Shown: positions 1-64,000 of the stretch, in pieces | Layout of the letters: each line of letters begins with the position of its first letter | How positions within the stretch are numbered: position 1 is the stretch's first letter | From: Pontiellaceae bacterium B12219 | Lineage (GTDB): Bacteria; Verrucomicrobiota; Kiritimatiellia; Kiritimatiellales; Pontiellaceae | Direction of reading: 5' to 3' | Assembly: GCA_029432795.1 (NCBI GenBank) | Contig: JARNMJ010000003.1 | Coordinates: 1-64,000 of the forward strand | DNA: 64,000 bases | The notes under the pieces: model-generated | What the model was told of the DNA's origin: nothing | Databases searched by the model: none | What the model saw: the letters and a program-made list of their open reading frames with translations, nothing else | Translations under genes and position numbers: made by a program

Positions 1-153
1 CTTTTTCGTTTCACAAACCGGTTGCCGCCGGATAATTGGCCGGCCCGCAGAAAATTGGGCCTGTGTCTGGGTGCTAACTCCGACAGACTGCTAGAGCGAT
101 TGTCGTATTAAATGGCACGTAATCGTCGGGGTTGGCAAGAAATTCTATGTAAA

Positions 154-186
154 TATAAAAAAAGCCAGATCAGTTGATCTGGCCTT
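154..186 (-). terminator. Rho-independent terminator
   Basis: A perfect 9-bp inverted repeat (GCCAGATCA / TGATCTGGC, 2-nt loop) is followed on the minus strand by seven T. It lies just past the stop codon of the HEAT-repeat lipoprotein gene and should end that transcript. I see no gene in the bases to its left. Confidence 0.85.
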
Positions 187-204
187 ATCCATTTTAAAAG
201 AATG

Positions 205-2019
205 CTACATGGATGGGAGCTGTTGGGGCAGGGCCGGGTTCGGTACCCAATTCCCATTGGCATCTGCCTGGAAGGTAATCATCAGTTCGCCGACCCGTCC
301 CTTATCGATAAAACCGAGGCGGAACGTCACGGGCTGCGTCTGAAGGGAAGAATCGTCTTTGGTTTCCGAACTGATGGGGCGAACTCCGGGATACTGACGT
401 TCGAAAACAATCATGGCCCGATCGGGGTTCGGCCGAATACGAAGCAGCAGCGGTTCGGCTTCCGGAGCATCCAGCTTCTGTAATGCAGTGTAGAACGGAG
501 ATTCCGTCAGCACCTCGCCGGCTTCCAGCTTATTGCTCACCACATGGATCAGCGGTTGCAACGCCCTCTTTTCGTTCTGATTGCCGAGAATTTCGGCGGC
601 ATTGCCGGCAATCAGCTGATCATCGTCTTCAATTGCGGCAATGAGGGGGAGGGTGGCTTTGTGTCCGGCTTCGGCCAGCTTTTCTTTCGCGAGGAGGCGG
701 TTGGCTTCGCCGCGGAACATATCACGCTGTGTTTTCACAACCGGAATGCCGTCTTCGTCATAGTCCGGTTCTTCGGGGGGAGGTGTGGTGGTATCGCCCA
801 GCAGATCGATCAGAAGCGGGATGTAGGGGCGCTCAGCCTTAAACTGAGGAGCGACAATGATGTTGAATGCCGGGCGGGACTGCATTTCCAGGCTGGAAGA
901 AATGGCGGGGTCGTCTTTAAAGTCGGGATTGAGTGCGGCAATCGCGGCCCAAAGATCAATCTGGGAAGAAGGTGCGCCGGCCCAGGTTCCGCGTTTGGCC
1001 ATCCATTTTTTTGCCGCGCTTCCGGCGTGAGTTTCTGAAGCGATCAATGCTTTTTCGAGTACGGCCTGCTCATTATGCTCCAGAATATACGTCGCATATT
1101 CCCGGAAATCCACGATTGGAGAGGTTGCCGCCAAGAGGAGGGTATCAACGGCCTCCGCGCCAGCATTTTCCAGTGTTTGGATAATTTCCGGGTTTAGCGT
1201 CTCCTTGTTGTCGATAGAGCCGAGGGCGAGCTGATACCAGATCAGGTTGCTTCCCGAGGTTGGAACGGCATCCAGATTCTGAAGGGTTTTAATGACGCCT
1301 TGACGAATAATTTCCTGTTCATTCTGAAGTGCACCCAGCAGAAACGGTACGCAGAAATCGCCCAGATTTTCCAAGGATTGGAAGGCCGCATCCCGGACCG
1401 GGATTTCTTTATCGGCCAAGGCATTGATGAGCCCTTCAACCCCGATGGAACCGCCGGTTTTGCCAAGCGATTCCACACAGACCACACGCAATTCAACCGG
1501 AGCTGTTGCCAGTTTTTCGACCAATGCTTTGCTGCCGCCTTCATTGCGGATCTGGCCGAGAGAAACGGCGGCAGCCATCTGTACCTCAGCATCAGAGTCG
1601 TTCAGAGATTCCGAGAGTTGAGTGACGGCGCCGACGGCTTCGAGTTCGCCTAAGGTGACGGCCCCGATTTTTCGGGCCTGAGCATCGTCGAGTGTCAGCG
1701 CCACCGTCATGGGGGTGATGACGGCCGGTGTGCCGATTTCTGAAAGTGAAACAACGGAGGCCATAATAATTTCCTCTTCATTGTCATTATACAGTGCTGT
1801 CAGGCTGTCAACGGCCGATTCGGCCTGCAGCTCGCCCAGCGCTTCGGTGGCGGCGAGCCGCACTTCAAATTTAGGGTCGGAAAGGGCTTTAATCAGTTTT
1901 TCAATACGGCCCTGGTCTTTCCATTTTGCAATGTCTTCCACGGTGCGGCTGCAGCCGGTCAGGCCAAGCAGGGCAACGGCGAGCAGCAACGGTATGAATG
2001 CGATCGTTTTTTTAGTCAT
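205..2019 (-). CDS. HEAT-repeat lipoprotein
   Basis: The product starts with a lipoprotein signal peptide (basic MTKK, hydrophobic stretch, lipobox LTGC with the lipidated Cys at residue 23). It should therefore be anchored in a membrane and face the periplasm. Residues about 35-360 and 450-510 are strings of paired helices of the HEAT/PBS-lyase type (for example DPKFEVRLAATEALGEL), which usually act as protein-binding scaffolds. No catalytic domain is visible. The C-terminal 90 residues are non-repetitive and may form a beta-rich domain. An upstream ATG 15 bases earlier is possible, but the start chosen here has a GGA-type ribosome site and gives a normal signal peptide. The gene stands alone on its strand. 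A TTCCAA-type palindrome lies inside it. The binding partner is unknown. Confidence 0.85.
   Translation of the reverse strand: MTKKTIAFIPLLLAVALLGLTGCSRTVEDIAKWKDQGRIEKLIKALSDPKFEVRLAATEALGELQAESAVDSLTALYNDNEEEIIMASVVSLSEIGTPAVITPMTVALTLDDAQARKIGAVTLGELEAVGAVTQLSESLNDSDAEVQMAAAVSLGQIRNEGGSKALVEKLATAPVELRVVCVESLGKTGGSIGVEGLINALADKEIPVRDAAFQSLENLGDFCVPFLLGALQNEQEIIRQGVIKTLQNLDAVPTSGSNLIWYQLALGSIDNKETLNPEIIQTLENAGAEAVDTLLLAATSPIVDFREYATYILEHNEQAVLEKALIASETHAGSAAKKWMAKRGTWAGAPSSQIDLWAAIAALNPDFKDDPAISSSLEMQSRPAFNIIVAPQFKAERPYIPLLIDLLGDTTTPPPEEPDYDEDGIPVVKTQRDMFRGEANRLLAKEKLAEAGHKATLPLIAAIEDDDQLIAGNAAEILGNQNEKRALQPLIHVVSNKLEAGEVLTESPFYTALQKLDAPEAEPLLLRIRPNPDRAMIVFERQYPGVRPISSETKDDSSLQTQPVTFRLGFIDKGRVGELMITFQADANGNWVPNPALPQQLPSM
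1369..1383. repeat. TTCCAA-N3-TTGGAA palindrome inside HEAT gene
   Basis: TTCCAAGGATTGGAA has perfect 6-bp arms around a 3-nt centre. On the coding strand it falls in frame within a HEAT repeat. It belongs to a family seen four more times in the first 8.1 kb and nowhere else that I could find in the window. This copy could be chance, because the encoded residues fit the HEAT pattern. Confidence 0.5.
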
Positions 2020-2170
2020 TGAATTCAATTCCATTTAGCAGCGGACGTCTTCGTTTTCAAGGGGTTGGACGCATCCGACTGATTTGACCAAGATCTTACA
2101 AAGGTGCTGTGGCGCAATCAAGCGGACAGAGGGGATTTGATTGGGTTGCAGCTTTCCAGACTTTGGAGGT

Positions 2171-2716
2171 TCAGAAAACCAGCAGGTCGCGCGGGGCATC
2201 AATGCCGAACAGTTTTCGGGAGAGATCGCTCATCACGCCGAGGGTTTCCGCAGAGAGCAGCTCCAGAATTTCCTCAATCACATCGCCGCAGAGCACGTAG
2301 GGGGCACCGCTGAAAATCAGATCTTTATCAATACAGAATCCGTACAGTTGATATTCGTCAACTTCGCGAACCGGATAGCCCTTCACCATGCAATGAGAAA
2401 TCCATTTTTCATGTTTTGTGCCGTGCGCCTTGAGCAGTTCTTCCTGCCGCCCGTCCACATCGATCCGCTCTGCAAAATAGTCGCGGATGCGCAGGCGGCT
2501 ATCTTCCGACATCGACTGATTACACTCCGTGTAACAGTTGAGGCATAACGCATGCTCGAAGATGGTTTCGCCTCTTTTAAAGGCTTTTTCGACGAGATAA
2601 TTCGTGCCGGGCTGCATCAGATCGCATTCGCAGAGCTTGCAGGAAGCAATTGGTTTTCCGGTTTCGAACGACCAGAAAATTTCAGGGATCGGAATATAAT
2701 CATGATGAATATCCAT
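2171..2716 (-). CDS. Uncharacterised Cys4 zinc-binding-like protein
   Basis: I do not recognise the family. The 181-residue protein has no signal peptide or membrane segment and should be cytosolic. Two CxxC pairs (C26/C29 and C58/C61) could hold one zinc ion in a treble-clef or ribbon-like fold. The rest is acidic, with predicted helices towards the C terminus (residues about 145-170). It is transcribed on its own, divergently from the following plus-strand genes. A role cannot be assigned from sequence; a structural zinc site in a regulatory or adaptor protein is the most that can be inferred. Confidence 0.7.
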   Translation of the reverse strand: MDIHHDYIPIPEIFWSFETGKPIASCKLCECDLMQPGTNYLVEKAFKRGETIFEHALCLNCYTECNQSMSEDSRLRIRDYFAERIDVDGRQEELLKAHGTKHEKWISHCMVKGYPVREVDEYQLYGFCIDKDLIFSGAPYVLCGDVIEEILELLSAETLGVMSDLSRKLFGIDAPRDLLVF

Positions 2717-2837
2717 AACCGGAGCGTACGCTTTCCGTTATGGGGTTCAAGTCTTTATGCGCGCTTGGTAAAAGGACCGGATATTGGCATTTTTTATGCA
2801 TAACACGTATCGTTACAAAATAAAGGAGAAGAAGATC

Positions 2838-2945
2838 ATGCGGTACAAACTGGAAATCTCATGGACGGCGAAAATTGTGAATGCACTCGGCCGGCGTCGG
2901 AAGCAGTTCAAAACGAATCCTTCAGCAACAGCCCGAATGGGCTGA
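2838..2945 (+). CDS. Small basic peptide, 35 aa
   Basis: A short reading frame (MRYKLEISWTAKIVN..., basic middle with RRRK) starts 7 nt after a strong AAAGGAGAA ribosome site. The good ribosome site is the main reason to list it. It is not recognised and lies between the Cys4 gene and the exporter operon. It could be a real small protein, a leader peptide for the following genes, or chance. Confidence 0.4.
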   Translation: MRYKLEISWTAKIVNALGRRRKQFKTNPSATARMG

Positions 2946-3030
2946 GTAAGAGCGGCTGGAAAAAGTCGATTCGTGCTGCCGCGCGACTCTGCACTTGAAT
3001 CAACTGCGTTTAGGACTTATAAGGTTCCAT

Positions 3031-3465
3031 ATGCATTCAGTTCCAGCCATTCGAAAAATGAGAACCCGCAACTTTAAGTTGTGGGTTTCGTCGTTGGCGC
3101 TGGTTGGATTTATTGCCTCCTTTTTCTTCTGTTGCCTGTGCGGCCCGTATTGTGGAAACGATGTTGCTGTTGCCGAACATCCGGCGGCGGTGTCAGACAG
3201 TTGCTGTTTGGCACACCATAAAGCACCGGTTTCTGAGTCATGTGGCGCAGCGTTGCCCGGAGAACTCTGTTGCGAGACCGATCCTACGGGATATGTTTTG
3301 CAGGATTCCGGGTCGTTGCTTCAAATCGATGTGCCCTCGGTTATTCTGTTTGTTGCTGATTATATCGCCGCCGAACAGGCTGTTCTTTATTCCTCGGCCC
3401 CGGAACTCCGGGCGGCCGGGTATATCCCTCCTCTTTATCTGCGTTTCCATTCCTTCCTGATTTGA
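3031..3465 (+). CDS. Cys-rich membrane-anchored or exported protein
   Basis: The start chosen is the ATG preceded by AAGG at 7 nt; a start 36 nt upstream lacks this. The N terminus has basic residues, then a hydrophobic stretch (SLALVGFIASFFFC) that should be a signal peptide or anchor. It is followed by a Cys-rich segment with several CC pairs and a CLAHH motif. The remaining residues are hydrophobic and unremarkable. I do not recognise a family. The gene is directly upstream of the exporter adaptor on the same strand, so it is probably part of that operon, perhaps as a small accessory protein that handles thiols or metal. Confidence 0.6.
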   Translation: MHSVPAIRKMRTRNFKLWVSSLALVGFIASFFFCCLCGPYCGNDVAVAEHPAAVSDSCCLAHHKAPVSESCGAALPGELCCETDPTGYVLQDSGSLLQIDVPSVILFVADYIAAEQAVLYSSAPELRAAGYIPPLYLRFHSFLI

Positions 3466-3539
3466 TCCTGACCTGTTGTTCTTCGGAATAAATAATCGGG
3501 GCATTGCGCCCGATTGAAACAGGAAATCAGGATGTAAAT

Positions 3540-4934
3540 ATGGAACAGAATTTATCTGAAATCGGTACGGAGTTTCCTCCGTCCAAACATAAATCAAAAG
3601 GGCCGGGGCGCTGGAAACCTATTCTGCTGGCAGTGGCCGTGCCGCTCGGTTTAATACTTTTATTGTGGATGTTATTCCGCGAACAGCTTGCTCCGGCGGT
3701 TCCGGTTGAAACCGGGCGCGTTATTCTGCTCAAGCAGGAGGGATCGGGGGTTCCAACCTCAGGAACCGCTCAGTTGCTTTTCCAGGCGTCGGGATGGGTG
3801 GAACCCGACCCCTGGCCGGAAAGTCTGGTGGCAAAGACCGACGGGTTTGTGGATGCGGTTTTTGTGAAGGAGGGCGAATTTGTGACCAACGGCCAGCTTG
3901 TGGCCACATTGGATCCGCTTGATGCCCAGCTCGCGCTGGCCCTGGCCGATGCCAATGTGGCGAAGCACAAAGCTTTACTGGAAGCGCAGAAAAAACAGGC
4001 TGAAGCGGAGGTGAAGCAGGCCGAGGCCGCCCGTTTCCGGGTGGAGGCCGTTGTGGCCCGACTCACCCGAGAGCGCGATACCGCGGATCGTTTTGCGAAC
4101 GCATCGCCCGGGGTTGTTTCGCATATGGAGCGTGTGGCTGCAGAGCAGGGCGTGGTTGAATTCGAGGCTGAAGAAAAGGCGGCCCGCGCGGCCTTGAATG
4201 CCATGGAAGCCAAGGCGATTGCGGCGGCTTCGGACATCCACGTGGCGGAAGCGGCGCTGGCTTCGGCGGTAAAAGAGCGGGCGGTCGCTCAGCTGGCATT
4301 GGATCGAACGGAAATCCGCTCGCCGATGGATGGCCTTGTTTTGCACCGTTTTGTACAGCCCGGCGATAAGCGGATGGTGACATCGGATGCAGAACACAGC
4401 GCGCATATACTCTCTGTTTACCGGCCCTCGGATCTTCAGATCCGGGTGGATGTGCCGATTTCCGAAGCCGGAAAAGTACAGGCGGGGCAACCGGTGAAGA
4501 TTTCTACAGCGTTGTTGCCCGGTCGTATTTTTGAAGGGCACGTGATCCGAATTATCGGACAGGCCGACCTGCAGCGGAATACGTTGCAGGTTAAAGTCAA
4601 AATCAAGGATCCCGATCCTAAACTGCGACCGGATGTGCTGTGCCGGGTGGAGTTTATGAGTCTTCCAACCTCAGGAACGTCCGGCTCTGTTCCAACCCTT
4701 GGAACGTCGCTCTGGATTCCGGTCGGAGCCCTGGCGTCGGATACGGCAACGCAGCAGGTCTGGGTGGTTGATCCGATGGAAGGAAACGTTGAACCGCGTA
4801 CGGTGCAGTTGGGCTCTGCTGAACGGGACGGATTCCGGGAAGTGCGGGAGGGTGTCCGGGCTAATGAACGTGTTGTGATCCGTGCGGGTGCATCGCTTGA
4901 AGAGGGCGTACGAGTGAAGGAGATTGAACGATGA
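3540..4934 (+). CDS. HlyD/MacA-type periplasmic adaptor of ABC exporter
   Basis: A membrane-fusion protein that should link an inner-membrane ABC transporter to an outer-membrane channel. It has an N-terminal membrane anchor (residues about 26-46), a split biotinyl-lipoyl domain (DGFVDAVFVKEGEFV and LDRTEIRSPMDGLVLHR), a long Ala/Glu-rich coiled-coil hairpin between them, and a beta-barrel plus membrane-proximal domain. The start used has AGGAT about 7 nt upstream and gives the usual short cytoplasmic tail. Its stop overlaps the start of the ATPase gene by 4 nt, so the two are coupled. Three copies of the TTCCAA-type palindrome are in frame and encode Pro-Thr-x-Gly-Thr segments at residues about 72 and 375-390. 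The substrate is not evident. Confidence 0.9.
   Translation: MEQNLSEIGTEFPPSKHKSKGPGRWKPILLAVAVPLGLILLLWMLFREQLAPAVPVETGRVILLKQEGSGVPTSGTAQLLFQASGWVEPDPWPESLVAKTDGFVDAVFVKEGEFVTNGQLVATLDPLDAQLALALADANVAKHKALLEAQKKQAEAEVKQAEAARFRVEAVVARLTRERDTADRFANASPGVVSHMERVAAEQGVVEFEAEEKAARAALNAMEAKAIAAASDIHVAEAALASAVKERAVAQLALDRTEIRSPMDGLVLHRFVQPGDKRMVTSDAEHSAHILSVYRPSDLQIRVDVPISEAGKVQAGQPVKISTALLPGRIFEGHVIRIIGQADLQRNTLQVKVKIKDPDPKLRPDVLCRVEFMSLPTSGTSGSVPTLGTSLWIPVGALASDTATQQVWVVDPMEGNVEPRTVQLGSAERDGFREVREGVRANERVVIRAGASLEEGVRVKEIER
3751..3765. repeat. TTCCAA-type palindrome in adaptor gene
   Basis: TTCCAACCTCAGGAA is an imperfect palindrome in frame within the adaptor gene. It encodes part of a Val-Pro-Thr-Ser-Gly-Thr segment in a linker before the first lipoyl half-domain. 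The identical 15-mer occurs again at 4663. Confidence 0.7.
4663..4704. repeat. Tandem pair of TTCCAA-type palindromes
   Basis: TTCCAACCTCAGGAA and TTCCAACCCTTGGAA lie 27 nt apart. The sequence after each copy (ACGTC-GCTCT-like) is also similar, so the unit appears duplicated. The length keeps the frame. The encoded Pro-Thr-Ser-Gly-Thr and Pro-Thr-Leu-Gly-Thr pieces form a loop in the adaptor just before a conserved WIPVGAL strand. Confidence 0.75.
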
Positions 4935-5632
4935 ACAATGCAGATCAACATTTAATCCGCTGCCGGAATCTGACCAAGCATTATAAAAAAGGCAGTCGAC
5001 TGGTTACGCCGCTCGAAGGGCTGGACCTGGATGTGAAGCGCGGCGAATTTCTGGCGTTAATGGGGCCATCGGGTTCCGGAAAAACCACGTTGCTTAATTT
5101 GATGGCCGGCATTGATCAGCCCAGTGAAGGGCTGCTGGAAGTGTGCGGAGAAGATATCAGCACGCTTTCGCGGAGTAAACTCACCCGCTGGCGCGCGGAA
5201 CATGTGGGTTATATTTTTCAGCTCTATCATCTGGTGCCTGTGCTGACGGCTTTCGAAAATGTGGAACTGCCGCTTTTGCTCAGCAATATGTCGCGTCGCG
5301 AGCGCCGCGAACGGGTGGAGCAGACGTTGGCCCGGGTGGGGTTGGATGGTCGCATGCACCATTTTCCGAAAGAACTTTCGGGCGGGCAGGAGCAGCGGGT
5401 GGCGATTGCCCGTGCGCTGGTGGCATCGCCGAAGCTGTTGGTGGCCGATGAACCGACGGGGGATCTGGATCGCGAAGCGGCCGATTCTGTGCTGGAATTA
5501 CTGCATCGGCTCGTGAAGGATCATGGAAAAACCATTGTCATGGTGACGCACGATCCGCGCGCAGCCGAAAAGGCGGACCGTCTGCTTCATTTGGAAAAGG
5601 GCCGGTTGCTTGAAACGGAGGCGCTGCGATGA
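4931..5632 (+). CDS. ABC transporter ATPase, MacB/LolD type
   Basis: The nucleotide-binding subunit of the exporter. It has all ABC motifs: Walker A GPSGSGKTT (residues 45-53), Q-loop FQLYHLVP, signature LSGGQEQR, Walker B LLVADEPTGDLD and the H-loop MVTHD. At 233 residues it is a typical stand-alone LolD/MacB-like ATPase without a fused permease. It overlaps the adaptor gene before it and the permease gene after it by 4 nt each. The neighbouring adaptor points to an efflux role (peptide, macrolide-like or other amphiphile) rather than lipoprotein release. Confidence 0.93.
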   Translation: MNNADQHLIRCRNLTKHYKKGSRLVTPLEGLDLDVKRGEFLALMGPSGSGKTTLLNLMAGIDQPSEGLLEVCGEDISTLSRSKLTRWRAEHVGYIFQLYHLVPVLTAFENVELPLLLSNMSRRERRERVEQTLARVGLDGRMHHFPKELSGGQEQRVAIARALVASPKLLVADEPTGDLDREAADSVLELLHRLVKDHGKTIVMVTHDPRAAEKADRLLHLEKGRLLETEALR

Positions 5633-6786
5633 ATCTATTCTGGAACTTAGGGCGTTTGATGGCGCTCGCTTCAAAGCAGCTGATTCGGCATCGCGTGCGA
5701 ACGGTGCTGACGTTGCTGGGTGTGGCCTCGGGTATGTTTCTGTTTACAACGGTGCAGACGATGCAGCGGTCGTTGGATAAATCCACACGGCTTCAGGCTT
5801 CGGACAGCACGCTGGTGGTGTATCGCGAGAATCGGTTTTGTCCCGAAACCAGCCGGCTTCCCGAATTTTATCTCGATGAAATCGCTCGGATTGACGGGGT
5901 GCGGGAGGTGATTCCGGTGAAGATTGCGGTGAGTAACTGCGGGGCGAGTCTGGATGTGATTACCTTTCGCGGTGTGCCGCCGGATCGTCTGTCGAACTAT
6001 GCTCCGGAAATGAAGATTGTTGAAGGGTCGTTCGAAAACTGGAAATCGCGCGACGATGGCGCGTTGGTGGGTAAGGCGCTGGCGGCTAAACGCGGACTGA
6101 AACCCGGCGATGTTTTTGAAGCGGTGGGCGTGCGCGTGGTGGTTTCCGGAATTGTGGATTCCCCGTTGCCGCAGGATAACAGTGTGGCGTATGTGCATCT
6201 GCCGTTCATTCAGCATGCCTCGCGGCATGGGCTCGGCGTGGTGACGCAGTTTAATGTGCGGGTACATACCGGGGCAGATCTTGAGGCAACAGCGAATCGT
6301 ATTGATGAGCGGTTCCGCAGCGAAAGCGAGCCGACTTCCACCCAGCCGGAAAAGGCCTTTTTTGCTCAGACCGCTCGTGAGCTGATTGATCTGATCAGTT
6401 TTACGCGGTGGATCGGGCTGGGCGCGGTGCTGGCGGTGCTCGGGTTGATCGGGAATGCCGTGCTGCTGGTGGTGCGTGGTCGTGTGCGCGAGAATGCCAT
6501 TCTGCAAACGATCGGGTTTCCCGGCATTGCGGTGGGCTATCTGGTTCTGTGCGAAGGCGCGCTGCTGGGATTCGGCGGCAGCTTTCTCGGCGTGGGGCTG
6601 GCCGCTCTTTTTCTGAAGCTGCGCGGTTTGTCGTTTGGCAATGAAGGGCAGGTGATGGCGCTGCTTCCGGATGCAACGGTGGTGCTTTCGGGGATGGGGC
6701 TGGCCCTTATTCTTGGAATGGTGGCTTCGTTGGTTCCGGCGTGGACGGCGATGCATCGGCCGATTGTTGAAAGCTTGAGGAGTTAA
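5629..6786 (+). CDS. FtsX-like permease (first)
   Basis: An inner-membrane permease of the MacB/FtsX superfamily. It has one N-terminal membrane helix (residues about 22-42), a periplasmic MacB_PCD-type domain to about residue 255, then three C-terminal helices, the usual FtsX layout. Its start overlaps the ATPase stop by 4 nt. A second permease follows after 2 nt, so the transporter is probably a heterodimer of permeases served by one ATPase. The substrate is unknown. Confidence 0.88.
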   Translation: MNLFWNLGRLMALASKQLIRHRVRTVLTLLGVASGMFLFTTVQTMQRSLDKSTRLQASDSTLVVYRENRFCPETSRLPEFYLDEIARIDGVREVIPVKIAVSNCGASLDVITFRGVPPDRLSNYAPEMKIVEGSFENWKSRDDGALVGKALAAKRGLKPGDVFEAVGVRVVVSGIVDSPLPQDNSVAYVHLPFIQHASRHGLGVVTQFNVRVHTGADLEATANRIDERFRSESEPTSTQPEKAFFAQTARELIDLISFTRWIGLGAVLAVLGLIGNAVLLVVRGRVRENAILQTIGFPGIAVGYLVLCEGALLGFGGSFLGVGLAALFLKLRGLSFGNEGQVMALLPDATVVLSGMGLALILGMVASLVPAWTAMHRPIVESLRS

Positions 6787-6788
6787 TC

Positions 6789-7940
6789 ATGCTGCCTTTT
6801 GGATATGCAATACGAAATTTACTCCGCGATCCCGCCCGTCTGGCGCAAGCCGTGTTGGGGAGCACTCTGGTGGTTTTGATGGTGATGATTGCCGGGGCGA
6901 TCAACGACGGAATGGTAGGCGTGCTCTCGGCCTCGGGCTCAGAAAAAAATATCATTCTGCTGGGGGCGGGCAGCGAAGAGAGTGTGCTGCGAAGCGAAAT
7001 CTCCGAACGCGCGGCCGGCATTGTGGAATCGAGTATTACCGGGTTGGAAGAAGTTGCCGGAATGCGCGCGGTTTCTCCGGAAATCCATCAGATGACCTTT
7101 GTGTCGCTTGATCCCGATGACCGGAAACAGGCCTTCATTCGCGGCGTAACGCCGGAGGCCCTTTTGGTACACCAACGCGTTGTTGTGCAATCGGGGCAGT
7201 ATATGCGACCGGGCCAGATTATGGTGGGCCGTCTGGCCTGGCGGCGGCTGGATCTGCCGGAGGAGGCGCTGCAACCGGGGAAAACCCTCTGGGTGGAAGG
7301 CGCCGAGATGGAAATTGCCGGAATCTTTTCTGCTCCGGGAACAGTGATGGAATCCGAAATCTGGATGGATATGAATGATTTGCGTTCGCTGAGTTTAAGG
7401 GATCAGCTGAGTTGCGTGGTGGTCCGGTTGGGCGACGGCGAATTTGAGGATATTGATCTGTTCACCAAACAGCGGCTGGATCTGGAATTGGCCGCGCTGC
7501 GGGAAAGTGATTATTTTGCAAAAATCGCTTCGTTCTATGCGCCGATCCGCGGAATGACCTGGATTACGGCCATGCTGATTGCAACCGGTGCTTTGCTGGG
7601 CGGGTTGAATACGCTCTATGCCGCATTTGCGCCGCGCATTCGTGAAATTGCAACCTTGCAGGCCATTGGCTACGGCCGCCGCTCCATTTTGTTTTCGTTG
7701 ATGCAGGAGTCGACGATTGCTGCGCTGTGCGGAACGTTGATTGCCTCGTTTGCGGCGATCTGGGTGCTGGACGGGATCGTGGTTTCGTTCTCGATCGGCA
7801 GTTTTATGCTGCGGGTTTCGCCGCTGGTTGCATTGACCGGATTATTAACCGGGCTGGGGCTGGGATTGGTGGGCGCAATTCCGCCGGGATTACGCTGCCT
7901 TTTGCCGCCGCTGCCGAGTGCGCTGCGCTCTGCCGGATAA
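6789..7940 (+). CDS. FtsX-like permease (second)
   Basis: The second MacB-type permease, with the same order of one N-terminal helix (residues about 18-38), a large periplasmic domain and three C-terminal helices (residues about 255-375). It contains the typical phrase REIATLQAIGYGRRSIL after the second helix. It is most likely the heterodimer partner of the preceding permease. A lipoprotein gene follows closely. Confidence 0.88.
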   Translation: MLPFGYAIRNLLRDPARLAQAVLGSTLVVLMVMIAGAINDGMVGVLSASGSEKNIILLGAGSEESVLRSEISERAAGIVESSITGLEEVAGMRAVSPEIHQMTFVSLDPDDRKQAFIRGVTPEALLVHQRVVVQSGQYMRPGQIMVGRLAWRRLDLPEEALQPGKTLWVEGAEMEIAGIFSAPGTVMESEIWMDMNDLRSLSLRDQLSCVVVRLGDGEFEDIDLFTKQRLDLELAALRESDYFAKIASFYAPIRGMTWITAMLIATGALLGGLNTLYAAFAPRIREIATLQAIGYGRRSILFSLMQESTIAALCGTLIASFAAIWVLDGIVVSFSIGSFMLRVSPLVALTGLLTGLGLGLVGAIPPGLRCLLPPLPSALRSAG

Positions 7941-7971
7941 ACAATGTAATGAACTGAACATGGAGAATAGA

Positions 7972-8499
7972 ATGAAAAAAAGTGTAACGATCAGTCTGTT
8001 GGCCGGCGTAATTTGTCTTGCCGGATGTGGAAAACAGGAGCAATCCTCCGAAAGCTTGGCGGTCGAAATACCCGCGGTTTTTGTTGGAGTTCCAATCTCT
8101 GGAAACCCCGTGGCGATTCCGGAAGCGCGCACTGAAGCTCAGGCAGGCGACGAGGTGATTTTAACCGGTCTGGTTATGGGGGTTCCGCATCCGTTTGTAG
8201 AAGGGCGCGGCGTATTCGTTCTGGGCGATGAAGAAACGATTACCCCGTGTGATTTAAACCCCACCGATTCCTGTGCGATGCCGTGGGATGCCTGCTGCGA
8301 TCCTGCTGATGTGCGGCTGACCGGAACCGCAACCATTCAGGTGCTGGGGGCCGATGGGAAGCCGCTTCGCACCGGCCTTAAAGGCGTGAACGGATTGGCC
8401 GAACTGAGCCGGGTAACGGTTTCCGGAACGGTAGCCGCCAATTCAACGCCCGAAGCCTTCATCGTAAACGCTTCCGCTATCCATATCGGCGAGCGCTAA
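7972..8499 (+). CDS. Small exported lipoprotein at end of exporter operon
   Basis: The chosen ATG has GGAG 8 nt upstream and gives a clean lipoprotein signal (MKKSVTISLLAGVICLAGC, lipidated Cys at residue 19). Two earlier in-frame starts would put an unnatural extension before the signal. The mature part is beta-rich and has a Cys-rich loop (PCDLNPTDSC, PWDACCDP). It may be an OB-like fold, but I do not recognise the family. Placement as the last gene before a terminator suggests an accessory periplasmic component of the exporter. A TTCCAA-type palindrome is in frame near residue 42. Confidence 0.7.
   Translation: MKKSVTISLLAGVICLAGCGKQEQSSESLAVEIPAVFVGVPISGNPVAIPEARTEAQAGDEVILTGLVMGVPHPFVEGRGVFVLGDEETITPCDLNPTDSCAMPWDACCDPADVRLTGTATIQVLGADGKPLRTGLKGVNGLAELSRVTVSGTVAANSTPEAFIVNASAIHIGER
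8090..8104. repeat. TTCCAA-type palindrome in lipoprotein gene
   Basis: TTCCAATCTCTGGAA (5-bp arms) is in frame and encodes a Val-Pro-Ile-Ser-Gly-Asn segment near the mature N terminus, again in a probable linker, as in the adaptor gene. Confidence 0.65.
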
Positions 8500-8507
8500 T
8501 GAGGGAA

Positions 8508-8545
8508 TAAAAAAAGCCCTGTATCAAAAGATACAGGGCTTTCCA
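8508..8545. terminator. Terminator, probably used from both sides
   Basis: An 11-bp perfect stem (AGCCCTGTATC / GATACAGGGCT, loop AAAA) lies 15 nt after the lipoprotein stop. The plus strand has only three T after the stem. The minus strand has seven T, the better terminator. On the minus strand it directly follows the tRNA 3' end, as expected for the original terminator of a tRNA gene. Confidence 0.85.
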
Positions 8546-8551
8546 CCAAAT

Positions 8552-8575
8552 TGGTGGAGGACGCGAGACTCGAAC
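8552..8575 (-). other. tRNA 3'-end fragment, candidate attachment site
   Basis: On the minus strand the sequence reads GTTCGAGT, then CTCGC, GTCCTCC, A and CCA. These correspond to the T-loop, 3' T-stem strand, 3' acceptor strand, discriminator base and CCA tail. The upstream bases do not form the matching 5' T-stem (GCGAG expected) or any tRNA body, so this is a fragment that breaks at the T-loop. Such fragments are left when an element integrates into a tRNA gene. The rest of this gene-poor stretch up to 8942 holds an inverted repeat and a terminator but no convincing gene. Confidence 0.6.
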
Positions 8576-8641
8576 ATGAAATACTCCATAAACCACATCT
8601 ACTCGCATCTTGCTTCATATGAATGAATTATAAACCTCCCG

Positions 8642-8677
8642 AAATGGCTTCAAAACTCCTGCCGCAGGAAGCCATTT
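8642..8677. repeat. Inverted repeat next to the tRNA fragment
   Basis: AAATGGCTTC and GAAGCCATTT are perfect 10-bp arms separated by 16 nt. No poly-T follows closely on the plus strand. It may be a recombinase or excisionase arm site near the presumed element end, or a weak terminator; the sequence alone does not decide. Confidence 0.4.
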
Positions 8678-8837
8678 AACCAAATTTCCTTTCTCCGTTT
8701 TCTCCGAAAGTTTTATGCGCTTCATCCGGTGACCAGATTACGCGTTTATAACTCGCCCCCTCCTCACGGAATGGCAAAGGATGCTGTTCAAGAAGCTGCA
8801 CATGTATCCCGCATCTCGTCATCGGATTTAAGCCGAA

Positions 8838-8882
8838 TAAAAAGGGGTAGAATCTGGCAAGTGATGCCCTAGATTCTACCCC
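8838..8882 (-). terminator. Terminator after the pump operon
   Basis: Twelve-base arms (GGGGTAGAATCT / AGATTCTACCCC) with an inner GGC/GCC pair form a long hairpin, and the minus strand continues with TTTTTATT. It lies about 60 nt past the stop of the His-rich lipoprotein gene and should end the CzcCBA-type operon. Confidence 0.75.
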
Positions 8883-8942
8883 TAGTTCGTTGATGATACG
8901 GATTACTCTTTGAATCAATAATCGATATAGTAACCTCTACTT

Positions 8943-9107
8943 TTAGTGATCATGTCCTGCGTGATCATCATGCGCTCCATGATCGTGTCCATCATGCTCG
9001 GAGTGTTCAGTTGCGGGCGCGGAGGGCTCACTCTTTTTTCCACACCCGGTCAGCGCCATTGCGCTAACGGCCAACATCGCCACCAACAATAATCTGAGTT
9101 TATTCAT
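8943..9107 (-). CDS. Small His-rich lipoprotein, 54 aa
   Basis: A short gene with AGGAT about 7 nt before its ATG. The signal (MNKLRLLLVAMLAV...) ends in lipobox ALTGC, lipidated Cys at residue 22. The mature part ends in a His/Asp-rich tail (HDGHDHGAHDDHAGHDH) that should bind several divalent metal ions. The same kind of His-rich run is in the adaptor of the pump encoded upstream. It is the last gene of that cluster before a terminator. I infer a periplasmic metal sponge or a chaperone that hands metal to the pump. No named family was recognised. Confidence 0.8.
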   Translation of the reverse strand: MNKLRLLLVAMLAVSAMALTGCGKKSEPSAPATEHSEHDGHDHGAHDDHAGHDH

Positions 9108-9224
9108 CTGCTTATCCTTATTTTATTTTAACCAATAGACCGAATGGCCCTTTTGCCATCACGGCATATTTATTACAATGAGAGGACGGACAGATAAGGA
9201 AATCCCACCTGTCCTCCTTCTTTT

Positions 9225-12200
9225 TTAGCCCTGTGCCCTTCGTTCTATGCGCCTTTCCACTAATTCATAAATTGCTGGTAGCACAAACAACGTCAGAAAC
9301 GTTGAGGTGGTTAATCCGAACACGACCACTGCCGCAAGCGGTCGTTGGACTTCTGCACCTGCTCCTTGTGATATTAGCAATGGAGTCAGGCCAAACAGCG
9401 TGGTTAGAGTAGTCATAATAACCGGTCTGAAGCGGATTAATCCTCCATTGATAACTGCATCGTGTATGCTTTGTCCTTCCTTCCGAAGATCATTGAAGTC
9501 AGTAAGCAGCACCATGGCGTCTTGCATCGCAATCCCGAACAGGGCAATGAAACCGATGGATGCCGGGACGGAGAGATATTGTCCCGTTACCCATAGCCCA
9601 ATGACTCCTCCGATCAGTGCCATCGGAACACACAGGATAATCATAGAGGCATGTCGCACGGAATGGAATGTGATCCATAGGAGGATGAAGATGAGCCCAA
9701 GTACGACGGGAACGATAATCATCAGCCTTTTCATAGCTCGTTGCTGTTGCTCGAACTGACCTCCGTATTCAATGAACACACCGGGCGGGACATCTACTTT
9801 TTCTGCCACGGTTGCTTTAATATCTGTGAGTACGGCACTAAGTGCGCGGTCACTAATATTTCCCTGCACAATCCAGCGACGCTGATTTTGTTCCCGGTTG
9901 ATTTGCAATGGCCCATCAACCTCCACGATGTCTGCCAGCTGATTCAGCCGAAGCAGCGCCCCGTCATCAGAACGAATGAACAGCTCAGCTAGTTGTTTGG
10001 GCGTTGATCTGAATTCCGGTGCAAGCCGAACATGGATGCCATAGCGCCGAGTATTACGATACAAGGTGCTGATCACCTCACCGCCTACAGCGGCTTCCAC
10101 CTGCTCCAGAACCTTTTCACCGGGCACATTATGCCGTGCTAATTCATCGTGATTCAGCACCACCTGAAACTGTGGTTGACCGAAGCTTTGCTCTATCGAC
10201 AAATCCACGAGCCCTTCTACACCCTCAAGGGCGGATCGCATGGATTCAGCGGTCTCCCGGATTTCATCCAGCTCTTCACCGTATACTTTGATGGCTAGCT
10301 GAGCTCTGGATCCAGATAACATTTCATCAAATATGTGTTGGATTGGCTGTGAGAAATTGACTTGCATTCCGGGATAATCTTTCAGGCGCTCTCGCAATTC
10401 GTCAACAATCCGAGGCTTTTCCTTGGGGTTGTCCAGCCCCACATGAATCATTGCAAAGTTGACAGGATGAGGATGGCCACCCGCCTCCGGTCGACCAATC
10501 ATTGCGACAGCATCCTTTATTCCCTCTACCTGCATGATTTCCGCATTCACCCGCTGGACCGTTCGCTCGGCTTCTTCCAACGCGATCGATGGGGCCATGC
10601 TTACGTCGATACTGATAGATCCTTCATCAAGCACGGGAATGAACTCAGTTCCAATACGTTGTAGAAAAAAACCAGATGCTGCTAGCAGCATGGCCAACAG
10701 TATAAAGACCAGCACTTTGGCTTTAAGTGCACCGCTGAGCATGGCGCGGTAGCCGTTTTTTAGTCCGCAGAAGAAACGGGACTCTTTGTAAGGCTTTTCA
10801 TTTAGAAGCCAGCTGGCCAACACGGGCGCGATAGCTAAGGCAAACACAATGGAGCCGCCAAGAGCCAACATGACAGTGTATGCCAAAGGCTTAAACATTT
10901 TTCCTTCGGTCGCCTCCATGGTAAGAACTGGAAGGAACACGACGATTACGATCATGATCGCAAAGGCAATCGGTCGACCGACCTCTTTCGTTGCATCATG
11001 AATCAATTTTAGCCGATCCGCTTTCTTTCCATGATTCAACCCGAGGAACCGGTGAATATTTTCGGTGACAACAATCGATCCATCCACCAACATGCCCAAG
11101 GCAATAGCGATTCCGCCCAATGACATAAGGTTCGCGGAAATACCGAAATGGTTCATACCAATAATGGCTACCAACGCGCAGAACGGCATCGCCAACGCAA
11201 CAATGGTGGCCGCACGGAAACAGCCTAGAAAGGCAAAGAGTACCACCAGCACCAGTATCATCCCCTGAAGTAGGGCGACATTTACGGTGCGGGTTGAATT
11301 ATTTACCAGATTAGCCTGTTCATAGTACGGAACTAGTTTTACGCCTTCCGGCAAATTGGCCTGAACTTCTTCAACCTTGGAATACAGATCAGTGATAACC
11401 TTGGATGCATTGGCTCCGAAAAGTTTCATCACCATGCCGGAAACGACTTCTTCATTTGTTCCCAATGTAACCATTCCTCGACGTAGTTCGTGACCATATT
11501 CCACTTCGGCTACATCATCAATCGAGATCGGAGTTCCATCGAATGTTTTGAGTGTAATTCCCCGGATATCATCCAAATCATTGAGGAACCCCACTCCTCG
11601 GACAAGGTGCTCTTCTGAATTAATCTGCAAATACTGCCCACCCACGTTCCGGTTGTTGGCTTGTACTGCGCTCATGACATCCTCAATAGCCAACCCGTAT
11701 TTGTGCAACAGGAAGGGATCGATTTGAATTTGATATTGAAGAACAAAACCGCCAGCGCTCAGGATGTCCGTCACACCATTTACGGTTTGTAATTGACGCT
11801 TTACCACCCAGTCATTGAGATCGCGCAGGTAAGTCAGTTTATCAAGCCCTTTCGTATCGGCTCCATCTTCCAGTTCCAGATAGTAGAGGAATATTTGCCC
11901 AAGCCCAGTTGAGATTGGGCCTAGCGAGGGAGGCTCATGCATGGCAGGCAGATCGGCGGCGGCAGACGCCAACCGTTCAGCAACCAACTGGCGGGCAAAA
12001 TAAATATCGGTATCGTCAGTAAAATAGACGTACACGACTGCCATACCAAAGGCGGAGGTCGATTTGACCAAGTTCACATCTGGCAAACCATTCATCGCGG
12101 TTTCTATCGGATACGTGATTAATTGCTCCACTTCTTCAGGAGCCATACCCTCGGCTTCAGCAAAAACTGGAACCACGATTGGTGAAATATCCGGAAACGC

Positions 12201-12311
12201 TTCGACATCCAGTTTCCGGTATTCGAACACGCCAAGCGCGATCACGCCGAGCAGCGCAATAAGCACGAGGCCTCTATTGTTAAGAACACTATTAATTATT
12301 TTTTCAATCAT
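9225..12311 (-). CDS. czcA: Heavy-metal RND efflux pump, CzcA/CusA family
   Basis: The inner-membrane proton antiporter of a three-part pump that moves metal ions from periplasm or cytoplasm to the outside. Its 1028 residues match the family length. Visible features are the N-terminal helix, family phrases such as EVEQLITYPIETAMNGLPDV, the TM4 signature with the proton-relay Asp (LGMLVDGSIVVTENI) and two large periplasmic domains between twelve helices. It lacks the MPTTM motif found in the second pump of this window, so it is less likely to be a copper/silver pump; zinc, cobalt, cadmium or nickel are possible. It follows its adaptor and channel genes in the same direction. Confidence 0.93.
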   Translation of the reverse strand: MIEKIINSVLNNRGLVLIALLGVIALGVFEYRKLDVEAFPDISPIVVPVFAEAEGMAPEEVEQLITYPIETAMNGLPDVNLVKSTSAFGMAVVYVYFTDDTDIYFARQLVAERLASAAADLPAMHEPPSLGPISTGLGQIFLYYLELEDGADTKGLDKLTYLRDLNDWVVKRQLQTVNGVTDILSAGGFVLQYQIQIDPFLLHKYGLAIEDVMSAVQANNRNVGGQYLQINSEEHLVRGVGFLNDLDDIRGITLKTFDGTPISIDDVAEVEYGHELRRGMVTLGTNEEVVSGMVMKLFGANASKVITDLYSKVEEVQANLPEGVKLVPYYEQANLVNNSTRTVNVALLQGMILVLVVLFAFLGCFRAATIVALAMPFCALVAIIGMNHFGISANLMSLGGIAIALGMLVDGSIVVTENIHRFLGLNHGKKADRLKLIHDATKEVGRPIAFAIMIVIVVFLPVLTMEATEGKMFKPLAYTVMLALGGSIVFALAIAPVLASWLLNEKPYKESRFFCGLKNGYRAMLSGALKAKVLVFILLAMLLAASGFFLQRIGTEFIPVLDEGSISIDVSMAPSIALEEAERTVQRVNAEIMQVEGIKDAVAMIGRPEAGGHPHPVNFAMIHVGLDNPKEKPRIVDELRERLKDYPGMQVNFSQPIQHIFDEMLSGSRAQLAIKVYGEELDEIRETAESMRSALEGVEGLVDLSIEQSFGQPQFQVVLNHDELARHNVPGEKVLEQVEAAVGGEVISTLYRNTRRYGIHVRLAPEFRSTPKQLAELFIRSDDGALLRLNQLADIVEVDGPLQINREQNQRRWIVQGNISDRALSAVLTDIKATVAEKVDVPPGVFIEYGGQFEQQQRAMKRLMIIVPVVLGLIFILLWITFHSVRHASMIILCVPMALIGGVIGLWVTGQYLSVPASIGFIALFGIAMQDAMVLLTDFNDLRKEGQSIHDAVINGGLIRFRPVIMTTLTTLFGLTPLLISQGAGAEVQRPLAAVVVFGLTTSTFLTLFVLPAIYELVERRIERRAQG

Positions 12312-12343
12312 TGAGAAATCTCCATTTAACAGTCAAAAATAAC

Positions 12344-13411
12344 TTAATGTCCATGCCCTGCATGAGGATCCATTCCGCTGGTAACCATCTGCGCTTTAAG
12401 GGCAAAAGCACCGACAGCGACATATCGATCATTCGGCTTTAGACCGCCGCGAATTTCGATGCTTAAGTCATCTTCCGTTCCTGTTTGAACGGGCGTTGCA
12501 ACAAAGCCATGTTCACTTGGCGTAAAGATTACAGATTCACCCTCAATACGCTGTATTGCTTCGCGCGGGACCACCACACGGGCATTGACCTGCTTCACCA
12601 CAATTTCAGCCCGCACAAAAGCCCCCGGTTTGAAATCTTCAGTAGCGCCTTCTAGTACACAGCGTGCAGTGAGTGTACGAGTTTCGTGCGAAACAATCGG
12701 ACTGACGTACTTAATTTTACCTTTGGCTGTGTGGCCATCGTGCGCAACAAACGTAACGACGGTGTTCTTTTGAACTAAATGCTGATATTCTGGAAAAATA
12801 CTAATATCCGCCCAGACTGATGAGAGATCAGCGACTTTATATAGAACCGAGTCCTCCCCAGCGGTTTCACCAACTGCAAGATCTTTACTAATGATGGTTC
12901 CATTCTGCGGAGCCGAGACTGTATATACGGCCATGGTTTCTCGGTTTTCCAAAGAAGCCAGCACATCACCCTTTTTAACGGTATCTCCAATTTCCGCAAA
13001 TACCTGTCGGACTATGCTAGGATAACGGGGCGATACAGAAGCCGACCGATCCCGGTTCAGCTTGATCTCTGCGGGAAATATGGATGAAAGCGCAACGGTT
13101 CCTCCTTGAGCCTCAAGAATCTTAAGCCCCAACTTCGTGATCATTTCCTCAGAAAGTTCAATGCCCCCTGCCGCTTGATCCCCGTGATCATGCCCCTCAT
13201 GATCATCGTGAGCTTCTTCGCCACTAGAGCCATCGTCATGGCCTTCGTGATCATCATGACCGGCCCCTTCGGCACCGTTGTCATGACCTTCATGACCGCT
13301 TTGTGCAGGAGCAGCTTTTTTTGCATGGTCGTGCCCTGAATGATCTTCTTGCTGTGCCTGAACGTAGGCAACGATAGTTAAAAAAAGAAAGATTGAATAA
13401 ATTTTTTTCAT
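12344..13411 (-). CDS. Pump adaptor, CzcB type, with His-rich N-terminal region
   Basis: The periplasmic membrane-fusion protein of the pump. After a signal peptide (MKKIYSIFLFLTIVAYVQA) comes a region of about 65 residues packed with His, Asp and Gly, with repeated units such as DDHEGHD, likely to bind metal. Then follow a lipoyl domain (VFAEIGDTVKKGDVLASLE ... SAPQNGTIISKDLAVGE), a short hairpin, a beta-barrel and a membrane-proximal domain. The C terminus (DPHAGHGH) is also His-rich. The long His region is like that of CzcB relatives and favours Zn/Co/Cd/Ni over Cu(I). Confidence 0.92.
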   Translation of the reverse strand: MKKIYSIFLFLTIVAYVQAQQEDHSGHDHAKKAAPAQSGHEGHDNGAEGAGHDDHEGHDDGSSGEEAHDDHEGHDHGDQAAGGIELSEEMITKLGLKILEAQGGTVALSSIFPAEIKLNRDRSASVSPRYPSIVRQVFAEIGDTVKKGDVLASLENRETMAVYTVSAPQNGTIISKDLAVGETAGEDSVLYKVADLSSVWADISIFPEYQHLVQKNTVVTFVAHDGHTAKGKIKYVSPIVSHETRTLTARCVLEGATEDFKPGAFVRAEIVVKQVNARVVVPREAIQRIEGESVIFTPSEHGFVATPVQTGTEDDLSIEIRGGLKPNDRYVAVGAFALKAQMVTSGMDPHAGHGH

Positions 13412-13424
13412 AGTGTTCTCCTTA

Positions 13425-14633
13425 TTACTCGGAAATATATTTTGTCATTTCTGCCAGAGCCAAACGGGCTTCCAGCAAGGATTCGATATAGCGGATGTTT
13501 GTTTCGGTTAAATGCTGCTGGGCTATAATAACTTCAAGTGCGGAATACCGACCTGCTGCATAGCCATCCCTGCTCAGTTCATAGCCCTTTGCGGCTTGTG
13601 GCAGAAGTTTATCACGATAGCGACTCGCTTGAATCGAAGCGCTTTCATACATAACCATTACGCGGGTAAGATCTTGCTGAAGGTCTCGTTGTAACCGCTC
13701 TCTCTCAGCAGAGAGGGCATCCGCTCGCAACATAGAAGAGGCGCTTTCATATTTTCCCCGTTTCACAAAAGGCAAAGGAATGGATGCTCCAACAACAAAT
13801 GATTGTACATCTCCCTCCGCTTGATATCTCACTCCAGCCCCCAATGTAAGATCTGGAATACTCTGAGTGCGGGCAAGTTTGGCCTCAGCACGGGCCTGTT
13901 CTTCCAGCGATTGAAAACGTTGCAGTGCTGGATAGGATGTTCCAATGGAGACCGTTTGCGCATCATCCAATTGGTGATAAAAATCGCCAGTGGGATGGCC
14001 AAGATCTGAAAAGGGTACTCCGAGCAAAGAGGCCAAGCTCTTCAAGGCCCCCTCCAACTGTTTTTCAATGGCTATTGTGGCCAATTGAGCCTCTTCATAC
14101 CGGGAATCGGCCTGTAGGGTGTCCAGCTCCGATGCTCCGCCCGCCTCGTACCGCTTTGTGGCCGTTTCGGAAAACCCACGAGCCAATACTTCCTGAGCTT
14201 TCCTGACTTTGGAAATTTCCTGAAGGGCGAGAACCCGTGTGAATTCTGAACGCACCATGGCGTCGAATTCACGTTCGGTTAACTGAATGGTTTGCTCCGC
14301 GGCATTTAAGCCATAGCGGGCAACATCCTTGGCCTTTCCTATTCTCCCGGAAAGCGGGAATTCCTGTGAAATACCCAGGGTATATTCGCCACGATTCTTG
14401 CCCAGATTGTCTCCGCCGACATTTTCGGCTTCGAATCCTAGTTCCGGATTGTGCCAAAGCCCGGCGGCTCGAATATCCTGTCCCGCAGCCTGAGCCTGGG
14501 CCCGGGCAGCCCTAAGCTCGGGGGATTGTTTTCGGGCAAGCGCCAGCGCCTGCTCCATTGTTAAACTTCCGGGCTCAGCGAACCCGCTTGCGGCATACAA
14601 CATGCCCACACATAAAATTATCTTACTTTTCAT
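13425..14633 (-). CDS. Outer-membrane channel, TolC/CzcC family
   Basis: A 402-residue outer-membrane efflux protein. It has a signal peptide ending in GFAEP and two TolC repeats rich in Ala/Gln/Glu heptads, with family phrases such as MEQALALARKQSPELRAARAQAQAAGQD and IGISQEFPLSGRIGKA-like strands (here LGISQEFPLSGRIGKA). It should form the trimeric channel for the adaptor and RND protein encoded after it, with 13- and 32-nt gaps. The ribosome site AGGAG is 5 nt before the ATG. Confidence 0.9.
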   Translation of the reverse strand: MKSKIILCVGMLYAASGFAEPGSLTMEQALALARKQSPELRAARAQAQAAGQDIRAAGLWHNPELGFEAENVGGDNLGKNRGEYTLGISQEFPLSGRIGKAKDVARYGLNAAEQTIQLTEREFDAMVRSEFTRVLALQEISKVRKAQEVLARGFSETATKRYEAGGASELDTLQADSRYEEAQLATIAIEKQLEGALKSLASLLGVPFSDLGHPTGDFYHQLDDAQTVSIGTSYPALQRFQSLEEQARAEAKLARTQSIPDLTLGAGVRYQAEGDVQSFVVGASIPLPFVKRGKYESASSMLRADALSAERERLQRDLQQDLTRVMVMYESASIQASRYRDKLLPQAAKGYELSRDGYAAGRYSALEVIIAQQHLTETNIRYIESLLEARLALAEMTKYISE

Positions 14634-14665
14634 TTATCACTCCTGATTGATTTCCAATATTCGGA

Positions 14666-14687
14666 ACTGCGGAGCTATACCCGCAGT
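14666..14687. promoter_or_regulatory. Inverted repeat upstream of the channel gene
   Basis: ACTGCGG and CCGCAGT (7-bp arms, 8-nt loop) lie 33 nt before the channel start, in the gap after the small Cys/His-rich gene. There is no T run, so it is more likely an operator or mRNA stem than a terminator. Function not known. Confidence 0.4.
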
Positions 14688-14729
14688 AACACCTCTAAAA
14701 GAGACTAAGTAATCGCCTTTAAGACAAAA

Positions 14730-15089
14730 TCAAATCAGGAGTCTAATAGTCTTAAGAACCGCAAGAATGCCAGAGACCAACGGAGGGGGATTAATCTTGA
14801 GTTGTTCGCTACGGGGCGGCCATGCCATGACAACATCCGCAGCAGGCTGTTCTGCAATACTGGAAGAAACTTCTGATCTCTCACGCTCCAGATTCAGATC
14901 GTCTAAACAGGATGCATCATTGCACGAATGACATTCACAGGGAGCACATGAAACAGCACAAAGCCCCGCAACCTCATCATGCTGATGACCTGTATGCACT
15001 TCCCCATGCCCACAAGGCGAAAAACTCACCGTGAGAGTTATCAAAAGTAAAATGTGCATAAACAAACGCATAACTTTAAACCAGACCAA
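14730..15089 (-). CDS. Small exported Cys/His-rich protein
   Basis: About 112-119 residues. The start is uncertain: a TTG with a very close AAGGA, or the ATG 18 nt downstream that begins MRLFMHILLLITLTVSF, a normal signal peptide. The mature part has a dense metal-ligand patch (CGHGEVHTGHQHD, CAVSCAPCECHSC) and then a non-descript tail. I do not recognise a family. It sits between the P-type ATPase and pump genes on the same strand, so a periplasmic metal-binding role is inferred. Confidence 0.65.
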   Translation of the reverse strand: MVWFKVMRLFMHILLLITLTVSFSPCGHGEVHTGHQHDEVAGLCAVSCAPCECHSCNDASCLDDLNLERERSEVSSSIAEQPAADVVMAWPPRSEQLKINPPPLVSGILAVLKTIRLLI

Positions 15090-15124
15090 TTCCTTGGGTA
15101 TTCGTTCCGTAATAATTCATATCT

Positions 15125-17308
15125 TCATTTCGCGAGTGAACCTGAGCTTCTTCCAAGTAATCGCAAGCTATTCCCGATTACCAGCAACGATGCGCCCATG
15201 TCCGCTGCAATCGCCATCCAGAGGGTCGCCACATTGGCTACGGCCAGCCCCATGAACACTAACTTCAGTCCAAGGGCAAATATGATGTTTTGACGAATGA
15301 TATTCAGCGTTCTCTGGGCATGCAGGATGAGCCATGGAATGCGGGTGAGGTCGTCGGACATCAGGGCAATGTCTGCCGTTTCAATCGCTGCATCCGCTCC
15401 AGCTGCGCCCATGGCAATCCCAAGACTGGCAGCAGCTAGAGCTGGCGCATCGTTGATACCGTCGCCGACCATGGCCACATCTCCATATTGCTGAACCAGT
15501 CCTTCGACCGTCTTTAACTTGTCCTCCGGCAACAGTTCAGCCTGAACTTCATCCAGCCCCACTGTTTTGGCTATGGCATCGGCAGTGCCTTGATTATCAC
15601 CGGTAAGCATCACCACATGTTGAAGACCGACTGCTTTGAGTCCTTTCACGACCTCGGCGGCATGTTCACGAATCGTATCGGCGATACTAATGAGCCCACA
15701 CACATGCTCATCGTTACCGATAACCACAATCGAATGACCAGCATCTTCCATTGATTCGATTTGCTGATGGAGCTCTGGGCTTTCCATATTCTTTTCGTGC
15801 AGAAGGCGGTGGCTACCTAGCCAGAAGGCGCGTCCATGAATGATTGCTGATGCCCCTTTACCTTTGATTGCCTGAAAATCTTCTGCCGGAGGAACATTAA
15901 TTCCCTCCTTCTTCGCCAAACGCAATATGGCCCGTGCCAGCGGATGGTCGCTATGCACTTCCATAGCGGCGGCCCGTTCCAGTAGTTCGTTGCGCGTATG
16001 GTTATTGAGCGGAACGATCTCCTGGACCTCGGGCTTACCGTGCGTGATGGTTCCGGTTTTATCCAGCGCAATGGCTTTAAGACGTCCGGCTGCCTCCAGA
16101 TAGGCACCGCCCTTAATCAATACACCTGCACGGGCAGATGACGCCAACGCAGCCACTATACTGACGGGTGTGGAAATCACAAGAGCGCACGGACAGGCAA
16201 TCACTAGAATGACCAATGCCTGATAGAACCACGCCCCCCATGCACCACTAAACAAGACCGGGGGAACGAGGGCAATGAGCACGGCCAGTATAATCATCGT
16301 CGGAGTGTAGTAGCGGGCAAATTTTTCTACCCATTGCTCCGATGGGGCACGGCGGGATTGGGCTTCTTCAACCATACGAATGATTTGTGATATGGTTGTC
16401 TCACTGGCAGGTTTAGACGAGCGGAACTCAACGGAACCATCTTCATTCACCGTTCCCGCATAGACCTCGTCTCCCAGCTGTTTTTCCACCGGCATGGATT
16501 CGCCGGTGATGGGAGCCTGATTGACGGTCGTACTTCCTTTACTGATGACCCCGTCTAGCGGAAATTTTTCACCCGGACGCACAAGCACTGTCACACCGAC
16601 GGGCACATCGGTAATGGATTTTTCCATGATGTCTCCATCGCAAGGGCAGATATAGCGGGCGGTGGCAGGCGTAAGATCCATCAAAGCCTGAATAGCCCGG
16701 CGGGCACGACCCACGCTCCAAGATTCTAACAGCAGGGAAAATGAAAACAGGAACGCCACAGCAGCAGCCTCAAACCATTCACCGATCAGCATAGCACCGA
16801 TGACTGCAATGCTCATCAAAAGATTCATATCCGCTCTGCGCCTGCGCACGGCACTGATTGCCTTTGGCAAGACATACCATCCCCCGGCTATGACCGCACC
16901 AAGGTAGGAGAAAATACTGACCACCGGAATACTATGAGGCTCAGTACCTTCTCCTCCGGCCAATGCGTCGAGCAGGCTTTTGTGAAGAAACGCATGCAGG
17001 GCAAATCCAAAGAAAGCAAGAGCACCACTGAGGATGCACATGATCTTGCGCCCATATTGTTGCCAGAAGCCTTGATCAGGCTCGATACCGGGTTGATATG
17101 GTTGCGCCTTCATCCCGGCCTGAGAGACCGCCGCGATGACCTCTTCTTCAGCGGTGGTGGCATCAGAGTAGGTAACCGTCATGGTTCCATTTAGCAGGTT
17201 AAAGTCAAGTTGATCGACTCCCCCCAGCTTACCAACGGTCGCTTTAAGCGCGCTTACTTCCTCCGCACAATCCAATCCGGTGATTTTCAACGTTAACACA
17301 TTCATCAC
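15125..17308 (-). CDS. P-type metal-transporting ATPase, Zn/Cd/Pb type
   Basis: A P1B ATPase that exports metal from the cytoplasm. It begins with a small ferredoxin-like domain whose metal loop has one Cys (LDCAEEV) instead of CxxC. It has the TGES actuator motif, the intramembrane CPC (ACPCALVIS), the phosphorylated DKTGT, the SDHPLA motif and GDGINDAPAL. The last helices contain GLKLVFM and ADMGAS, the Lys and Asp typical of the P1B-2 class (ZntA/CadA), so Zn, Cd or Pb is the likely substrate rather than Cu. Length 727 is usual. It lies between small exported metal-binding protein genes. Confidence 0.92.
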   Translation of the reverse strand: MMNVLTLKITGLDCAEEVSALKATVGKLGGVDQLDFNLLNGTMTVTYSDATTAEEEVIAAVSQAGMKAQPYQPGIEPDQGFWQQYGRKIMCILSGALAFFGFALHAFLHKSLLDALAGGEGTEPHSIPVVSIFSYLGAVIAGGWYVLPKAISAVRRRRADMNLLMSIAVIGAMLIGEWFEAAAVAFLFSFSLLLESWSVGRARRAIQALMDLTPATARYICPCDGDIMEKSITDVPVGVTVLVRPGEKFPLDGVISKGSTTVNQAPITGESMPVEKQLGDEVYAGTVNEDGSVEFRSSKPASETTISQIIRMVEEAQSRRAPSEQWVEKFARYYTPTMIILAVLIALVPPVLFSGAWGAWFYQALVILVIACPCALVISTPVSIVAALASSARAGVLIKGGAYLEAAGRLKAIALDKTGTITHGKPEVQEIVPLNNHTRNELLERAAAMEVHSDHPLARAILRLAKKEGINVPPAEDFQAIKGKGASAIIHGRAFWLGSHRLLHEKNMESPELHQQIESMEDAGHSIVVIGNDEHVCGLISIADTIREHAAEVVKGLKAVGLQHVVMLTGDNQGTADAIAKTVGLDEVQAELLPEDKLKTVEGLVQQYGDVAMVGDGINDAPALAAASLGIAMGAAGADAAIETADIALMSDDLTRIPWLILHAQRTLNIIRQNIIFALGLKLVFMGLAVANVATLWMAIAADMGASLLVIGNSLRLLGRSSGSLAK

Positions 17309-17336
17309 TATTGACCTCTGTTCTTTATGTAATGCT

Positions 17337-17747
17337 TCAAGAACACTTGCTGGAAGTCGCTTTATGATGCTTCATAACAACCTCCGTAATAGTCGAATCA
17401 GTTGCGGGAATGGAAAGCTTAAACCTTGGTCGGTGAGAACTTTTTCTCATGAATACTTTTTTATTTGGCTCAACGATAAACGTTTTTACCACAGTACCGT
17501 CAGCTCCAAGTAGGCTGACATGCACATGTCCAACGGTTCTGGCTGTCCAGTTTTTAGGCCGCAGAATCCCTGAAATCTTTATCTCGCCAGCTTTTTGAAT
17601 TGCAGAGGCATTGGTAATTCGAACCGTTCTGTCGGGATTGATGTTTACGTCGATCTTTATTTTTTCTGAATCTTGATGATTGGATGCAATTGCAGTGTTC
17701 AGTGCGAGAAGAGACGCGAATGCTATAACTAAATAATTCTTGTACAT
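17337..17747 (-). CDS. Exported protein of unknown function
   Basis: 136 residues with a signal peptide (MYKNYLVIAFASLLALNTAIA) and a beta-rich, basic mature part with a Lys/His/Cys end (MKHHKATSSKCS). It resembles small single-domain secreted Ig-like proteins in its pattern, but no family is recognised. It lies 28 nt before the P-type ATPase gene and is probably transcribed with it. The 238 nt upstream hold no gene that I can support. Confidence 0.65.
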   Translation of the reverse strand: MYKNYLVIAFASLLALNTAIASNHQDSEKIKIDVNINPDRTVRITNASAIQKAGEIKISGILRPKNWTARTVGHVHVSLLGADGTVVKTFIVEPNKKVFMRKSSHRPRFKLSIPATDSTITEVVMKHHKATSSKCS

Positions 17748-17985
17748 GATTAAACTCCGTTTGTTTCATTATTTTCGACTCTAGAACCGGAATTGATGTT
17801 CAGGTTGACCGGATGATATTCTCAGCGCTTATTTCTGCTTGAATGCTGAAGTTCAGAGTCTTCGGTAAGATTGTGTGATGGGGAAGGAAGAGTTGTTATT
17901 CACTCTTCAACTACTGGACTGATTTCCATTCAGGTGATTGAAAGCATAAAGCTTCGATGCATGGGGAAAAATCAGCCGATGTGTA

Positions 17986-18378
17986 TCACACTCGGAGTAT
18001 AATTTTGTTAAGGCGGCGTACCGTAAATGTATGCCTACTGTCACGGGCGATTGAATCCAAATACGTTCTTTGATAGTCCGACTTTTCAAACAATTGCACG
18101 ATATAATCGAAAACAACTTTTTCGACCTGCTGAACCATTATTGAGGTTGTATTGGAAAAGAATTCGTGAGGATGAGCAACGTCGAGTTCACAATGAGGGT
18201 GGTGAGCGCCGTGGTGATGGTGGTCATTATGCGAATCTAAATGTCCAATTTCCTGACTGCTGTCAGGACAATGGCTCATTTCACAGGCATCAGCTACAGG
18301 GCATAAGAACACGCATAGCAACAGCGCCACAACCATGACGCTCGCTATCTTTTCTACATTGGCCCTTAACTTTCTCAT
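17986..18378 (-). CDS. Small exported His-rich protein
   Basis: The start used has AAGGG 10 nt upstream and gives a basic N terminus plus one hydrophobic stretch (ASVMVVALLLCVFLCPVADA), probably a signal peptide. The mature part has a CEMSHCPDSS motif and a His run (HNDHHHHGAHHPH), then a longer non-His tail. Not recognised as a family. It lies downstream of the Cus-type genes on the same strand; metal binding in the periplasm is inferred. Confidence 0.6.
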   Translation of the reverse strand: MRKLRANVEKIASVMVVALLLCVFLCPVADACEMSHCPDSSQEIGHLDSHNDHHHHGAHHPHCELDVAHPHEFFSNTTSIMVQQVEKVVFDYIVQLFEKSDYQRTYLDSIARDSRHTFTVRRLNKIILRV

Positions 18379-18526
18379 AATCTGAACCCTTAATATCACT
18401 GCATTCCGCGCAATACAAGATCACATTGATCATATATTTCTGTTAGCTCTTTACTTGTCGGTTTCTGTAAAGCCATTTGCCACCTTCCGCAATTCGGGAG
18501 TGAAGAAGATGGCATCATATTACTGG

Positions 18527-18832
18527 CTATATTCCAGATGCCTTGCTGCACTGCTCGCATGCCTTGACGTTGATCCCACATTTGGAACAACTGTGAATAA
18601 CTGTGTCGTCCTCGTATTCTCCAATACTATTATCCACATATATTGTTTTACATGCAGGGCAATGCATTTCAGTGGTCATCGTCGTTCCCTTGATGGGGCC
18701 TGTTGTAGTTACGGTACTACAAGCAGGACAATGAGGACTTTCATTTTCGGAAATGACCGTTCCGGGGGTTTGGCAACCAGCTATCATTAGCGCTGCCGCG
18801 AAGACTGTTATTCTTTGTGCTATTGCTTTCAT
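18527..18832 (-). CDS. Cys-rich lipoprotein with CxxC pairs
   Basis: The start is the ATG 1 nt after the CusA stop, with GAGG about 9 nt upstream. The signal ends in lipobox IAGC, lipidated Cys near residue 20. The mature part has CPAC, CPAC, CSKC and CEQC motifs, a zinc-ribbon-like arrangement or thiol patch suited to soft metals. No family recognised. Gene order suggests it belongs to the Cus-type system. Confidence 0.7.
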   Translation of the reverse strand: MKAIAQRITVFAAALMIAGCQTPGTVISENESPHCPACSTVTTTGPIKGTTMTTEMHCPACKTIYVDNSIGEYEDDTVIHSCSKCGINVKACEQCSKASGI

Positions 18833-18833
18833 G

Positions 18834-21800
18834 TTATGCATCCTCTGTTAGCTGTTTTCTACTCATCCGGACTTCCTGAATAAGGCAGTAAAGTACCGGG
18901 ACTACGAGCATGGTGATTACCTCAATCAACATGCCTCCAAAGCTTGGAATAGCCATAGGGACCATGATGTCGGATCCGCGTCCGGTTGAGGTGAGTACCG
19001 GTAGCAGCGCCAGAATGGTTGTGGCGGTGGTCATGAGGCAGGCGCGGACCCGGCGATTACCCGCTTCAACTACCAAAGCCCGGATCTCTTGTTTCGTATG
19101 GACGGCTGTATCTCTAAACATCTGTGTTAGGTAGGTGCCCATGACAACGCCATCATCAGTGGCAATACCGAAGAGCGCGAGAAAGCCGACCCAGACAGCC
19201 ACGCTCATATTGATGGTGTGCACTTGGAAGAGATTTCGCATTTCGACCCCGAAGATGCTGAAATCGAGGAACCAAGGTTGGTCGTAAAGCCAGATCAAAA
19301 TAAAACCGCCGGACCATGCGATGAAGACGCCGGTAAAGATCAGCAAGGTGGTAGCCGTGGATTTAAACTCAAAGTAGATGAGCATGAATATGGCAAAGAG
19401 TGCAATCGGCAAAACCATCGCGAGTGTTTTAGAAGCTCGTTGCTGGTTTTCATAGGATCCCGCAAATCGATAACTAACACCTCGGGGGATTTCAAGCTCA
19501 CCACGGTCTATCTTTGATTGAAGGTAGGCTTGGGCTTGTTCAACCACATCTACCTCGGCGTAGCCGGGTTTTTTATCGAAGACCACGTAGCCAACGAGAA
19601 AGGTGTCTTCCGATTTGATGTTTTGTGGGCCGCGTACATAACGAATATCGGCCAACTCAGTAATCGGAATCTGCTGCCCGGTCATACCGGGAATGAGTAC
19701 TTTCTCGAGTGACTCAATATCATCACGCAATTCACGTGCATACCGAACACGAACGGGGAAACGCTCTCTTCCCTCGATAGTCCCGGTAACCTTTTTTCCG
19801 CCAATGGCGATTTCGACCACATTCTGGAACTTGTGAATTGGAATGCCGTAGCGAGCCAAGGCTTCTCGATCTGGATGAATTTCCAGATAAGGTTTACCCA
19901 CAATGCGGTCGGCAATTACAGCTGCCGGTTCAACGGATGGCACTTCTTTCAGATATTTCTCAATCTGAAGCCCTACTTCCTCGATGGTTTCGAGATCTGG
20001 CCCTTGCACCTTTACGCCCATTGGAGCGCGCATCCCGCTTTGCAGCATAACAATTCGGGCGGCAATCGGTTGCAGATTAGGAGCGGAGGTTGTGCCGGGT
20101 ATTTTGGCGGCCTTAGTAATCTCATCCCAAATATCATCGGGCGAACGAATATGATCACGCCATTGGCGGAACGGTCGACCTCGGGGATCTTCTATAAGTT
20201 CTCCATCAGCATCTCTGACAAATTCTCCATTTGAATATTTATAGTTGATGCGCTGCCCGTCTTTATCCGTTCTATATTCGGGAATATAATTAATCACCGT
20301 TTCGATCATGGATATGGGCGCGGGGTCGAGAGGCGTCTCAGCGCGACCAAGCTTTCCAACCGCCGACTCAATTTCTGGAATCGACTCAAAGGCCATATCC
20401 TGTTTGGCCAGAATATCAATAGCTTCACCAATGGATGCGTGGGTCATGGTGGTGGGCATGAAGAGGAAGGAGCCCTCATCCAGCGTTGGCATGAATTCTT
20501 TTCCGAACCCGGGGAACCAATGCGCCAATTTTTGAATTGGAGCTGTTTTTTCGATGGCATTTGGGAGCCATCCAAAGGTTTTACTAAAACCCAGCCAGCT
20601 GGTCATACCCATGGTAAATAGAAATACAGGAAGTATGAGGAATAAGGCCTTATGGTCTAAACACCACCACAGGATGCGCGCATAAAAGTGCTGGAAGAGT
20701 TGGAAGAATCCAAGCAGCCCCCCGATGAGCAGGATGACAAAAATCAGGTTTCTGAAGGTACCTCTTTCTGGTCCCAGCGGCTCCCACTCTAGCGTAAGCA
20801 ACAAACCCACACAGGCAATGACCGTGATCACCCCAATGAGAGGAATGCCTTTTTTGAGTTTTTTAACACGGGGGGATACGAGTTTTTGTTTCTTTTTCTG
20901 TTTCCAGCAAAACAGGGTGTGTGAAAGCACGGGCAACACAGTTAATGCCAGAATAATGGAGGCGACCAGTGCCACCGTTTTCGTAAAAGCTAACGGTTTG
21001 AAGAGCTTGCCTTCCGCGCCGATCATGGTGAAGACCGGCAGGAAGCTGATCACCGTAGTCAGCACAGCTGTCAATACAGCACTTCCTACTTCTGAAGCCG
21101 CTCGGTGGACGACTTCAAGCTTGGATTCGTCGGGATCGGCCTTATCGAGATGCTTAAGAATATTTTCGCAGATGACGATCCCCATATCGACAATGGTTCC
21201 AATGGCGATGGCGATCCCTGACAAGGCAACAATATTGGCCTGGACATTGAATAGCTTCATGCCAATGAAGCAAAATAGAACGGTTAGCGGAAGCATGGTG
21301 CTGATAGCCAGCCCGGAACGTAGATGCAATACCATCATCAATACGACAATAATAGTGATCAATACCTGTTGCGTGATTGCCTCATTCAGGGTGCCGAGGG
21401 TCTCATAAATCAGTCCGGTTCGATCATAGAATGGAACCACAGTCACTTTGCTGAGTGTTATCCATTCGGGCCATTCCGAACGCTCAACCGAGCGCAAATA
21501 CTCTTTCCACTCCGGTTGATTGATTTGATGGTTCTTATACGCGTCAAATCCCTGTTGTATACCAAATGCAATAACCTCTTCATCGGTTGTCTTATTGAAA
21601 TCGATGATGGCTTTGGAAGGGAGTGCATCTGCAGTGCCTTTAATCTTCTCTTTGACATTGGCGATGACTCGAAGCGGGTTGTCACCATAGCGTGCAACAA
21701 CAACCCCTCCGACCGCTGGCGCACCGCCTTTATCCAGCGTACCTCGACGCTGGGCAGGGCCGAGCGTCACGTTGGCCACATGTTTGACTAAAACAGGCAC

Positions 21801-22655
21801 ATTATCGGCGTTAACTTTGATAACGCTGTTTTCAATGTCTTCCACTTTCTTAATGAAGCCGATGCCGCGAATAAAATATTCAACCCGGTTCACTTCCAGG
21901 TTTTTCGCGCCCACATCCATATTGGCCCCTTGGACCGCTTTGTAGACTTCATCTACGCTCACGCCGTAGGCACGCATCGCATCGGGATCCACATCAATTT
22001 GGTATTCGCGCACAAAACCGCCGACTGAAGCCACTTCAGCCACGCCATCCGCAGATAACAGCCAATATCGTGCATACCAATCCTGGGTGGTGCGGAGCTC
22101 TTCGGGATCCCATCCGCCCGTTGGATTTCCGTCTGGATCCAATCCTTCCAGTGTATACCAATAGACCTGTCCCAACGCTGTAGCATCAGGGCCGAGCGTC
22201 GGTTGCACACCATCCGGCAATGTTCCCGAAGGTAGCGAATTCAGCTTTTCCAGTACGCGGGTTCGTGACCAGTAGAACTCCACATCCTCCTTAAAGATGA
22301 TGTAGATCGAGGAAAAGCCGAACATGGAATACGAACGAATCGTTTTCACGCCCGGAATCCCGAGCAGTTGAACGGTTAATGGATAACCGATCTGATCCTC
22401 TACATCTTCGGGGGATCGTCCCATCCACTCGGTAAAGACGATTTGCTGGTTTTCTCCAATATCAGGAATGGCGTCTACCGCAACAGGGTATCGCTGGAGA
22501 TCTCCGACCTTCCAATCAAATGGAGCAACGAGTAGACCGCCAAAGATAACGGCCATCGTAAAGAGGGTTACGATCAGTTTATTTTCCAAACAAAACCGAA
22601 TCAGACGGCCTACTGGTGATTTTTGTTCGCGAGTCTGTTCTTTTTTAGTGAGCAT
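18834..22655 (-). CDS. cusA: Cu/Ag RND efflux pump, CusA type
   Basis: A second heavy-metal RND transporter. It has the TM4 proton-relay signature (IAIGTIVDMGIVICENIL) and the MPTTM motif that in CusA carries a copper-binding Met. It is about 1273 residues, longer than the usual 1040-1050. Extra sequence includes about 150 residues with added hydrophobic helices (between residues about 570 and 720) before GKEFMPTLDEGSFLF, and a charged insertion near residues 375-405. Long forms of this kind exist in the family. Its start overlaps the adaptor gene by 11 nt, with GAGG 6 nt upstream. The product should pair with the adaptor and channel encoded just before it. Confidence 0.92.
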   Translation of the reverse strand: MLTKKEQTREQKSPVGRLIRFCLENKLIVTLFTMAVIFGGLLVAPFDWKVGDLQRYPVAVDAIPDIGENQQIVFTEWMGRSPEDVEDQIGYPLTVQLLGIPGVKTIRSYSMFGFSSIYIIFKEDVEFYWSRTRVLEKLNSLPSGTLPDGVQPTLGPDATALGQVYWYTLEGLDPDGNPTGGWDPEELRTTQDWYARYWLLSADGVAEVASVGGFVREYQIDVDPDAMRAYGVSVDEVYKAVQGANMDVGAKNLEVNRVEYFIRGIGFIKKVEDIENSVIKVNADNVPVLVKHVANVTLGPAQRRGTLDKGGAPAVGGVVVARYGDNPLRVIANVKEKIKGTADALPSKAIIDFNKTTDEEVIAFGIQQGFDAYKNHQINQPEWKEYLRSVERSEWPEWITLSKVTVVPFYDRTGLIYETLGTLNEAITQQVLITIIVVLMMVLHLRSGLAISTMLPLTVLFCFIGMKLFNVQANIVALSGIAIAIGTIVDMGIVICENILKHLDKADPDESKLEVVHRAASEVGSAVLTAVLTTVISFLPVFTMIGAEGKLFKPLAFTKTVALVASIILALTVLPVLSHTLFCWKQKKKQKLVSPRVKKLKKGIPLIGVITVIACVGLLLTLEWEPLGPERGTFRNLIFVILLIGGLLGFFQLFQHFYARILWWCLDHKALFLILPVFLFTMGMTSWLGFSKTFGWLPNAIEKTAPIQKLAHWFPGFGKEFMPTLDEGSFLFMPTTMTHASIGEAIDILAKQDMAFESIPEIESAVGKLGRAETPLDPAPISMIETVINYIPEYRTDKDGQRINYKYSNGEFVRDADGELIEDPRGRPFRQWRDHIRSPDDIWDEITKAAKIPGTTSAPNLQPIAARIVMLQSGMRAPMGVKVQGPDLETIEEVGLQIEKYLKEVPSVEPAAVIADRIVGKPYLEIHPDREALARYGIPIHKFQNVVEIAIGGKKVTGTIEGRERFPVRVRYARELRDDIESLEKVLIPGMTGQQIPITELADIRYVRGPQNIKSEDTFLVGYVVFDKKPGYAEVDVVEQAQAYLQSKIDRGELEIPRGVSYRFAGSYENQQRASKTLAMVLPIALFAIFMLIYFEFKSTATTLLIFTGVFIAWSGGFILIWLYDQPWFLDFSIFGVEMRNLFQVHTINMSVAVWVGFLALFGIATDDGVVMGTYLTQMFRDTAVHTKQEIRALVVEAGNRRVRACLMTTATTILALLPVLTSTGRGSDIMVPMAIPSFGGMLIEVITMLVVPVLYCLIQEVRMSRKQLTEDA

Positions 22656-24828
22656 GAGGAACCTCTGTTTTAGCTGGCTCTACCCCTTCGGCTCGCATCT
22701 GGCTGATATACTTCTCAGGATCTTCCTTGAAGGTGGTATCACAACCGGGGCAACAAAAATATACGCGCAAACCGTTATGGTCGGCGTAAACCTCTTTATT
22801 GATGGCTCCGCCCATAACGGGGCAAAGTGTCTGTTCGGATGACGCTGGCTCAGTTGCGCCTTGTTCCATAGATTTATGAGTAGAGTCGTTAAACGTTTGT
22901 TGAATTTCTCCACAGCGAAGCATCATATCACCGAAATAGGGATTTAATACCTCTTCTGAAGATTGCAGCCACTGTGCGCCTGCATTATCAAATGCCATTG
23001 GGCAATACGCCTGATATATAGTTTCAGGGACCGGGAAGGTTTGAACCGTTTTAATCAACTGTTGAGAAAGAGAGAGAAACGCTGCGCGTTGGTCCTCTAT
23101 TTCCGTCGCTGCTTTTAATGGGCGGAATGCCGCATTGAAATTTTTCAGATGATCCATCCAGATCATGTGAGCATCGCCCGAAAGCAATCCCATATCAATG
23201 GCATCCAGCGCTTCTTTGGTGGCAGCCGCCGCAATGGTTGCCGCTTGGGGATCATCTCCCGCTAAAGCCTGCTGTAGCGTGAAATAGCTTTGAATCATTT
23301 GCTGTAGCTGTTGAGTGAAGGCTTCAGGCGTTTCCTGAACGATGATTTCGACAGGCGAATCGGTATGTGTTGAATGATCAACGTTCTGGCTCTCACTAGG
23401 CATGCTCATCATACTGGGTTTGGCACGAATTTGCAGTTCCGCATCCAGCTTGAAGGCTCCACGTGTTACAACAAGGTCGCCTTCTTCGAGACCGCTTTCA
23501 ACCACGTAGTAATCACCCAGACGCGCACCTAATTCGACTTCCCGCCCTTCGTAGCTTGGTTTTTCCGAATTCGGAATCTCTACGTAGACTACAGCTCGTT
23601 TCCCGGTTTTTAAGGCGGCAGTCACCGGGATGAGTAGCGGAGCATTTCCTTCGTTCTCGGTAACATATCCAAGGGATTCAGCCGTCACCAGTGGCATCCC
23701 GCAGACATCACAGGGACCGGGCTCATCTTTAATGACTTCTGGATGCATTGGACTGATCCACTTACCAGCGAGCCCTTCATCCATTACTCTTCCAGCCGCT
23801 GCTACTTTTGGCCGAGCCAGTGCTCGAACAAACATTCCGGGCTTCAGTCGACCTTCTTGATTATCTACGATCACGCGAACTTTGGCAGTGCGGGTAGACG
23901 CAGTAATAACCGGATCAATAAATGAGATCGTTCCGGTGAATGTTTCTCCCGGATACGCTTCGGTTGAAAATTCGACTTTTCCGCCATATTTAAGCCAGTT
24001 CAAATCACTCTCATACGCATCTAACTGCACCCATACGGTAGATAGGTCAGCAATCGTGTAGATGCGTGTTCCTGTTTGAACATACATTCCTTCCTGAGCA
24101 TTTTTATGGATTACAATGCCCGCTCCAGGAGAGTAGATGGTCATGTGTTCGCTAGGCGTTTCGCGTTGCTCCACTTCAGCGATCTGTTCTGCGGAGAATC
24201 CCCAAAGGCGCAGTTTTTCACGAGCGGCATCAATGGTTTTCTTGGCGGTTTCTATCAGCGTGCTGCTCTGACTCTCTTTTAGGCTTTCCAACGTGCGAAT
24301 TGCCTGAAGGAGTTCTTCCTGCGCAGTGAATAATTCAGGACTATAGACTTCAGCGAGATGATCGCCTTTCTGAACGGGGATACCAGTGTAGTCGACAAAA
24401 AGTCGGTCTATGCGCCCTGCGATCCATGAAGATATGTAGGAGGTTCCTGTTTCATCATAGTCCACCTTGCCGATCATCCGAATTTCTGCCTCTCCAAAAC
24501 GACGCACAGCAGGCGTTGTTTCCAGCTCCATCAGCTTAGCAGCATATTCGCTGACCCTGACTTCTCGTTCTCCTCCGCCGTCATCGCCGCCTTCAAGCGG
24601 AATCAGATCCATAAAACAGATCGGGCATTTGCCAAATTTAGGCAGTTGAATCTGGGGGTGCATGGAGCAGGTCCATACTTCCGGTTCAGTCGAAACATGC
24701 TCTTCATGAGCGCCAGCGTCTTCTATGTGTACCGCTTTCCCTCGGCTGCATCTACCCACCATAAAGGTAAGCAGAACAACGAAGACCGCAATCAATCCGA
24801 ACTTTATCTGTGTTTTATTTGGTTTCAT
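22645..24828 (-). CDS. cusB: CusB-type adaptor with extra metal-binding domains
   Basis: A periplasmic adaptor with several added metal sites. The start with AAAGGA 7 nt upstream gives an N-terminal anchor. Domains in order: a heavy-metal-binding HMBD (CSMHPQ ... GKCPICFMDLIP, residues about 50-72); barrel-sandwich/lipoyl and beta-barrel domains; a second HMBD (SPMHPE ... GPCDVCGMPLV, about 355-380); a membrane-proximal domain; a DUF3347-like helical domain (about 500-640); and a C-terminal YHS-like domain (CPVMGGAINK ... YFCCPGCDTTF). At about 727 residues it is much longer than CusB. The three extra metal-binding units probably capture Cu(I)/Ag(I) before transfer to CusA. Confidence 0.9.
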   Translation of the reverse strand: MKPNKTQIKFGLIAVFVVLLTFMVGRCSRGKAVHIEDAGAHEEHVSTEPEVWTCSMHPQIQLPKFGKCPICFMDLIPLEGGDDGGGEREVRVSEYAAKLMELETTPAVRRFGEAEIRMIGKVDYDETGTSYISSWIAGRIDRLFVDYTGIPVQKGDHLAEVYSPELFTAQEELLQAIRTLESLKESQSSTLIETAKKTIDAAREKLRLWGFSAEQIAEVEQRETPSEHMTIYSPGAGIVIHKNAQEGMYVQTGTRIYTIADLSTVWVQLDAYESDLNWLKYGGKVEFSTEAYPGETFTGTISFIDPVITASTRTAKVRVIVDNQEGRLKPGMFVRALARPKVAAAGRVMDEGLAGKWISPMHPEVIKDEPGPCDVCGMPLVTAESLGYVTENEGNAPLLIPVTAALKTGKRAVVYVEIPNSEKPSYEGREVELGARLGDYYVVESGLEEGDLVVTRGAFKLDAELQIRAKPSMMSMPSESQNVDHSTHTDSPVEIIVQETPEAFTQQLQQMIQSYFTLQQALAGDDPQAATIAAAATKEALDAIDMGLLSGDAHMIWMDHLKNFNAAFRPLKAATEIEDQRAAFLSLSQQLIKTVQTFPVPETIYQAYCPMAFDNAGAQWLQSSEEVLNPYFGDMMLRCGEIQQTFNDSTHKSMEQGATEPASSEQTLCPVMGGAINKEVYADHNGLRVYFCCPGCDTTFKEDPEKYISQMRAEGVEPAKTEVPHAH

Positions 24829-24849
24829 ATGAATTCCTTTGTCCATTAA

Positions 24850-25599
24850 CTACCACGAAAAATGATTGAGTCCATAAACCAGCATGCCTCCGAAATGGCC
24901 GGTTAACGCCACTAGCACAGCGGCTAAGACTAATGATACCCGATAGGCCAGAATGAATGTCGGGCGTTCTTTCCGAATGCCGATTTCCATGCAGCATGCG
25001 GCAACGATGGAGGCTGCCAATGTAATAAATGCCACGACTTTGTGCTTCATCAGTACTTCAGCATATTCTGCAGGATAAGAGGTCCCGGAAGCCGCAGCTA
25101 AGCCGAGGATGATAGCCGCCACGGCTCCCAGCAGGGCTAAATGTAAATTGAAACGGGCCGCGCCTCGAAAGAGGGGGTGGGATCCGAAGCACAGAAATAG
25201 GCTTTCTGCCAAGGCGGCCATTAAAATAAGTCCGATAGGTATGTGAACCGCTACCGGATGAAACTTTCCAATAAATGTGATCAAGCGGGATGAGGATGAA
25301 TGATCTTGATGATCAGTAGCGTGGTCATGCACTTCAACTTTTTCGCTTAAGTGCTGTTCCTGCAGCTCCTCATTCACGGAGAGGTTAGCAAGATATTTTT
25401 CAGGAGCTTCCTGAAACAGGTTGACGCACATTTTACAGCAGAAATAGATACGCTGACCCTCATGATCAACAAAAAACGAAGGGTCAATCGGATTCCCTTC
25501 CATCACCGGGCAGGTGCTCTGGGTGGGCTGATCTGCCAAAGACAACCCGGCCATAAAGAGTGCCGCAGCCAATAAACCACTAATCAGATACGCTTTCAT
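24850..25599 (-). CDS. YHS-like domain fused to DUF2231-type membrane domain
   Basis: A signal peptide is followed by a small metal-binding domain (CPVMEGNPID ... YFCCKMCVNLF, residues about 29-75), a short His/Asp-rich linker (HDHATDHQDHSSSS) and then about four membrane helices of the DUF2231 type (residues about 105-245). AGGAGG is 7 nt before the start, which overlaps the end of the channel gene by 20 nt. It may keep copper at the membrane or relay electrons or metal; function unknown. The metal-binding domain is shared with three other genes nearby. Confidence 0.8.
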   Translation of the reverse strand: MKAYLISGLLAAALFMAGLSLADQPTQSTCPVMEGNPIDPSFFVDHEGQRIYFCCKMCVNLFQEAPEKYLANLSVNEELQEQHLSEKVEVHDHATDHQDHSSSSRLITFIGKFHPVAVHIPIGLILMAALAESLFLCFGSHPLFRGAARFNLHLALLGAVAAIILGLAAASGTSYPAEYAEVLMKHKVVAFITLAASIVAACCMEIGIRKERPTFILAYRVSLVLAAVLVALTGHFGGMLVYGLNHFSW

Positions 25600-26872
25600 T
25601 GGAATCCTCCTTTTGGTTAATCAGAAAATCAGTCCCGGTCAGCTGGCTGAGTCTGGCTCGGGCAATCAGGTGGTCGGCGCGTGCCCGTTCATAGGACAAT
25701 TCAAACTCGAGCAGCATCCGCTCCGCATCAATCAGGTTGATAAACTCCATGGTGCCGGATTCATATCCTTTTCGGTTCACCTCTAACGATTGGCGGGCTT
25801 TAGGAATCAAGCTCGCTTTATAAAGGTTAATTTTACGGTCTGCATCCCGAAGTTGAAAAAGGACTTCCTGCAATGCGGACTCCAACTCCTGCTGACGGTC
25901 GACACGATTGAACATGGCAGCCGTTTTCTGATAGGAGGCCGACTGAATGCGGGCGCGGTTTTTTCCCGCCCATATCGGGAGGGTTATTCCAACAGAACCA
26001 ATAATCGCATCCTGCCCGGAATCGGGTACGGCCATCTCGGCCTCTCCCGTTTGTATATATTGCAGTCCCACAAAAAAATCTGGATACCGTTCGCGCTTCG
26101 CCAGTTTGATTTGTTGTTCGCTCTGCTCAATGCGCTGATCCCATTCCCCAAGTTCGGGATTAAAGCGTGCAATCGATGATCTTAGTTCTTCCGGCGATGA
26201 AAGCACCGGCATGTAGTCAACATTCTGAGGCCATGCCAACGGCGCATTTTCGGGACGGTTAAGTAATGTGTTAAGTCGGGCTGAGTGAGGTTTTCGCTGG
26301 TCATTTAAGGCTGCCAGTTGATCTTCAAGTCGCCCCAATTCTACCTGTGCCTGCAGAGTGGCTCCCAGTGGTGCTCCGGCAGAATAACGGGTTCGGGCGA
26401 TTTGCTCCAGATCCCGGACCAAACGAATGCGGTCTTCCGTCACGTCAATGCTGCGTTTTAGATAATAGAGATCAGCGTATGCTTTAGTGATTCGATGATT
26501 TAGCCGCAATCTTGTTTGCTGAACCTTTTGCTGAACGGCATTTGATTCCTGCTGGGCAATAGACTTCTTCAAGGAAAGTTTTCCGAAACCGGGAAACTTC
26601 TGGGAAACAGAAAATCGTTGGTTTTGTGGACCGACTCGAGTTTCCACCGGTTCAAAATAATATCCATACGAAATACTTGGGTCAGGAAGTGCCTTTTTAA
26701 CCGCGATCTGCTCTTCAGTTGCTTTCCATTGGTTATGCGAGGCCTGAAGCCCGGGATTCTGCATTTCGCCAATCTGTAACACAGCTCTCAAGGTCAAGTT
26801 GGAGCCGAGATTGTCAGCGAGGACAATCAGGGGGAAAAGAAGAAGGAATGTGACTATCGCTTTTGTTTTCAT
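25580..26872 (-). CDS. Outer-membrane channel, TolC/CusC family
   Basis: The chosen ATG has AAGGATG just upstream and gives a signal peptide (MKTKAIVTFLLLFPLIVLA). An in-frame ATG 18 nt earlier lacks a good site. The mature protein has two TolC repeats with phrases like RFSVSQKFPGFGKLSLKKSIA and SVGITLPIWAGKNRARIQSA. It should be the channel of the Cus-type pump encoded downstream. The order channel, YHS-membrane protein, adaptor, pump is compact. Confidence 0.9.
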   Translation of the reverse strand: MKTKAIVTFLLLFPLIVLADNLGSNLTLRAVLQIGEMQNPGLQASHNQWKATEEQIAVKKALPDPSISYGYYFEPVETRVGPQNQRFSVSQKFPGFGKLSLKKSIAQQESNAVQQKVQQTRLRLNHRITKAYADLYYLKRSIDVTEDRIRLVRDLEQIARTRYSAGAPLGATLQAQVELGRLEDQLAALNDQRKPHSARLNTLLNRPENAPLAWPQNVDYMPVLSSPEELRSSIARFNPELGEWDQRIEQSEQQIKLAKRERYPDFFVGLQYIQTGEAEMAVPDSGQDAIIGSVGITLPIWAGKNRARIQSASYQKTAAMFNRVDRQQELESALQEVLFQLRDADRKINLYKASLIPKARQSLEVNRKGYESGTMEFINLIDAERMLLEFELSYERARADHLIARARLSQLTGTDFLINQKEDSNESVSD

Positions 26873-26941
26873 GGCATCCTTTGTGTTCAATCATGAAGGG
26901 GAACTGCTTTCGCGGAACCCCCTCAAATTTAACCAACTTGG

Positions 26942-27271
26942 TTAATGGTGGTGACCAGCATGCGAATTGCTCTTTTTCTCGCTCTCATTCTTGCCCGTCT
27001 TGGGAGTTTCGTCGAGGACGATTCCCTTATCTTCCAGTAGCTTAATGTACTTATCGGGGGCGGCTTTGATCTTGCCGATACATCCGGGACAGCAGACATA
27101 GATGCGTTTACCCTGAACATCCGCATATTGAGCTTTATTGATTTTTCCACCCATCACCGGACAGGTCGTTTGCTTTTTAGGCTCCGTTTTCTTTTCAGCC
27201 GCCTGTGCTGAGATCAATCCAATGCCCAATATCGTGGAAATAAGAATGGCCATAATTTTTCTGCGTTTCAT
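26942..27271 (-). CDS. Small periplasmic YHS-like metal-binding protein (A)
   Basis: 109 residues: signal peptide (ends SAQAAEK), one domain with CPVMGGKINKAQYAD and YVCCPGCIGKIK, and a His tail (SHAGHHH). The Cys pattern CPVM ... CCxxC is that of YHS-like or TRASH-type copper-binding proteins. It is a close paralogue of the next gene upstream. Probably a soluble copper carrier for the Cus-type pump. Confidence 0.8.
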   Translation of the reverse strand: MKRRKIMAILISTILGIGLISAQAAEKKTEPKKQTTCPVMGGKINKAQYADVQGKRIYVCCPGCIGKIKAAPDKYIKLLEDKGIVLDETPKTGKNESEKKSNSHAGHHH

Positions 27272-27321
27272 GTGTTAGCTCCTGTTGTCTTCACTGGTTA
27301 CTTATATCTATTAAACACTCT

Positions 27322-27624
27322 CTAATGGGATCCGCAGCCGCCGCATCCACCTTTGCTGGAGGCGGCTTCTTTTTTCGGGGCCGCTTTATCGAATTCCACG
27401 CCTTTGCCTTCCAGCTGCTTTATATACTTGGCCGGGGCCGCTTTGACTTTGGTGATGCAGCCTTTGCAGCAGACATAGATCCGTTTGCCGTTCACATCCG
27501 CATACAGCGATTTATTGATTTTGCCCCCCATTACCGGGCATTCAGTCTGTGGGGCTGCGAATGCGCCTGCTCCTGCGGTTACGACGATAGCCATGATCGT
27601 GATGATTGCTTTGTTACGGTTCAT
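27322..27624 (-). CDS. Small periplasmic YHS-like metal-binding protein (B)
   Basis: 100 residues: signal peptide (ends GAFAAPQ), the same CPVMGGKINKSLYAD ... YVCCKGCITKVK domain as its neighbour, and a Cys/Gly tail (GGCGGCGSH) in place of the His tail. The pair looks like a tandem duplication with divergent tails, perhaps for different metal states. AAGGAG is a few nt before the start. It follows the receiver gene by about 24 nt and is probably in the same transcript. Confidence 0.8.
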   Translation of the reverse strand: MNRNKAIITIMAIVVTAGAGAFAAPQTECPVMGGKINKSLYADVNGKRIYVCCKGCITKVKAAPAKYIKQLEGKGVEFDKAAPKKEAASSKGGCGGCGSH

Positions 27625-27648
27625 TGATTGCTCCTTGGTTATTTTAGA

Positions 27649-27999
27649 CTAATTGTAGATCGCATCTTTAAGCTGATGAATGTCGATAGGTTTGGCTAGA
27701 ATCCGGTCAATGTGCAACGCCTCGGAATCAATCTGATTGACCAGATCGGTATGGGCGCTCATCAGAATAATCTTGCACCTGAATGAAGGATCTTTTTCCA
27801 ACCGGCAAATCAGCTCATCTCCATTCATTTCAGGCATCGAATAGTCTGTTAACAGCACATCAACCTGCTTGCTTCTTACCACATGAAACAGCATCTCTTT
27901 GGGATTCGAAAAAGTGGCTATTTCATGACCGTCGGCCCGAAGTACCAATTCAAGGCTCCGCAGGATCGAGGTGTCATTATCTATGATTACAATGTTCAT
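27649..27999 (-). CDS. Stand-alone response-regulator receiver
   Basis: A CheY-like domain only (116 residues). Asp52 (LLTDYSMPEMNG) is the phosphorylation site, D7/D9 are the acidic pair and the conserved Lys is in LAKPID. No output domain. It is the first gene after a candidate sigma-54 promoter and precedes the two YHS-like genes. It could tune the kinase by competing for phosphate, or act through a partner not seen here. Confidence 0.88.
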   Translation of the reverse strand: MNIVIIDNDTSILRSLELVLRADGHEIATFSNPKEMLFHVVRSKQVDVLLTDYSMPEMNGDELICRLEKDPSFRCKIILMSAHTDLVNQIDSEALHIDRILAKPIDIHQLKDAIYN

Positions 28000-28024
28000 C
28001 AGCTTACTCCTGAATGCCTCTTAA

Positions 28025-28039
28025 GCACAATGTGTGCCA
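28025..28039 (-). promoter_or_regulatory. Candidate sigma-54 (-24/-12) promoter
   Basis: On the minus strand TGGCACACATTGTGC has the TGGCAC -24 element and the invariant GG-N10-GC spacing; the -12 box is GTGC rather than TTGC. It points into the receiver gene, whose ATG is 26 nt further on with an AGGAG site between. The adjacent gene encodes a sigma-54 activator, which supports the call. Confidence 0.6.
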
Positions 28040-28112
28040 GCGTATAAAACAGCAACAAAACCCGTGTTTTCGGCGTAAAACCTGTTTTTGATGGGCAGGA
28101 GTAATGGATCAG

Positions 28113-28153
28113 GTGGTCAGTTTCTGACGACCTTCTCACCAGAAACTGACCAC
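28113..28153. promoter_or_regulatory. Paired operator for the sigma-54 activator (candidate)
   Basis: A perfect 14-bp inverted repeat: GTGGTCAGTTTCTG and CAGAAACTGACCAC with 13 nt between. The left arm and following bases also form GTCAG-TTT-CTGAC. The two CAG-N3-CTG centres are about 22 bp apart, two helix turns. They lie roughly 110-130 bp upstream of the expected start of the sigma-54 transcript, where activator dimers usually bind. It could instead be a terminator stem for the activator gene, but there is no T run. Confidence 0.5.
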
Positions 28154-28156
28154 TGT

Positions 28157-29515
28157 TTATGCAGATGGGCGTTGAAGATCGTAATCGCTGATCTTTTTAC
28201 GCAAGGTGGTTGGGGAAATATCCAGGATTCGGGCCGTCTGTGAAATATTCCAATCACGGGCTTCGAGGACATATTGGATGTATCCTTTTTCTTCTTCCGC
28301 CAACGAATGCAGAGGTCGTTCCTGCACCTCTGATCGTTTAGCTTCTGCCGACGATTTTCCTAAAAACTGAATATGTTCGGGAAGAATTATAGGGGATTCG
28401 CTCAGGGCGACGGCCCGAGTGATGACATTTTCCAGTTCGCGTACGTTGCCGGGCCACGAGTGCTGGCATAACAATTGAAGAGCCTCATCGGAAAAGCAGT
28501 CAACCGTCCGCTGCATTCGTTGGCTGATTCGGTTTAAAAAATGATGGGCCAATGTTGGAATATCGTCCTGTCGTTCGCGCAATGAGGGTATGTTGACCTC
28601 TCCAACCACCACGCGATAATAAAGATCTTCCCTGAACGTGCCTTCTTTAACCATTTCCGCCAGATTCCGGTGCGTGGCAAACACGGCCCTTGCTTTAAAA
28701 TATAGAGGTTGGCTTCCTCCGACCCGTTCATATTGCCTTTCTTGCAGAACCCGCAACAACTTGGCCTGCAGGTCCAAATCCATATCCCCGATTTCATCAA
28801 AGAAAACGGTTCCGGTTCCGGCCTGTTCCAGCTTACCGGCTTTCTGTCGGTCGGCTCCCGTAAAAGCTCCCTTTTCATGGCCGAAGAGTTCGCTTTCCAG
28901 CAGGGTGGCCACGATAGCGGAACAGTTAATAGCCACAAACGGTTTTCCGGGCGCGGACGCCCCATGAATAGCTCGCGCCACTAGTTCTTTACCGGTCCCG
29001 CTTTCTCCATGGATCAATACGTTTACCTGACTGCGCGAAAAACGACCGACCTGCTTAAGGATCTCTAAAACTTTGGGGTCATTACCAATGATTTCATCGG
29101 GTTGCGTGATTCTGGTTTCGATGGGTGCAGTCTGTTCTTCCTCTGAAGAACGGCTGAATTCCCGTTTAACCTTTTCCAGAACCAGTTCCACGTCATTTAC
29201 GTCGAATGGTTTGCGGAGATAATCATGTGCCCCTTTTCGCATCGCTTCGATGGTCGCCGCCATGTCCTGTCGTCCGGAGATAATCACGACAGGAAGATTC
29301 GGGTTTGAGCTGGAGATTTGATCCAGCACCTCAAGTCCGTCTCCATCCGGCAATACAAGATCCAGCAGAATGAGGTCCGGGCATAATTCCTCCATGGTTG
29401 TCAGCCCTTCTTCTGCAGAAGAGCACACTTCAACGCAGTACCCTTTGCCTCCCAGAATGAGCTGGATTGATCGGCACAACGCCACATCATCATCGATAAT
29501 CAGTAACTTATTCAT
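28157..29515 (-). CDS. NtrC-type sigma-54 response regulator
   Basis: The start overlaps the kinase stop (ATGAATAA) and begins the receiver at once; an in-frame extension upstream lies inside the kinase gene. Receiver: acidic triad near D8-D10, phospho-Asp52 (LILLDLVLPDGDG). Central AAA+ domain: Walker A GESGTGKE, the sigma-54 contact loop GAFTGA, Walker B VFFDEIGDM and an R-finger region. C terminus: a FIS-type HTH (WNISQTARILDISPTTLRKK). It should activate sigma-54 promoters on signal from the coupled kinase. Its position next to Cus-type genes parallels metal-sensing ZraSR-like systems. Confidence 0.92.
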   Translation of the reverse strand: MNKLLIIDDDVALCRSIQLILGGKGYCVEVCSSAEEGLTTMEELCPDLILLDLVLPDGDGLEVLDQISSSNPNLPVVIISGRQDMAATIEAMRKGAHDYLRKPFDVNDVELVLEKVKREFSRSSEEEQTAPIETRITQPDEIIGNDPKVLEILKQVGRFSRSQVNVLIHGESGTGKELVARAIHGASAPGKPFVAINCSAIVATLLESELFGHEKGAFTGADRQKAGKLEQAGTGTVFFDEIGDMDLDLQAKLLRVLQERQYERVGGSQPLYFKARAVFATHRNLAEMVKEGTFREDLYYRVVVGEVNIPSLRERQDDIPTLAHHFLNRISQRMQRTVDCFSDEALQLLCQHSWPGNVRELENVITRAVALSESPIILPEHIQFLGKSSAEAKRSEVQERPLHSLAEEEKGYIQYVLEARDWNISQTARILDISPTTLRKKISDYDLQRPSA

Positions 29516-31262
29516 CCGTTGAACCTCCCAAGGGAAGACGTATGGTAAAAACAGATCCTTCCTGCGAAGAGACAAATGAAATATCGCCTCCATGCAGTTC
29601 CACAATCTTTTTCACGTTGGGCAAGCCAAGTCCCGTTCCCCGTTTTTTCATGGTGAAGAAGGGTTCAAACAGCTTTTCACCAACGCGCTCAGAAATTCCC
29701 TCGCCCTGATCACGAACTTCAAAAAGGGTTTCCGCAGCGTCCGATTCTCGAACGGTTAAGATCACCGTGCCGTTCGCCGGACTCGCTTGCAGCGCGTTGT
29801 CGACCAAGTTGGTCACCGCCCGAAGCATCTGCTCCTTATCGACAAATAACGGTTTCATATGCTGATTGCTGATTTCAAACGAAACGTTTTCAACCTCTTC
29901 CGTCCGAATGCATGCGGAGACCTCTTTACAGAATTCATCGACCGTGACGGCCACCTTATCCAGTTCGATTTTCTTTCCGAATAACAGCAGGTCGTTCAGC
30001 ATCACTTCCAGTCGCAGTGCCTGATCGGAGGCTATTTCCGCCAGTTCTGCGTGAACAGGATCCTCCTGAACCGCCCCCTTTATTACACTGAGGTTCATCA
30101 TCACAGCAGAGAGCGGGTTCCTCATCTCATGTACAATGCTTGCACTCAATTTCCCAATGGCTGACAGGGCGGCGGCATGCGCCAGAGTCTCTTTGGCCCG
30201 TTCGATCTCATCCATCATCTGATTAAAAGCATCGGCCACCAGAACATGTTCTCGTCCTGGAAAATATTGCATTCTCGCATCAAACTGCCCCAAAGAAACA
30301 GATTGTGCCACCTCTGCCATATGGCGTAACGGATTACTGATTCTTCTAGCGGATTTTGCGGCCAGCACCAGCACGAGTGCTAGTGCGATGATGCCGGTAA
30401 TCACCGCGCGGACTTTCAGGTGATGAAGCCACATAAAGGCATGGTGTGTTTTTGCTTCCGTAATCAGGATCCATCCTAATTCGTCAATATGAGTCGCCAC
30501 ACCGACGACTTTTTGCTGATCAAAATTATGATATACGGCAGGCTTCCCATCCGCCTTAACGAGTGCATCGGGAAGCTTCACCACTCTTTTATCCGAACGT
30601 ACTCCATCGGGTACACCGGTCAGTAAAAGGCCGGTTTCAGAAACAATACACGATTGGACCGCCGTCGCCTTGCTGGTCTCTGGAGCCAACGCCGGGTAAA
30701 CCGTGGAGGAAAGTTCAAGTACCGCGATAATATATTGAGCCAGAGAGTCATGTTTTACATCCAGCGGCACTCCGATATGAATGCCAATCATTCCGTTCTC
30801 ATGAATGTGCGGCTTCGAAATAACTGCTCCTTCCGACTTTTCCAGTTCTTCCCTAAATGAAGGAGGAAGAAGCAGGCTTTCATCATGCAACTCACTCCTG
30901 CGCCCCCAGACCGGCTTCCAGTCGCGGGAATAAAGCTCAATACTTTCATACGCAGAATCATTTAATAGGATTGAAGATTCAATGGCGGCCTCAATGATAG
31001 GACAGTTTGTGGAAGGAGTTTCATGCAAGTCCAGAGCAACGAATCGGCTGAGCATCGTCAGCTCTCGGCTACGCTCCTGGATCCAATCGAGAATACGCTG
31101 CTCTTTAGCCTGCGCCACCACCTGAAGCTGTTCATGCTTCAACTCCAAGACGGCCTCTCGGGCACAATGGTAGCCCTGTAGCGCCATGATAATCAAAGGA
31201 GCAATTGCCACCGCAATCATCCAAAGTCGAACGCTCTCCGCAATGCTCCGATTTTTATTCAT
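29508..31262 (-). CDS. Membrane sensor histidine kinase
   Basis: AGGAG lies 6 nt before the ATG used. The protein has one membrane helix near residues 14-32, a periplasmic sensor of about 240 residues (dCache-like by length and position), a second helix (about 277-297), a HAMP segment, a HisKA box with the phosphorylated His (SASIVHEMRNPLS) and an HATPase domain (N box VDNALQAS, G1 DQGEGIS, G2 GTGLGLPNVKKIVE). It should sense a periplasmic signal, probably metal judging by its neighbours, and phosphorylate the sigma-54 activator with which it overlaps. Confidence 0.9.
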   Translation of the reverse strand: MNKNRSIAESVRLWMIAVAIAPLIIMALQGYHCAREAVLELKHEQLQVVAQAKEQRILDWIQERSRELTMLSRFVALDLHETPSTNCPIIEAAIESSILLNDSAYESIELYSRDWKPVWGRRSELHDESLLLPPSFREELEKSEGAVISKPHIHENGMIGIHIGVPLDVKHDSLAQYIIAVLELSSTVYPALAPETSKATAVQSCIVSETGLLLTGVPDGVRSDKRVVKLPDALVKADGKPAVYHNFDQQKVVGVATHIDELGWILITEAKTHHAFMWLHHLKVRAVITGIIALALVLVLAAKSARRISNPLRHMAEVAQSVSLGQFDARMQYFPGREHVLVADAFNQMMDEIERAKETLAHAAALSAIGKLSASIVHEMRNPLSAVMMNLSVIKGAVQEDPVHAELAEIASDQALRLEVMLNDLLLFGKKIELDKVAVTVDEFCKEVSACIRTEEVENVSFEISNQHMKPLFVDKEQMLRAVTNLVDNALQASPANGTVILTVRESDAAETLFEVRDQGEGISERVGEKLFEPFFTMKKRGTGLGLPNVKKIVELHGGDISFVSSQEGSVFTIRLPLGGSTDE

Positions 31263-31271
31263 GGCCATCTC

Positions 31272-31547
31272 CTACTTCGACAATCGTTTGACCGCTGTCA
31301 TAATCTCATCAATATGTTGATCCAACAGCTCCGGTGTATTACGAGCATCCATGACACAATGTCGAATATGCTTTTCCAGAATAAGCCTGCTCACCGAATG
31401 CAAGGCCGACCTCGCCGCTTCAATTTGCGTAATTATATCAATGCAATACTCTTCAGCTTCAATCATGCGGCACACGCCCTTTACCTGCCCTTCAACACGA
31501 GCTAAGCGAGACATATTTTCATGATGAGTCGTTTTAGGTGCATCCAT
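31272..31547 (-). CDS. csoR: CsoR-family copper-sensing repressor
   Basis: The start with AAGGAG 7 nt upstream gives the normal family length of 91 residues; longer in-frame starts would cover the operator. The Cu(I) ligands of CsoR are present: Cys35 (EEYCIDI), His60 and Cys64 (EKHIRHCV). These match CsoR rather than formaldehyde-sensing FrmR or nickel RcnR. It should bind DNA as a helical tetramer and release on Cu(I). It is the first gene of a probable operon with the kinase and activator (gap 9 nt). Confidence 0.9.
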   Translation of the reverse strand: MDAPKTTHHENMSRLARVEGQVKGVCRMIEAEEYCIDIITQIEAARSALHSVSRLILEKHIRHCVMDARNTPELLDQHIDEIMTAVKRLSK

Positions 31548-31573
31548 ATCGATCTCCTTATCTGTCCGCACCA

Positions 31574-31592
31574 TATACCCCTTCAGGGTATA
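31574..31592. promoter_or_regulatory. Candidate CsoR operator
   Basis: TATACCC-CTTCA-GGGTATA is a perfect 7-bp inverted repeat 27 nt before the csoR start. CsoR operators known from other bacteria have such TACCC/GGGTA arms. Position fits autoregulation of the csoR-kinase-activator operon. I found no second full copy in the window. Confidence 0.65.
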
Positions 31593-31617
31593 ATTCAGCA
31601 AAAAACGACAAATACGA

Positions 31618-32649
31618 TCAGCTATTACTTGGAGGAATTCCGGCGCTATCAATTAAGCCCTGAGCCAGCTCAAGCGCATCCACGGGCCAGAAGAATTTCG
31701 GGCGAGGATGCCGGACGTTTGGATTCCCTGCCTCTGGGCGGCAGTCCTGCAGGCAGTCGAACCATTGGGCGGGAATTACGTCCCGACCCCACACAGCGCC
31801 TAACAGCGCCCCACAAATGGCTGCGTTCGTATCGGTATCGCCTCCGCCCATGACGGTGTCGACAACACCTTCTTCGAGGCTTGGTGCATGAAGCAGTTGG
31901 TACAGGGCATTTTGGAATGCGATCAGTACCCATCCCTGCTGGTTGACATAATCGGCAGGCGGATCAGTTTCGGCTTTTTCAATGGACTCCAGCAAAGCCG
32001 GGGCAACGGCCATATTAACGGCCCGCTTCCGAATGCTTTGGTACAGCTCCTGACGGTTACAACCGGATCGGATGGCGTGAGCAATGCCGACCGTAAAAAG
32101 TGCGTTCGCCTGTTGGCAGATTTCATTGGGATGGGTCAGCGCCGCATCCTGCATTGCCCATTCAGCCACTTGATCCAGTTCAAATCCGGCTCCGAAGATA
32201 CCAAGCGGACTGATCCGCATCATTGCGCCGTTGGCCTGACTGTCCGGGTTTGGATTTCCCCGCAGCCCAGAAGAAATGGTCATACCGCAGTCGAACGGAC
32301 CGGAGCTCAGCCAGTATTGATATTCTTTCCGAGCCGCCTCCGGATCATACGTCCCCGTCTTCACCAGCATACGGGCCAGAAGCAGAGCCATTTCCGAATC
32401 ATCAGTCGGTTGCCCCGCAATTGTATCCCACGTTCCGCCATCTTCCAGCTCCCGGACACCATCCGGATAGAGCGTCAGAATACCTGCGGGGGATTTGAAT
32501 TCGACCAAACTTCCCAACGCATCACCGGCCAGCTGGCCAAGCAGGCAGCCTTGCGCTCTGGAAAGGACACTCCGTTTATCGATGTTTTTTGAATCTTGCA
32601 TGACACACACTTCGCTCATGTGCCCGATTAAATCAAGCGATGTGTCCAT
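31618..32649 (-). CDS. ADP-ribosylglycohydrolase family protein
   Basis: A DraG/ARH-like hydrolase that removes ADP-ribose from proteins or small molecules. It shows the family motifs GCLLGQLAGDALGSLVEF at the N terminus, the Mg-binding PTDDSEMALL and the C-terminal GGDTDTNAAICGALLGA. No signal peptide. Several ATGs are possible in the first 50 nt and none has a clear ribosome site. It begins only 21 nt after the DprA-like gene, so it may be the last gene of the defence operon. There it could reverse an ADP-ribosyl mark, but a housekeeping role is equally possible. Confidence 0.85.
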   Translation of the reverse strand: MDTSLDLIGHMSEVCVMQDSKNIDKRSVLSRAQGCLLGQLAGDALGSLVEFKSPAGILTLYPDGVRELEDGGTWDTIAGQPTDDSEMALLLARMLVKTGTYDPEAARKEYQYWLSSGPFDCGMTISSGLRGNPNPDSQANGAMMRISPLGIFGAGFELDQVAEWAMQDAALTHPNEICQQANALFTVGIAHAIRSGCNRQELYQSIRKRAVNMAVAPALLESIEKAETDPPADYVNQQGWVLIAFQNALYQLLHAPSLEEGVVDTVMGGGDTDTNAAICGALLGAVWGRDVIPAQWFDCLQDCRPEAGNPNVRHPRPKFFWPVDALELAQGLIDSAGIPPSNS

Positions 32650-32670
32650 AGGCTAAGCGACAATTTAGGT

Positions 32671-33609
32671 TCAGTCAAAAAGCGTACCGGAGTCAGTATC
32701 CATATTCTTCCATGATTGAGCTTTGATGACTTCCTTTACCCCGTCCAACGAAGGGGTCCCATCTTTTCGCCCGCGAATGGGTTGACCGCCTTTAGTAATA
32801 AAGTGCGGATTGGCTTCTGCCGAAGGGCCAGGCGCGGCGTAATCAATTACAAATAACGGTCGCTTTCGTTTAAGCGTTTCTTCTCCAGCGGCAAAGGTTC
32901 CGCCAGTCATGCCGGATTCCACAAGAATCATCGCGTCGGAAAGTCCGATGATAGTGCTATTTCTTTTCATGGCATTTCGTCCACTCCATGTCAGGCGCGG
33001 GGGGAATTGAGATACAAATAGATGATTTTCAGAGGTCAGCAGATCAGCGATATCATTCTTAACTTGAAAACGAAGGATTCCTTCTACCAGAACAAAGACT
33101 GTGGTTCCGCCATGTTCCAGTGCGCTTTTATGAGCTGCCATGTCGACTCCATGGGCGTAGCCGCTGACAACATTCAACCGAACCTCCGCCAGTTGCGATG
33201 CGCAACGGGCGGTTATACCTAGCCCCTTTTCGGACGCTTTTCTCGATCCGCAGAACCCGGCTCCAGGAGCATTCAGAAGCGAACAATTTCCTTTTACGAA
33301 AAGTACAGCGGGGGCGTTGTTCTGTAGTATCGATAACAGCCGGGCGGGATAATTTTCTGAGTTCCACCGAACAAGAGTAATGTTGTTTAAATCGAGCTGA
33401 ATTGCAATTTCTTCCGCCTCCGTCTTAGCTTCCTTTATATTCTTTGCAACCTCGGGTTTTAGTTTTAACTCAGACGCCAAAGATATGGGGTTTTCGCATA
33501 ATGCGCAGGCAGCGTCGTCTCCATGGTTTCTCGCGTAGGTGAAAAATTTCCGGAGGGCGGCATCTCCGGCTCCCTTAGCATAAATAAACTGTAAAATCGC
33601 TACATTCAT
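32671..33609 (-). CDS. DprA/Smf-like Rossmann protein
   Basis: 312 residues with the DprA core: GSRKASEKG, the VVSGYAHGVDMAAHKSALEHGG stretch in which GxDxxAH is conserved, MKRNSTIIGLSDAMILVES (the R-N-x-I-I-x-G-L-S motif) and GGTFAAGE. The N-terminal third is helical and not clearly the usual HhH region; no C-terminal winged helix is evident. Its start overlaps the phosphoribosyltransferase-like gene by 4 nt. Chromosomal dprA serves DNA uptake. A copy inside a defence operon, coupled to a phosphoribosyltransferase, is more likely to bind nucleotides or DNA as part of an immune response. Confidence 0.8.
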   Translation of the reverse strand: MNVAILQFIYAKGAGDAALRKFFTYARNHGDDAACALCENPISLASELKLKPEVAKNIKEAKTEAEEIAIQLDLNNITLVRWNSENYPARLLSILQNNAPAVLFVKGNCSLLNAPGAGFCGSRKASEKGLGITARCASQLAEVRLNVVSGYAHGVDMAAHKSALEHGGTTVFVLVEGILRFQVKNDIADLLTSENHLFVSQFPPRLTWSGRNAMKRNSTIIGLSDAMILVESGMTGGTFAAGEETLKRKRPLFVIDYAAPGPSAEANPHFITKGGQPIRGRKDGTPSLDGVKEVIKAQSWKNMDTDSGTLFD

Positions 33610-34499
33610 GTGTTGTCACTATCTCTCATCGACTTAACCCCGACTAAGCCGAATACCCGCCTCGCCCCCGCTTCTTTAAGAAATTTCGCGTAAGCCCACA
33701 TCGAAATACCCGACTGGTACAGATCGTCGACAATCACAACATCCCTGTCTGCAAAAGAGACTGCGCCGCAGTCCACGTTTCCCGGAACGCCGTAGATTGA
33801 GCTCCAAGTCAATACTTTTTGCTGTACGTTTAGCCCTTTCATTTGAGGCTTGGAGACGCGCAATTTCGGCTCCATAAATTCCGCCTCTTTTCTTTGAGCC
33901 ACATGTCCGGCCAGAACTCTGGCGAATCCGCCAGAGTTTTCATTGGCAGGAATAGAGGAAACAACGGGCGTGGAATTCTCTCCAAATGAAAATTTTCTTA
34001 ATGGCAGAAGGTCGTAAACCGCAAGCAGTGCGTTTGACATAATCGCGCAGTAATGCTCGCCTTCGCTTTGCGAAAGATCACCTGCGTGATATTTAAGCTG
34101 ATATTCCGCTTCGCCTAATTCACTGCGGCCATGGATCTCTTTATCGTCAAAGATCGAGTTGAAATCGGCGGCGACGCAACACTCCAGCTCAGAGCCGGAA
34201 AAACAGTCACTCAGCTTAGAAGTCATCAGCCAAACAGATTGATTTCCAGCAAACTCAGCCCATCGCCTGATGCCCTCAAGATCAATCCCCGATGCTCTAT
34301 CTGAGGGGATCCAAATATTTTTTGTTCCACCGTTGCTGTTCTGCCATCCCTTTGGCGCGGAATTTAAAATCAGAGGAAACTGGTTACTGAACACCCCAAC
34401 CAGATCTCCCGATATAAAAATGTTGACGCTTCCATCGGGATTCTCATTTAGACGCATCCAAAACGCACTTCTTGAACGAGTATATTGAGTCGAAGCCAT
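33606..34499 (-). CDS. Phosphoribosyltransferase-like protein
   Basis: 297 residues. The C-terminal part has the PRPP-binding loop of type I phosphoribosyltransferases (DVVIVDDLYQSG, residues about 252-263) followed by the usual helix and GARRVFGLVG strand. The N-terminal 150 residues are not recognised. It starts 1 nt after the vsr stop and overlaps the DprA-like gene by 4 nt, so the pair is translationally coupled. It may modify a nucleotide or nucleic acid, but no substrate can be deduced. Confidence 0.75.
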   Translation of the reverse strand: MASTQYTRSRSAFWMRLNENPDGSVNIFISGDLVGVFSNQFPLILNSAPKGWQNSNGGTKNIWIPSDRASGIDLEGIRRWAEFAGNQSVWLMTSKLSDCFSGSELECCVAADFNSIFDDKEIHGRSELGEAEYQLKYHAGDLSQSEGEHYCAIMSNALLAVYDLLPLRKFSFGENSTPVVSSIPANENSGGFARVLAGHVAQRKEAEFMEPKLRVSKPQMKGLNVQQKVLTWSSIYGVPGNVDCGAVSFADRDVVIVDDLYQSGISMWAYAKFLKEAGARRVFGLVGVKSMRDSDNT

Positions 34500-34500
34500 G

Positions 34501-34998
34501 TTAAGTTGCCCCCTTTTCTGAATCGATACTTATCAACCCGCCCTCTGCGGTTGTTTCCGAGAAGGGAATATTGCCATGAAGCCAGTCGACGATGGAATCA
34601 GCAAAGTCTGACAACTCGTGGCGTCGAGTATGGAGAGAACACTCCCACACGATCAACACCCTCCAGCCCAGTTCCATCAACTCACGCCGGCTCCGTTTAT
34701 CTCGGGCGTGATTTGCTTCGACCTTTTCTGTCCAAAACTGAACATTTGATTTTGGAGTTCTTGCGAGTTTGCAGTTTGAATCATGGTGGCCATGCCAAAA
34801 GCATCCGTGCATAAAAATAACGGTTTTAAATCTCGGCAACGTTATGTCGGGAGACCCGGGCAACTTCTTATTATGGAGTCGAAAACGGAGTCCTTTCTTA
34901 TGTAAAATAGATCGCAACAGCTTCTCCGGCGTTGTGTCTTTAGATTTGACTGCGGCCATAACCCGGCTACGTTCCTGAGAAGTTATATTGTCGACCAT
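34501..34998 (-). CDS. vsr: Very-short-patch repair endonuclease Vsr
   Basis: 165 residues with the Vsr catalytic set at the same positions as in E. coli: Asp51 (PGSPDI), His64 and His69 (MHGCFWHGHH), plus the zinc-site Cys/His region and WECSL near the end. It nicks DNA at T:G mismatches that arise when 5-methylcytosine deaminates. This fits the C5-cytosine methyltransferase encoded in the same operon. Start and preceding stop share a TAATG junction. Confidence 0.93.
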   Translation of the reverse strand: MVDNITSQERSRVMAAVKSKDTTPEKLLRSILHKKGLRFRLHNKKLPGSPDITLPRFKTVIFMHGCFWHGHHDSNCKLARTPKSNVQFWTEKVEANHARDKRSRRELMELGWRVLIVWECSLHTRRHELSDFADSIVDWLHGNIPFSETTAEGGLISIDSEKGAT

Positions 34999-35576
34999 TA
35001 TCCCTCTCCGTATATGACCGCAGACGCTTGACAGATCTCAAGCGCTTTATCCAGTTGAGCGGCATCAGAGGGAGTCATTTTCTGGTGGCGGGCGAACAAC
35101 GCCAAAAGAATATGTATCTCCATGTGTTCTTGAGATGAAAACGGCTTAGAGGCGATATAAAGTAACGCTTTGCGAAGCGCGGTTTCCCACTTCAGGACTG
35201 TTCCGTCCGCAACCACGACAAAGCAGTTATTCTCCGGAGATTTGAACAGGGATACTTGGGATCTTTCATTGCGCTCCACGAAGTCTGCCGAGATACCCAC
35301 CTTTTTCTCGATGATAGATCTAAAATCATCTGGCCTTTCCTTCTGAGTTTTATCTTTTGAATAGCGGTTGAGTATCGCGTCTTTAATGTATGTACGCACT
35401 TCGGCTTTTCTCATGAATTGAGCGAGCCGTCCTCCTACCTGTTCGATCTGAACCAATTGGTCCAAAAATTTCCCATTATCTACCCGCGACCGGGCGAGAT
35501 AATCCACTTTATCTGCTTCGGCAAACACGAGATCCTTAACTTCGCGGGCCACAGTGTCAGGAACTTTATTCGCCAT
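34998..35576 (-). CDS. Unrecognised protein of the defence operon
   Basis: About 192 residues if translation starts at the ATG inside the helicase stop region (overlap 11 nt); a longer frame upstream lies within the helicase gene. The protein is soluble and mostly helical, with basic patches (KDKTQKERPDD, KWETALRKALLY) and an acidic N terminus. No motif of a known nuclease or ATPase is evident to me. Tight coupling between the helicase and vsr genes implies that it acts with them, perhaps as a specificity or adaptor subunit. Confidence 0.75.
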   Translation of the reverse strand: MANKVPDTVAREVKDLVFAEADKVDYLARSRVDNGKFLDQLVQIEQVGGRLAQFMRKAEVRTYIKDAILNRYSKDKTQKERPDDFRSIIEKKVGISADFVERNERSQVSLFKSPENNCFVVVADGTVLKWETALRKALLYIASKPFSSQEHMEIHILLALFARHQKMTPSDAAQLDKALEICQASAVIYGEG

Positions 35577-37251
35577 AATATGTCTCCACCTCGGGGAAAG
35601 CCAATTTTTCAGCGTCGTCACAGTCCTGCAGGCTGGCGACATCCAAGAGCCACGCATCCACAAATCGTTGAACATTGTCATTGCTGAATGTAACAACACC
35701 ATCTCGCAGATAAACGGTTTCGACCTCTCCGGCGTTTGGTTTTTCTTTGGCCTCCATGTTCAGATCCCTCACGGCGGCAATTCGCCGGATATCCGTTACA
35801 AAATCAAGTACCACCACTTTTTCTTTCCCCTTTGAAATTCTAAGTCCCCGACCCAATTGTTGCACAAAAATCCGGCGCGAATGGGTAGCTCTAAGAAATA
35901 CCAGAATATTAACATCTGGAACGTCGATACCCTCGTTCAATACATCCACGGCGGTTACCGCCTGAATTTTCCCTGATGAGAAGCTCAATAAAATCTGTCG
36001 TCGCTTGATTTTATCATCTACAGATAGGTTTGCTGCAGAAATCCCAGAAGATACAAGTTTGGCCGCGAAAGCGTCTGCGTGATTCTTCGAGGGAGAAAAA
36101 ACAGCGACACGGGGACTCGGAGTCTCTTTTATCACTTTCAGTAGGTGGTCGATCACTGCGTCATCACGTTGAGGAATAAACAACCTTTTATTCAGATCCC
36201 TTATGCTAAGAGATTTATGCGCAAGTTTAGGCACCTGTTCCCAATCAACGTTATCACACATCAAGCGATAATCCACTTTTGCGAGGAATCCCATGCGCAT
36301 GCCATCAATCAGGGATACTTTGGCCACAGGTTCTCCAAAGACTGATTCCACGGTAGCGCCGTCCCCCCGCCACGGCGTGGCAGTCATGCCGATCAACAGT
36401 TTTGGGGAAAGATGCTCTACACAAGATGAAAAAGCGTTCGCGAGCGCGTGATGCGCCTCATCAATAATGATCAAATCGAAGGCTGTTGGATCAATTCCTC
36501 CCAGATAGCCAAATAAAGTTTGATAAAGCCCGAAAGTAACTCCCTCCGAAGGCACGGGAGGTTCTCCGCCCATAAAAATTCTGGAAGGAATCTCTTTTGA
36601 CATTTGTCCCCAGAACGATTGCTGAAGCTGGGTGGCCAGATCGGTGGCGTGGCATAAAACCAGCACTTTTCGGTAACCCTGATGAAATAGTTTGTCAGCG
36701 ATGGTCGCAGCGATTACCGTTTTCCCCAGTCCTGTCGCCACGACAAATAACGCCTTTTGTCTTCCGGATTTGTGAGATTCAACAACGGATTGGATGATTT
36801 TAGATTGATAAGGACGAGGAACCCTACGCGCTTCACCATATGCGGGCCATTTGGAGAGAATATCTAAAAGGAACTTTCCATTCCATAGTCGCACATCGTA
36901 TCCCTGCGCTTTTAGTTCGTCCCTGCGAGTATATGCGGATCGAGTGAAATCACCGTTGGTTGCCACCACCACAATGCGAGCTTTATAATGCGATTGACCT
37001 ACAATAGCTTGATCAATAGCGCTTTTGCCTACATACGAACTGGAACTGACGGCTTTTACCTGAACCAGATAGGAGTCCGTTCCTCGAACCGCCAGCACAT
37101 CGGCTCCTTTGTCGCCAGTTTCCCCCACATATTGGATATCTCGCCAGCCGCAGTGCTGCAAAAGTCGCGATACCGCGAGTTCCAGTGCCCGCCAATCGCC
37201 TCCCTGCATAATCGGGTCAGTAAGGAACGTATTCTCACGGGGTTCGCTCAT
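35566..37251 (-). CDS. Mrr-type endonuclease fused to SF2 helicase
   Basis: 561 residues. The N terminus is a PD-(D/E)xK restriction domain of the Mrr type: Glu24, Asp51 (DKGADVLAV) and QVK at residues 64-66. Then a superfamily 2 helicase: Walker A VVATGLGKTV, DEAH (IIIDEAHHALA), TATPWRGD and the motif VI phrase QQLGRGLRISKGKEK. It should translocate on DNA and cut it, as the restriction arm of the operon. It overlaps the MORC-like gene by 4 nt and the next gene by 11 nt. Confidence 0.9.
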   Translation of the reverse strand: MSEPRENTFLTDPIMQGGDWRALELAVSRLLQHCGWRDIQYVGETGDKGADVLAVRGTDSYLVQVKAVSSSSYVGKSAIDQAIVGQSHYKARIVVVATNGDFTRSAYTRRDELKAQGYDVRLWNGKFLLDILSKWPAYGEARRVPRPYQSKIIQSVVESHKSGRQKALFVVATGLGKTVIAATIADKLFHQGYRKVLVLCHATDLATQLQQSFWGQMSKEIPSRIFMGGEPPVPSEGVTFGLYQTLFGYLGGIDPTAFDLIIIDEAHHALANAFSSCVEHLSPKLLIGMTATPWRGDGATVESVFGEPVAKVSLIDGMRMGFLAKVDYRLMCDNVDWEQVPKLAHKSLSIRDLNKRLFIPQRDDAVIDHLLKVIKETPSPRVAVFSPSKNHADAFAAKLVSSGISAANLSVDDKIKRRQILLSFSSGKIQAVTAVDVLNEGIDVPDVNILVFLRATHSRRIFVQQLGRGLRISKGKEKVVVLDFVTDIRRIAAVRDLNMEAKEKPNAGEVETVYLRDGVVTFSNDNVQRFVDAWLLDVASLQDCDDAEKLAFPEVETYYGE

Positions 37252-39626
37252 TGCATCAACCCCTCCAACAGAGTTAATGTGTTTGCGTATCTTAGGAGCT
37301 CTTGTTTTCCCTGATTTCTTCCTGCCTGTAACAGAATAATCACGTCCGACAAATAGGTGTTCACTTTTTCAAGGGAGTTTCTGCGTAGTCGTTCCCGCAT
37401 CGCGTCTCCCCCAATATTAAGATCTGAGTAAGGCTGATCAAATAGTTTCCCATCCATAAAATCAGCGGGGAATTCCAGCAGTAACCGTCGGAGCGTGCTG
37501 TTTGCGACAAACGAAAGTGTTTGAACTGCGGAATCCTCGAAATTTTGGTACGCTTCAAGCAAGTGGGGAGCCTCATCGAGCAATCGGGTGGCCAACTCCT
37601 CTTCCTCAGCTTCCACCGCTTGAATGGTCTCTTTAACTTTATTAAATCGGTGACCTAGTAGAGTCGGCAATCGCTCCTTAATTTCCGAAAGAATGGCTTC
37701 TGCTCTTTCCTGAAGAGCCTGTGTGTTTATTCGCTCTTCTCCTAGGTGATTGTCCACCAGCCCCAGAAAGGCTTCCTGAATTGATACGCCGGGTTCCCTT
37801 AACGAGAACTTTTCGGCCAATATTTGCAAGAGCATCTGTTTGGAGGAAATTGGATATTCCGCGAGTACGGGATGGGTCGGATCAAAGAAGAAATCAACCT
37901 CTATTCCATCTAAAAAAAGGTGACAAGGAATACGTTTCCCCTGAAGTTTTATCTGACCGCTTTTAATCCGCCATGCAGTTACCTCCATCCCCGGCGATGA
38001 GTTGTGAGTATAACTGCCTGATAGCGATTCATGTTTGTCCGAATCAGCGATGAGGCTGTCACGATCAGAAGTCTGAGGTGCCGGAACAACTGGTTCCGGG
38101 GATGACGAGGGAATGGTTGGCGTGACTGGTTGCGCAGGTGCCGGAACCTCTTCTCCCCCACCAGAGGGCAGGTAGGAATCAACATCATCCGACGGAGCGT
38201 TCCCAACGTTAACAGGAGTCAAGCCTCCCCCACCATCGCCTCGCTCTCTATCGGATTCTTGAGCGACTCGGTACCACTTTTCGTCTGTTTCATAATCAAG
38301 ATCGCCCGAGTGGAATCTGGCCGCAAACTCTTTAGCCATGGAGTTTGGAATTGCCAAATTCTTGGTGCCAGGATCTGTTCTGCGATAGGCGTTAACCAGC
38401 TTGCCCAGCGGGGAGTCGTTATCTCCGTCGTATTGAAGAAGCTTCCGTTGTTTGGGGAGAATCGGTCCCGCACCACGAATCGCCTCAACGGTCAACCTCC
38501 AAGCCCGGTCCGTCGTATCAAAACCATTTTTCTGATAAGTCGGAATCAGATAGTCGACATGCAGTTCCCCGACGATTCGTCCACCGACGGTGGATCCAAG
38601 TTCGACGGGATATTCAGTAACAGTTGTCCCTGTATCGGGGTTATCATAAGAAAAAAGTGATTTATCCGAGACTAATATTTTTCGCCCGTTCCTAACGAAA
38701 TCAACACCGAATTCAGACGGGTGCGCAAACCGCTGGATTCCAATCCACCCTTTGAGTCTGCGTGCCCTGCGAACAATGTGATCCGGTAATGCCTCTCCAT
38801 TACTCATGGCTATATCCAACTCAACAGCCTCGTCTCCCGACAAGTAGCGATTGCGCAAAGAGTCAAAGTAAGACTCCCCAAGATCCCGATTGATCTGTTG
38901 TACCGCCTCGACCTTGATTCCTTTTCTGGTAATAAAACGAGAGCTGTTCCACACGCAGTGAGGACGAGGGCATAGTTGCTTCCCCTGAACATAAATCGAC
39001 AATTTTCCGCGACTCAGAATGGGGGTATAGATCGTTTCGAGCTGCCTTTTAATCGCGCTCTCCTTACGCTTGATCTCTCCAATCACCCCATCTTTTAGTT
39101 TTCGAACTATGATTTTTGTTCCGGATTCAGAGGGATCATTTTTGGGAACACGTACCACCGGGGCGGAAAAAGTCTGATCCTTAATCAGCTGTTCGAAGCT
39201 GATTCTGATACCAACCCACGCATCTCCTTCGGGAGTAGCGGACAAAAACGTGGTCTCGTCGCCTAGACGGGCGGTTGAAATATTGAATCCCATGCCGAAC
39301 AGGCCAAGGTTATGAATGGGATCATTGCTCGAATATCCTGCTTTGGCCGCTTTCTGCAGAACTTCAAGCTCCATGCCAAGGCCATTGTCCTGAATGACGA
39401 TTTCGCGATCAGGAGCCGCTACGGAATCGGTGGACCAGTGAATATCAACACGGGGTGATTCGATAACCTTTCCGTGACTTTTCGCCTCATTGAAGGCATC
39501 AAGAGAATTGTCAGTCAATTCCGCCAGACATTGCCATGCCGCGAACGGAATATCCCCCAACGTTCGTAAAATTCTTGGAGTTGGCGTGATATCCACAATT
39601 TCGGAAATGTTCGATTCGATTATCAT
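37248..39626 (-). CDS. MORC-like GHKL ATPase
   Basis: 792 residues. The N-terminal GHKL ATPase domain has the N box (E36, N40, D43 in ELTDNSLDA), G1 DNGLGM at 80-85 and G2 GLFGMGF at 108-114. An S5-like domain follows. A Pro-rich linker (about 510-560) leads to a C-terminal helical half with coiled-coil pattern. Such MORC/MutL-related ATPases are known in restriction-modification gene clusters, where they are thought to clamp or loop DNA. Stop/start overlaps tie it to the methyltransferase and helicase genes. Confidence 0.88.
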   Translation of the reverse strand: MIIESNISEIVDITPTPRILRTLGDIPFAAWQCLAELTDNSLDAFNEAKSHGKVIESPRVDIHWSTDSVAAPDREIVIQDNGLGMELEVLQKAAKAGYSSNDPIHNLGLFGMGFNISTARLGDETTFLSATPEGDAWVGIRISFEQLIKDQTFSAPVVRVPKNDPSESGTKIIVRKLKDGVIGEIKRKESAIKRQLETIYTPILSRGKLSIYVQGKQLCPRPHCVWNSSRFITRKGIKVEAVQQINRDLGESYFDSLRNRYLSGDEAVELDIAMSNGEALPDHIVRRARRLKGWIGIQRFAHPSEFGVDFVRNGRKILVSDKSLFSYDNPDTGTTVTEYPVELGSTVGGRIVGELHVDYLIPTYQKNGFDTTDRAWRLTVEAIRGAGPILPKQRKLLQYDGDNDSPLGKLVNAYRRTDPGTKNLAIPNSMAKEFAARFHSGDLDYETDEKWYRVAQESDRERGDGGGGLTPVNVGNAPSDDVDSYLPSGGGEEVPAPAQPVTPTIPSSSPEPVVPAPQTSDRDSLIADSDKHESLSGSYTHNSSPGMEVTAWRIKSGQIKLQGKRIPCHLFLDGIEVDFFFDPTHPVLAEYPISSKQMLLQILAEKFSLREPGVSIQEAFLGLVDNHLGEERINTQALQERAEAILSEIKERLPTLLGHRFNKVKETIQAVEAEEEELATRLLDEAPHLLEAYQNFEDSAVQTLSFVANSTLRRLLLEFPADFMDGKLFDQPYSDLNIGGDAMRERLRRNSLEKVNTYLSDVIILLQAGRNQGKQELLRYANTLTLLEGLMQ

Positions 39627-40654
39627 GGTGTGTTCTCCAGAAAGTTCATTATTGATTTCGCAACTTTATTTCCGAGCAAGGGGGGAACGGCATTGCCGAT
39701 TTGCATCACATTGGCTGTAGCTGAATGTGGAAACTCAAAATTATCGGGAAACGTTTGTAATCTAGCGCATTCACGAACCGTAAGCCTTCGCTCAAGCGCA
39801 TAGTGAAATTGAACCCTGGATTTCGCGTTGGCTCGTATGGTGTAGGACGGTTGATCCGCAGGATTTCTCTCATCGCCTTGTCCATTGCCATTTTTCGCCC
39901 GTGATGCCTTGAAATACTGAGATTGATTCGCGATGGATTCATCCACAACATTCTCTAAATCCTCCAGCGCCCATTGTGTGGTCCGGTAGGTGTTTTCAGA
40001 GTGTGATTTTCTCGGTTTTGTCGGAAAACCCGCAATATCATCCCGCACCGCGATAATGAAAAGTCGGGTTCTTCGCTGCGGAACACCGTAGTCGGGCGCG
40101 AAAAGCGTCCACACTTCCACCTTGTATCCCACTCGGGAGAGATCTTCTCTGATCTTTTCCAGTACCTCGCCCTTTTCCATATTCGCCAGCCCGGGGACAT
40201 TTTCTCCGACCACAACTTTGGGCGAATGAATTTCCATATATTGTATAAGCGACTGATAGAGCCGCCCACGGGTTGAGGACAGTCCATGCCTTGGTCCGCA
40301 GGTGGCGAAATCCTGACAAGGAAAGCCTCCAATCAAGACATCAGCCTTTGGCACCTCATGGGCTGAGTAATTTGACAGATCCCGGACTTCGGCGTGATCA
40401 GAGATATTCTGTTTGTAGGTTTCAATACACTTTTCATCATAATCGTAAGCGGCGAGCATTTCGATGGGTTGTTTCGGAATACGGACTCCTTTGTAAGTGA
40501 ATCCTCCAACAAATCCCAAATCCAAACCACCGCAACCACAAAAAAAGGAGACGACGGATGTCGTTTTCCTTTTCACTCCGTTCTTCCGACGCAAAGTGCC
40601 TCGGGGTTTACCCCTTGTCGCTCTTATAATTCTCAAATGCTTAATACTTGTCAT
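39623..40654 (-). CDS. DNA (cytosine-5) methyltransferase
   Basis: 343 residues with the C5-MTase motifs in order: I FFCGCGGLDLG, IV GGFPCQDFATCG with the catalytic Cys, VI GENVPGL, VIII QRRTRLFI, IX RECARLQTFPD and X QIGNAVPPLL. The target-recognition region lies between motifs VIII and IX. The start used overlaps the end of the small HTH gene. It should mark host DNA against the operon's own nuclease. The recognised sequence cannot be read from the protein; the adjacent vsr suggests a Dcm-like context. Confidence 0.93.
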   Translation of the reverse strand: MTSIKHLRIIRATRGKPRGTLRRKNGVKRKTTSVVSFFCGCGGLDLGFVGGFTYKGVRIPKQPIEMLAAYDYDEKCIETYKQNISDHAEVRDLSNYSAHEVPKADVLIGGFPCQDFATCGPRHGLSSTRGRLYQSLIQYMEIHSPKVVVGENVPGLANMEKGEVLEKIREDLSRVGYKVEVWTLFAPDYGVPQRRTRLFIIAVRDDIAGFPTKPRKSHSENTYRTTQWALEDLENVVDESIANQSQYFKASRAKNGNGQGDERNPADQPSYTIRANAKSRVQFHYALERRLTVRECARLQTFPDNFEFPHSATANVMQIGNAVPPLLGNKVAKSIMNFLENTP

Positions 40655-40850
40655 TAGTTCCACTCTTCTCGTCCGCTCCACCGGCCTCTATCCACGCATC
40701 CACTTGGCTTACCTTGAATTTCCAAAGACGGCCCATCCGGTGTGCGGGCATGTCATGCTTATCGATCCACTTGTAAACAGTATCTTTGCTGACACCAAGA
40801 TGTTGGCATATTTCATCGGCGGAGAACCATCGATCTTCTGTTTCTGTCAT
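40641..40850 (-). CDS. Small excisionase-type HTH protein
   Basis: About 69 residues, almost entirely a MerR-like/excisionase HTH (WFSADEICQHLGVSKDTVYKWI then MGRLWKFKVSQVDAWI). It is first in the defence operon and overlaps the methyltransferase gene. The likely role is autoregulation of the operon, so that the methyltransferase appears before the nuclease, rather than excision. The start chosen omits a 10-residue extension that lacks a ribosome site. Confidence 0.85.
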   Translation of the reverse strand: MTETEDRWFSADEICQHLGVSKDTVYKWIDKHDMPAHRMGRLWKFKVSQVDAWIEAGGADEKSGTNDKY

Positions 40851-40973
40851 CCTATAAATCCTTATTTTACTGGAGCGCATTTATGCTATTCAGCGTAACG
40901 ATCTGTAAACAATCGGCACAATATATCAAAAATTTTGTGTTCATAAAGCGATTTGAGCCGATTTCGGCTAATC

Positions 40974-41486
40974 TCACCCGTTCTCAATGACACTACAATC
41001 CCAATATCCATTGTAAATCCGCATCTCTGCATGACCCAACAATATGTCTGAACCGAGATAGATCCAGCAGGTGTGTAAACTGCTTTTGCTTTTTACCACC
41101 GAAAGAACCCGGTCATACATGCTCCTACCGTGAGGGTTGAATCCTTCCAGTCGGTCGATGGGCGGTAAATTAATGCCGGGTTCGTTAAAGGTCATCAGTT
41201 CGCCATGAATGAGATCCCAATCGCCGTCCGGACGTTGCATGGCGTTTACCGGTAATTCGATGTTGTTCTGTATTTGAGTATCGGTCAATGGATCGGCGGT
41301 GCCGGTCGCGAGAATGTTTTCCGTCGGAATGACCAGAGCGGGGAATCCTGCGGGCAGATGATACAGCCTTCCCCAAGTGGTGGCGGGGTCTATGCTGACG
41401 GCCTGCGAGCAGAACCGGTCATGGTTCCAGTACCCACGCTTGAGGGTTCCGTAAACAAATATGCGTAGCTGTTGGGTTGTATTCAT
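40974..41486 (-). CDS. Gamma-glutamylcyclotransferase/AIG2-like protein
   Basis: 170 residues with the family YGTLKRG loop (12-18) and the HGEL strand that carries the catalytic Glu. GGAG is 7 nt before the ATG, which overlaps the previous stop by 4 nt. Enzymes of this fold cleave gamma-glutamyl-amine bonds. In an operon with an amidoligase it could remove or recycle the product formed by that enzyme. Confidence 0.85.
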   Translation of the reverse strand: MNTTQQLRIFVYGTLKRGYWNHDRFCSQAVSIDPATTWGRLYHLPAGFPALVIPTENILATGTADPLTDTQIQNNIELPVNAMQRPDGDWDLIHGELMTFNEPGINLPPIDRLEGFNPHGRSMYDRVLSVVKSKSSLHTCWIYLGSDILLGHAEMRIYNGYWDCSVIENG

Positions 41487-42280
41487 GCGATCACTCCTTG
41501 AGGTAATGTTCCTTTTCGTTCCTGACAAATGAATTCGAAGGGCTGCTGCTCCCACTCCTGCAGATTTTCATGATTGAAGCTCAGCATGGTGAGTGGCGGA
41601 ATTTCCAGATCCCGCCAGCCTCGCGGGTCGTCGAGCGCGGAATCTATGAACTCGGCTTCGGAGGCGTATAGAACCGCCCGACACTTGCGGTTGTAACGCA
41701 ACGTGAGCGGTTTGTTTCCTTTGAGTACGGTAATGACCCCGGGATTGAACCGTGAGGCCAACACGGCGCTCATTTGCCCGCGACAAAGGCGCAGGGCTTT
41801 GCGGAAGCCTACATCGTTCCACCCACGCTCTGAATCAAAGCAGTCGGCCAACCGGAAAATCAGCTCGCTGTCAACCTCAGCATAGCGTGGCAGTTGGAAT
41901 CGGCAGAATAGCTGGTCGGCGTTGTAGATGGTGCCGTTGTGCGTTCCGATGATGCTTCCCGCCCGAATGGGATGGTTATTGCGGCTGTTGGACTCACTGC
42001 CCCGAGTGCGCCATCGGGTATGTCCCATGAGAATGGTGGTGCGATTATTCACCTCGTCTAACACTTCGCCGAAAGTTGGATCACGAACGATGCGATGCGC
42101 CCGGCATGGTCGCTTGAAGAGCTGGAAGTCGCCGTTGGTTTGAAGTAGAGCCACGCCGGAGGCATGCGGTCCGCGCCGTTCGGAGCTGAGCAACATGCGA
42201 TGGAATACCTCGTTCAAATATTCGCGCTCGGCAATCCGGCGGCGCTTCTTCCCAAAGATGATGCCTACTTGTCCGCACAT
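41483..42280 (-). CDS. Class II glutamine amidotransferase-like protein
   Basis: 265 residues. Cys2 after Met1 (MCGQVGI) would be the N-terminal nucleophile once Met is removed. The conserved GHTRW (residues about 92-96) and GTHNGTI motifs of Ntn glutaminase domains are present. No synthase domain is attached, so it should supply ammonia or act on a gamma-glutamyl substrate with a partner. It overlaps the gene before it by 16 nt. Confidence 0.88.
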   Translation of the reverse strand: MCGQVGIIFGKKRRRIAEREYLNEVFHRMLLSSERRGPHASGVALLQTNGDFQLFKRPCRAHRIVRDPTFGEVLDEVNNRTTILMGHTRWRTRGSESNSRNNHPIRAGSIIGTHNGTIYNADQLFCRFQLPRYAEVDSELIFRLADCFDSERGWNDVGFRKALRLCRGQMSAVLASRFNPGVITVLKGNKPLTLRYNRKCRAVLYASEAEFIDSALDDPRGWRDLEIPPLTMLSFNHENLQEWEQQPFEFICQERKGTLPQGVIA

Positions 42281-42786
42281 GATGTGTCGCTCCCATTGCT
42301 GTTTGGGGGAAAGAAGATTTTCGGCTCCCCGATGATGAACTCCACGTATTCCACAAGATGGCCCGTGATCCAGTGGGCCACGTCGGGGTAGCCCATCTCG
42401 CGAATCAGATCGATGGCCACAGGAATGTCGAACATGTTGGTGCGTCCGGAATCGCGCACCGTCTCTACGGCCTCCTGAAACTGCTCGGGATACGGCGACT
42501 CGATGGTGTCCTCATCCGGCAGGAATTCCACCCAGCCGTGTTGCGCCATGCGGGTGAAAAATTCAGCGGCGGCCTGTTCAGGATCGCCCGGCAGAGGCTT
42601 CGCGCCGTCGCCTTCGATTTTGGCAAGTACCCGGAGCTGATATTCCCTCAGCGACAGGTCGGTGGTGAACGGCGTTTGATGGTGCATCTGTTCGGCGACC
42701 TCGAGGCAGGTCGGAGCCTGCACGACTCTGCCGTCGTCGATAATCGGCTTCCCGTCGAAAGCCATGGAATGGATCTTTATCTTCAT
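42265..42786 (-). CDS. Protein with C-terminal DUF5049-like domain
   Basis: 173 residues, soluble. The C-terminal part (VRDSGRTNMFDIPVAIDLIREMGY) fits the DUF5049 pattern known from phage and plasmid proteins. The N-terminal part is not recognised. It lies between the amidoligase and glutaminase genes, with a 14-nt gap to the first and an overlap with the second, so it probably acts in the same pathway or supplies its substrate. Confidence 0.65.
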   Translation of the reverse strand: MKIKIHSMAFDGKPIIDDGRVVQAPTCLEVAEQMHHQTPFTTDLSLREYQLRVLAKIEGDGAKPLPGDPEQAAAEFFTRMAQHGWVEFLPDEDTIESPYPEQFQEAVETVRDSGRTNMFDIPVAIDLIREMGYPDVAHWITGHLVEYVEFIIGEPKIFFPPNSNGSDTSCADK

Positions 42787-42800
42787 GGTGTTTCCTCCTG

Positions 42801-43742
42801 TTAAACAGAGAGGCCGGATGTTGATCCGGCCTCTGTGGGGTGGGTTGTGGTTTCTGTGGGCTGTGGTCGCCCACGTTTGAAAGCGGCATCGCCGGGCATG
42901 TTTTTCATCAGGTGCAGGCGGGCGGTTTTAAATTCGTCACCGATCAGGCCGAGGTGGAGCAGGAAGACGCGAAAGTCATATTTCGCACTCTGAATATTGA
43001 AATCCCGTTTTCGGCTGGATGCGGATCGGGCGTTGAGAGCCTTGGCGGCGATGCCCAAGCAAAACTGCAGGTAGGCTTTGATCTTTCCGGCGTGGAGCGT
43101 GGACTCGAACCAGCGGAATTCAACTGTGCCGCGATACCAAACATTGTGGAGATTGAGGCCTCGATAGCGCGTTCGGTCATAGTGCTGTGGCTGGCTGTTG
43201 TGGTAGCCGTACCAGATGCGGTTTAGTTCCTCTTTGGTGGTTGGCCGGTGCTGTTCAATACTGCGGATCAGGTCGTCGCAGACCGGACGGGTGTATTGGC
43301 TGAGGCGATTGGAGCTGATGCCGAGCGCGTGAAGAATCAATGGTTCTTGCTTGTAGACCATCTTGGCGAGGTTGCCCAGTTTTCGGCCATCAAACGGTTC
43401 CGCATCGATATGAATGTGGATGCCGCACTGCGTATTCACCCGACCGCCAGCTCGGCGGACGGCCCGAACCACCTCCTGAAACTGAGGAATTTCGTCGTAG
43501 GTCAGAACCGGACTGACCAGCTCCGCCCGCAGGTGGCTGGGAACACCGGAAAGGGATGCATCGTTGACGATTTTCCATTTACGGCCCCGCAGGTCTTTCA
43601 CTTCCCATGGGTCGTAGCAGGATGGATAACCGACGTGTCGGACGGTGCCGCCGACCACCGAGTGTACTGCCCGGGCGATCTGCTCGCGGGTTCGTTTTAC
43701 GGTTTCAATCTCAATCCCGAATCTAAGGTCTCTCAAATCCAT
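42801..43742 (-). CDS. Amidoligase (GS-like ATP-dependent peptide ligase)
   Basis: About 313 residues. GGAGG lies 7 nt before the ATG used; the longer frame would run through a stem upstream. The phrase FGIEIET (Glu11, Glu13) gives the ATP/metal glutamates; [10 protein letters not shown] and [10 protein letters not shown] match later catalytic strands of Amidoligase_2. It should join an amine to a carboxyl group with ATP. In known clusters such ligases appear with glutaminase and AIG2-like genes and are proposed to modify peptides or proteins. The substrate is unknown. Confidence 0.85.
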
Positions 43743-43772
43743 ACTGTGCCTCCGCTCGTGTTTCTTCTCGTT

Positions 43773-43794
43773 GCGGGGCAATCTGTTACCCCGC
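43773..43794. promoter_or_regulatory. Palindrome in the leader of the amidoligase operon
   Basis: GCGGGG and CCCCGC (6-bp arms, 10-nt loop) lie about 30 nt before the amidoligase start. It may be an operator or an mRNA stem that controls the operon. No T run follows. Confidence 0.4.
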
Positions 43795-43849
43795 TCTTTA
43801 TGGTGTGCATACACGCTCTGTGTCGGAGGTATAGCAAGTGAAAGAACAC

Positions 43850-43895
43850 GAAAAAGAACCCGCTAACACATTGGGAAAGAATATGTTAGCGGGTT
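43850..43895 (-). terminator. Terminator of the tail operon
   Basis: AACCCGCTAACA / TGTTAGCGGGTT (12-bp perfect arms) is followed on the minus strand by CTTTTTC. It lies 5 nt after the stop of the last tail-operon gene and separates it from the amidoligase operon. Confidence 0.85.
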
Positions 43896-43900
43896 GGGCG

Positions 43901-44149
43901 CTACTTTTCTTTCGATAGCAGCTCGTTATGGATGGCGATGTTGCGGGATTCATCCTGCTTCAGCTTTTCGAGAAAAGCGGAGCAGGCTTCGGCTTCTTCA
44001 AACGGGAAGTCCAGTTCAGCCTCTAATCGCTGCAGCCGATTGTGCAGGTTCTCGATCAGATTGAAGGAGTGATCCCGGACCAAACCTTCCCGTTTTTCCT
44101 GTGGAGACGGGATGAACTCGGTCATCCCGCCCCGGCGTTGAACAATCAT
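43901..44149 (-). CDS. Small coiled-coil protein, last gene of tail operon
   Basis: 82 residues with heptad-like pattern (FNLIENLHNRLQRLEAELDF). GGAGG lies 8 nt before the start. No family recognised. Being last in the tail operon it may be a small structural or chaperone protein for the fibre. Confidence 0.6.
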   Translation of the reverse strand: MIVQRRGGMTEFIPSPQEKREGLVRDHSFNLIENLHNRLQRLEAELDFPFEEAEACSAFLEKLKQDESRNIAIHNELLSKEK

Positions 44150-44162
44150 CTCGCGCCCTCCA

Positions 44163-47100
44163 TTAGCTCAATGTTGCGCCAAGGGTGTGAATCCTCGGAT
44201 AAGCCAACGCGGATCCAGTCAGCTCTGCCATATAGCGAACTTTAGTTCCCGCTGGATCGGTGAAGGTTCTGATCAGCGTGTATTCCGTCCAGTTTTCATC
44301 GATAGGCCGAGTATCGTCGATGGCCATAGCTTCCCATGTTTCGCCGCCATCATTGGAGGAGAACCACAGAACACTGGTGCCGCTTGGGATATCCATTTGG
44401 GCATACACCTTCGTCGACTCCACTCCCTGCGTCAGTTCGTTCTCGCGGGTCAGGTAAACACCGGTCGTTTTGTTGAGATAACCGATCAGGTTAACATCGC
44501 GGAAGTTGAGCGCTGGCGTATCATTGTTCATGCCGGAGCTGAATCGAATCCGAACCAACACGCTGTCTGTCAGGTTGGGCAACCGTTCCTCTTCTGCCGG
44601 AACAACCGCGTCCCACGTCTGGCCTCCGTCGGTGGAATATTCCCACACAAGGTTGGTGCCTTCCGGGATGGCGGAATATTCATCAATATTCAGGTCGGAG
44701 AACTGCACACCGTTGATCGGCTGAAACTGAATGGAGCCATCATTCTCGAACTCATAACCATAGAGCTTCAGCGTGAGGTCGGAACCGTTAAGTGGAGTCC
44801 AGGTTTCGGCATTGGAACTTTCCAACAGCACACCTTCCGCATAGCTCTGGCGTGTGATAATGCCCGAACGACCGGTTTTCCCGAGGGTAGCGGTCCGCAC
44901 CTTGTAGTTCGTGCTGTTGGTCAGGAGAACGACCGCATAGCTGGTATTAGCTTCCGCATAGAACGGATCATCGAAGGCGATTTTGGTTTCGCCACCGAGA
45001 TTGATTTCCGACGGCGCAATCACCTTTTCGGCAAAGATGGTGTCGTTCGGCAATCCCGTGGTAACGCCGCGAATCTGTACCGTAACCGGAATAGACGGGT
45101 CACGCTCCGTGAACTGAATGCCTATCGCCGACAACACCCGGTTTTCCGTGAAGCTGAAGGTCTGCGCCAACGGATCGCGCCGCACAAAGATCGTGCGGGT
45201 TCGCCAGACCGTCCGCACCACCGGAACACGGACAATACGGGTGATGATGTTGGTTTGAATGAAACGCTGAATACGGGTGATCACCAGCGGATCGTTCACC
45301 TGCAGGCTGGTACGTGCGGTGTACTGGCCATCCGTCATTTCCACGATCCGGTTGCCGTTTCGGGTTTCCGTCGGAATCGTGAACGATGCGGATACGCGCC
45401 CGGCATCATCGCTGGTCAGGTTGCTGGCGACGATCCTTCCGTCGCACCGCAGAGCAATTCCGTTTTCGCTCGGCGTAAAGTTGATACCCGTCACCGCAAC
45501 GCCGGTCTGGCCGCGACGACCGAGGTTCGGCGTGACCTGCAGCATGGCGGGCGGTTTGTCGAATACCGCATACGGGTTAATGTTGCGCTCCTCCGACCAA
45601 TCGCTCTGATCCAGCAGCACTTCTTCCGTTCCGGGCAGGAGCGCAAGGCTGCCAAAAAATTCGGCATTGCTGTTGCCTTCATCCACTTCAAGCGGGATGG
45701 ATACCGCCGTTCGATCCGGAGAGGCGAACTTTTCAAGGCCATTTACGCGGGCATCCCAGTCGGCGTGATAAATATCCGACTGCGCGGTATTGGAAAAGTC
45801 GTCCGAGTAGATTCCCTTTTTCGACTGCGCATCACGATTCTGCAGCTCATTGTTCATCTGATACTGCGCATCGTTGTATTTCAGATCCTCCACATCTTTG
45901 ATGATTTCGTGGATCTGATCCATGGTGATACGGGTCAGGCCGAAGTTGCGAATGGTCATGATTGTCGAATTCGGCGGACAGTCGATGCTGCACAATCCGA
46001 GCGTGTTCTCCGGAACAATCGGCAGTTTCGGGAAGTCCGCCGGTGCGCCTTCGAGGCGTTTGATTTCACGGCTGGTGGCATAGATGATGTCTTTGCGCCC
46101 GAGATAGTAGTCGTAATCAACACTGCAGTTCGATCCGTTGATCGGTTGCTCGCCTAATGCGCCGCGCCCAAAGTTGACGACGTTGAGGTTACCCAGTTCA
46201 ATCTGAGAGGAAGACATGGAAACCGATGCCGTATTGGCCGACGGAGGATTAACGCCAGTGGATTCATCAACACCGTCATCGATGTAGGTAACCGCTTCGC
46301 TTCCCAGTTCTTTGATTCGTTCAAAACTGGTGCGCGAACCATTGATCGTGGCCCGATAGACTCTGTAGCCGCTGGCTCCATTCACCGGAAGCCATGACAG
46401 GCGGTTCAGCTCACCGGCCTCCGTCATCCGGGAAAGTACGCGCTCGGCATCAAAGGCCGTTTCGCCGGAGCCATCGAATACGGTCACAATGTAATGATAC
46501 GTTCCCGCCGCCGGATGAGCATCCTGGCCGAACCAGCCCCCGTCCACATAATCTTCGCCTTTGATCATCTGCTTGGTGTAGGTCCAGCGCACGGTGTAGG
46601 TGGTACCGATAGCCGGTTCATTACCGGAACCGATCCAGTCGACCTGATTGCCGGACTGCTGCCAATCCACACCTTCCTGAAAGATGGTTGCACCTTGGCT
46701 GACTTCCAGAATATCAACCACCGGATTGGGATCGAGCAGGTCTTCACCTCCGCCAACCGAACCACGGGTCACATTGGCGGTCATCTCCACGATGGCTTCC
46801 ACCTGCGTCGTCTCTTTGAGCGGGGTGGAGTTTACCGGATACTGCCGCTGGCTGATGTTGTAGGTTTTTTGTTCACCGCGCACCGATTTGATGGCGACCG
46901 ATTTCGGAACCGGCGTGGAGGTCGGCAGATCTCGCTGATGCCGGAAACCCTGAATATAGGCGCGGCCCGCGTTGGTAATTACCTCCACATCATTTTCATC
47001 CAATGCACCGAGGAAACTGTCGAACCCGTCGACCAAATAGCTTCCGGCCTGATCGAAGGTACGTTCCGCCAGATTTTGCAGGAGCGAGTTCAATCCTTCA

Positions 47101-47723
47101 GCAGCGGCAAAAGAGAGCTGGTCTTCGGTGATGGAAGAAACGGTAATCCGGCTGCCGGGCAGCGTGCCCAGTAGATCCTGAAGGAAGAGGTTTGATTTTT
47201 CCTGCACAGTAGCGGTCACATCGCCCGTGGCACGGTCAAATTTATAGATCGGCACCACCTTCCGTTCGGTAACATTGTTAGGCAGTGTCTGGCCGGATGT
47301 GTCAGTGGTCTTCAGGGCCAGCACCCACTTTTCGCGCTCGGCTGTCGGTTCGCCAGTCGCCGGATTAATCAGAGCGGCATCCTGTGTGTAGCCATAGTTA
47401 TACTTGAGCAGTTCGGCATAAACGTAATCTGATCCGTCCATGGTGGCCGGATCGTAGGCCAGCGTGGCTCCATTGATTGCTTCCACATGGCCGTCGATAT
47501 AGATCATGCCCTGAGTGAGAATCAGCTCGTTGGCCTGCACAGTCACATCCAGCCCGCTCAGAATTGAACCCTCCTTAAAGAGGATATCGGCAATCTTGCG
47601 GCGCTCGAGGTTGATCAGCTCTTGTTGTTCATTCAGTTCCGAATCGAGCAGATCCCGGTCCTGATGGTAGCGAATTCGCTTATAATTTTTAGTGGGGTCG
47701 AAAGTTTCTCTTGAAATACTCAT
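44163..47723 (-). CDS. Large phage structural protein, DUF4815-like
   Basis: 1186 residues. The N terminus (RETFDPTKNYKRIRYHQDRD, then LDSELNEQQELI) matches the opening of DUF4815 proteins found among tail genes. The middle has an Ig/fibronectin-like stretch and an IPT-type repeat (near residues 735-810). The C-terminal part is beta-rich. It should form a long tail appendage or baseplate spike arm. A 656-residue open frame on the opposite strand here is a shadow. Confidence 0.8.
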   Translation of the reverse strand: MSISRETFDPTKNYKRIRYHQDRDLLDSELNEQQELINLERRKIADILFKEGSILSGLDVTVQANELILTQGMIYIDGHVEAINGATLAYDPATMDGSDYVYAELLKYNYGYTQDAALINPATGEPTAEREKWVLALKTTDTSGQTLPNNVTERKVVPIYKFDRATGDVTATVQEKSNLFLQDLLGTLPGSRITVSSITEDQLSFAAAEGLNSLLQNLAERTFDQAGSYLVDGFDSFLGALDENDVEVITNAGRAYIQGFRHQRDLPTSTPVPKSVAIKSVRGEQKTYNISQRQYPVNSTPLKETTQVEAIVEMTANVTRGSVGGGEDLLDPNPVVDILEVSQGATIFQEGVDWQQSGNQVDWIGSGNEPAIGTTYTVRWTYTKQMIKGEDYVDGGWFGQDAHPAAGTYHYIVTVFDGSGETAFDAERVLSRMTEAGELNRLSWLPVNGASGYRVYRATINGSRTSFERIKELGSEAVTYIDDGVDESTGVNPPSANTASVSMSSSQIELGNLNVVNFGRGALGEQPINGSNCSVDYDYYLGRKDIIYATSREIKRLEGAPADFPKLPIVPENTLGLCSIDCPPNSTIMTIRNFGLTRITMDQIHEIIKDVEDLKYNDAQYQMNNELQNRDAQSKKGIYSDDFSNTAQSDIYHADWDARVNGLEKFASPDRTAVSIPLEVDEGNSNAEFFGSLALLPGTEEVLLDQSDWSEERNINPYAVFDKPPAMLQVTPNLGRRGQTGVAVTGINFTPSENGIALRCDGRIVASNLTSDDAGRVSASFTIPTETRNGNRIVEMTDGQYTARTSLQVNDPLVITRIQRFIQTNIITRIVRVPVVRTVWRTRTIFVRRDPLAQTFSFTENRVLSAIGIQFTERDPSIPVTVQIRGVTTGLPNDTIFAEKVIAPSEINLGGETKIAFDDPFYAEANTSYAVVLLTNSTNYKVRTATLGKTGRSGIITRQSYAEGVLLESSNAETWTPLNGSDLTLKLYGYEFENDGSIQFQPINGVQFSDLNIDEYSAIPEGTNLVWEYSTDGGQTWDAVVPAEEERLPNLTDSVLVRIRFSSGMNNDTPALNFRDVNLIGYLNKTTGVYLTRENELTQGVESTKVYAQMDIPSGTSVLWFSSNDGGETWEAMAIDDTRPIDENWTEYTLIRTFTDPAGTKVRYMAELTGSALAYPRIHTLGATLS

Positions 47724-47804
47724 GGTCGCGTTACTCCAGTTAATCGTTAATAGTTGTTGGTTGTTAGGCCTGTTATCAGATCGAATTTAAACGGGCCTAT
47801 GGCC

Positions 47805-48338
47805 CTAGATTTTGATGATTCCGACCAGCTCGACGCGGGTGTCGGAAATTTTGTTAAAATCAGGGATATTCTTCACTTCATAGAGGTAGCCCGGGTGCAG
47901 CACTTCGCCGGTCGGATTGGTGTCCTGATCAAAGGGGCCGCCCGTGGCAAGATCACCGCTTACACCGCCCACATATTCCACGTCGCCGCCAAAAAAACCG
48001 TATTCACGAATGGTGATTCCATTGGCTTCGGCCTCCTCAAAACGGAAGAAAATCCCGATGGTATTGGTCTCTTCCGCCGTCTCCAGGTAGCGAACGCCAT
48101 TAACCACCAATGCGCCTTCCGCATCTTCCTTGAGGAAGGTTCGTTTGTAGTACCGCTTACGGGCCTGCTCATTTTTGAGGACCGTTTGTTCGATAGTCGG
48201 TGCGGGCGGATTCTGCGGATCAACGAAGGTTTCATCTCCGTCACCGATTGCGCAGTGGGTAATGCCTTCCACCACCTGTCCGATTAATAGTTTGGCCGTG
48301 AGTACGCGGCCTGATTTTACAATGAGTCCCAATGCCAT
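47805..48338 (-). CDS. Tail-fibre-like protein
   Basis: 177 residues, beta-rich. Phrases such as HCAIGDGDETFVDPQNPP and YYKRTFLKEDAEGALVVNGVRY are like the N-terminal attachment domain of phage tail-fibre proteins (Phage_tail_fib family). It lacks a long receptor-binding part, which the neighbouring large protein could supply. A GGGCC-TAT-GGCCC stem overlaps its stop. Confidence 0.65.
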   Translation of the reverse strand: MALGLIVKSGRVLTAKLLIGQVVEGITHCAIGDGDETFVDPQNPPAPTIEQTVLKNEQARKRYYKRTFLKEDAEGALVVNGVRYLETAEETNTIGIFFRFEEAEANGITIREYGFFGGDVEYVGGVSGDLATGGPFDQDTNPTGEVLHPGYLYEVKNIPDFNKISDTRVELVGIIKI

Positions 48339-48348
48339 GGTTTTCTCC

Positions 48349-48813
48349 TTATGTCTGAATCTCGTGTTGCTCGTTAATAATCACATTGAAAACGGTCAGT
48401 CCGGCTTCTGCTTTACAGGAGGCGGTCTGCTTAAGGTTCTGGGCGGAATCGGCAACCAATGACCGGGGAGCGCTGATCCGGAATGCGGTGTCCAATGAGT
48501 GTTGCCGGGGATGCGTTACCCGCACTGCTGCGGGAGATGACTGCTGAAACGCCTGCGCCAGAACCTGCCATGCGTCGGAATTCTGATTCAGCTGACTGAT
48601 CACGATGCTTTGCACACCGCCCTTCAAATTACGCTGATTTGAGACCCGGATGGAGGTCTGGGTTTGAACCATAATCGAGCGCCTTGAATCCCGAGGGGCC
48701 AGTAGGTCAAAGTAGGCTCCCTGTAGCGTCGGTCGCGACACTAGGAAGTGAGGCCGTCGAATGCCGCCGCCTACAGGAGCTGGTCGGATTATTTTTCCCT
48801 TATGCACGGCCAC
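48349..48813 (-). CDS. Unrecognised tail-module protein
   Basis: About 155 residues from a GTG start that has GGGAGGA 6 nt upstream; other in-frame GTGs are near. The first 45 residues are basic and Pro-rich; the rest looks like a compact alpha/beta domain (VQSIVISQLNQNSDAWQVL). No family recognised. It overlaps the 43-residue gene upstream by 14 nt. Confidence 0.55.
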   Translation of the reverse strand: MAVHKGKIIRPAPVGGGIRRPHFLVSRPTLQGAYFDLLAPRDSRRSIMVQTQTSIRVSNQRNLKGGVQSIVISQLNQNSDAWQVLAQAFQQSSPAAVRVTHPRQHSLDTAFRISAPRSLVADSAQNLKQTASCKAEAGLTVFNVIINEQHEIQT

Positions 48814-48931
48814 GGCGAATCCTCCCACCTGTCTTGAATGCTTTTCCTCTTGGAAGCGTTATTTGAAAGCGAGGAATCCGTCTGCCTCTTACAGTCAGTG
48901 TTCGTTTGATTTTTCCTTGGGCGGTTGCCAT
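48800..48931 (-). CDS. Small very basic protein, 43 aa
   Basis: A short gene with GGAGT 9 nt before its ATG, embedded at the stop of the previous gene. The product begins MATAQGKIKRTLTVRGRR and ends GGRIRRGRA. About a third of its residues are Arg or Lys. It is too small for family recognition. Conservation of the tight junctions argues that it is expressed; it may bind nucleic acid or be a structural plug. Confidence 0.6.
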   Translation of the reverse strand: MATAQGKIKRTLTVRGRRIPRFQITLPRGKAFKTGGRIRRGRA

Positions 48932-48936
48932 CGCAG

Positions 48937-49926
48937 TTACTCCTTAATTGCGCACCAGCCACCGCCGGACAGGCTGAACACCCGATAGGTATCCAGCCCG
49001 ATTTCAATGGTATCCTCGGAGGCTACGTTACCGCCGCCGGTGGAATAGATTTCAATGAGTTCCCCTCGTAGTTCATGATAACTGGTGGAACCGTACATGC
49101 TGACCAGCCATGGAAAGAGAATCGTGGTGTTATATCGGCGCTCCGGATCGGCATCTGCTTGCAGGTTTCCGTGAGCCGCTCCGCAGCGTCCTTTTTGTCC
49201 GGTAGCGGAAGCCCAGCCGTCGAATTTGTTCACGGCATAAAAGGTCGATGGCATATTGTAATAGCCGGTGATGACGGGTTGCGGATCCTCTCCGATTTTT
49301 GATCCGGCTGCATAGTCTTTCGTGAGTGCTTCAATGGTGACTGTGTTAGGGGTAGAAGCGGTATCAATTGCCGTGATCTTAACCCGTTCAATATTGGCAT
49401 TATCTTTGATGATGTAATGCAGATCAGGCGTAAAAATGGATGCGTCATTAACGGGCATAACCACGGCGCTTCCGCTGACGATTGCGGACTGAGTAACGGC
49501 GATGGCCGACGACCAAAAGCGTTTAATGGAGCCGCTGTAGTGGCCGTAATAGGTGGAGACGATCTTGCTGACCACAAACAGATGATCGAGATCGGCATAG
49601 AACCAATAGATAAAATCGGAGGTATCAGAAGCCCGGAGATAGGTGTAGCTGCTGGAATAGCCTCCATTGACACCCGTCTGGGTGGTGTTATCCCAATACT
49701 GGTATGCGTAAACTTCGATACGTCCAGAGCTGGTTCCAATCCGAAAGCTTAGATAGATGTCTTCTGCGCCGGATTCGCCGACCGACTTGAGCACATAATA
49801 CGGCCTCGCGTCGGCTGATTGATCATCGTGCAATGTCCAGCCAACCGTAGTGACTAGAAAATCTTTGATTCGATTGAGTAGATCCAGCCGTCCGCTGGCG
49901 GTTCCTTGAGTGCTGAAATAAGCCAT
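48937..49926 (-). CDS. Unrecognised phage structural protein
   Basis: 329 residues, rich in Tyr, Ser and Thr, beta-pattern throughout, no signal or membrane helix. Phrases such as GWTLHDDQSADARPYYVLKS suggest a virion surface protein. It lies between fibre-like and gpI-like genes, so a baseplate or appendage component is likely. Confidence 0.65.
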   Translation of the reverse strand: MAYFSTQGTASGRLDLLNRIKDFLVTTVGWTLHDDQSADARPYYVLKSVGESGAEDIYLSFRIGTSSGRIEVYAYQYWDNTTQTGVNGGYSSSYTYLRASDTSDFIYWFYADLDHLFVVSKIVSTYYGHYSGSIKRFWSSAIAVTQSAIVSGSAVVMPVNDASIFTPDLHYIIKDNANIERVKITAIDTASTPNTVTIEALTKDYAAGSKIGEDPQPVITGYYNMPSTFYAVNKFDGWASATGQKGRCGAAHGNLQADADPERRYNTTILFPWLVSMYGSTSYHELRGELIEIYSTGGGNVASEDTIEIGLDTYRVFSLSGGGWCAIKE

Positions 49927-49935
49927 GGTTGCTCC

Positions 49936-50529
49936 TTATAAAATGGGGTTTTCGGTTCCGGTGAGACGCAGTTTGATGTCGGTTTTGTTTTGGACGGGGG
50001 TGTTGGGAAGCACCGTGCAGCGCCGCCAGAATGAAATGGTCTGGTCGTGGGCTTTGGCTCCAAGGTTGAGCGGTGCGCTTTGCGTGGCTGCATCGAGTTC
50101 GGCTTGTGTCAGCGCGAGCTTGTACCAGACCGACTCGTCCGTTTCGAATTCGTCAATGGGATCCATGACCAGCCCGGTGTAATCGTAGCCGGAATAGACG
50201 ACGGCTTCGTCAGCGTGAGCGGCGGCTACGGTATTGGAAACAGCACGGCGCACAGTCAACGATGTGGTAGCGCCTCCGGAGAGGATCTGCATCTGCTCGG
50301 TTCCGATGATGATAAATTCCGCATCGACAAAGCGAGGTTCCGCCAGTTCGATGACCGTCTGAGTATCGTCAATCGGTGCGGCCAGCGTGGTCTGTTCGTT
50401 GGCCACGAAGATCTGGCGGTCTTTAATTTCGCCGTCGGTGCCGTTATAATTATCGGTGTCCGGATTGCTGAAATCGCCTTCCGAAATCTGCTGAGTCAGT
50501 TGTTCGTCAAGATATAGGTGAATTGCCAT
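49936..50529 (-). CDS. Unrecognised tail-module protein
   Basis: 197 residues with beta-pattern (TLAAPIDDTQTVIELAEP; IIIGTEQMQILSG), resembling small Ig-like or adhesive domains of tail proteins. It lies 9 nt after the gpI-like gene. No family recognised. Confidence 0.6.
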   Translation of the reverse strand: MAIHLYLDEQLTQQISEGDFSNPDTDNYNGTDGEIKDRQIFVANEQTTLAAPIDDTQTVIELAEPRFVDAEFIIIGTEQMQILSGGATTSLTVRRAVSNTVAAAHADEAVVYSGYDYTGLVMDPIDEFETDESVWYKLALTQAELDAATQSAPLNLGAKAHDQTISFWRRCTVLPNTPVQNKTDIKLRLTGTENPIL

Positions 50530-50538
50530 GATGCCTCC

Positions 50539-52110
50539 TTAAGCAGGCCATTTCGTTACGGTGTATTGATTCGTTGCACTCTCTACAGAGGCGGTATGTT
50601 CGTCGTTTAAATCCCGCTGACGGAACAGCCAGCGATATCCGGGTTCCGTGCGGCGGAAGCCCGATTGGTTGAGTTTTGCCCGGCTAACCTTGAGCGGACG
50701 GGAACGGTCTACGGATAGGCGCAGAGCCGTCGTATTCAAGGCACGTTGGTTCAGGCTCATTGGCGAAACTCGGGCGCGGTTGAAATCTGTGTTCGTGTAA
50801 ACTTCCAACGTTGCCCGCTCTTCCGTCAGATTTACATTGCTCAACCGACGCCCATTCAGCGTGTTTGCGTTGAGACCGAAGGAGGGTTTGCGGCTGCACC
50901 ACCGATTCAACAGATCCGTTGCCTCGGTCACTTCGCCCTGACAGGCAACGGTCGCTATGAGGCGGATTCCGGTACCGGTGACCATACTGTTGATCAGAAT
51001 CTCACGATTGAGGGGAGACTGCCCGAGTTTAAAGCGGGGCTGAGCATTTGCTTCACAACGGATTTCAAGCACCTGTTGGTTTGACAGTACTAGCGAGGAT
51101 TCGGCCTGCAAAACGGAGAAGATATCTTTCTGTCGAAAACAATAACGCACCTCCGCCTCAGCAAAGGGAATCTTTCGTTGATTCAAATAGTTTTCGGATA
51201 AGCGGAATCCTGCCTCGGCAATGTCGGTCCGGTAGTTGCGCCCTGTGTAAATGGGATTGCAGAACGAGAGTCGATCCTCGCGGACTGAAAGGTTCGGTGT
51301 TTTTACCCGGTTCAACCGTTTAGCATTCAGACGGAGTCTGTCCTGACGGCCATGGAAGCGAGATACCTTATTGGCGGCCCGGTCGATCTCCGGAGCCATT
51401 TCAACCGTGCTGGTCAACTGCAGCACGTTAAATACCTGCTGCTTATTGGTCAGGTGGTCGCAGGATCCAAGTTGGCTGCGGCCCAACACAAAGGTGTCAT
51501 CCAGAAAGGCCAGTGCCACACGGCGGATATGCGCTGCGTTCTCAAATTTCAAATCGGTGGTCAGCTCAATAAAACTGGCCAGCCATTGAAGGAAAAAGGC
51601 CCGCGTTCCTGCCGGATGATGAAAACTCAGCGCCTCACGAACACCTTCTGCCAGATTAAAGCTGTGGACTCGGTAAGCGCCCAGACTGAATACCTGACCG
51701 GGCAAACGGGCAGCGTTTAACCGGGACCGGGCATTCAGGCGCAATGCCCGACGGAAGGTCTCCTCGATATTGCCTTCCCATCCAATAGCGGAAAGGCTCC
51801 GATCCATTGCCGGGAGCGTTCCTTTTCGGCGATAAATTTCGATGGATTCCCGAATTAGGCGACGCTGGTTGTTCGGCGCATCGGTTCCATCGTAAGTGTG
51901 GCCGACCAAATACGCCAGTAGCGGAAGGAACCGCTCATCGCAACGATCCACATCAAAGATGCCGGGCAAACGGTCGATGGAAGCCTTCAGCTCATCAAGC
52001 GTTTCTGCCGGTAATGAAAGAAAGGTCTGCAGGTCGCGGTCTTCATCCGCATCTGCATAAAGCGGCGGAAGCAGATCAATCAGGTTGTGCTGGAACCATT
52101 CCTCCATCAT
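50539..52110 (-). CDS. Phage tail protein I (gpI-like) with long C-terminal extension
   Basis: The N-terminal 200 residues match P2 gpI-type proteins (LIDLLPPLYADADEDRDLQ; RLIRESIEIYRRKGTLPAMD; HHPAGTRAFFLQWL). The family is usually about 200 residues; here it is 523. The extra 320 residues are full of Leu-Asn pairs in a loosely repeating pattern (RLNARSRLN, LNAKRLN, LNANTLNG, SLNQRALN). It should sit in the baseplate and anchor fibres. It overlaps the gpJ-like gene by 4 nt. Confidence 0.85.
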   Translation of the reverse strand: MMEEWFQHNLIDLLPPLYADADEDRDLQTFLSLPAETLDELKASIDRLPGIFDVDRCDERFLPLLAYLVGHTYDGTDAPNNQRRLIRESIEIYRRKGTLPAMDRSLSAIGWEGNIEETFRRALRLNARSRLNAARLPGQVFSLGAYRVHSFNLAEGVREALSFHHPAGTRAFFLQWLASFIELTTDLKFENAAHIRRVALAFLDDTFVLGRSQLGSCDHLTNKQQVFNVLQLTSTVEMAPEIDRAANKVSRFHGRQDRLRLNAKRLNRVKTPNLSVREDRLSFCNPIYTGRNYRTDIAEAGFRLSENYLNQRKIPFAEAEVRYCFRQKDIFSVLQAESSLVLSNQQVLEIRCEANAQPRFKLGQSPLNREILINSMVTGTGIRLIATVACQGEVTEATDLLNRWCSRKPSFGLNANTLNGRRLSNVNLTEERATLEVYTNTDFNRARVSPMSLNQRALNTTALRLSVDRSRPLKVSRAKLNQSGFRRTEPGYRWLFRQRDLNDEHTASVESATNQYTVTKWPA

Positions 52111-53519
52111 TGCGCCCTCCGGATATCGAGCGTCACGGTGCCAAGCACAGGGATTTCACCGCGTTTCAGTTCCATGTCAGTCGGAGGCGTGTGCAGATGA
52201 AGGTGGCTGACTCCTGGAACGCCATCAATCAGGGCAACCAGATCCGAGGTGTGGATAGCCTGCTCAAAATTGACTCGGTCAAAGGAAAAGAAGTCAGCCA
52301 GCGCGGTTTCGATTCGGCGTTGAATGGCTGCGAGATCTTCGCCCGGCCACACATAAACGGTGCAATCAATAGGAATGGAAAGATAGACCGGATCAAACAG
52401 CTTAACTTCAACTGTCGCCACTTTCCGGCATTCCAGAAAATCGGCCAGATCGCGTTTTAACAATTCGGAAGGCAGACCGCCTCCATTGGGGGCAACAGCC
52501 AGATGCACGGTGTAATAGCGAATGTTCAGGCAGTCGTTGGTGTCGAGCACCTTGGCCTTGGCCACACTGGGGAAGCCTTCTGCCAGAGCCTTATAATCCT
52601 GAAGCGTGACGGCCTTCCACAGTGTACTGAGCTCGGCGGGAGCTTGGACTTTGGCATGCAGGATGGTTTCCCGCGATGAGCCACCTGTTGCCGCCACCGG
52701 ATTGGAAATGTTCAGGGGAACCTGCACGCTTTCATGATAGATTGGCGTGAGTAGTTGCGTGATTCGTTTGGGGACAATATTTCCGTTTGCGCCGAGGCTT
52801 TCGAGCCAGCTGATAGAAATGGTTTTCCCTGCGGGAGGAACAGCTCCAAATTGCCCATCCCCGAAAGAAATCGTAGTGACATCCAGTGCGGTGCAGTCGG
52901 TGGTAAAGTGGAAGCTATCGCCGTCGCTCTCCTGAAAATGGCGAACTTCCATCCATTGCTCATCATCAATTTGTACACGGATGGTTCCCTGAGCAATGGC
53001 CTTTCCGGTCAACTCAAACTGCTGCCACGGCTGCCCGGTTGCTTCCAGCTCCTGGACTTTCCGAATCCCTTGTCGAGCGAAAGCCTCAACCGAATGTTCT
53101 CCCCGGAGGATGAATACGCTGTCGGCTGTTTCAAAATCGATGTGGCCGTCCTCAACCAAAGCACGACAGGACGTTCCCCCGGGAATGGTCAGGTCAAAAT
53201 CCAGCGTTTCCGGTAGGGAAAACAGAATGGTGGTAGTGGAGGACACCGGGCCGTCCAGCCGATAGCCAATGTGTTTACAAAGGTCGACCACACTCTGACG
53301 CTGACGGGCGGTCGGCAAAAAGGCCTCGGCAGCCTGCGCGTCCAGATAATAAGCCAGCATGTCGCCGACCCCGCAGAAGAGATCCAGTAGTACAATGCCG
53401 AGATCGGAAGGATTGAAATCCGTCCATCGATCCGTCAACTGCGGCACTTTGGCCAGCAGTTCCTGCCGGATCGATTCATAATCCTTATTGCTATATTCAA
53501 TGCTTGCTCGACTCATCAT
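52107..53519 (-). CDS. Baseplate J-like protein
   Basis: 470 residues. The N-terminal NPSDLGIVLLDLFCGVGDMLAYYLD and the central VAVAPNGGGLPSELLKRDLADFLE segments are typical of the gpJ/gp47 baseplate wedge family. It polymerises around the baseplate hub with gpI and gp25 homologues. A GGAGGA site precedes two adjacent Met codons. A short motif shared with the region before the gpD-like gene lies just upstream. Confidence 0.9.
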   Translation of the reverse strand: MMSRASIEYSNKDYESIRQELLAKVPQLTDRWTDFNPSDLGIVLLDLFCGVGDMLAYYLDAQAAEAFLPTARQRQSVVDLCKHIGYRLDGPVSSTTTILFSLPETLDFDLTIPGGTSCRALVEDGHIDFETADSVFILRGEHSVEAFARQGIRKVQELEATGQPWQQFELTGKAIAQGTIRVQIDDEQWMEVRHFQESDGDSFHFTTDCTALDVTTISFGDGQFGAVPPAGKTISISWLESLGANGNIVPKRITQLLTPIYHESVQVPLNISNPVAATGGSSRETILHAKVQAPAELSTLWKAVTLQDYKALAEGFPSVAKAKVLDTNDCLNIRYYTVHLAVAPNGGGLPSELLKRDLADFLECRKVATVEVKLFDPVYLSIPIDCTVYVWPGEDLAAIQRRIETALADFFSFDRVNFEQAIHTSDLVALIDGVPGVSHLHLHTPPTDMELKRGEIPVLGTVTLDIRRAQ

Positions 53520-53532
53520 TCCTCCGTCTCGG

Positions 53533-53565
53533 GTTACTTACCGGAAACGGAATGGATGTGTCGGA
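53533..53565 (-). repeat. Leader motif copy 1 (before gpJ-like gene)
   Basis: TTACTTACCGGAA and TGTGTCGGA (plus strand) frame a 10-nt variable part. Nearly the same 32-nt element lies before the gpD-like gene at 59806. It sits in the untranslated gap between the small DUF6900-like gene and the gpJ-like gene. It may be a regulatory leader. Confidence 0.55.
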
Positions 53566-53581
53566 GGGCGGACGTGGGTTT

Positions 53582-53752
53582 CTATGTCGCGCTGGTTTGT
53601 TGTCCCGCTTCGTAAGCGGCCTGTAATGCATTTTTGAGGTTCCAAACGCTGATCTCGTGGAAATCTAAGTCGTCGGACTTACGCTCAGAAAGGGTTTCTA
53701 CATCGAGGTGGTCGCGGGCAATCTTTTCGAGTAATCCGTTGGTATTCTTCAT
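53582..53752 (-). CDS. Small DUF6900-like protein, 56 aa
   Basis: A short gene with GGAGC about 8 nt before the ATG. The product reads IARDHLDVETLSERKSDDLD then FHEISVWNLKNALQAAYEAG, which fits the DUF6900 pattern found in phage and plasmid genomes. Helical, soluble, function unknown. It lies between the gp25-like and gpJ-like genes. Confidence 0.75.
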   Translation of the reverse strand: MKNTNGLLEKIARDHLDVETLSERKSDDLDFHEISVWNLKNALQAAYEAGQQTSAT

Positions 53753-53827
53753 GTTGCAGCTCCTTGTTTTCGCGACTCACACATTAGCAACACGTTGGAC
53801 ACCATCAAGTTAAGTGTCGGTTTATAT

Positions 53828-54247
53828 TTACACTTCTTCACGAATAAAGGGATACACCAAATTTCCCTCCACTTGAGTGCGAATGACTCGATAGGAGATA
53901 ATGATTGGAAGCAGATGGTTGTCGGTGTTTTGGCTGGAGTCATCAAAGGAAACGTCGGTAACGATGACACGCTTTTCCCAACGGCCAACGGCCTCCTTTA
54001 CATGGTGACGGATAAGTCCTTTCAGCACGGAATCGTTCTGCTCAAACACCAGATCCTTCAACTTTGATCCAAACTCCTGATTCATAAACCGTTCGCCGGG
54101 TCGGGAGCCGAGGATCTGAAGGATACTTTCGCGGATGTGTTCGTGTTCTCGCACGGTTGAGGATGAGACATCTACTCCCCCCGAGCGCGTATTGAAGCTG
54201 AATGGAAATTTCAGCCCCGTTCCTAGAAAATCATGATTGGTACTCAT
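53828..54247 (-). CDS. gp25-like baseplate wedge protein
   Basis: 139 residues of the GPW/gp25 family: GVDVSSSTVREHEHIRESIL, then ILGSRPGERFMNQEFGSKL and the C-terminal beta part. It forms the sheath-initiating wedge of contractile tails. Its start overlaps the next upstream gene by 4 nt. Confidence 0.92.
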   Translation of the reverse strand: MSTNHDFLGTGLKFPFSFNTRSGGVDVSSSTVREHEHIRESILQILGSRPGERFMNQEFGSKLKDLVFEQNDSVLKGLIRHHVKEAVGRWEKRVIVTDVSFDDSSQNTDNHLLPIIISYRVIRTQVEGNLVYPFIREEV

Positions 54248-55107
54248 CGCTCGCAGAACCTCTCTTTTTCGGAATCAGGTAATGCCTCAGCATCGCCGTG
54301 CGGAAATCGAATGATCAGATCGATGCCGCTTTTCAGTGAGAGCCGGATGGTGCCGTCGTTTTCAATCAGACCGCCATGGCCACTGTCGGCACAGGTGAAG
54401 CCTTTTGATCCATCCGGCAACACGCGCATGGATATTTCCGCGCCCACGCTCGAAATGCTCTCCAGCCCCAACAGCTCAATAGTGCCGGAGGGATTGATAA
54501 CCGAAAGCGCTTGAGCCGATTGGTCCAGTAGGAGGCGGTATGGCTGCAGTTCAATGCTGAAACGGTTCTCCGCAAGCTGGGAAACATGGGCGGTTGACGG
54601 CAAGCCTTCAATGCCCGCCTGTTCCGCTGTAGTTTTTATCCAGTCAGCCTGCAGCTCAAAGATTTGTCCTGGAGAGACCTCAATCCAAGTTCCGTTATCA
54701 GGCATCACTTGCCGGGTTTCGCCGTCCACGATTACAGCAAGTGTATGGTCGGCATTGGTTTTCAGTATGACGCCGTCCGACAGAGTAAAGAGCCGATTGC
54801 CATCGGGGAGATCGCGTACGGCGGTCCCGGCGGGCATGTCAACGAATGGATGAAAATCGGGCACCGGTTCTGTGGTGATCCGATCTAACGTCTCCTGTGC
54901 ATTCTGTTTGTGTGCTTCCAGTGTCTCCTGAGCCTGCTGTTGCAGCAGTTGTGATGCGTTATATGAGGCTTCCAACAACGTCCTGATCCCGGCTATTTCA
55001 GTGTGAATGCCATGCAGGCATACCGCCAACGTATTCAATATGTAGTGATTTTCGCCAGAGTCGGTCTGTTCAATCAGTGGCCCTGCGGATTCTTCTTCTG
55101 AGATCAT
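54244..55107 (-). CDS. Unrecognised tail-module protein
   Basis: 287 residues. The N terminus is helical (LLQQQAQETLEAHKQNAQET), then a beta-rich domain with repeating TLSDGVILKTNADHTLAVIV-like hairpins, resembling needle-like or decoration domains. Overlap with gp25-like gene suggests co-assembly. No family recognised. Confidence 0.6.
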   Translation of the reverse strand: MISEEESAGPLIEQTDSGENHYILNTLAVCLHGIHTEIAGIRTLLEASYNASQLLQQQAQETLEAHKQNAQETLDRITTEPVPDFHPFVDMPAGTAVRDLPDGNRLFTLSDGVILKTNADHTLAVIVDGETRQVMPDNGTWIEVSPGQIFELQADWIKTTAEQAGIEGLPSTAHVSQLAENRFSIELQPYRLLLDQSAQALSVINPSGTIELLGLESISSVGAEISMRVLPDGSKGFTCADSGHGGLIENDGTIRLSLKSGIDLIIRFPHGDAEALPDSEKERFCER

Positions 55108-55131
55108 GTGTTCTCCTATCGCCCAACATCA

Positions 55132-56121
55132 TTAGATATTGGATTCAAATTCCATTTCATTCAGAGGCGTGATGACTCCGGTTGCGCCGTCAATTTCGAA
55201 CACGTTCCAGAGCGTCCCGGGCTGATCGGGCACATTGAAAGTTAGTTCCTGACCATCGTGAAAAAAGAGCTTCACCGTCGCATTCGAATTCGCCAGCCCA
55301 GTGCTGGTTGATGAATTCCTGTTCGTATAGTCGTGAACACTGTAGAGATACGTTCCTGCCACCAATCGGAGCATTGTGATCGTTTCCGGTCCATACGATG
55401 ACGTGTCGTCGACATCCAACTCGCCGCAATCTTCCACATAGTCATCTGAATAGGAGACATGAAAGCTTCCGCCTCCAGGTCGGGGGCCTCGCAGATGGGA
55501 ATCCAGATCTCGGGGAGTTTCTCCCCACTGCAAAACAATACGGGCCACCTGACCGTTTAGTTCGGGAGACATCACGATGTGCTGGCCAATACTCCCACTG
55601 GCCGCCACGCTGATCAGACCGGTGGAGCTGATATAATTCTGGGCGGTTGCCTCATAAATATAGACTCCTTCGTAAAGTTCCACCTCATATTCCCCCCGAC
55701 TGTCCGTGATTTGCTGAGCGACAATCGATCCCCCTGAATTGCGGCGAATGGTGATCAAAACACCGGCGACTGCATTTGTGCTCAAGGCATCAATCACAGA
55801 GCCTTGGAGTGTCACATTTTCGCCAAGATCAAGAACGTAGTCGGGATGATTGGCGAACCAAGACGGATCACGCACTTCCACCTGCAGGTAACGGAGGGTA
55901 TTTCTATTTTCACTGTCCCGAACCATGATCATTGCGTTTCCGACCTCAGTTCCTGCGGCTAGCACACCATCTTCGAAAACCTCTGCCACAGCAGGATTGG
56001 AGGATTCAAACTCCACCGACCGCGCCGAACCGCGCATCGACAGCGGAATAAACTGCATCTCATCGCTCTTTGAAAAACGAATGCTCTGAGGGAAAACATC
56101 CCAGTAATTCAACTCACTCAT
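55132..56121 (-). CDS. Ig-like, carboxypeptidase-regulatory and YfaP-like surface protein
   Basis: 329 residues. Residues 1-85 are an Ig-like (BIG2-type) domain (YWDVFPQSIRFSKSDEMQ...). Residues about 95-185 are a carboxypeptidase regulatory-type beta-sandwich (GVLITIRRNSGGS; DSRGEYEVELYEGVYIYEA). The last 140 match the YfaP/DUF2135 pattern (LQWGETPRDLDSHLRGP). No signal peptide, so it reaches the outside on the virion. The next gene upstream encodes only the first domain. Confidence 0.75.
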   Translation of the reverse strand: MSELNYWDVFPQSIRFSKSDEMQFIPLSMRGSARSVEFESSNPAVAEVFEDGVLAAGTEVGNAMIMVRDSENRNTLRYLQVEVRDPSWFANHPDYVLDLGENVTLQGSVIDALSTNAVAGVLITIRRNSGGSIVAQQITDSRGEYEVELYEGVYIYEATAQNYISSTGLISVAASGSIGQHIVMSPELNGQVARIVLQWGETPRDLDSHLRGPRPGGGSFHVSYSDDYVEDCGELDVDDTSSYGPETITMLRLVAGTYLYSVHDYTNRNSSTSTGLANSNATVKLFFHDGQELTFNVPDQPGTLWNVFEIDGATGVITPLNEMEFESNI

Positions 56122-56414
56122 GTTGGCAACGCTCCACTGCTGATCGGTGCGCCGTAGACCTCCACCTGCACAGAACGGATGCTATCCAGTTCCTCAGAGC
56201 GGCAGATCGTCAGAACTGCTGCGCCGGGCTGCATGCCACAGATCACAACGCCGGATTCATCCACATCGGCAATCAAGGGGTTGGATGAAAAGAAAAGAGG
56301 CGTTTCCACATTGCCCCGTAACGAAAGCGGAATGGACTGAGGCTGATCGGATGTGGAAACACGGATCAATTTTGGAAATACATCCCAGTAAACAATGGAC
56401 TGCGGTTGATTCAT
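56118..56414 (-). CDS. Single Ig-like domain protein, paralogue of next gene
   Basis: 98 residues. It aligns with the first domain of the following protein: YWDVFPKLIRVSTSDQPQSIPLSLRG here, YWDVFPQSIRFSKSDEMQFIPLSMRG there (shown as pattern). The 4-nt overlap between the genes points to a tandem duplication. Probably a virion surface protein. Confidence 0.7.
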   Translation of the reverse strand: MNQPQSIVYWDVFPKLIRVSTSDQPQSIPLSLRGNVETPLFFSSNPLIADVDESGVVICGMQPGAAVLTICRSEELDSIRSVQVEVYGAPISSGALPT

Positions 56415-56432
56415 GGTTGCTGACTCCTGATG

Positions 56433-56699
56433 TTAACTAAGCAAATCGTCTGGGCTACCCGCGACAATTACAGCTCCACAGCCACATTGATCACCGAGCC
56501 GAGCATTGGGTTGGCCTTCGGTCAGCGTAGTTGTACTGCCAGTTACGATGGGGGTAACTCCGTGACAGGGAATTGGGCAAACGTGCAGATCGCCCATGCG
56601 GGCAACAGGGATGCCGTTCACCATGGTGCGAGCGGCGGCTGAAATGATAACACCGCCGTGACTACTGCTGTCTCCAAGACGTGCCTGCGGTACGCTCAT
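56433..56699 (-). CDS. PAAR-domain tail-tip protein
   Basis: 88 residues from an ATG that overlaps the previous stop. It has PAAR motifs: ARLGDSSSHGG, VARMGDLHVCPI and ARLGDQCGCGA, the His/Cys ligands of the tip's metal. It should cap the spike and pierce the target envelope. Confidence 0.88.
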   Translation of the reverse strand: MSVPQARLGDSSSHGGVIISAAARTMVNGIPVARMGDLHVCPIPCHGVTPIVTGSTTTLTEGQPNARLGDQCGCGAVIVAGSPDDLLS

Positions 56700-57064
56700 G
56701 ATTTCAACTTCATAATCAGGTTGATGAGATAACCGATCAGCCCACCGACAGCGGTTCCGATTCCAAGCGCAAGGCCGAGCACTTTCCACATGGTATCCAC
56801 TCCTACTTTGGTGCTGATCCGGCTGTGCAGACGGTCGATCTCTTCAGCATGGCGATGCAGGTCCGAATGAATGCCGCGCACCAGCACATCCACATTTTCC
56901 TTATCGGATTTCTTCTCGATTTCGCGTTCGATCTTTTCGAGACGATCCTGAATTTCCTGACGATGGGTTTCGAGAATACCGCGAAATTCCGTTCGCCATG
57001 TTTCAAAAGTGCGGGCCAGTAGTTCTTCTGACGCGCTTAGTCCGCTTGGTTTAGTTTCGTTCAT
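56696..57064 (-). CDS. Coiled-coil protein with C-terminal membrane helix, XhlA/holin-like
   Basis: 122 residues: a charged helical coiled coil (residues about 25-88) and one hydrophobic helix near the end (VLGLALGIGTAVGGLIGYLI, 94-113). Layout resembles XhlA-type or other holin partners. Location next to the spike genes would fit cell exit or membrane contact. Function is inferred. Confidence 0.6.
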   Translation of the reverse strand: MNETKPSGLSASEELLARTFETWRTEFRGILETHRQEIQDRLEKIEREIEKKSDKENVDVLVRGIHSDLHRHAEEIDRLHSRISTKVGVDTMWKVLGLALGIGTAVGGLIGYLINLIMKLKS

Positions 57065-57075
57065 TTAAACACTCC

Positions 57076-58095
57076 TTATGGGTTAATCAAAACTTGGCTG
57101 GTGGATTGGATGATGATGTTGCCGCCGACTCCATCCATAAAAATGAGGCTGCCCGCTTTGTCGATTGCGCTGATGCTCTCCGCGCCCGAGGCGGCGTTGA
57201 GCGTGACGGTTTGTTTTGCTTTATCGCTCAGACGGATCATTTCCCGGCCTGCAGTGGAGTCGATCAGGATTTCCTGTGTTCCGTTGAGACCCCAGATGTG
57301 TACCTTTTCGCGCCCCTTGGTGGTATCGATCAGAATCTTTTGCCAGCGGGAGCGGCCTTTGTCGCAGGAAAGAATATGGACCTTTTCCTCATCCTGCCAC
57401 GCTTCTAAAACTATCTTCTGGCGACAGAGATCGGTCAGTTGAATTCGCGCCTTTGCATCGACAATCTGGGATGAAATATCGAGCTGGTCGCCGCGTTCTG
57501 CGTCTTTAGTTCCGCGCTTGAGAACATTGCCTTGCTGCATCTCCGGCTTTACTTTGGCCTCCATCGTGAGGATTTGACCGGCGCGATCAATCAGGCGCAT
57601 CAATTCATCACCATCACGGTCATCGGCGAGAATGGTGTGGCCGGTCTCCGTTTTCAGAAGCACCCGGAAGCGCGGACAGTAATATTCCGGATGGTTATGA
57701 TATTTTTTATGTTCGAGGTGATCGTGCGGATGCGCTTGATGTTCCTGTTGATCTTCGCAGTCTTTACAGAATGCACTGCTGCAGGTGCGCTTGGATTCCT
57801 CCGATTGCTCGCCGGGATTGCTTCCCGCCAGCCATACACCACTCCAAATTGGGTATTGAACGATGCCGCCTTCAAACTCTGCCCAGACCGACGCACCTTC
57901 TTCCGGTACGAGGAACATGCCGCAATCGTCGTTCCCACCATACGGGAAACAGGGAGCGGCCCAGTCTGACCAATTGTCGCGGCCAGTGCCCAACACAGCG
58001 GGGATTTCAAGCCGTACCCGGCCCAACCGTTCAGGATCGTGATGATCGCGCACGAACGCGCGATATTTGCCATAATACGGCTTGGTTGCAGTCAT
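57076..58095 (-). CDS. gpV/VgrG-like baseplate spike protein
   Basis: About 339 residues from the ATG that overlaps the DUF1353 stop; an upstream TTG start is less likely. N-terminal OB fold (YRAFVRDHHDPERLGRVRLEIP; EGASVWAEFEGG). A His/Cys-rich loop follows near residues 110-150. The C-terminal half is a regular beta-repeat (ILIDTTKGREKVHIWG; ILIDSTAGREMIRLSD) that should form the trimeric needle. Works with the PAAR tip. Confidence 0.88.
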   Translation of the reverse strand: MTATKPYYGKYRAFVRDHHDPERLGRVRLEIPAVLGTGRDNWSDWAAPCFPYGGNDDCGMFLVPEEGASVWAEFEGGIVQYPIWSGVWLAGSNPGEQSEESKRTCSSAFCKDCEDQQEHQAHPHDHLEHKKYHNHPEYYCPRFRVLLKTETGHTILADDRDGDELMRLIDRAGQILTMEAKVKPEMQQGNVLKRGTKDAERGDQLDISSQIVDAKARIQLTDLCRQKIVLEAWQDEEKVHILSCDKGRSRWQKILIDTTKGREKVHIWGLNGTQEILIDSTAGREMIRLSDKAKQTVTLNAASGAESISAIDKAGSLIFMDGVGGNIIIQSTSQVLINP

Positions 58096-58502
58096 CGGTT
58101 TTGACTCCGGAACCTTTTCCAAGAAGCCCAGCCACCGAGGCGAACTGCTCGGTACATCAGACGGCGTTTCCAGAGCGGCACGCCGAGCCGCTTCATCAAG
58201 TCCAGGAAGATACGGTCGGCCTCATAGCGAGTGACCGATGCGGTTGCATAAAGGTAGTCGTGTACCACCGCCGCAGCAGAATAGCGCCCCCATGGCGGAA
58301 TGATTCGCCAGAACAGGCGGGGAACCGATGCAAAGTCGGTCTCGAATCCGGCGGGAACTGTGATCATTCGCCCTACGGCCAACGTCACCTTAAAGTTGTT
58401 TGTTAGACGGACGCATCGTCCACCGGGCAACAGTTCCACCTGCAGTGAATCGTTAAACCCAATACGAGAGCCAGTCGTTATAATTTGTTGAATATTCTCC
58501 AT
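58092..58502 (-). CDS. DUF1353 protein
   Basis: 136 residues with the family core PAGFETDFASVPR and WGRYSAAAVVHDYLYAT, C-terminal helices with Arg-rich end. DUF1353 genes are common near tail and lysis genes; the function is unknown, although an enzyme-like His/Asp arrangement has been noted in the core motif. Confidence 0.88.
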   Translation of the reverse strand: MENIQQIITTGSRIGFNDSLQVELLPGGRCVRLTNNFKVTLAVGRMITVPAGFETDFASVPRLFWRIIPPWGRYSAAAVVHDYLYATASVTRYEADRIFLDLMKRLGVPLWKRRLMYRAVRLGGWASWKRFRSQNR

Positions 58503-58513
58503 GTCAGATACTC

Positions 58514-59779
58514 CTATGTGATTGCGCCAGAATCCGCGTTGACCGTGACCATTGCCGGGGCTTCCGGTTGTGGGGTTGCGGAACCTTCTTGATCGTTGGT
58601 TTTGCCCGTGGTCTGCACCGACTTATCGCCAGCCCCTTTGCCCAAAGCGTTTTTCTTGAGTTTGAGTTCACAGGCATAGCCGGATGAACCGAAGCTGTGG
58701 CGGACGGAGTTGCAGTAATACACCCCTGAAAACTTCCGACCTACGCCCTTAACCTCCACGTTATTTTTCGCCCGTAAGCTGGGAATGCCGATGGTCACGG
58801 CAGTCGCTTCCACCTGCTTAAGTTCGGCTTCCCTGAATTTCCCCTCGGCCACATCCTGCGCGGGTTCCTGTGCCGGTTCTTCATGGAATCCCTCGGAACG
58901 CTCAAAACTCGGCACAACAGCACCGGTCTCTTGCTCTTTAAACCGGCCTTCGCCCGTATTGCCGTCCACCAGATAGGTCTGCTTGCCCAGCGATGTTCGC
59001 TCAGGAGTGGTTTCATTGTTGGCTTTATGCTCCACCGCTTCTTTTTTGCGGGGATCCACGCCGACCGTTTTGGTTTCGACGCCCGCGCCTTTGGCTCCCT
59101 GCGACTGGGTTTCCGGACGAAATGAGCGCAGGACGCCTTTTTGATCCGTGAAGTATTCCAGCGTCAGAGACGGAGTTTGATCCAGCTCCCGGGGGTGGAA
59201 GTGCAATTCATCATCCTGCACAAAAAAGCTGTATCCCGTAATTCCCTGACCGTCCCGGTCGCGGGCTTTTTCTGCCAGCTCCTTCAGGAAGATGGCGTCG
59301 GATTGATTGCTCTGTGCAACACGCAAGTGATATCCAACGGTCGGCGTGACGACGGAGCTAAGCCCATTCGCGGAGGCGATCTGTTCGGCAATTTCGGAAT
59401 AGAGAATGCCTGGAGCCGGTTTTTGCCAGACCTTTTGATTTTCCTTCCCGGCCAGCTTGAAGCCTTTGTCATAGGCTTTTATGCGAATGGTGGGCGCACC
59501 GCCTTCGGGGAAATCGTAGTCGATATCTTTGATGACCGCTTTTTTGCGCGGCGACAGGTTCCCGACATAACCGAAACGGGCAATGATCTCGTTTCCTTCC
59601 TGAAAGAGTGGATCATCGACAAACTGGAGGTTGCGGTTGCTGATCGACAACTCCAGCACATCCAGCTCCTCCTCGTTGTCGGTAAAAACAAACGAGGTGA
59701 TTTCCTGCGTGATGTCTTTGGAGAGCGATTGCCCTTCAATCTGAATCAAATAGGTTGGCTTAAAAGTGTCGAGTTCCAT
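58514..59779 (-). CDS. gpD-like baseplate hub protein
   Basis: 421 residues of the late-control/gpD and gp27 hub family: N-terminal barrel (ITSFVFTDNEEELDVLELSI; EIIARFGYVG), a second barrel (ELAEKARDRDGQG; FFVQDDELHFHP) and an extended acidic/Gln-rich C-terminal region. It forms the hub on which the spike sits. A leader motif lies before it. Confidence 0.88.
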   Translation of the reverse strand: MELDTFKPTYLIQIEGQSLSKDITQEITSFVFTDNEEELDVLELSISNRNLQFVDDPLFQEGNEIIARFGYVGNLSPRKKAVIKDIDYDFPEGGAPTIRIKAYDKGFKLAGKENQKVWQKPAPGILYSEIAEQIASANGLSSVVTPTVGYHLRVAQSNQSDAIFLKELAEKARDRDGQGITGYSFFVQDDELHFHPRELDQTPSLTLEYFTDQKGVLRSFRPETQSQGAKGAGVETKTVGVDPRKKEAVEHKANNETTPERTSLGKQTYLVDGNTGEGRFKEQETGAVVPSFERSEGFHEEPAQEPAQDVAEGKFREAELKQVEATAVTIGIPSLRAKNNVEVKGVGRKFSGVYYCNSVRHSFGSSGYACELKLKKNALGKGAGDKSVQTTGKTNDQEGSATPQPEAPAMVTVNADSGAIT

Positions 59780-59804
59780 GCACGTCTCCGGTCGTTCTCT
59801 GCTT

Positions 59805-59837
59805 ACTTACCGGAAGAGGAGATGGAGTGTCGGAACT
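59805..59837 (-). repeat. Leader motif copy 2 (before gpD-like gene)
   Basis: The plus-strand element TTACTTACCGGAA ... GTGTCGGA is the same as that before the gpJ-like gene, with two small compensating indels. It lies in a 57-nt gap directly upstream of the gpD-like start. Confidence 0.55.
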
Positions 59838-60127
59838 CAATCCAGAATATGCATATTGACGTGATCTTTCGAGGGGAAACGGAGAACCTGCCCGAGCGCT
59901 AACTCCAGCGGGAAAAACAGATCGTTGTAATCGCAGATGATCCACCAGAGCTTGGCATTGCCGAGGTATCGGTGGGCCAGAAGGTCGATCCGATCACCAT
60001 CAATGACGGTATGAAAACAGTCGTCGAAACGGGGCGTGGTATCGATTCGTCGACGCATTCCGAGCGAATCGCCCTCACTGCTTTTATAGAGAATCGATTG
60101 GACGTAACGGGAATCTTTGCGAATCAT
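59837..60127 (-). CDS. gpX-like/LysM tail protein
   Basis: 96 residues. The C-terminal half (GDRIDLLAHRYLGNAKLWWIICDYND) is a LysM-type repeat as in phage tail protein X. It should fit the hub to the tube end. It overlaps the CIS tube-like gene by 4 nt. Confidence 0.85.
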   Translation of the reverse strand: MIRKDSRYVQSILYKSSEGDSLGMRRRIDTTPRFDDCFHTVIDGDRIDLLAHRYLGNAKLWWIICDYNDLFFPLELALGQVLRFPSKDHVNMHILD

Positions 60128-60594
60128 GAGCGCACCTCTGATCCGTTGACGGATTGATCAACGTATTCTTCGAGCGTGATATCCACCTCGGCCCGTTGCG
60201 GGGAAAGGTTGGTCTGATCGAATAACCCGAAATAACGAGCCTTTACGGATCGAACAATACAGGTCACGCCGGGATAAAGATCGCCGAAAATGAGAATCAC
60301 TCGGTGCGGGGCATTTTTGAGCATACTGCCTGCGTGCTCCGGATATTGCAGAGAGCGAAGCCAATCGACCTTCTGCTTTACCGAATCTTTGAATAGCTCG
60401 ATCTTGAAAACGATCCGACGCGGTTCTCCGGCGACATACTGATATCGCGGATGGCTCATGCCCGGAATTTTGATGGCGGCATAGCTGGTCGATTTTTCGT
60501 CGCTGATATTGTTCGGGTTATACTGGAACTCCAGTCGCTCACCCGTGTCGGCATCGACCAGATAGCCCTTGATCGGTTGTTTATCCCAACTCAC
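60124..60594 (-). CDS. CIS tube-like/adaptor protein
   Basis: 156 residues. The segment LEFQYNPNNISDEKSTSYAA and the following RRIVFKIELF resemble the N-terminal domain of contractile injection-system tube or adaptor proteins (Afp7-like). In phages the same fold precedes gpX. Found in both eCIS and myophages, so not decisive. Confidence 0.8.
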   Translation of the reverse strand: MSWDKQPIKGYLVDADTGERLEFQYNPNNISDEKSTSYAAIKIPGMSHPRYQYVAGEPRRIVFKIELFKDSVKQKVDWLRSLQYPEHAGSMLKNAPHRVILIFGDLYPGVTCIVRSVKARYFGLFDQTNLSPQRAEVDITLEEYVDQSVNGSEVRS

Positions 60595-60602
60595 ACATCA
60601 CC

Positions 60603-63600
60603 TCACAACGTTCCATAATTTCTGATTTTCTGTTCTCGCTGGTTCTTATAAACCGCCTCGGCGACCTGACGGCCATCGATATGGGTGGCGACCGATACGT
60701 CAATCGGGCGTTCGGCCAGCGCATCGATTTTACCTAGCAGAGCTTCGAGCAGTTGCGCGACATCCGAGCGGTTCCCTTCCTGCAAAGGCGGGGTATTGCT
60801 ACTTTGCCGAAAGGTGGCCAGCTTTTCGGGATTGTGTGGCCTTTCAGGGATTTCCGGCAGGCGGATGGGCTGGAATACTTCATTGCCCACGGTGGCCGGT
60901 TTGTCGCCCGGGATTTCGATGGAGGGAATGGCTCCGATCTGCGGATCTACCTGTGCGGACACTGCAATTGGATCCGGCGATGGCAACTGAATGGCCGAGG
61001 ATGAGAGCGTGGTGGTCATCGTATCCGGAATCGCGGAAGCCAAAACCGGAGTCAGCATTAGTACTGCCGAGAGTGTCGCAGGAATGATTGATGGCGTTTG
61101 CGTTGCGACCATTGGCATGGCTGGTTGAATATTCTTTGTCGACGGCATCGCAGGTTGTGCCGGGCGCGGGAGCATATTTCGCACAAAGTCAGGAATGGGC
61201 AGCTTCGGCATGACATTACTCAGTGCTGCCTTGATTCGGCTACCGGCCTGAACCGCACCTTCGGCCAATGCTCCCCAGTTTCCGTTTTTTAGCGGAGCAG
61301 CCAGATGCGTCATTGCGGTCTTGCCCACATTCCGTATCCCATTCCACGCTCCGGAAAGCGTCGAAAGAATCCCTTGGGTCGCGGTTTTGAATATACTGGA
61401 GGGCGCGTTCTTCGCGGCGGCCATGCCGCCAGCCAATGTTTCGAGCAATGCCTTTCCTGACGTAGTCAACGTGGAAAGCGGACCTTCTTTGGCATCAGAA
61501 AATGGGAGAAGCTTTCGCAGTTTGCCGAGTGCGTTTTTGAGCATATTGAACGGATAGGTAACCGTCGACCAGATCCCTTTTCCGAGCGTGACGAGCAATT
61601 TTTTACCCGCCTCGAAAAAGGTTAGATCACCGGAAAAGAACGCCTTCACGGTTGCAAAGAGATTTCGAATCGTACTGACCAGCGGGAGGTTCATAAAGGT
61701 GCTCAGAATGCTGGATCCGATTGCGCTGAAAAATCGTCCAATGCCCCGAAATAATCCGGCAACACCGCTCCAGATACCTTTAATCACATCGAAGGCCCAA
61801 CGGAACGGTGTCGCCAGAAAACCAAACACCGCACCACCAATGGCCTTCAATCCTTCCAGCAGGGAAACGTCGCCGGTCAGGATCTGCCAGACCGAATAGA
61901 TAATCTTTCCGGCAGCCACAAATGCCTGCCCGATCATGCGAACGGGCAGCAGGAATTTGCCGATAAATTTGATCGCGTAAATCAGTGAACCGACGATTAC
62001 TTTGCCAACCCATACGACGCTCCGCACGACAATGGTCAGCGCTTTGACGATCATCCCGATATTCCACGCGACGATACGAAGTGCATAAGCCAGCCCCTGC
62101 ATTAACACACCTGCAACGGTACCAATAACCGCGCCGAATTTGCGCCAAACTGATCCGTCCGTAGCATTCGCGGTGATACCCAGGATTTCGCCAACGGAAA
62201 AGATCGCCTTAAAGAGCGAGCCAAATGCCGAACCCAGCGACTTGGCAACCGGCTCAAGGATCGCACGGATTCGGCTGAAGGCATGCGCAAATGCTCCCCA
62301 GAGTCCGGCGAGACCTTCACGCACCCGGTAGAACACTTTGAATACCGTCACCACGAACCCGAGCAATCCAACTGAGCGCAGCTTTTCAGCCAGCTCCGCC
62401 GACATTTGGCCCGTGCCACCGCTGAGGGAGGACATTAAGGATCTGATGCCCGTAAACACCAGTTTGATTTTGTTCCATGCCCCGGAGACCGTATCGCGGA
62501 TACCTCCGAAGTTGGTCTGCCACGCTTTTTTCAGCAGGTAGACCGCCAACACCACTCCGGCGATCACGGCGGTAACGGGGAAAAAGCTAGCGGCAATGGT
62601 TGATCCCATTCCTGCGGCGGCGGTGCTGATAGCGAGGAATCCCGCTTTCACCGCCGGGAGCATGAGTCCAACCAGCCCGACCGCCGACGTTACCAGCCCA
62701 GCAACGACCAGCACCGCACCGAGAGCCATGGAGAGTGCGAGTATGGCCCGTGTGACTCCAGGCATTGATTTAGCTATTTTCTGAAAATGTAGAATGATGC
62801 GCGAGATGCCGTTCATGATCGGTGAGACAATGGGAAGCAGCGTTGCTCCCAATATTTCCAGCAGGTTGGACAGCTGTTGCCGGATCAAACCAAACTGCGC
62901 TCCGATGTCCTGATTCATCGCGGAGGCCATCTTTTCGGTGACAACCGTTCCGGTTTTCATAGCATTGCCAACCGCCTGAATATTGCCTTCAAGCGAATCC
63001 ATGCCCGCCGACATCTGCAGCACAAACTTAACAGCCTCATCCGAACCGAATGCTTTTTTCAACTTCACCTGTGCGGCGGCCTGCGACAGGTCGGGGAACT
63101 GCTTTTTGATCTCCTGTAGAATCGGCACAACGCCTTTGAGCTGACCGGATGCTCCGGTGAAAGATAGCCCCAGCTCATCACCGGCCTCTGCAGCTTTCAT
63201 GACGAATGCTTTATAAAGTGTTCCGGCCTCGGAACCGGGCATGGTGGTTTGAAGCTGACCGAGCACTGCCAACTGTTCCTGCAACGGGACTTTGCTCGCC
63301 GCCGCGACCGCACCAATGTTCTTGATGGCATCGGCCATCTGGCCTCCATTTGTTTTAAAAGAGGCAACCGTCTGCGCCATGGCACCGGAAAAGGCGGTGG
63401 CCCATTCCATATCGGTCATGTCGGTCATGATGGGTTTGAAGATACCGTAGGCAGAGGTGAAGGTACCGACCATCTCCTGCGTAGTCGCCTTGGTGGCCTT
63501 GGCGGTGAGACCGGCCATGTCGGTGAAAACTCCGACAGCCTCATCGCTGAGGCTGGAGAGAGCCGACTTTACATCGTAGGTAGCGGTGATGAATTCAGCC

Positions 63601-63932
63601 TTATTGGATCCGGCCCATTTGTTCGTGAATGATTCGGCGGCGGTCTCGATGGCTCCAAGGTCTTTCACTCCCAACGAGGAAAGCTCGCCCAATGCTTTCT
63701 GGGAAGCAGCAGTTGATGCAGCCAACACGGCGGGGGCGGCCAGAAGCGCAAGACCGGCTCCGGTCATTATCATACCTTTTTGAATGCGATCCAGATTTTT
63801 GGTCATCCGCTCGCTGGCCGCCGCGACCGATCCGTCGAGGCTTTCCATGGAATTTTCAATGCGCTGGGCGTTTTGCGAAAAGGCATCCTTCATGGATACC
63901 TCCAAGCCCAGCCCGAGGTCGTTGCCCATCAT
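60603..63932 (-). CDS. Tail tape-measure protein
   Basis: 1109 residues. The N-terminal TP901-type minor tail domain (GALGELSSLGVKDLGAIETAAESF-like stretch) is followed by several hydrophobic segments between residues about 50-75 and 385-480, and further helices to about 740. The C-terminal 250 residues are Pro/Ala rich. Its length should set tail length (about 1.5 angstrom per residue in known phages). The start overlaps the partial gene upstream. Confidence 0.9.
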   Translation of the reverse strand: MMGNDLGLGLEVSMKDAFSQNAQRIENSMESLDGSVAAASERMTKNLDRIQKGMIMTGAGLALLAAPAVLAASTAASQKALGELSSLGVKDLGAIETAAESFTNKWAGSNKAEFITATYDVKSALSSLSDEAVGVFTDMAGLTAKATKATTQEMVGTFTSAYGIFKPIMTDMTDMEWATAFSGAMAQTVASFKTNGGQMADAIKNIGAVAAASKVPLQEQLAVLGQLQTTMPGSEAGTLYKAFVMKAAEAGDELGLSFTGASGQLKGVVPILQEIKKQFPDLSQAAAQVKLKKAFGSDEAVKFVLQMSAGMDSLEGNIQAVGNAMKTGTVVTEKMASAMNQDIGAQFGLIRQQLSNLLEILGATLLPIVSPIMNGISRIILHFQKIAKSMPGVTRAILALSMALGAVLVVAGLVTSAVGLVGLMLPAVKAGFLAISTAAAGMGSTIAASFFPVTAVIAGVVLAVYLLKKAWQTNFGGIRDTVSGAWNKIKLVFTGIRSLMSSLSGGTGQMSAELAEKLRSVGLLGFVVTVFKVFYRVREGLAGLWGAFAHAFSRIRAILEPVAKSLGSAFGSLFKAIFSVGEILGITANATDGSVWRKFGAVIGTVAGVLMQGLAYALRIVAWNIGMIVKALTIVVRSVVWVGKVIVGSLIYAIKFIGKFLLPVRMIGQAFVAAGKIIYSVWQILTGDVSLLEGLKAIGGAVFGFLATPFRWAFDVIKGIWSGVAGLFRGIGRFFSAIGSSILSTFMNLPLVSTIRNLFATVKAFFSGDLTFFEAGKKLLVTLGKGIWSTVTYPFNMLKNALGKLRKLLPFSDAKEGPLSTLTTSGKALLETLAGGMAAAKNAPSSIFKTATQGILSTLSGAWNGIRNVGKTAMTHLAAPLKNGNWGALAEGAVQAGSRIKAALSNVMPKLPIPDFVRNMLPRPAQPAMPSTKNIQPAMPMVATQTPSIIPATLSAVLMLTPVLASAIPDTMTTTLSSSAIQLPSPDPIAVSAQVDPQIGAIPSIEIPGDKPATVGNEVFQPIRLPEIPERPHNPEKLATFRQSSNTPPLQEGNRSDVAQLLEALLGKIDALAERPIDVSVATHIDGRQVAEAVYKNQREQKIRNYGTL

Positions 63933-64000
63933 GATTTATCCATCTGCTCCCGTTCAAAATCAAGCTGCCGCTCCAAAGCTTCAACAAACTGTTGCCGAAG
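63929..64000 (-). CDS. Partial gene upstream of the tape measure
   Basis: Only the last 23 codons lie in the window (ends ERQLDFEREQMDKS). The stop overlaps the tape-measure start. Position suits a tail-assembly chaperone (gpE/gpG-like), but the fragment is too short to identify. Confidence 0.5.
   Translation of the reverse strand, partial: LRQQFVEALERQLDFEREQMDKS

Follow-up and report, generated by a model that had tools for sequence, protein, structure and literature searches.

What is the lone tRNA-like 3' end at positions 8552-8575 of this DNA, and does it mark the left boundary of an integrated element, as the earlier note had proposed? The stretch analysed here (the window) spans 64,000 nucleotides, C207:1-64000 of a 168-kb contig, and belongs to a genome of 4.75 Mb (G000). 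Read on the minus strand from 8575 to 8552, the fragment is GTTCGAGTCTCGCGTCCTCCACCA (24 nt), directly followed on its 3' side by ATTTGGTGGAAAGCCCTGTATC-TTTT-GATACAGGGCTTTTTTT, a strong hairpin-T terminator with a hairpin energy of -23.4 kcal/mol against -7.8 +/- 2.6 kcal/mol in shuffled sequences (0/200 shuffles as low; z -5.9). Neither ARAGORN nor Rfam detects a complete tRNA around the 24-mer in the 64-kb window, and Rfam finds no RNA family there at all. The same fragment occurs in two close relatives among 58 genomes searched, exactly in G025 and with one mismatch in G024, and shuffled sequence gave 0 chance matches to it. A search with the flanking DNA returned a 29-nt perfect match in G016, located just 3' of an intact ssrA gene, and the sequences that follow the CCA in the fragment and in the G016 gene are identical at 21 of 21 nt. 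G000 itself has one intact ssrA, with the tag ADESYALAA (Rfam, ARAGORN), on the same contig and strand as the fragment, so a distance of 94 kb on a single contig separates the two sites. Once the flank had proved to match an ssrA terminator, we abandoned the tRNA reading; judged by that flank, the lone 3' end is of tmRNA (ssrA) type. The earlier description of a tRNA end with T-loop, T-stem, acceptor strand, CCA and terminator thus holds for the sequence and the terminator but fails on tRNA identity, and its T-arm portion turns out to be phage DNA, as set out below.

To which side of the junction does each nucleotide belong? The intact ssrA of G000 ends in GTTCAATTCCCCCCAT-CTCCACCA-GTTTTATT and the fragment reads GTTCGAGTCTCGCGTC-CTCCACCA-ATTTGGTGG, with CTCCACCA alone in common. 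When G000 is compared with G024, the ssrA genes differ up to CTCCACCA and the sequences 3' of this block are near-identical, whereas the arms are identical bar one base and the sequences that follow the CCA differ, each being host-like in its own genome; fragment DNA upstream of CTCCACCA is therefore that of the element, and DNA downstream is that of the host. The T-loop/T-stem-like 16 nt recur with at most one base changed in two other genomes and are absent from all host ssrA genes read, and the fragment's T-stem strand, CTCGC, is unable to pair with the ssrA T-stem strand, GGGGG. We read these 16 nt as element DNA, the host gene contributing only CTCCACCA and the terminator. The earlier note had suggested looking for a second copy of the 24 nt. 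The 4.75-Mb genome contains none, even when up to 3 mismatches are tolerated, because the phage attachment arm accounts for most of these nucleotides; the conclusion that an element ends here holds all the same.

The phage arm matches a T-arm at 11/15 positions, more than random 15-mers of the element do (P ~0.001); G025 has a second arm, which scores 10/15, and a Desulfobulbus arm scores 6/15, which is chance level. Recognition by the integrase may lie behind this likeness, or it may be partly accidental, and no conclusion depends on it. A second, different arm (GTGTTTGGACTCCGC...), intact at G025:C76:237-430 (L144) and decayed at G024:C1:304390-304555 (L028), probably derives from another element at the same site. 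At the opposite end, the phage supplies ssrA with a replacement terminator of -21.4 kcal/mol, similar in strength to the native one, and the ssrA gene product is unchanged because only the terminator is exchanged.

The element runs from C207:8552 to ~102,692 (~94 kb), with the fragment and the intact ssrA at opposite ends and the integrase between them (Table 1). The sibling genome G027 lacks the element and runs straight through the 3' end of ssrA: its positions 988896-998219 match G024 206108-215419, up to the ssrA end, and 998211-998287 match G024 302409-302485, with collinearity resuming from 305.1 to 332.9 kb. The empty site overlaps both element ends of G024 by 9 bp, CCTCCACCA, and the intervening 87 kb is the G024 insertion. 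This insertion is 89-95% identical in nucleotide sequence to contig positions 8552-103040 over most of its length, whereas the chromosome beside the element is only 70-75% identical between G000 and G024; cargo and phage have therefore moved together, and recently relative to the split of the hosts. At the level of sequence, this amounts to transfer between species as one unit. With the empty site, the G024 alignment, and an intact ssrA 94 kb away, the proposed left boundary of an integrated element at 8552 is borne out; nor did we see a gene order conserved across this point, which had been named as evidence to the contrary.

Table 1. Features of the ssrA-integrated element and its flanks (window coordinates unless preceded by C207).
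Feature	Position	Strand	Evidence
Native host ssrA terminator and 3' flank, displaced from the gene by the insertion	8509..8551	-	21/21 nt vs G016 flank; hairpin -23.4 kcal/mol
Lone ssrA-type 3' end (fragment)	8552-8575	-	
Attachment core (C)CTCCACCA, last 8-9 nt of ssrA, common to both element ends	8552..8560	-	Own ssrA vs fragment; G027 empty site vs G024 ends
Phage attachment arm, T-arm-like GTTCGAGTCTCGCG..., element left end; outer limit provisional	8561..8720	-	Conserved in G024 and G025 exactly from the core; joined to integrase end in G025:C101
Metal cargo 1, full span	9225..17308	-	
Metal cargo 1: CusA/CzcA-type RND efflux operon	9225-14633	-	TIGR00914 E 4e-291; HlyD_D23, OEP
Metal cargo 1: heavy-metal P-type ATPase	15125-17308	-	TIGR01525 E 3e-184
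Metal cargo 2, full span	18834..31268	-	
Metal cargo 2: second RND operon	18834-26890	-	Pfam
Metal cargo 2: two-component regulator and sensor	28157-31268	-	Pfam
ADP-ribosylglycohydrolase	31618..32649	-	PF03747 E 2e-60
Defence cargo: DprA-like and PRTase-like pair, Vsr nicking enzyme, Mrr-type helicase, ATPase, C5 cytosine methyltransferase	32671..40681	-	Pfam, PADLOC
Tail and baseplate genes: DUF4815, Tail_P2_I, Baseplate_J, gpV-type, tape measure	41483..64000	-	Pfam, PHROGs
Phage right of window: sheath, neck, major head protein, portal, TerL, primase	to ~C207:102,692		Pfam, PHROGs
Large serine integrase, 525 aa	C207:100161-101738		PF00239 E 2e-38, PF07508 E 3e-17, PF13408 E 8e-13; PHROG 95 E 8e-122
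Intact ssrA	C207:102685-103039	-	Rfam, ARAGORN

In G000, the block composed of ssrA and the element is turned round relative to the flanking genes when compared with four relatives: G027 and G024 have the same flanking operon upstream of ssrA, and G016 and G001 have two of its neighbours there. The breakpoints fall at window positions 8499-8510 and at C207 ~103087, the block reading terminator-arm-element-ssrA, and no repeats of at least 8 nt were found at these inferred breakpoints. Either a real inversion or a misassembly may account for the orientation. G024 also shows both attachment junctions, and by that alignment they are supported independently of the inversion question.

The joined form of the two ends can be seen in G025, where, on contig C101, the integrase end (matching 98195-102692) meets the arm end (matching 8540-8754) at the core with nothing in between; beyond the arm come the same metal cargo and, after it, tail genes. 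Such a joint is the product expected of an excised circle or of two tandem elements. Another G025 contig carries a native-type terminator followed by a different arm, and a third carries ssrA followed by an integrase end, a combination that fits a tandem pair.

Which enzyme would make such an insertion? The earlier note had anticipated a full tRNA gene with an integrase nearby to the right; the integrase is there, beside ssrA, and the gene is an intact tmRNA gene rather than a tRNA gene. The protein has the Resolvase catalytic domain, the Recombinase domain, and the zinc ribbon of large serine integrases, and its gene is the second of three: DUF2924 comes first, and the third encodes an HTH-like protein of 137 aa and ends 0.5 kb short of ssrA. 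Among its relatives (51 cellular and 19 viral loci), DUF2924 adjoins nearly all integrases and the HTH protein adjoins most. A maximum-likelihood tree places the integrase in a clade of 36 sequences (support 100/100) that includes Kiritimatiellota, Thermodesulfobacteriota, Pseudomonadota, Zixibacteria, and Bacteroidota. Of these, 23/36 adjoin an ssrA-type 3' end, a label that covers intact ssrA as well as ssrA-like ends without a detected tmRNA (e.g. L084, L088, L129), and 0/36 adjoin a tRNA; the loci were picked by their match to this integrase, so these counts describe its relatives only. In a large subgroup, the distance from the integrase stop codon to the ssrA end is 862 bp at most loci, and integrase regions show 91-96% identity between Thermodesulfobacteriota and Ectothiorhodospira, a member of Pseudomonadota whose ssrA tag is of the gammaproteobacterial type.

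Several members of the outgroup adjoin tRNA-Ser, -Ala, -Met, or -Thr genes; distant DUF2924-serine integrase relatives at L101, L110, L111, L112, L114, and L139 lie tail to tail with tRNA-Met/-Ser/-Ala/-Thr. This placement suggests that tDNA targeting is wider in the DUF2924-serine integrase family. Separately, the records of Desulfocarbo indianensis (L080, 2323-12434) and Desulfobulbus rhabdoformis (L121, 1-10112), two bacteria of different families, share a 10,112-bp stretch of the integrase end at 100% identity, which reflects either very recent transfer or contamination.

Beyond the integrase, the element encodes the gene set of a contractile-tailed prophage, with TerL, portal, major head protein, sheath, baseplate, and tape measure identified by PHROGs and Pfam, and the phage part also encodes exonuclease V and Sak4. 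From its genes, we take the element to be a temperate myovirus prophage that may be infectious. Its major head protein (C207:70746-71609; L002:6746-7609) has >70 relatives in IMG/VR. Among contigs that have the same capsid and integrase (e.g. IMGVR_UViG_3300017598_001815), the major head protein is up to 91-93% identical, and several carry this integrase at 66-74% identity; the nearest capsid in the phage collection is that of Bacillus phage G, ~30% identical. By these matches, the phage belongs to a lineage without a close cultured member. The IMG/VR contigs resemble the element in capsid and integrase and differ in the metal RND pump, which was not found in the 25 related records searched, a search run without a positive control that shows little.

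Metal efflux and defence together make up ~32 kb of the prophage. Positions 15156-32085 are 94% identical in nucleotide sequence to G024, and the 9-kb defence stretch at 32085-41115 is present in G000 and has no counterpart in the G024 copy. Within the window, the cargo has a G+C of mostly 0.47-0.52 and the phage part one of 0.52-0.56, a difference from which we conclude that the cargo was probably acquired later. Three smaller observations concern this region and its surroundings. At 32671-34499, the DprA-like gene next to that of the PRTase-like protein bears a weak resemblance to PsyrTA/ShosTA toxin-antitoxin defence pairs; a 140-nt direct duplication (27024-27163 and 27401-27540, 76% identity) lies inside the metal cargo; and a low-G+C insert in the phage structural genes (C207:67752-69025; L002:3752-5025) carries a DmeF-type Co/Ni efflux transporter, a further metal gene apart from the main cargo.

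Taken together, these data lead us to a reading to which we give a probability of roughly 0.93: position 8552 marks the left end of a temperate myovirus prophage, ~94 kb long, inserted by a large serine integrase into the last 8-9 nt of ssrA. The integrase would recombine the phage attP with an attB consisting of the 3'-terminal 8-9 nt (CTCCACCA) of this host gene, and ssrA would stay intact, its terminal nucleotides being the site of the crossover. The phage end would then provide ssrA with a new, equally strong terminator, while the host terminator would stay behind at 8509-8551 beside the other phage arm, creating a junction that resembles a lone tRNA end; the metal-efflux and defence genes would be cargo between arm and tail genes, travelling with the phage. 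Both ends, the empty site, the integrase type, and its neighbourhood can be read directly from the aligned genomes; what we infer is the role of this integrase as the catalyst, the precise dinucleotide at which crossover occurs, and the phage's excision and infectivity. Counted against this reading are the block orientation in G000, the G025 joint that is possibly tandem, and the difference in G+C between cargo and phage.

That same difference in G+C (cargo ~0.48-0.50, phage 0.52-0.56), together with the tandem elements that seem to occur in G025, would fit a stack of two elements that both use the ssrA site, with a phage at 41.1-102.7 kb and, placed behind it, a separate metal/defence island at 8.6-41.1 kb. 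We consider this very unlikely: no internal att-like sites were found between 8.6 and 102.7 kb, no second integrase was identified among the cargo genes scanned, G024 holds cargo and phage as one 87-kb unit, and G025:C101 joins a phage-type integrase end to the arm, then to the same metal cargo, and then to tail genes. The earlier suggestion that the metal, defence, and tail genes lie within an element or a stack of elements accordingly narrows to all of them being inside one element in G000.

Two further accounts of the 24 nt carry next to no weight with us. One holds that they resemble a tRNA end by accident, next to a terminator of the usual kind, and mark no boundary of an element, as the missing second copy and the lack of RNA-family matches in the window might suggest; homologous element ends in two other genomes start exactly here, the flank is an ssrA terminator, the opposite end holds an intact ssrA, and this account is refuted by the empty site together with the G024 alignment. 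The other, about equally remote, invokes a tyrosine integrase with crossover in the T-arm, the 24 nt being the displaced original 3' end of ssrA. It would match the common arrangement at tRNA/tmRNA genes (PMC4383910) and the T-arm likeness of the fragment, but the fragment's T-stem strand cannot pair with that of ssrA, the arm is the same in three genomes whose ssrA bodies differ, the core, at only 8-9 bp, is about as short as those usual for serine integrases (5-8 bp, PMC8092301), and the integrase beside ssrA is of the serine family.

Insertion of a myovirus prophage by a serine integrase therefore remains our preferred reading, and from it we lean, with modest preference, towards a broader proposal: a DUF2924/HTH-partnered serine integrase clade of an uncultured temperate myovirus lineage may target the near-invariant CCA end of tmRNA genes, exchanging only the terminator and keeping ssrA working in many bacteria, so that closely similar phage DNA would enter hosts of different phyla with metal-resistance and defence cargo. 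If the integrase works in this way, its site is present in very many bacteria, which is of interest for phage host range and for genome-integration tools. Serine-integrase ends at such genes have only 8-9 bp in common, and methods that look for displaced gene fragments, the test suggested in the earlier note among them, can therefore miss them.

How does this compare with known systems? According to the Islander authors, no serine recombinase was known to use tRNA/tmRNA genes as targets (PMC4383910). The exceptions we found are the Dehalococcoides islands and one Paracoccus phage, and the whole clade described here appears to target the ssrA end in several phyla. In the open-access literature searched, the Dehalococcoides islands were the only ssrA-targeting serine integrases found, although an earlier description may exist; no matching reports of metal-resistance prophages were found, and DUF2924 appeared in Wolbachia papers only.

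The tyrosine-integrase islands of the Islander type (PMC4383910) are alike in having an intact tDNA at one end, a tDNA-like fragment on the same strand at the other, and an integrase near one end. They differ from our element, which has a serine integrase and an 8-9 bp core instead of tens of bp, lacks the second 24-mer, and replaces only the terminator without rebuilding the gene body. Paracoccus phage vB_PamS_Pami6 is likewise a serine recombinase prophage assigned to a tDNA, tRNA-Met (PMC6536676); it is a single case of a siphovirus with another target, set apart here by its description, not by sequence. The M. abscessus serine-integrase prophages have cores of 5-8 bp and take reading frames as targets (PMC8092301). 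The closest parallel is with the ssrA-specific islands of Dehalococcoides, which McMurdie 2011 attributed to a CcrB-like serine integrase, DsiB, and judged not to be phages (PMC3146451). Both systems have a serine-family integrase, an ssrA target, tandem insertions downstream of ssrA, and variable cargo. The Dehalococcoides islands insert at the T-loop with a 20-bp repeat and carry a six-gene DsiB/DsiA module and no phage (PMC3146451), whereas the core here is the 3'-terminal 8-9 nt of the gene, the integrase is flanked by DUF2924 and the 137-aa HTH-like protein and accompanied by virion genes, and it scores 150 bits against the CcrB model, far under the model cut-off of 900. Set beside the Islander, Dehalococcoides, Paracoccus, and M. 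abscessus cases, the present one is therefore a new variant: it is phage-borne, uses the extreme 3' end of ssrA, and has a three-gene module of its own.

Follow-up and report, generated by a model that had tools for sequence, protein, structure and literature searches.

A prophage defence slot in Pontiellaceae bacterium B12219 probably filled by two stacked modules, a MORC-type restriction-modification set and a ShosTA/PsyrTA-like gene pair

Introduction

MORC-type restriction-modification (R-M) operons were described in 2008 by Iyer, Abhiman and Aravind in a text that contains no DprA or phosphoribosyl term (PMC2292703). A DprA homologue together with a phosphoribosyltransferase (PRTase) represents a known kind of toxin-antitoxin (TA) system, which passages of three further papers present as ShosTA, PsyrTA and RqlHI (PMC9122126, PMC4670107, PMC12593503). 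Passages of the first of these also place DprA plus PRTase among the cargo of the defence hotspots in P2-like prophages and P4 satellites. Furthermore, a TA system inside an R-M operon has already been published, namely DarTG2 in a type I R-M operon (PMC12255303).

Here we analyse a window of 64,000 nucleotides from Pontiellaceae bacterium B12219 (contig JARNMJ010000003.1, positions 1 to 64,000), in which an eight-gene cassette combines genes of both kinds. We consider it quite probable that a prophage slot is filled by two stacked modules, a MORC-type R-M set and a ShosTA/PsyrTA-like TA pair, which form one probable transcription unit.

Structure of the eight-gene cassette

The source genome (G000) contains eight intact open reading frames, all on the minus strand, in the order HTH protein, C5-methyltransferase, MORC-type GHKL ATPase, SF2 helicase-Mrr nuclease, protein X, Vsr, phosphoribosyltransferase-like protein (PRT) and DprA-like protein. 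The domains stated in the first-pass annotation were confirmed, and its claim of eight tightly coupled genes was borne out when the start and stop codons at the junctions were checked. Overlaps of 14 nt (HTH/methyltransferase, the latter from the ATG at 40654), 4 nt (methyltransferase/ATPase), 4 nt (ATPase/SF2), 11 nt (SF2/X, with X from the ATG at 35576), 1 nt (X/Vsr) and 4 nt (PRT/DprA) were observed, and Vsr and PRT are separated by a 1-nt gap. The GC content of the cassette is 0.483, the same for both modules.

The HTH gene likely starts at the ATG at 40850 instead of 40880, since the homologous HTH proteins align from 40850. Its product (40641..40850; 69 aa; Pfam HTH_17, 3.7e-16), encoded by the first gene, is a probable local regulator that shares 62-67% identity with the HTH proteins of other slot fillings in the genus and 40-46% with those preceding MORC R-M genes elsewhere.

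The exact eight-gene combination was found in one genome only, G000. Recurrence across genomes, which had been proposed as a check of the unit, was seen for each module but not for the full set. No description of the exact gene set was found among the literature matches listed, from a search with most subscription journals outside its scope. Judged by sequence, the parts are of known kinds.

The Vsr-PRT junction is present in a single assembly, and its pattern gave 0 matches in viral contigs, which weighs against the reading as stacked modules. This single occurrence would fit an assembly artefact in which the junction fuses two prophage copies, and the sister species (G025) has more than one copy of the prophage region, so that mix-ups are feasible. 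Such an artefact is nevertheless highly improbable: the PRT, GATase and DUF4815 genes give one match each in G000, the contig has a length of 168 kb, and at the junction neither the reading frames nor their stop and start codons are disrupted. A promoter scan yielded 9 sites compared with 11.6 expected from shuffled sequence. An independent promoter between the modules had been named as grounds against the unit; none stands out before PRT, and as the scan was no richer than the shuffles the pair may still possess a promoter of its own.

The MORC-type restriction-modification genes

The second gene is predicted to encode a C5-cytosine DNA methyltransferase (39623..40654; PF00145 DNA_methylase, 1.3e-66), in whose translation the PCQ and ENV motifs were recognised by eye. 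It is followed by the gene for a GHKL ATPase of 792 aa (37248..39626; HATPase_c_3, 2.7e-9). The only matches of its profile in the PDB at E<=0.01 were MORC3 and MORC4, which assigns it to the MORC kind in a broad sense (MORC or paraMORC of PMC2292703). The predicted SF2 helicase (35566..37251) carries an N-terminal Mrr nuclease domain (Mrr_cat 4.7e-16, ResIII 8e-31, Helicase_C 3.1e-14), and the last R-M gene putatively encodes a Vsr endonuclease (34501..34998; PF03852, 3.2e-30).

Our comparison set comprised 98 MORC loci, 80 of them genomic (the best 80 of 188 encoding a relative) and 18 viral. In the genomic loci the methyltransferase was detected in 79/80, the SF2 protein, close to the ATPase, in 78/80 and Vsr in 64/80. 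Both the domains and the recurrence of the same partners in related loci bear out the annotation of genes 2-6 as a MORC-type R-M set of predicted activity.

Protein X (34998..35576; 192 aa) is a frequent partner of such sets, being encoded in 83 of the 98 loci, whose genomic part is the best 80 of 188. It had no match in Pfam and no clear catalytic motif by eye. Although its AF2 model is of high confidence (pLDDT 95.7), Foldseek gave no match at E<=0.001; the best VIA-align hit was EndoMS with a Z of 7.4, which is weak (below 8), while Shedu, MspJI, PaqCI and FokI domains appeared further down amid unrelated rows. As a lead only, the C-terminal half of the model loosely resembles PD-(D/E)XK nucleases.

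The PRT-DprA pair

PRT (33606..34499; 297 aa) is a phosphoribosyltransferase-like candidate toxin. It matches Pfam Pribosyltran at 2.3e-4 with 20.9 bits, below the cut-off of 26.3, and contains a VVIVDDLYQSG stretch which by eye reads as a PRPP-type motif; no domain match was obtained for the N-terminal 170-180 or so residues. Its best hit among solved structures was a ribose-phosphate pyrophosphokinase (E 0.0094). The matches to PsyrT (4.6e-5) and ShosT (1e-4) are weak and restricted to the C-terminal part, and the AlphaFold model built from two sequences is poor (pLDDT 41.8), which counts against the reading as stacked modules.

The DprA-like candidate antitoxin (32671..33609; 312 aa) shows clear similarity to its family (PF02481 DNA_processg_A, 4.9e-42) and to the PADLOC profiles PsyrA (4.4e-55) and ShosA (4.1e-42). 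Its profile (A6) matched the solved ShosA structure 9vzo at 8.6e-30, yet the ordinary DprA 3uqz scored better (4.2e-36).

PRT was not found in plasmids, and in phages it matched only 17 records at E 0.3-0.7, annotated mostly as ribose-phosphate pyrophosphokinase. A search of viral contigs revealed no relatives of PRT and DprA, which is a weak test as it used two-sequence alignments and patterns at the N-termini. Taken together, the pair looks like the ShosTA/PsyrTA kind of TA system with a putative toxin role for PRT. A role of the pair as a second layer, as had been suggested, is plausible. The first-pass annotation mentioned neither the prophage setting nor ShosTA/PsyrTA as relatives of the pair.

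The prophage slot

The genes at 41483..64000 (minus strand) are predicted to encode a GATase, an amidoligase, a DUF4815 protein, baseplate and tail proteins and a tape measure protein, and the sheath, head, portal, terminase and integrase genes follow beyond the window. By this predicted gene content the host element is a temperate contractile-tailed prophage. No attachment-site repeats of at least 15 nt were found to be shared by contig positions 26000-32700 and 80000-104000.

One flank of the slot is a GGACT (AIG2-like) gene (40974..41486, minus strand; PF06094, 4.9e-16), whose counterparts in G004, in G024 and in the two G025 regions show 69-74% identity; DNA homology on this side starts at window 41052-41115. 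The prophage-side flank is an ADP-ribosylglycohydrolase (ARH) gene (31618..32619, minus strand; PF03747, 2.2e-60). We rejected ARH as a ninth operon gene: both G004 and contig C284 of G025 have it in the same place without adjoining PRT or DprA, and its GC content (0.556 compared with 0.483 in the cassette) is nearer to that of the prophage part. The GC argument is weak, as the region left of the slot (23712-31600) has a value of 0.489 near that of the cassette. The distance of 21 nt given earlier between DprA and ARH rests on the longest frame; the G004 homologue starts at a position corresponding to 32619, which makes a gap of 51 nt more likely.

An exchange of genes was observed at this prophage locus. 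On either side of the slot G024 shows 93-96% identity, and it lacks 32086-41114. Other fillings in the genus consist of type I R-M with DarT-macro, type I R-M with Fic, and a decayed Hachiman-like set; the second G025 region was read across contigs C245, C284 and C198 in an inferred order. In four of the five genus fillings DNA-targeting genes are accompanied by a toxin-type enzyme (PRT; DarT and PRT; DarT-macro; Fic), and the fifth is decayed. The sequence comparison identifies the slot between GGACT and ARH as a prophage defence hotspot with predicted exchangeable cargo.

Association of the two modules

Each module occurs without the other. Neither PRT nor DprA was found in any of the 98 MORC loci (0/98 each; the best 80 of 188 genomic and 18 viral), and seven DprA/PRTase queries gave no match there at E<=0.05; 82 of these loci have at least 2 kb of sequence 3' of the last R-M gene. 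Among 387 sampled genomes of the phylum, PRT was detected in two (G000 and G025), the MORC ATPase was detected in three (G000, G074 and G125), and G000 is the only genome with both. In G025 the PRT-DprA pair, 87/86% identical, occupies the corresponding position but is preceded by a quite different set of defence genes, and the DNA homology (window 31670-34515; 82.6%) ends 16 nt upstream of the PRT start codon.

The tight coupling had been claimed to place the pair within one mechanism with the R-M genes, and a single mechanism would indeed also predict such coupling. DprA and PRT would then sense or amplify restriction products, for example single-stranded ends left by the helicase-nuclease, and be required for restriction. 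Apart from the overlaps and the 1-nt gap, such a mechanism is favoured by the binding of DprA-like proteins to single-stranded DNA, stated in passages of PMC9122126, and by the equal GC content of the modules, which would also fit a joint arrival. Moreover, DprA-PRTase pairs elsewhere lie inside methylation-based operons, in type I R-M (3 of 17 PsyrA loci, three of the 17 being contigs of 4-9 kb on which nesting may be missed and the partial match G245:C321 being left out) and in BREX; the plasmid neighbourhoods cover 6 of the 210 DprA-matching records. The two module kinds may therefore be linked. Taking into account the 98 R-M sets without the pair and the G025 pair without the R-M set, the claim is not supported and we rejected one integrated mechanism as the leading explanation; it seems very unlikely.

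The constancy of the pair behind differing upstream genes (G000 and G025) and the toxin-type partners in the genus fillings would also suit a slot-borne addiction or guard device, which punishes loss or inhibition of the upstream restriction system and so keeps cassette and prophage. This proposal is tentative and on the unlikely side, since the pair is absent from two fillings (G004 and the second G025 region) and the prophage persists in G024 after loss of the filling, where the former presence of the pair is conjectural. Rather doubtful is a more general architecture, shared with PsyrTA in type I R-M and BREX operons, in which PRT-DprA would be a plug-in sensor-effector translationally coupled to, and watching, any DNA-targeting system slotted in front. 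The pair block would begin with its own ribosome-binding site, here within the final codons of the gene before it, and upstream modules would therefore be exchangeable while the guard stays.

For the preferred reading as two stacked modules we infer all activities, the co-transcription and the back-up role of the pair from the protein families. The methyltransferase of module 1 (HTH, methyltransferase, MORC ATPase, SF2-Mrr, X and Vsr) would mark self DNA with 5-methylcytosine, and unmarked DNA would be attacked by the MORC ATPase, the helicase-nuclease and X, with Vsr presumably repairing T:G mismatches from deaminated 5-methylcytosine or serving as an extra nuclease. In module 2, PRT, once released from restraint by DprA, would interfere with the nucleotide pool or with DNA, and the infected cell would stop. 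Restriction would most likely act first and the abortive TA system second, the two modules being separable although they probably share a transcription unit.

The locus represents a clear natural example of composite prophage defence, with a conserved slot and swappable DNA-targeting modules, which in the four non-decayed fillings are joined by a toxin-type partner. It also cautions that tight gene overlap does not prove one mechanism. The near-identical neighbour G024, which lacks the cassette, and G025, in which the pair follows other genes, provide a ready comparison of TA systems that guard R-M with those that merely travel along.

Comparison with known systems

The cassette shares with the operons of PMC2292703 the MORC/GHKL ATPase, the SF2 helicase with a nuclease domain, the cytosine methyltransferase and Vsr; unlike these operons, it is led by the HTH gene and followed by PRT-DprA. 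In the pair, a DprA homologue adjoins a phosphoribosyltransferase as in ShosTA, PsyrTA and RqlHI. A domain search gave no helicase match for PRT, which in lacking the RecQ helicase differs from PsyrT and RqlH and sets the pair apart from PsyrTA proper; PRT matches ShosT only weakly, and DprA lacks the C-terminal extension of three aligned PsyrA proteins. The likeness to the P2/P4 hotspots is one of arrangement, a fixed prophage place with exchangeable defence genes, DprA plus PRTase being one of them, whereas the slot described here is flanked by GGACT and ARH genes.

The RptR-RMS-DarTG-M48 island of E. coli (PMC12255303) likewise unites an R-M operon with a TA system. Its R-M system is type I with DarTG2 between hsdS and hsdR, whereas here a MORC-type R-M set has the pair at its 3' end, after Vsr as the last R-M gene instead of between R-M genes. 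Like RptR, the HTH protein is small, encoded in first position and a probable regulator.

Gene content of the cassette

The eight chained genes reported by the first-pass annotation were all found intact on the minus strand from 40850 to 32671, in the order HTH protein, C5 DNA methyltransferase (MTase), GHKL (MORC-type) ATPase, SF2-Mrr protein, X, Vsr, the phosphoribosyltransferase-like candidate toxin (PRT) and the candidate antitoxin DprA. Their Pfam domains are HTH_17, C5 DNA methylase, GHKL ATPase, ResIII helicase with an N-terminal Mrr nuclease, Vsr and DprA, while PRT gave a sub-threshold phosphoribosyltransferase match near its C-terminus and the 192-aa protein X had no match in the Pfam search. 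Likely start positions are 40850 (HTH), 40654 (MTase) and 35576 (X). For the adjacent gene, which encodes an ADP-ribosylglycohydrolase (ARH), 32619 is the probable start, 51 nt past DprA, since the homologous frame in G004, another genome of the genus, begins at the equivalent base. The very confident structural model of X (34998-35576; pLDDT 95.7) appears loosely PD-(D/E)XK nuclease-like in its C-terminal half.

The composite operon is real and tidy. The proposal that it works by a single mechanism is not supported; the cassette is best read as two modules of familiar kinds, stacked in the cargo slot of a prophage, with PRT poorly assigned.

The MORC-type restriction-modification module

Species genomes scanned with a GHKL alignment yielded 188 relatives. 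At the best 80 of these 188 loci, scored by tblastn (E<=1e-3), we detected MTase at 79, SF2-Mrr at 78, Vsr at 64, X at 38 and HTH at 4, and neither PRT nor DprA (0/80 each). Furthermore, 18 MORC loci were identified on viral contigs, one of which (L016) shows the complete order HTH-MTase-GHKL-SF2-X-Vsr; PRT and DprA are absent from all 18. X is weakly conserved, and seven X query sequences gave positive results at 83 of the 98 genomic and viral loci. Seven DprA and PRTase queries had no match (E<=0.05) at these 98 loci, of which 82 reach at least 2 kb past the last restriction-modification (R-M) gene on the 3' side. Five plasmid MORC-ATPase loci were examined. At four, the ATPase is accompanied by SF2-Mrr and a methyltransferase, and at some also by other nucleases, while L008 encodes just the ATPase; neither PRT nor DprA was matched at any of the five. 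Among solved structures, MORC3 and MORC4 alone were hit by the GHKL profile (E<=0.01). The MORC R-M part is already known, since passages of Iyer and colleagues (2008; PMC2292703) describe operons with a MORC ATPase, nuclease-fused SF2 helicases, mostly cytosine methylases, and Vsr.

The PRT-DprA pair

In PADLOC, DprA matched PsyrA (4.4e-55) and ShosA (4.1e-42), and PRT matched PsyrT (4.6e-5) and ShosT (1e-4) with its C-terminal part only. A profile built from the DprA sequences of the window and the sister species G025, three PsyrA and one other DprA sequence matched the solved structures of an ordinary DprA (3uqz, 4.2e-36) and the ShosA antitoxin (9vzo, 8.6e-30). Excerpts of PMC9122126 name DprA homologues as the antitoxins of shosTA, syrTA and rqlHI, and report protection against T7 and lambda by a DprA-PRTase pair located in a hotspot of P2-like prophages. 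In RqlH, toxicity resides in the PRTase domain (PMC4670107, in extract); ShosT, both a phosphoribosyltransferase and a pyrophosphatase, disturbs purine metabolism, and the shos system is triggered by T7 Gp0.7 (extracts of the review PMC12593503). Judged by sequence, the pair is of the ShosTA/syrTA/rqlHI-like kind, with PRT as a candidate, weakly matched ShosT relative. As PRT comes here without a helicase, the pair is not PsyrTA proper.

PRT is rare: of 387 genomes sampled from the phylum, only the source genome and G025 have it (E<=1e-5). The MORC ATPase, likewise sought in a 387-genome sample, was detected in the source genome and two others, G074 and G125 (E<=1e-40), and both proteins together in the source genome only.

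In G025, PRT, DprA and ARH follow one another as in the window (87%, 86% and 82% identity), and GATase and GGACT (AIG2-like) likewise lie on the other side of the filling, i.e. the genes between GGACT and ARH. Here the stretch between GGACT and PRT encodes an HTH protein, two PDC-M23 proteins (PADLOC), a UvrD helicase, DarT, an ADP-ribosylglycohydrolase-glyoxalase fusion and an HNH protein; the larger PDC-M23 protein also resembles the Hachiman helicase HamB. DNA homology is found at 31670-34515 (82.6%) and 41107-42361 (83.7%), and between these blocks HTH alone matches (69%). The former block begins 16 nt ahead of the PRT start and, read by eye, covers its putative ribosome-binding site. Since G025 retains the pair behind different upstream genes, the pair can be separated from the R-M set. 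Taking furthermore into account that no PRT or DprA was matched at the 98 MORC loci, the joint mechanism proposed for all eight genes is not supported.

The prophage slot and its fillings

DUF4815, baseplate, tail and tape-measure genes mark the right side of the window as a contractile-tailed phage, and sheath, major head, portal, terminase and integrase genes follow past the window end. A cluster of amidoligase, DUF5049, glutamine amidotransferase and AIG2-like genes (40974-43814) adjoins the tail genes. The same prophage encodes a 777-aa DNA methyltransferase (phrog_27806; L185:8009-10342, contig C207, 72009-74342), possibly for self-protection. Left of the slot, an outer-membrane efflux protein, a sigma-54 response regulator, a histidine kinase and a CsoR-like repressor (25580-31652) perhaps form a metal-response cluster. 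Within it, 27031-27163 and 27408-27540 cross-match each other's counterparts in G024, a genome of the same genus (77%), and are probably a duplicated segment.

G024 is 93-96% identical to the source genome on both sides over 23.7-90 kb and lacks 32086-41114, which is replaced by a decayed filling of 1.08 kb (L176:9563-10640). It consists of HTH and residues 1-189 of the 265 of a PDC-M23A protein, 94.7% identical to the G025 protein and fused straight into ARH from residue 179. The ~18 kb between GGACT and ARH in G004 (L174:4338-18702, L175:3752-5827) encode a serine recombinase, ParB-like proteins, an AAA ATPase with a subtilase, GmrSD and a type I R-M system (hsdM-Fic-hsdS-hsdR) with Fic between hsdM and hsdS; PRT was not found in this filling. 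A second G025 filling (contig C245, L177:1282-9506) has the order hsdM-hsdS-DarT-macro-hsdR and a Cap4-like/CTD7 protein in the same region, and another G025 contig encodes a DUF3732 protein ahead of a second ARH.

ARH is common to fillings with and without PRT-DprA. With a GC content of 0.556, ARH is closer to the phage part (0.538) than to the cassette (0.483 for both modules), although GC by itself proves little because the left flank (0.489) is close to the cassette. Speculatively, ARH (31618-32619), which edges a slot holding DarT in relatives, might counter ADP-ribosylation of phage DNA.

The window HTH is 62-67% identical to those of the other four fillings, located immediately after GGACT in G024 and in the two G025 regions, and immediately ahead of hsdM within the G004 filling, versus only 40-46% to five HTHs ahead of MORC sets elsewhere. 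It is therefore suggested to be a local regulator common to the slot fillings.

Proposed mode of action

Beyond the observed gene content, linkage and separability, the mechanism is presumed from the protein families or by inference. Most likely, the R-M module would act first, on unmethylated DNA. Survival of the phage would free or activate PRT, which may then upset nucleotides or DNA and stop the cell. PRT-DprA may watch the upstream module, or may just share slot and transcript with it.

Restriction joined to toxins elsewhere

A toxin-type enzyme accompanies DNA-targeting genes in four of the five slot fillings, the fifth being decayed. Of the 210 plasmid records that match DprA, six were examined: a RecQ helicase and DprA lie between hsdS and hsdR in an E. 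coli plasmid, within a BREX operon in an Acinetobacter plasmid and alone in a Nostoc plasmid, two records have DprA with no such partner annotated, and one is unannotated there. Loci L109:1211-11290, L110:1027-12722, L146, L151 and L160 are RecQ-helicase/DprA pairs embedded in type I R-M or BREX operons, and a BREX figure legend in PMC10117892, seen in excerpt, names recQ and dprA. All 17 strong PsyrA loci fetched in the phylum have a RecQ-PRTase partner; three of these pairs are flanked by hsdS and hsdR, and a fourth precedes a PglX-like match. Among E. coli genomes, 54 records (53 genomes, at least 99% identity) contain the 3.5-kb pair, and as many contain the entire 10-kb R-M unit, which reflects descent or transfer of a single unit rather than 54 events.

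No published description of MORC paired with PRT-DprA was found among the top literature matches listed. The principle of joining restriction to a toxin is already known, since excerpts of PMC12255303 describe anti-phage activity of DarTG2 embedded in a type I R-M operon whose first gene encodes a small repressor. As in this published E. coli DarTG2 island, DarT and its macro-domain partner on contig C245 of G025 lie between hsdS and hsdR.
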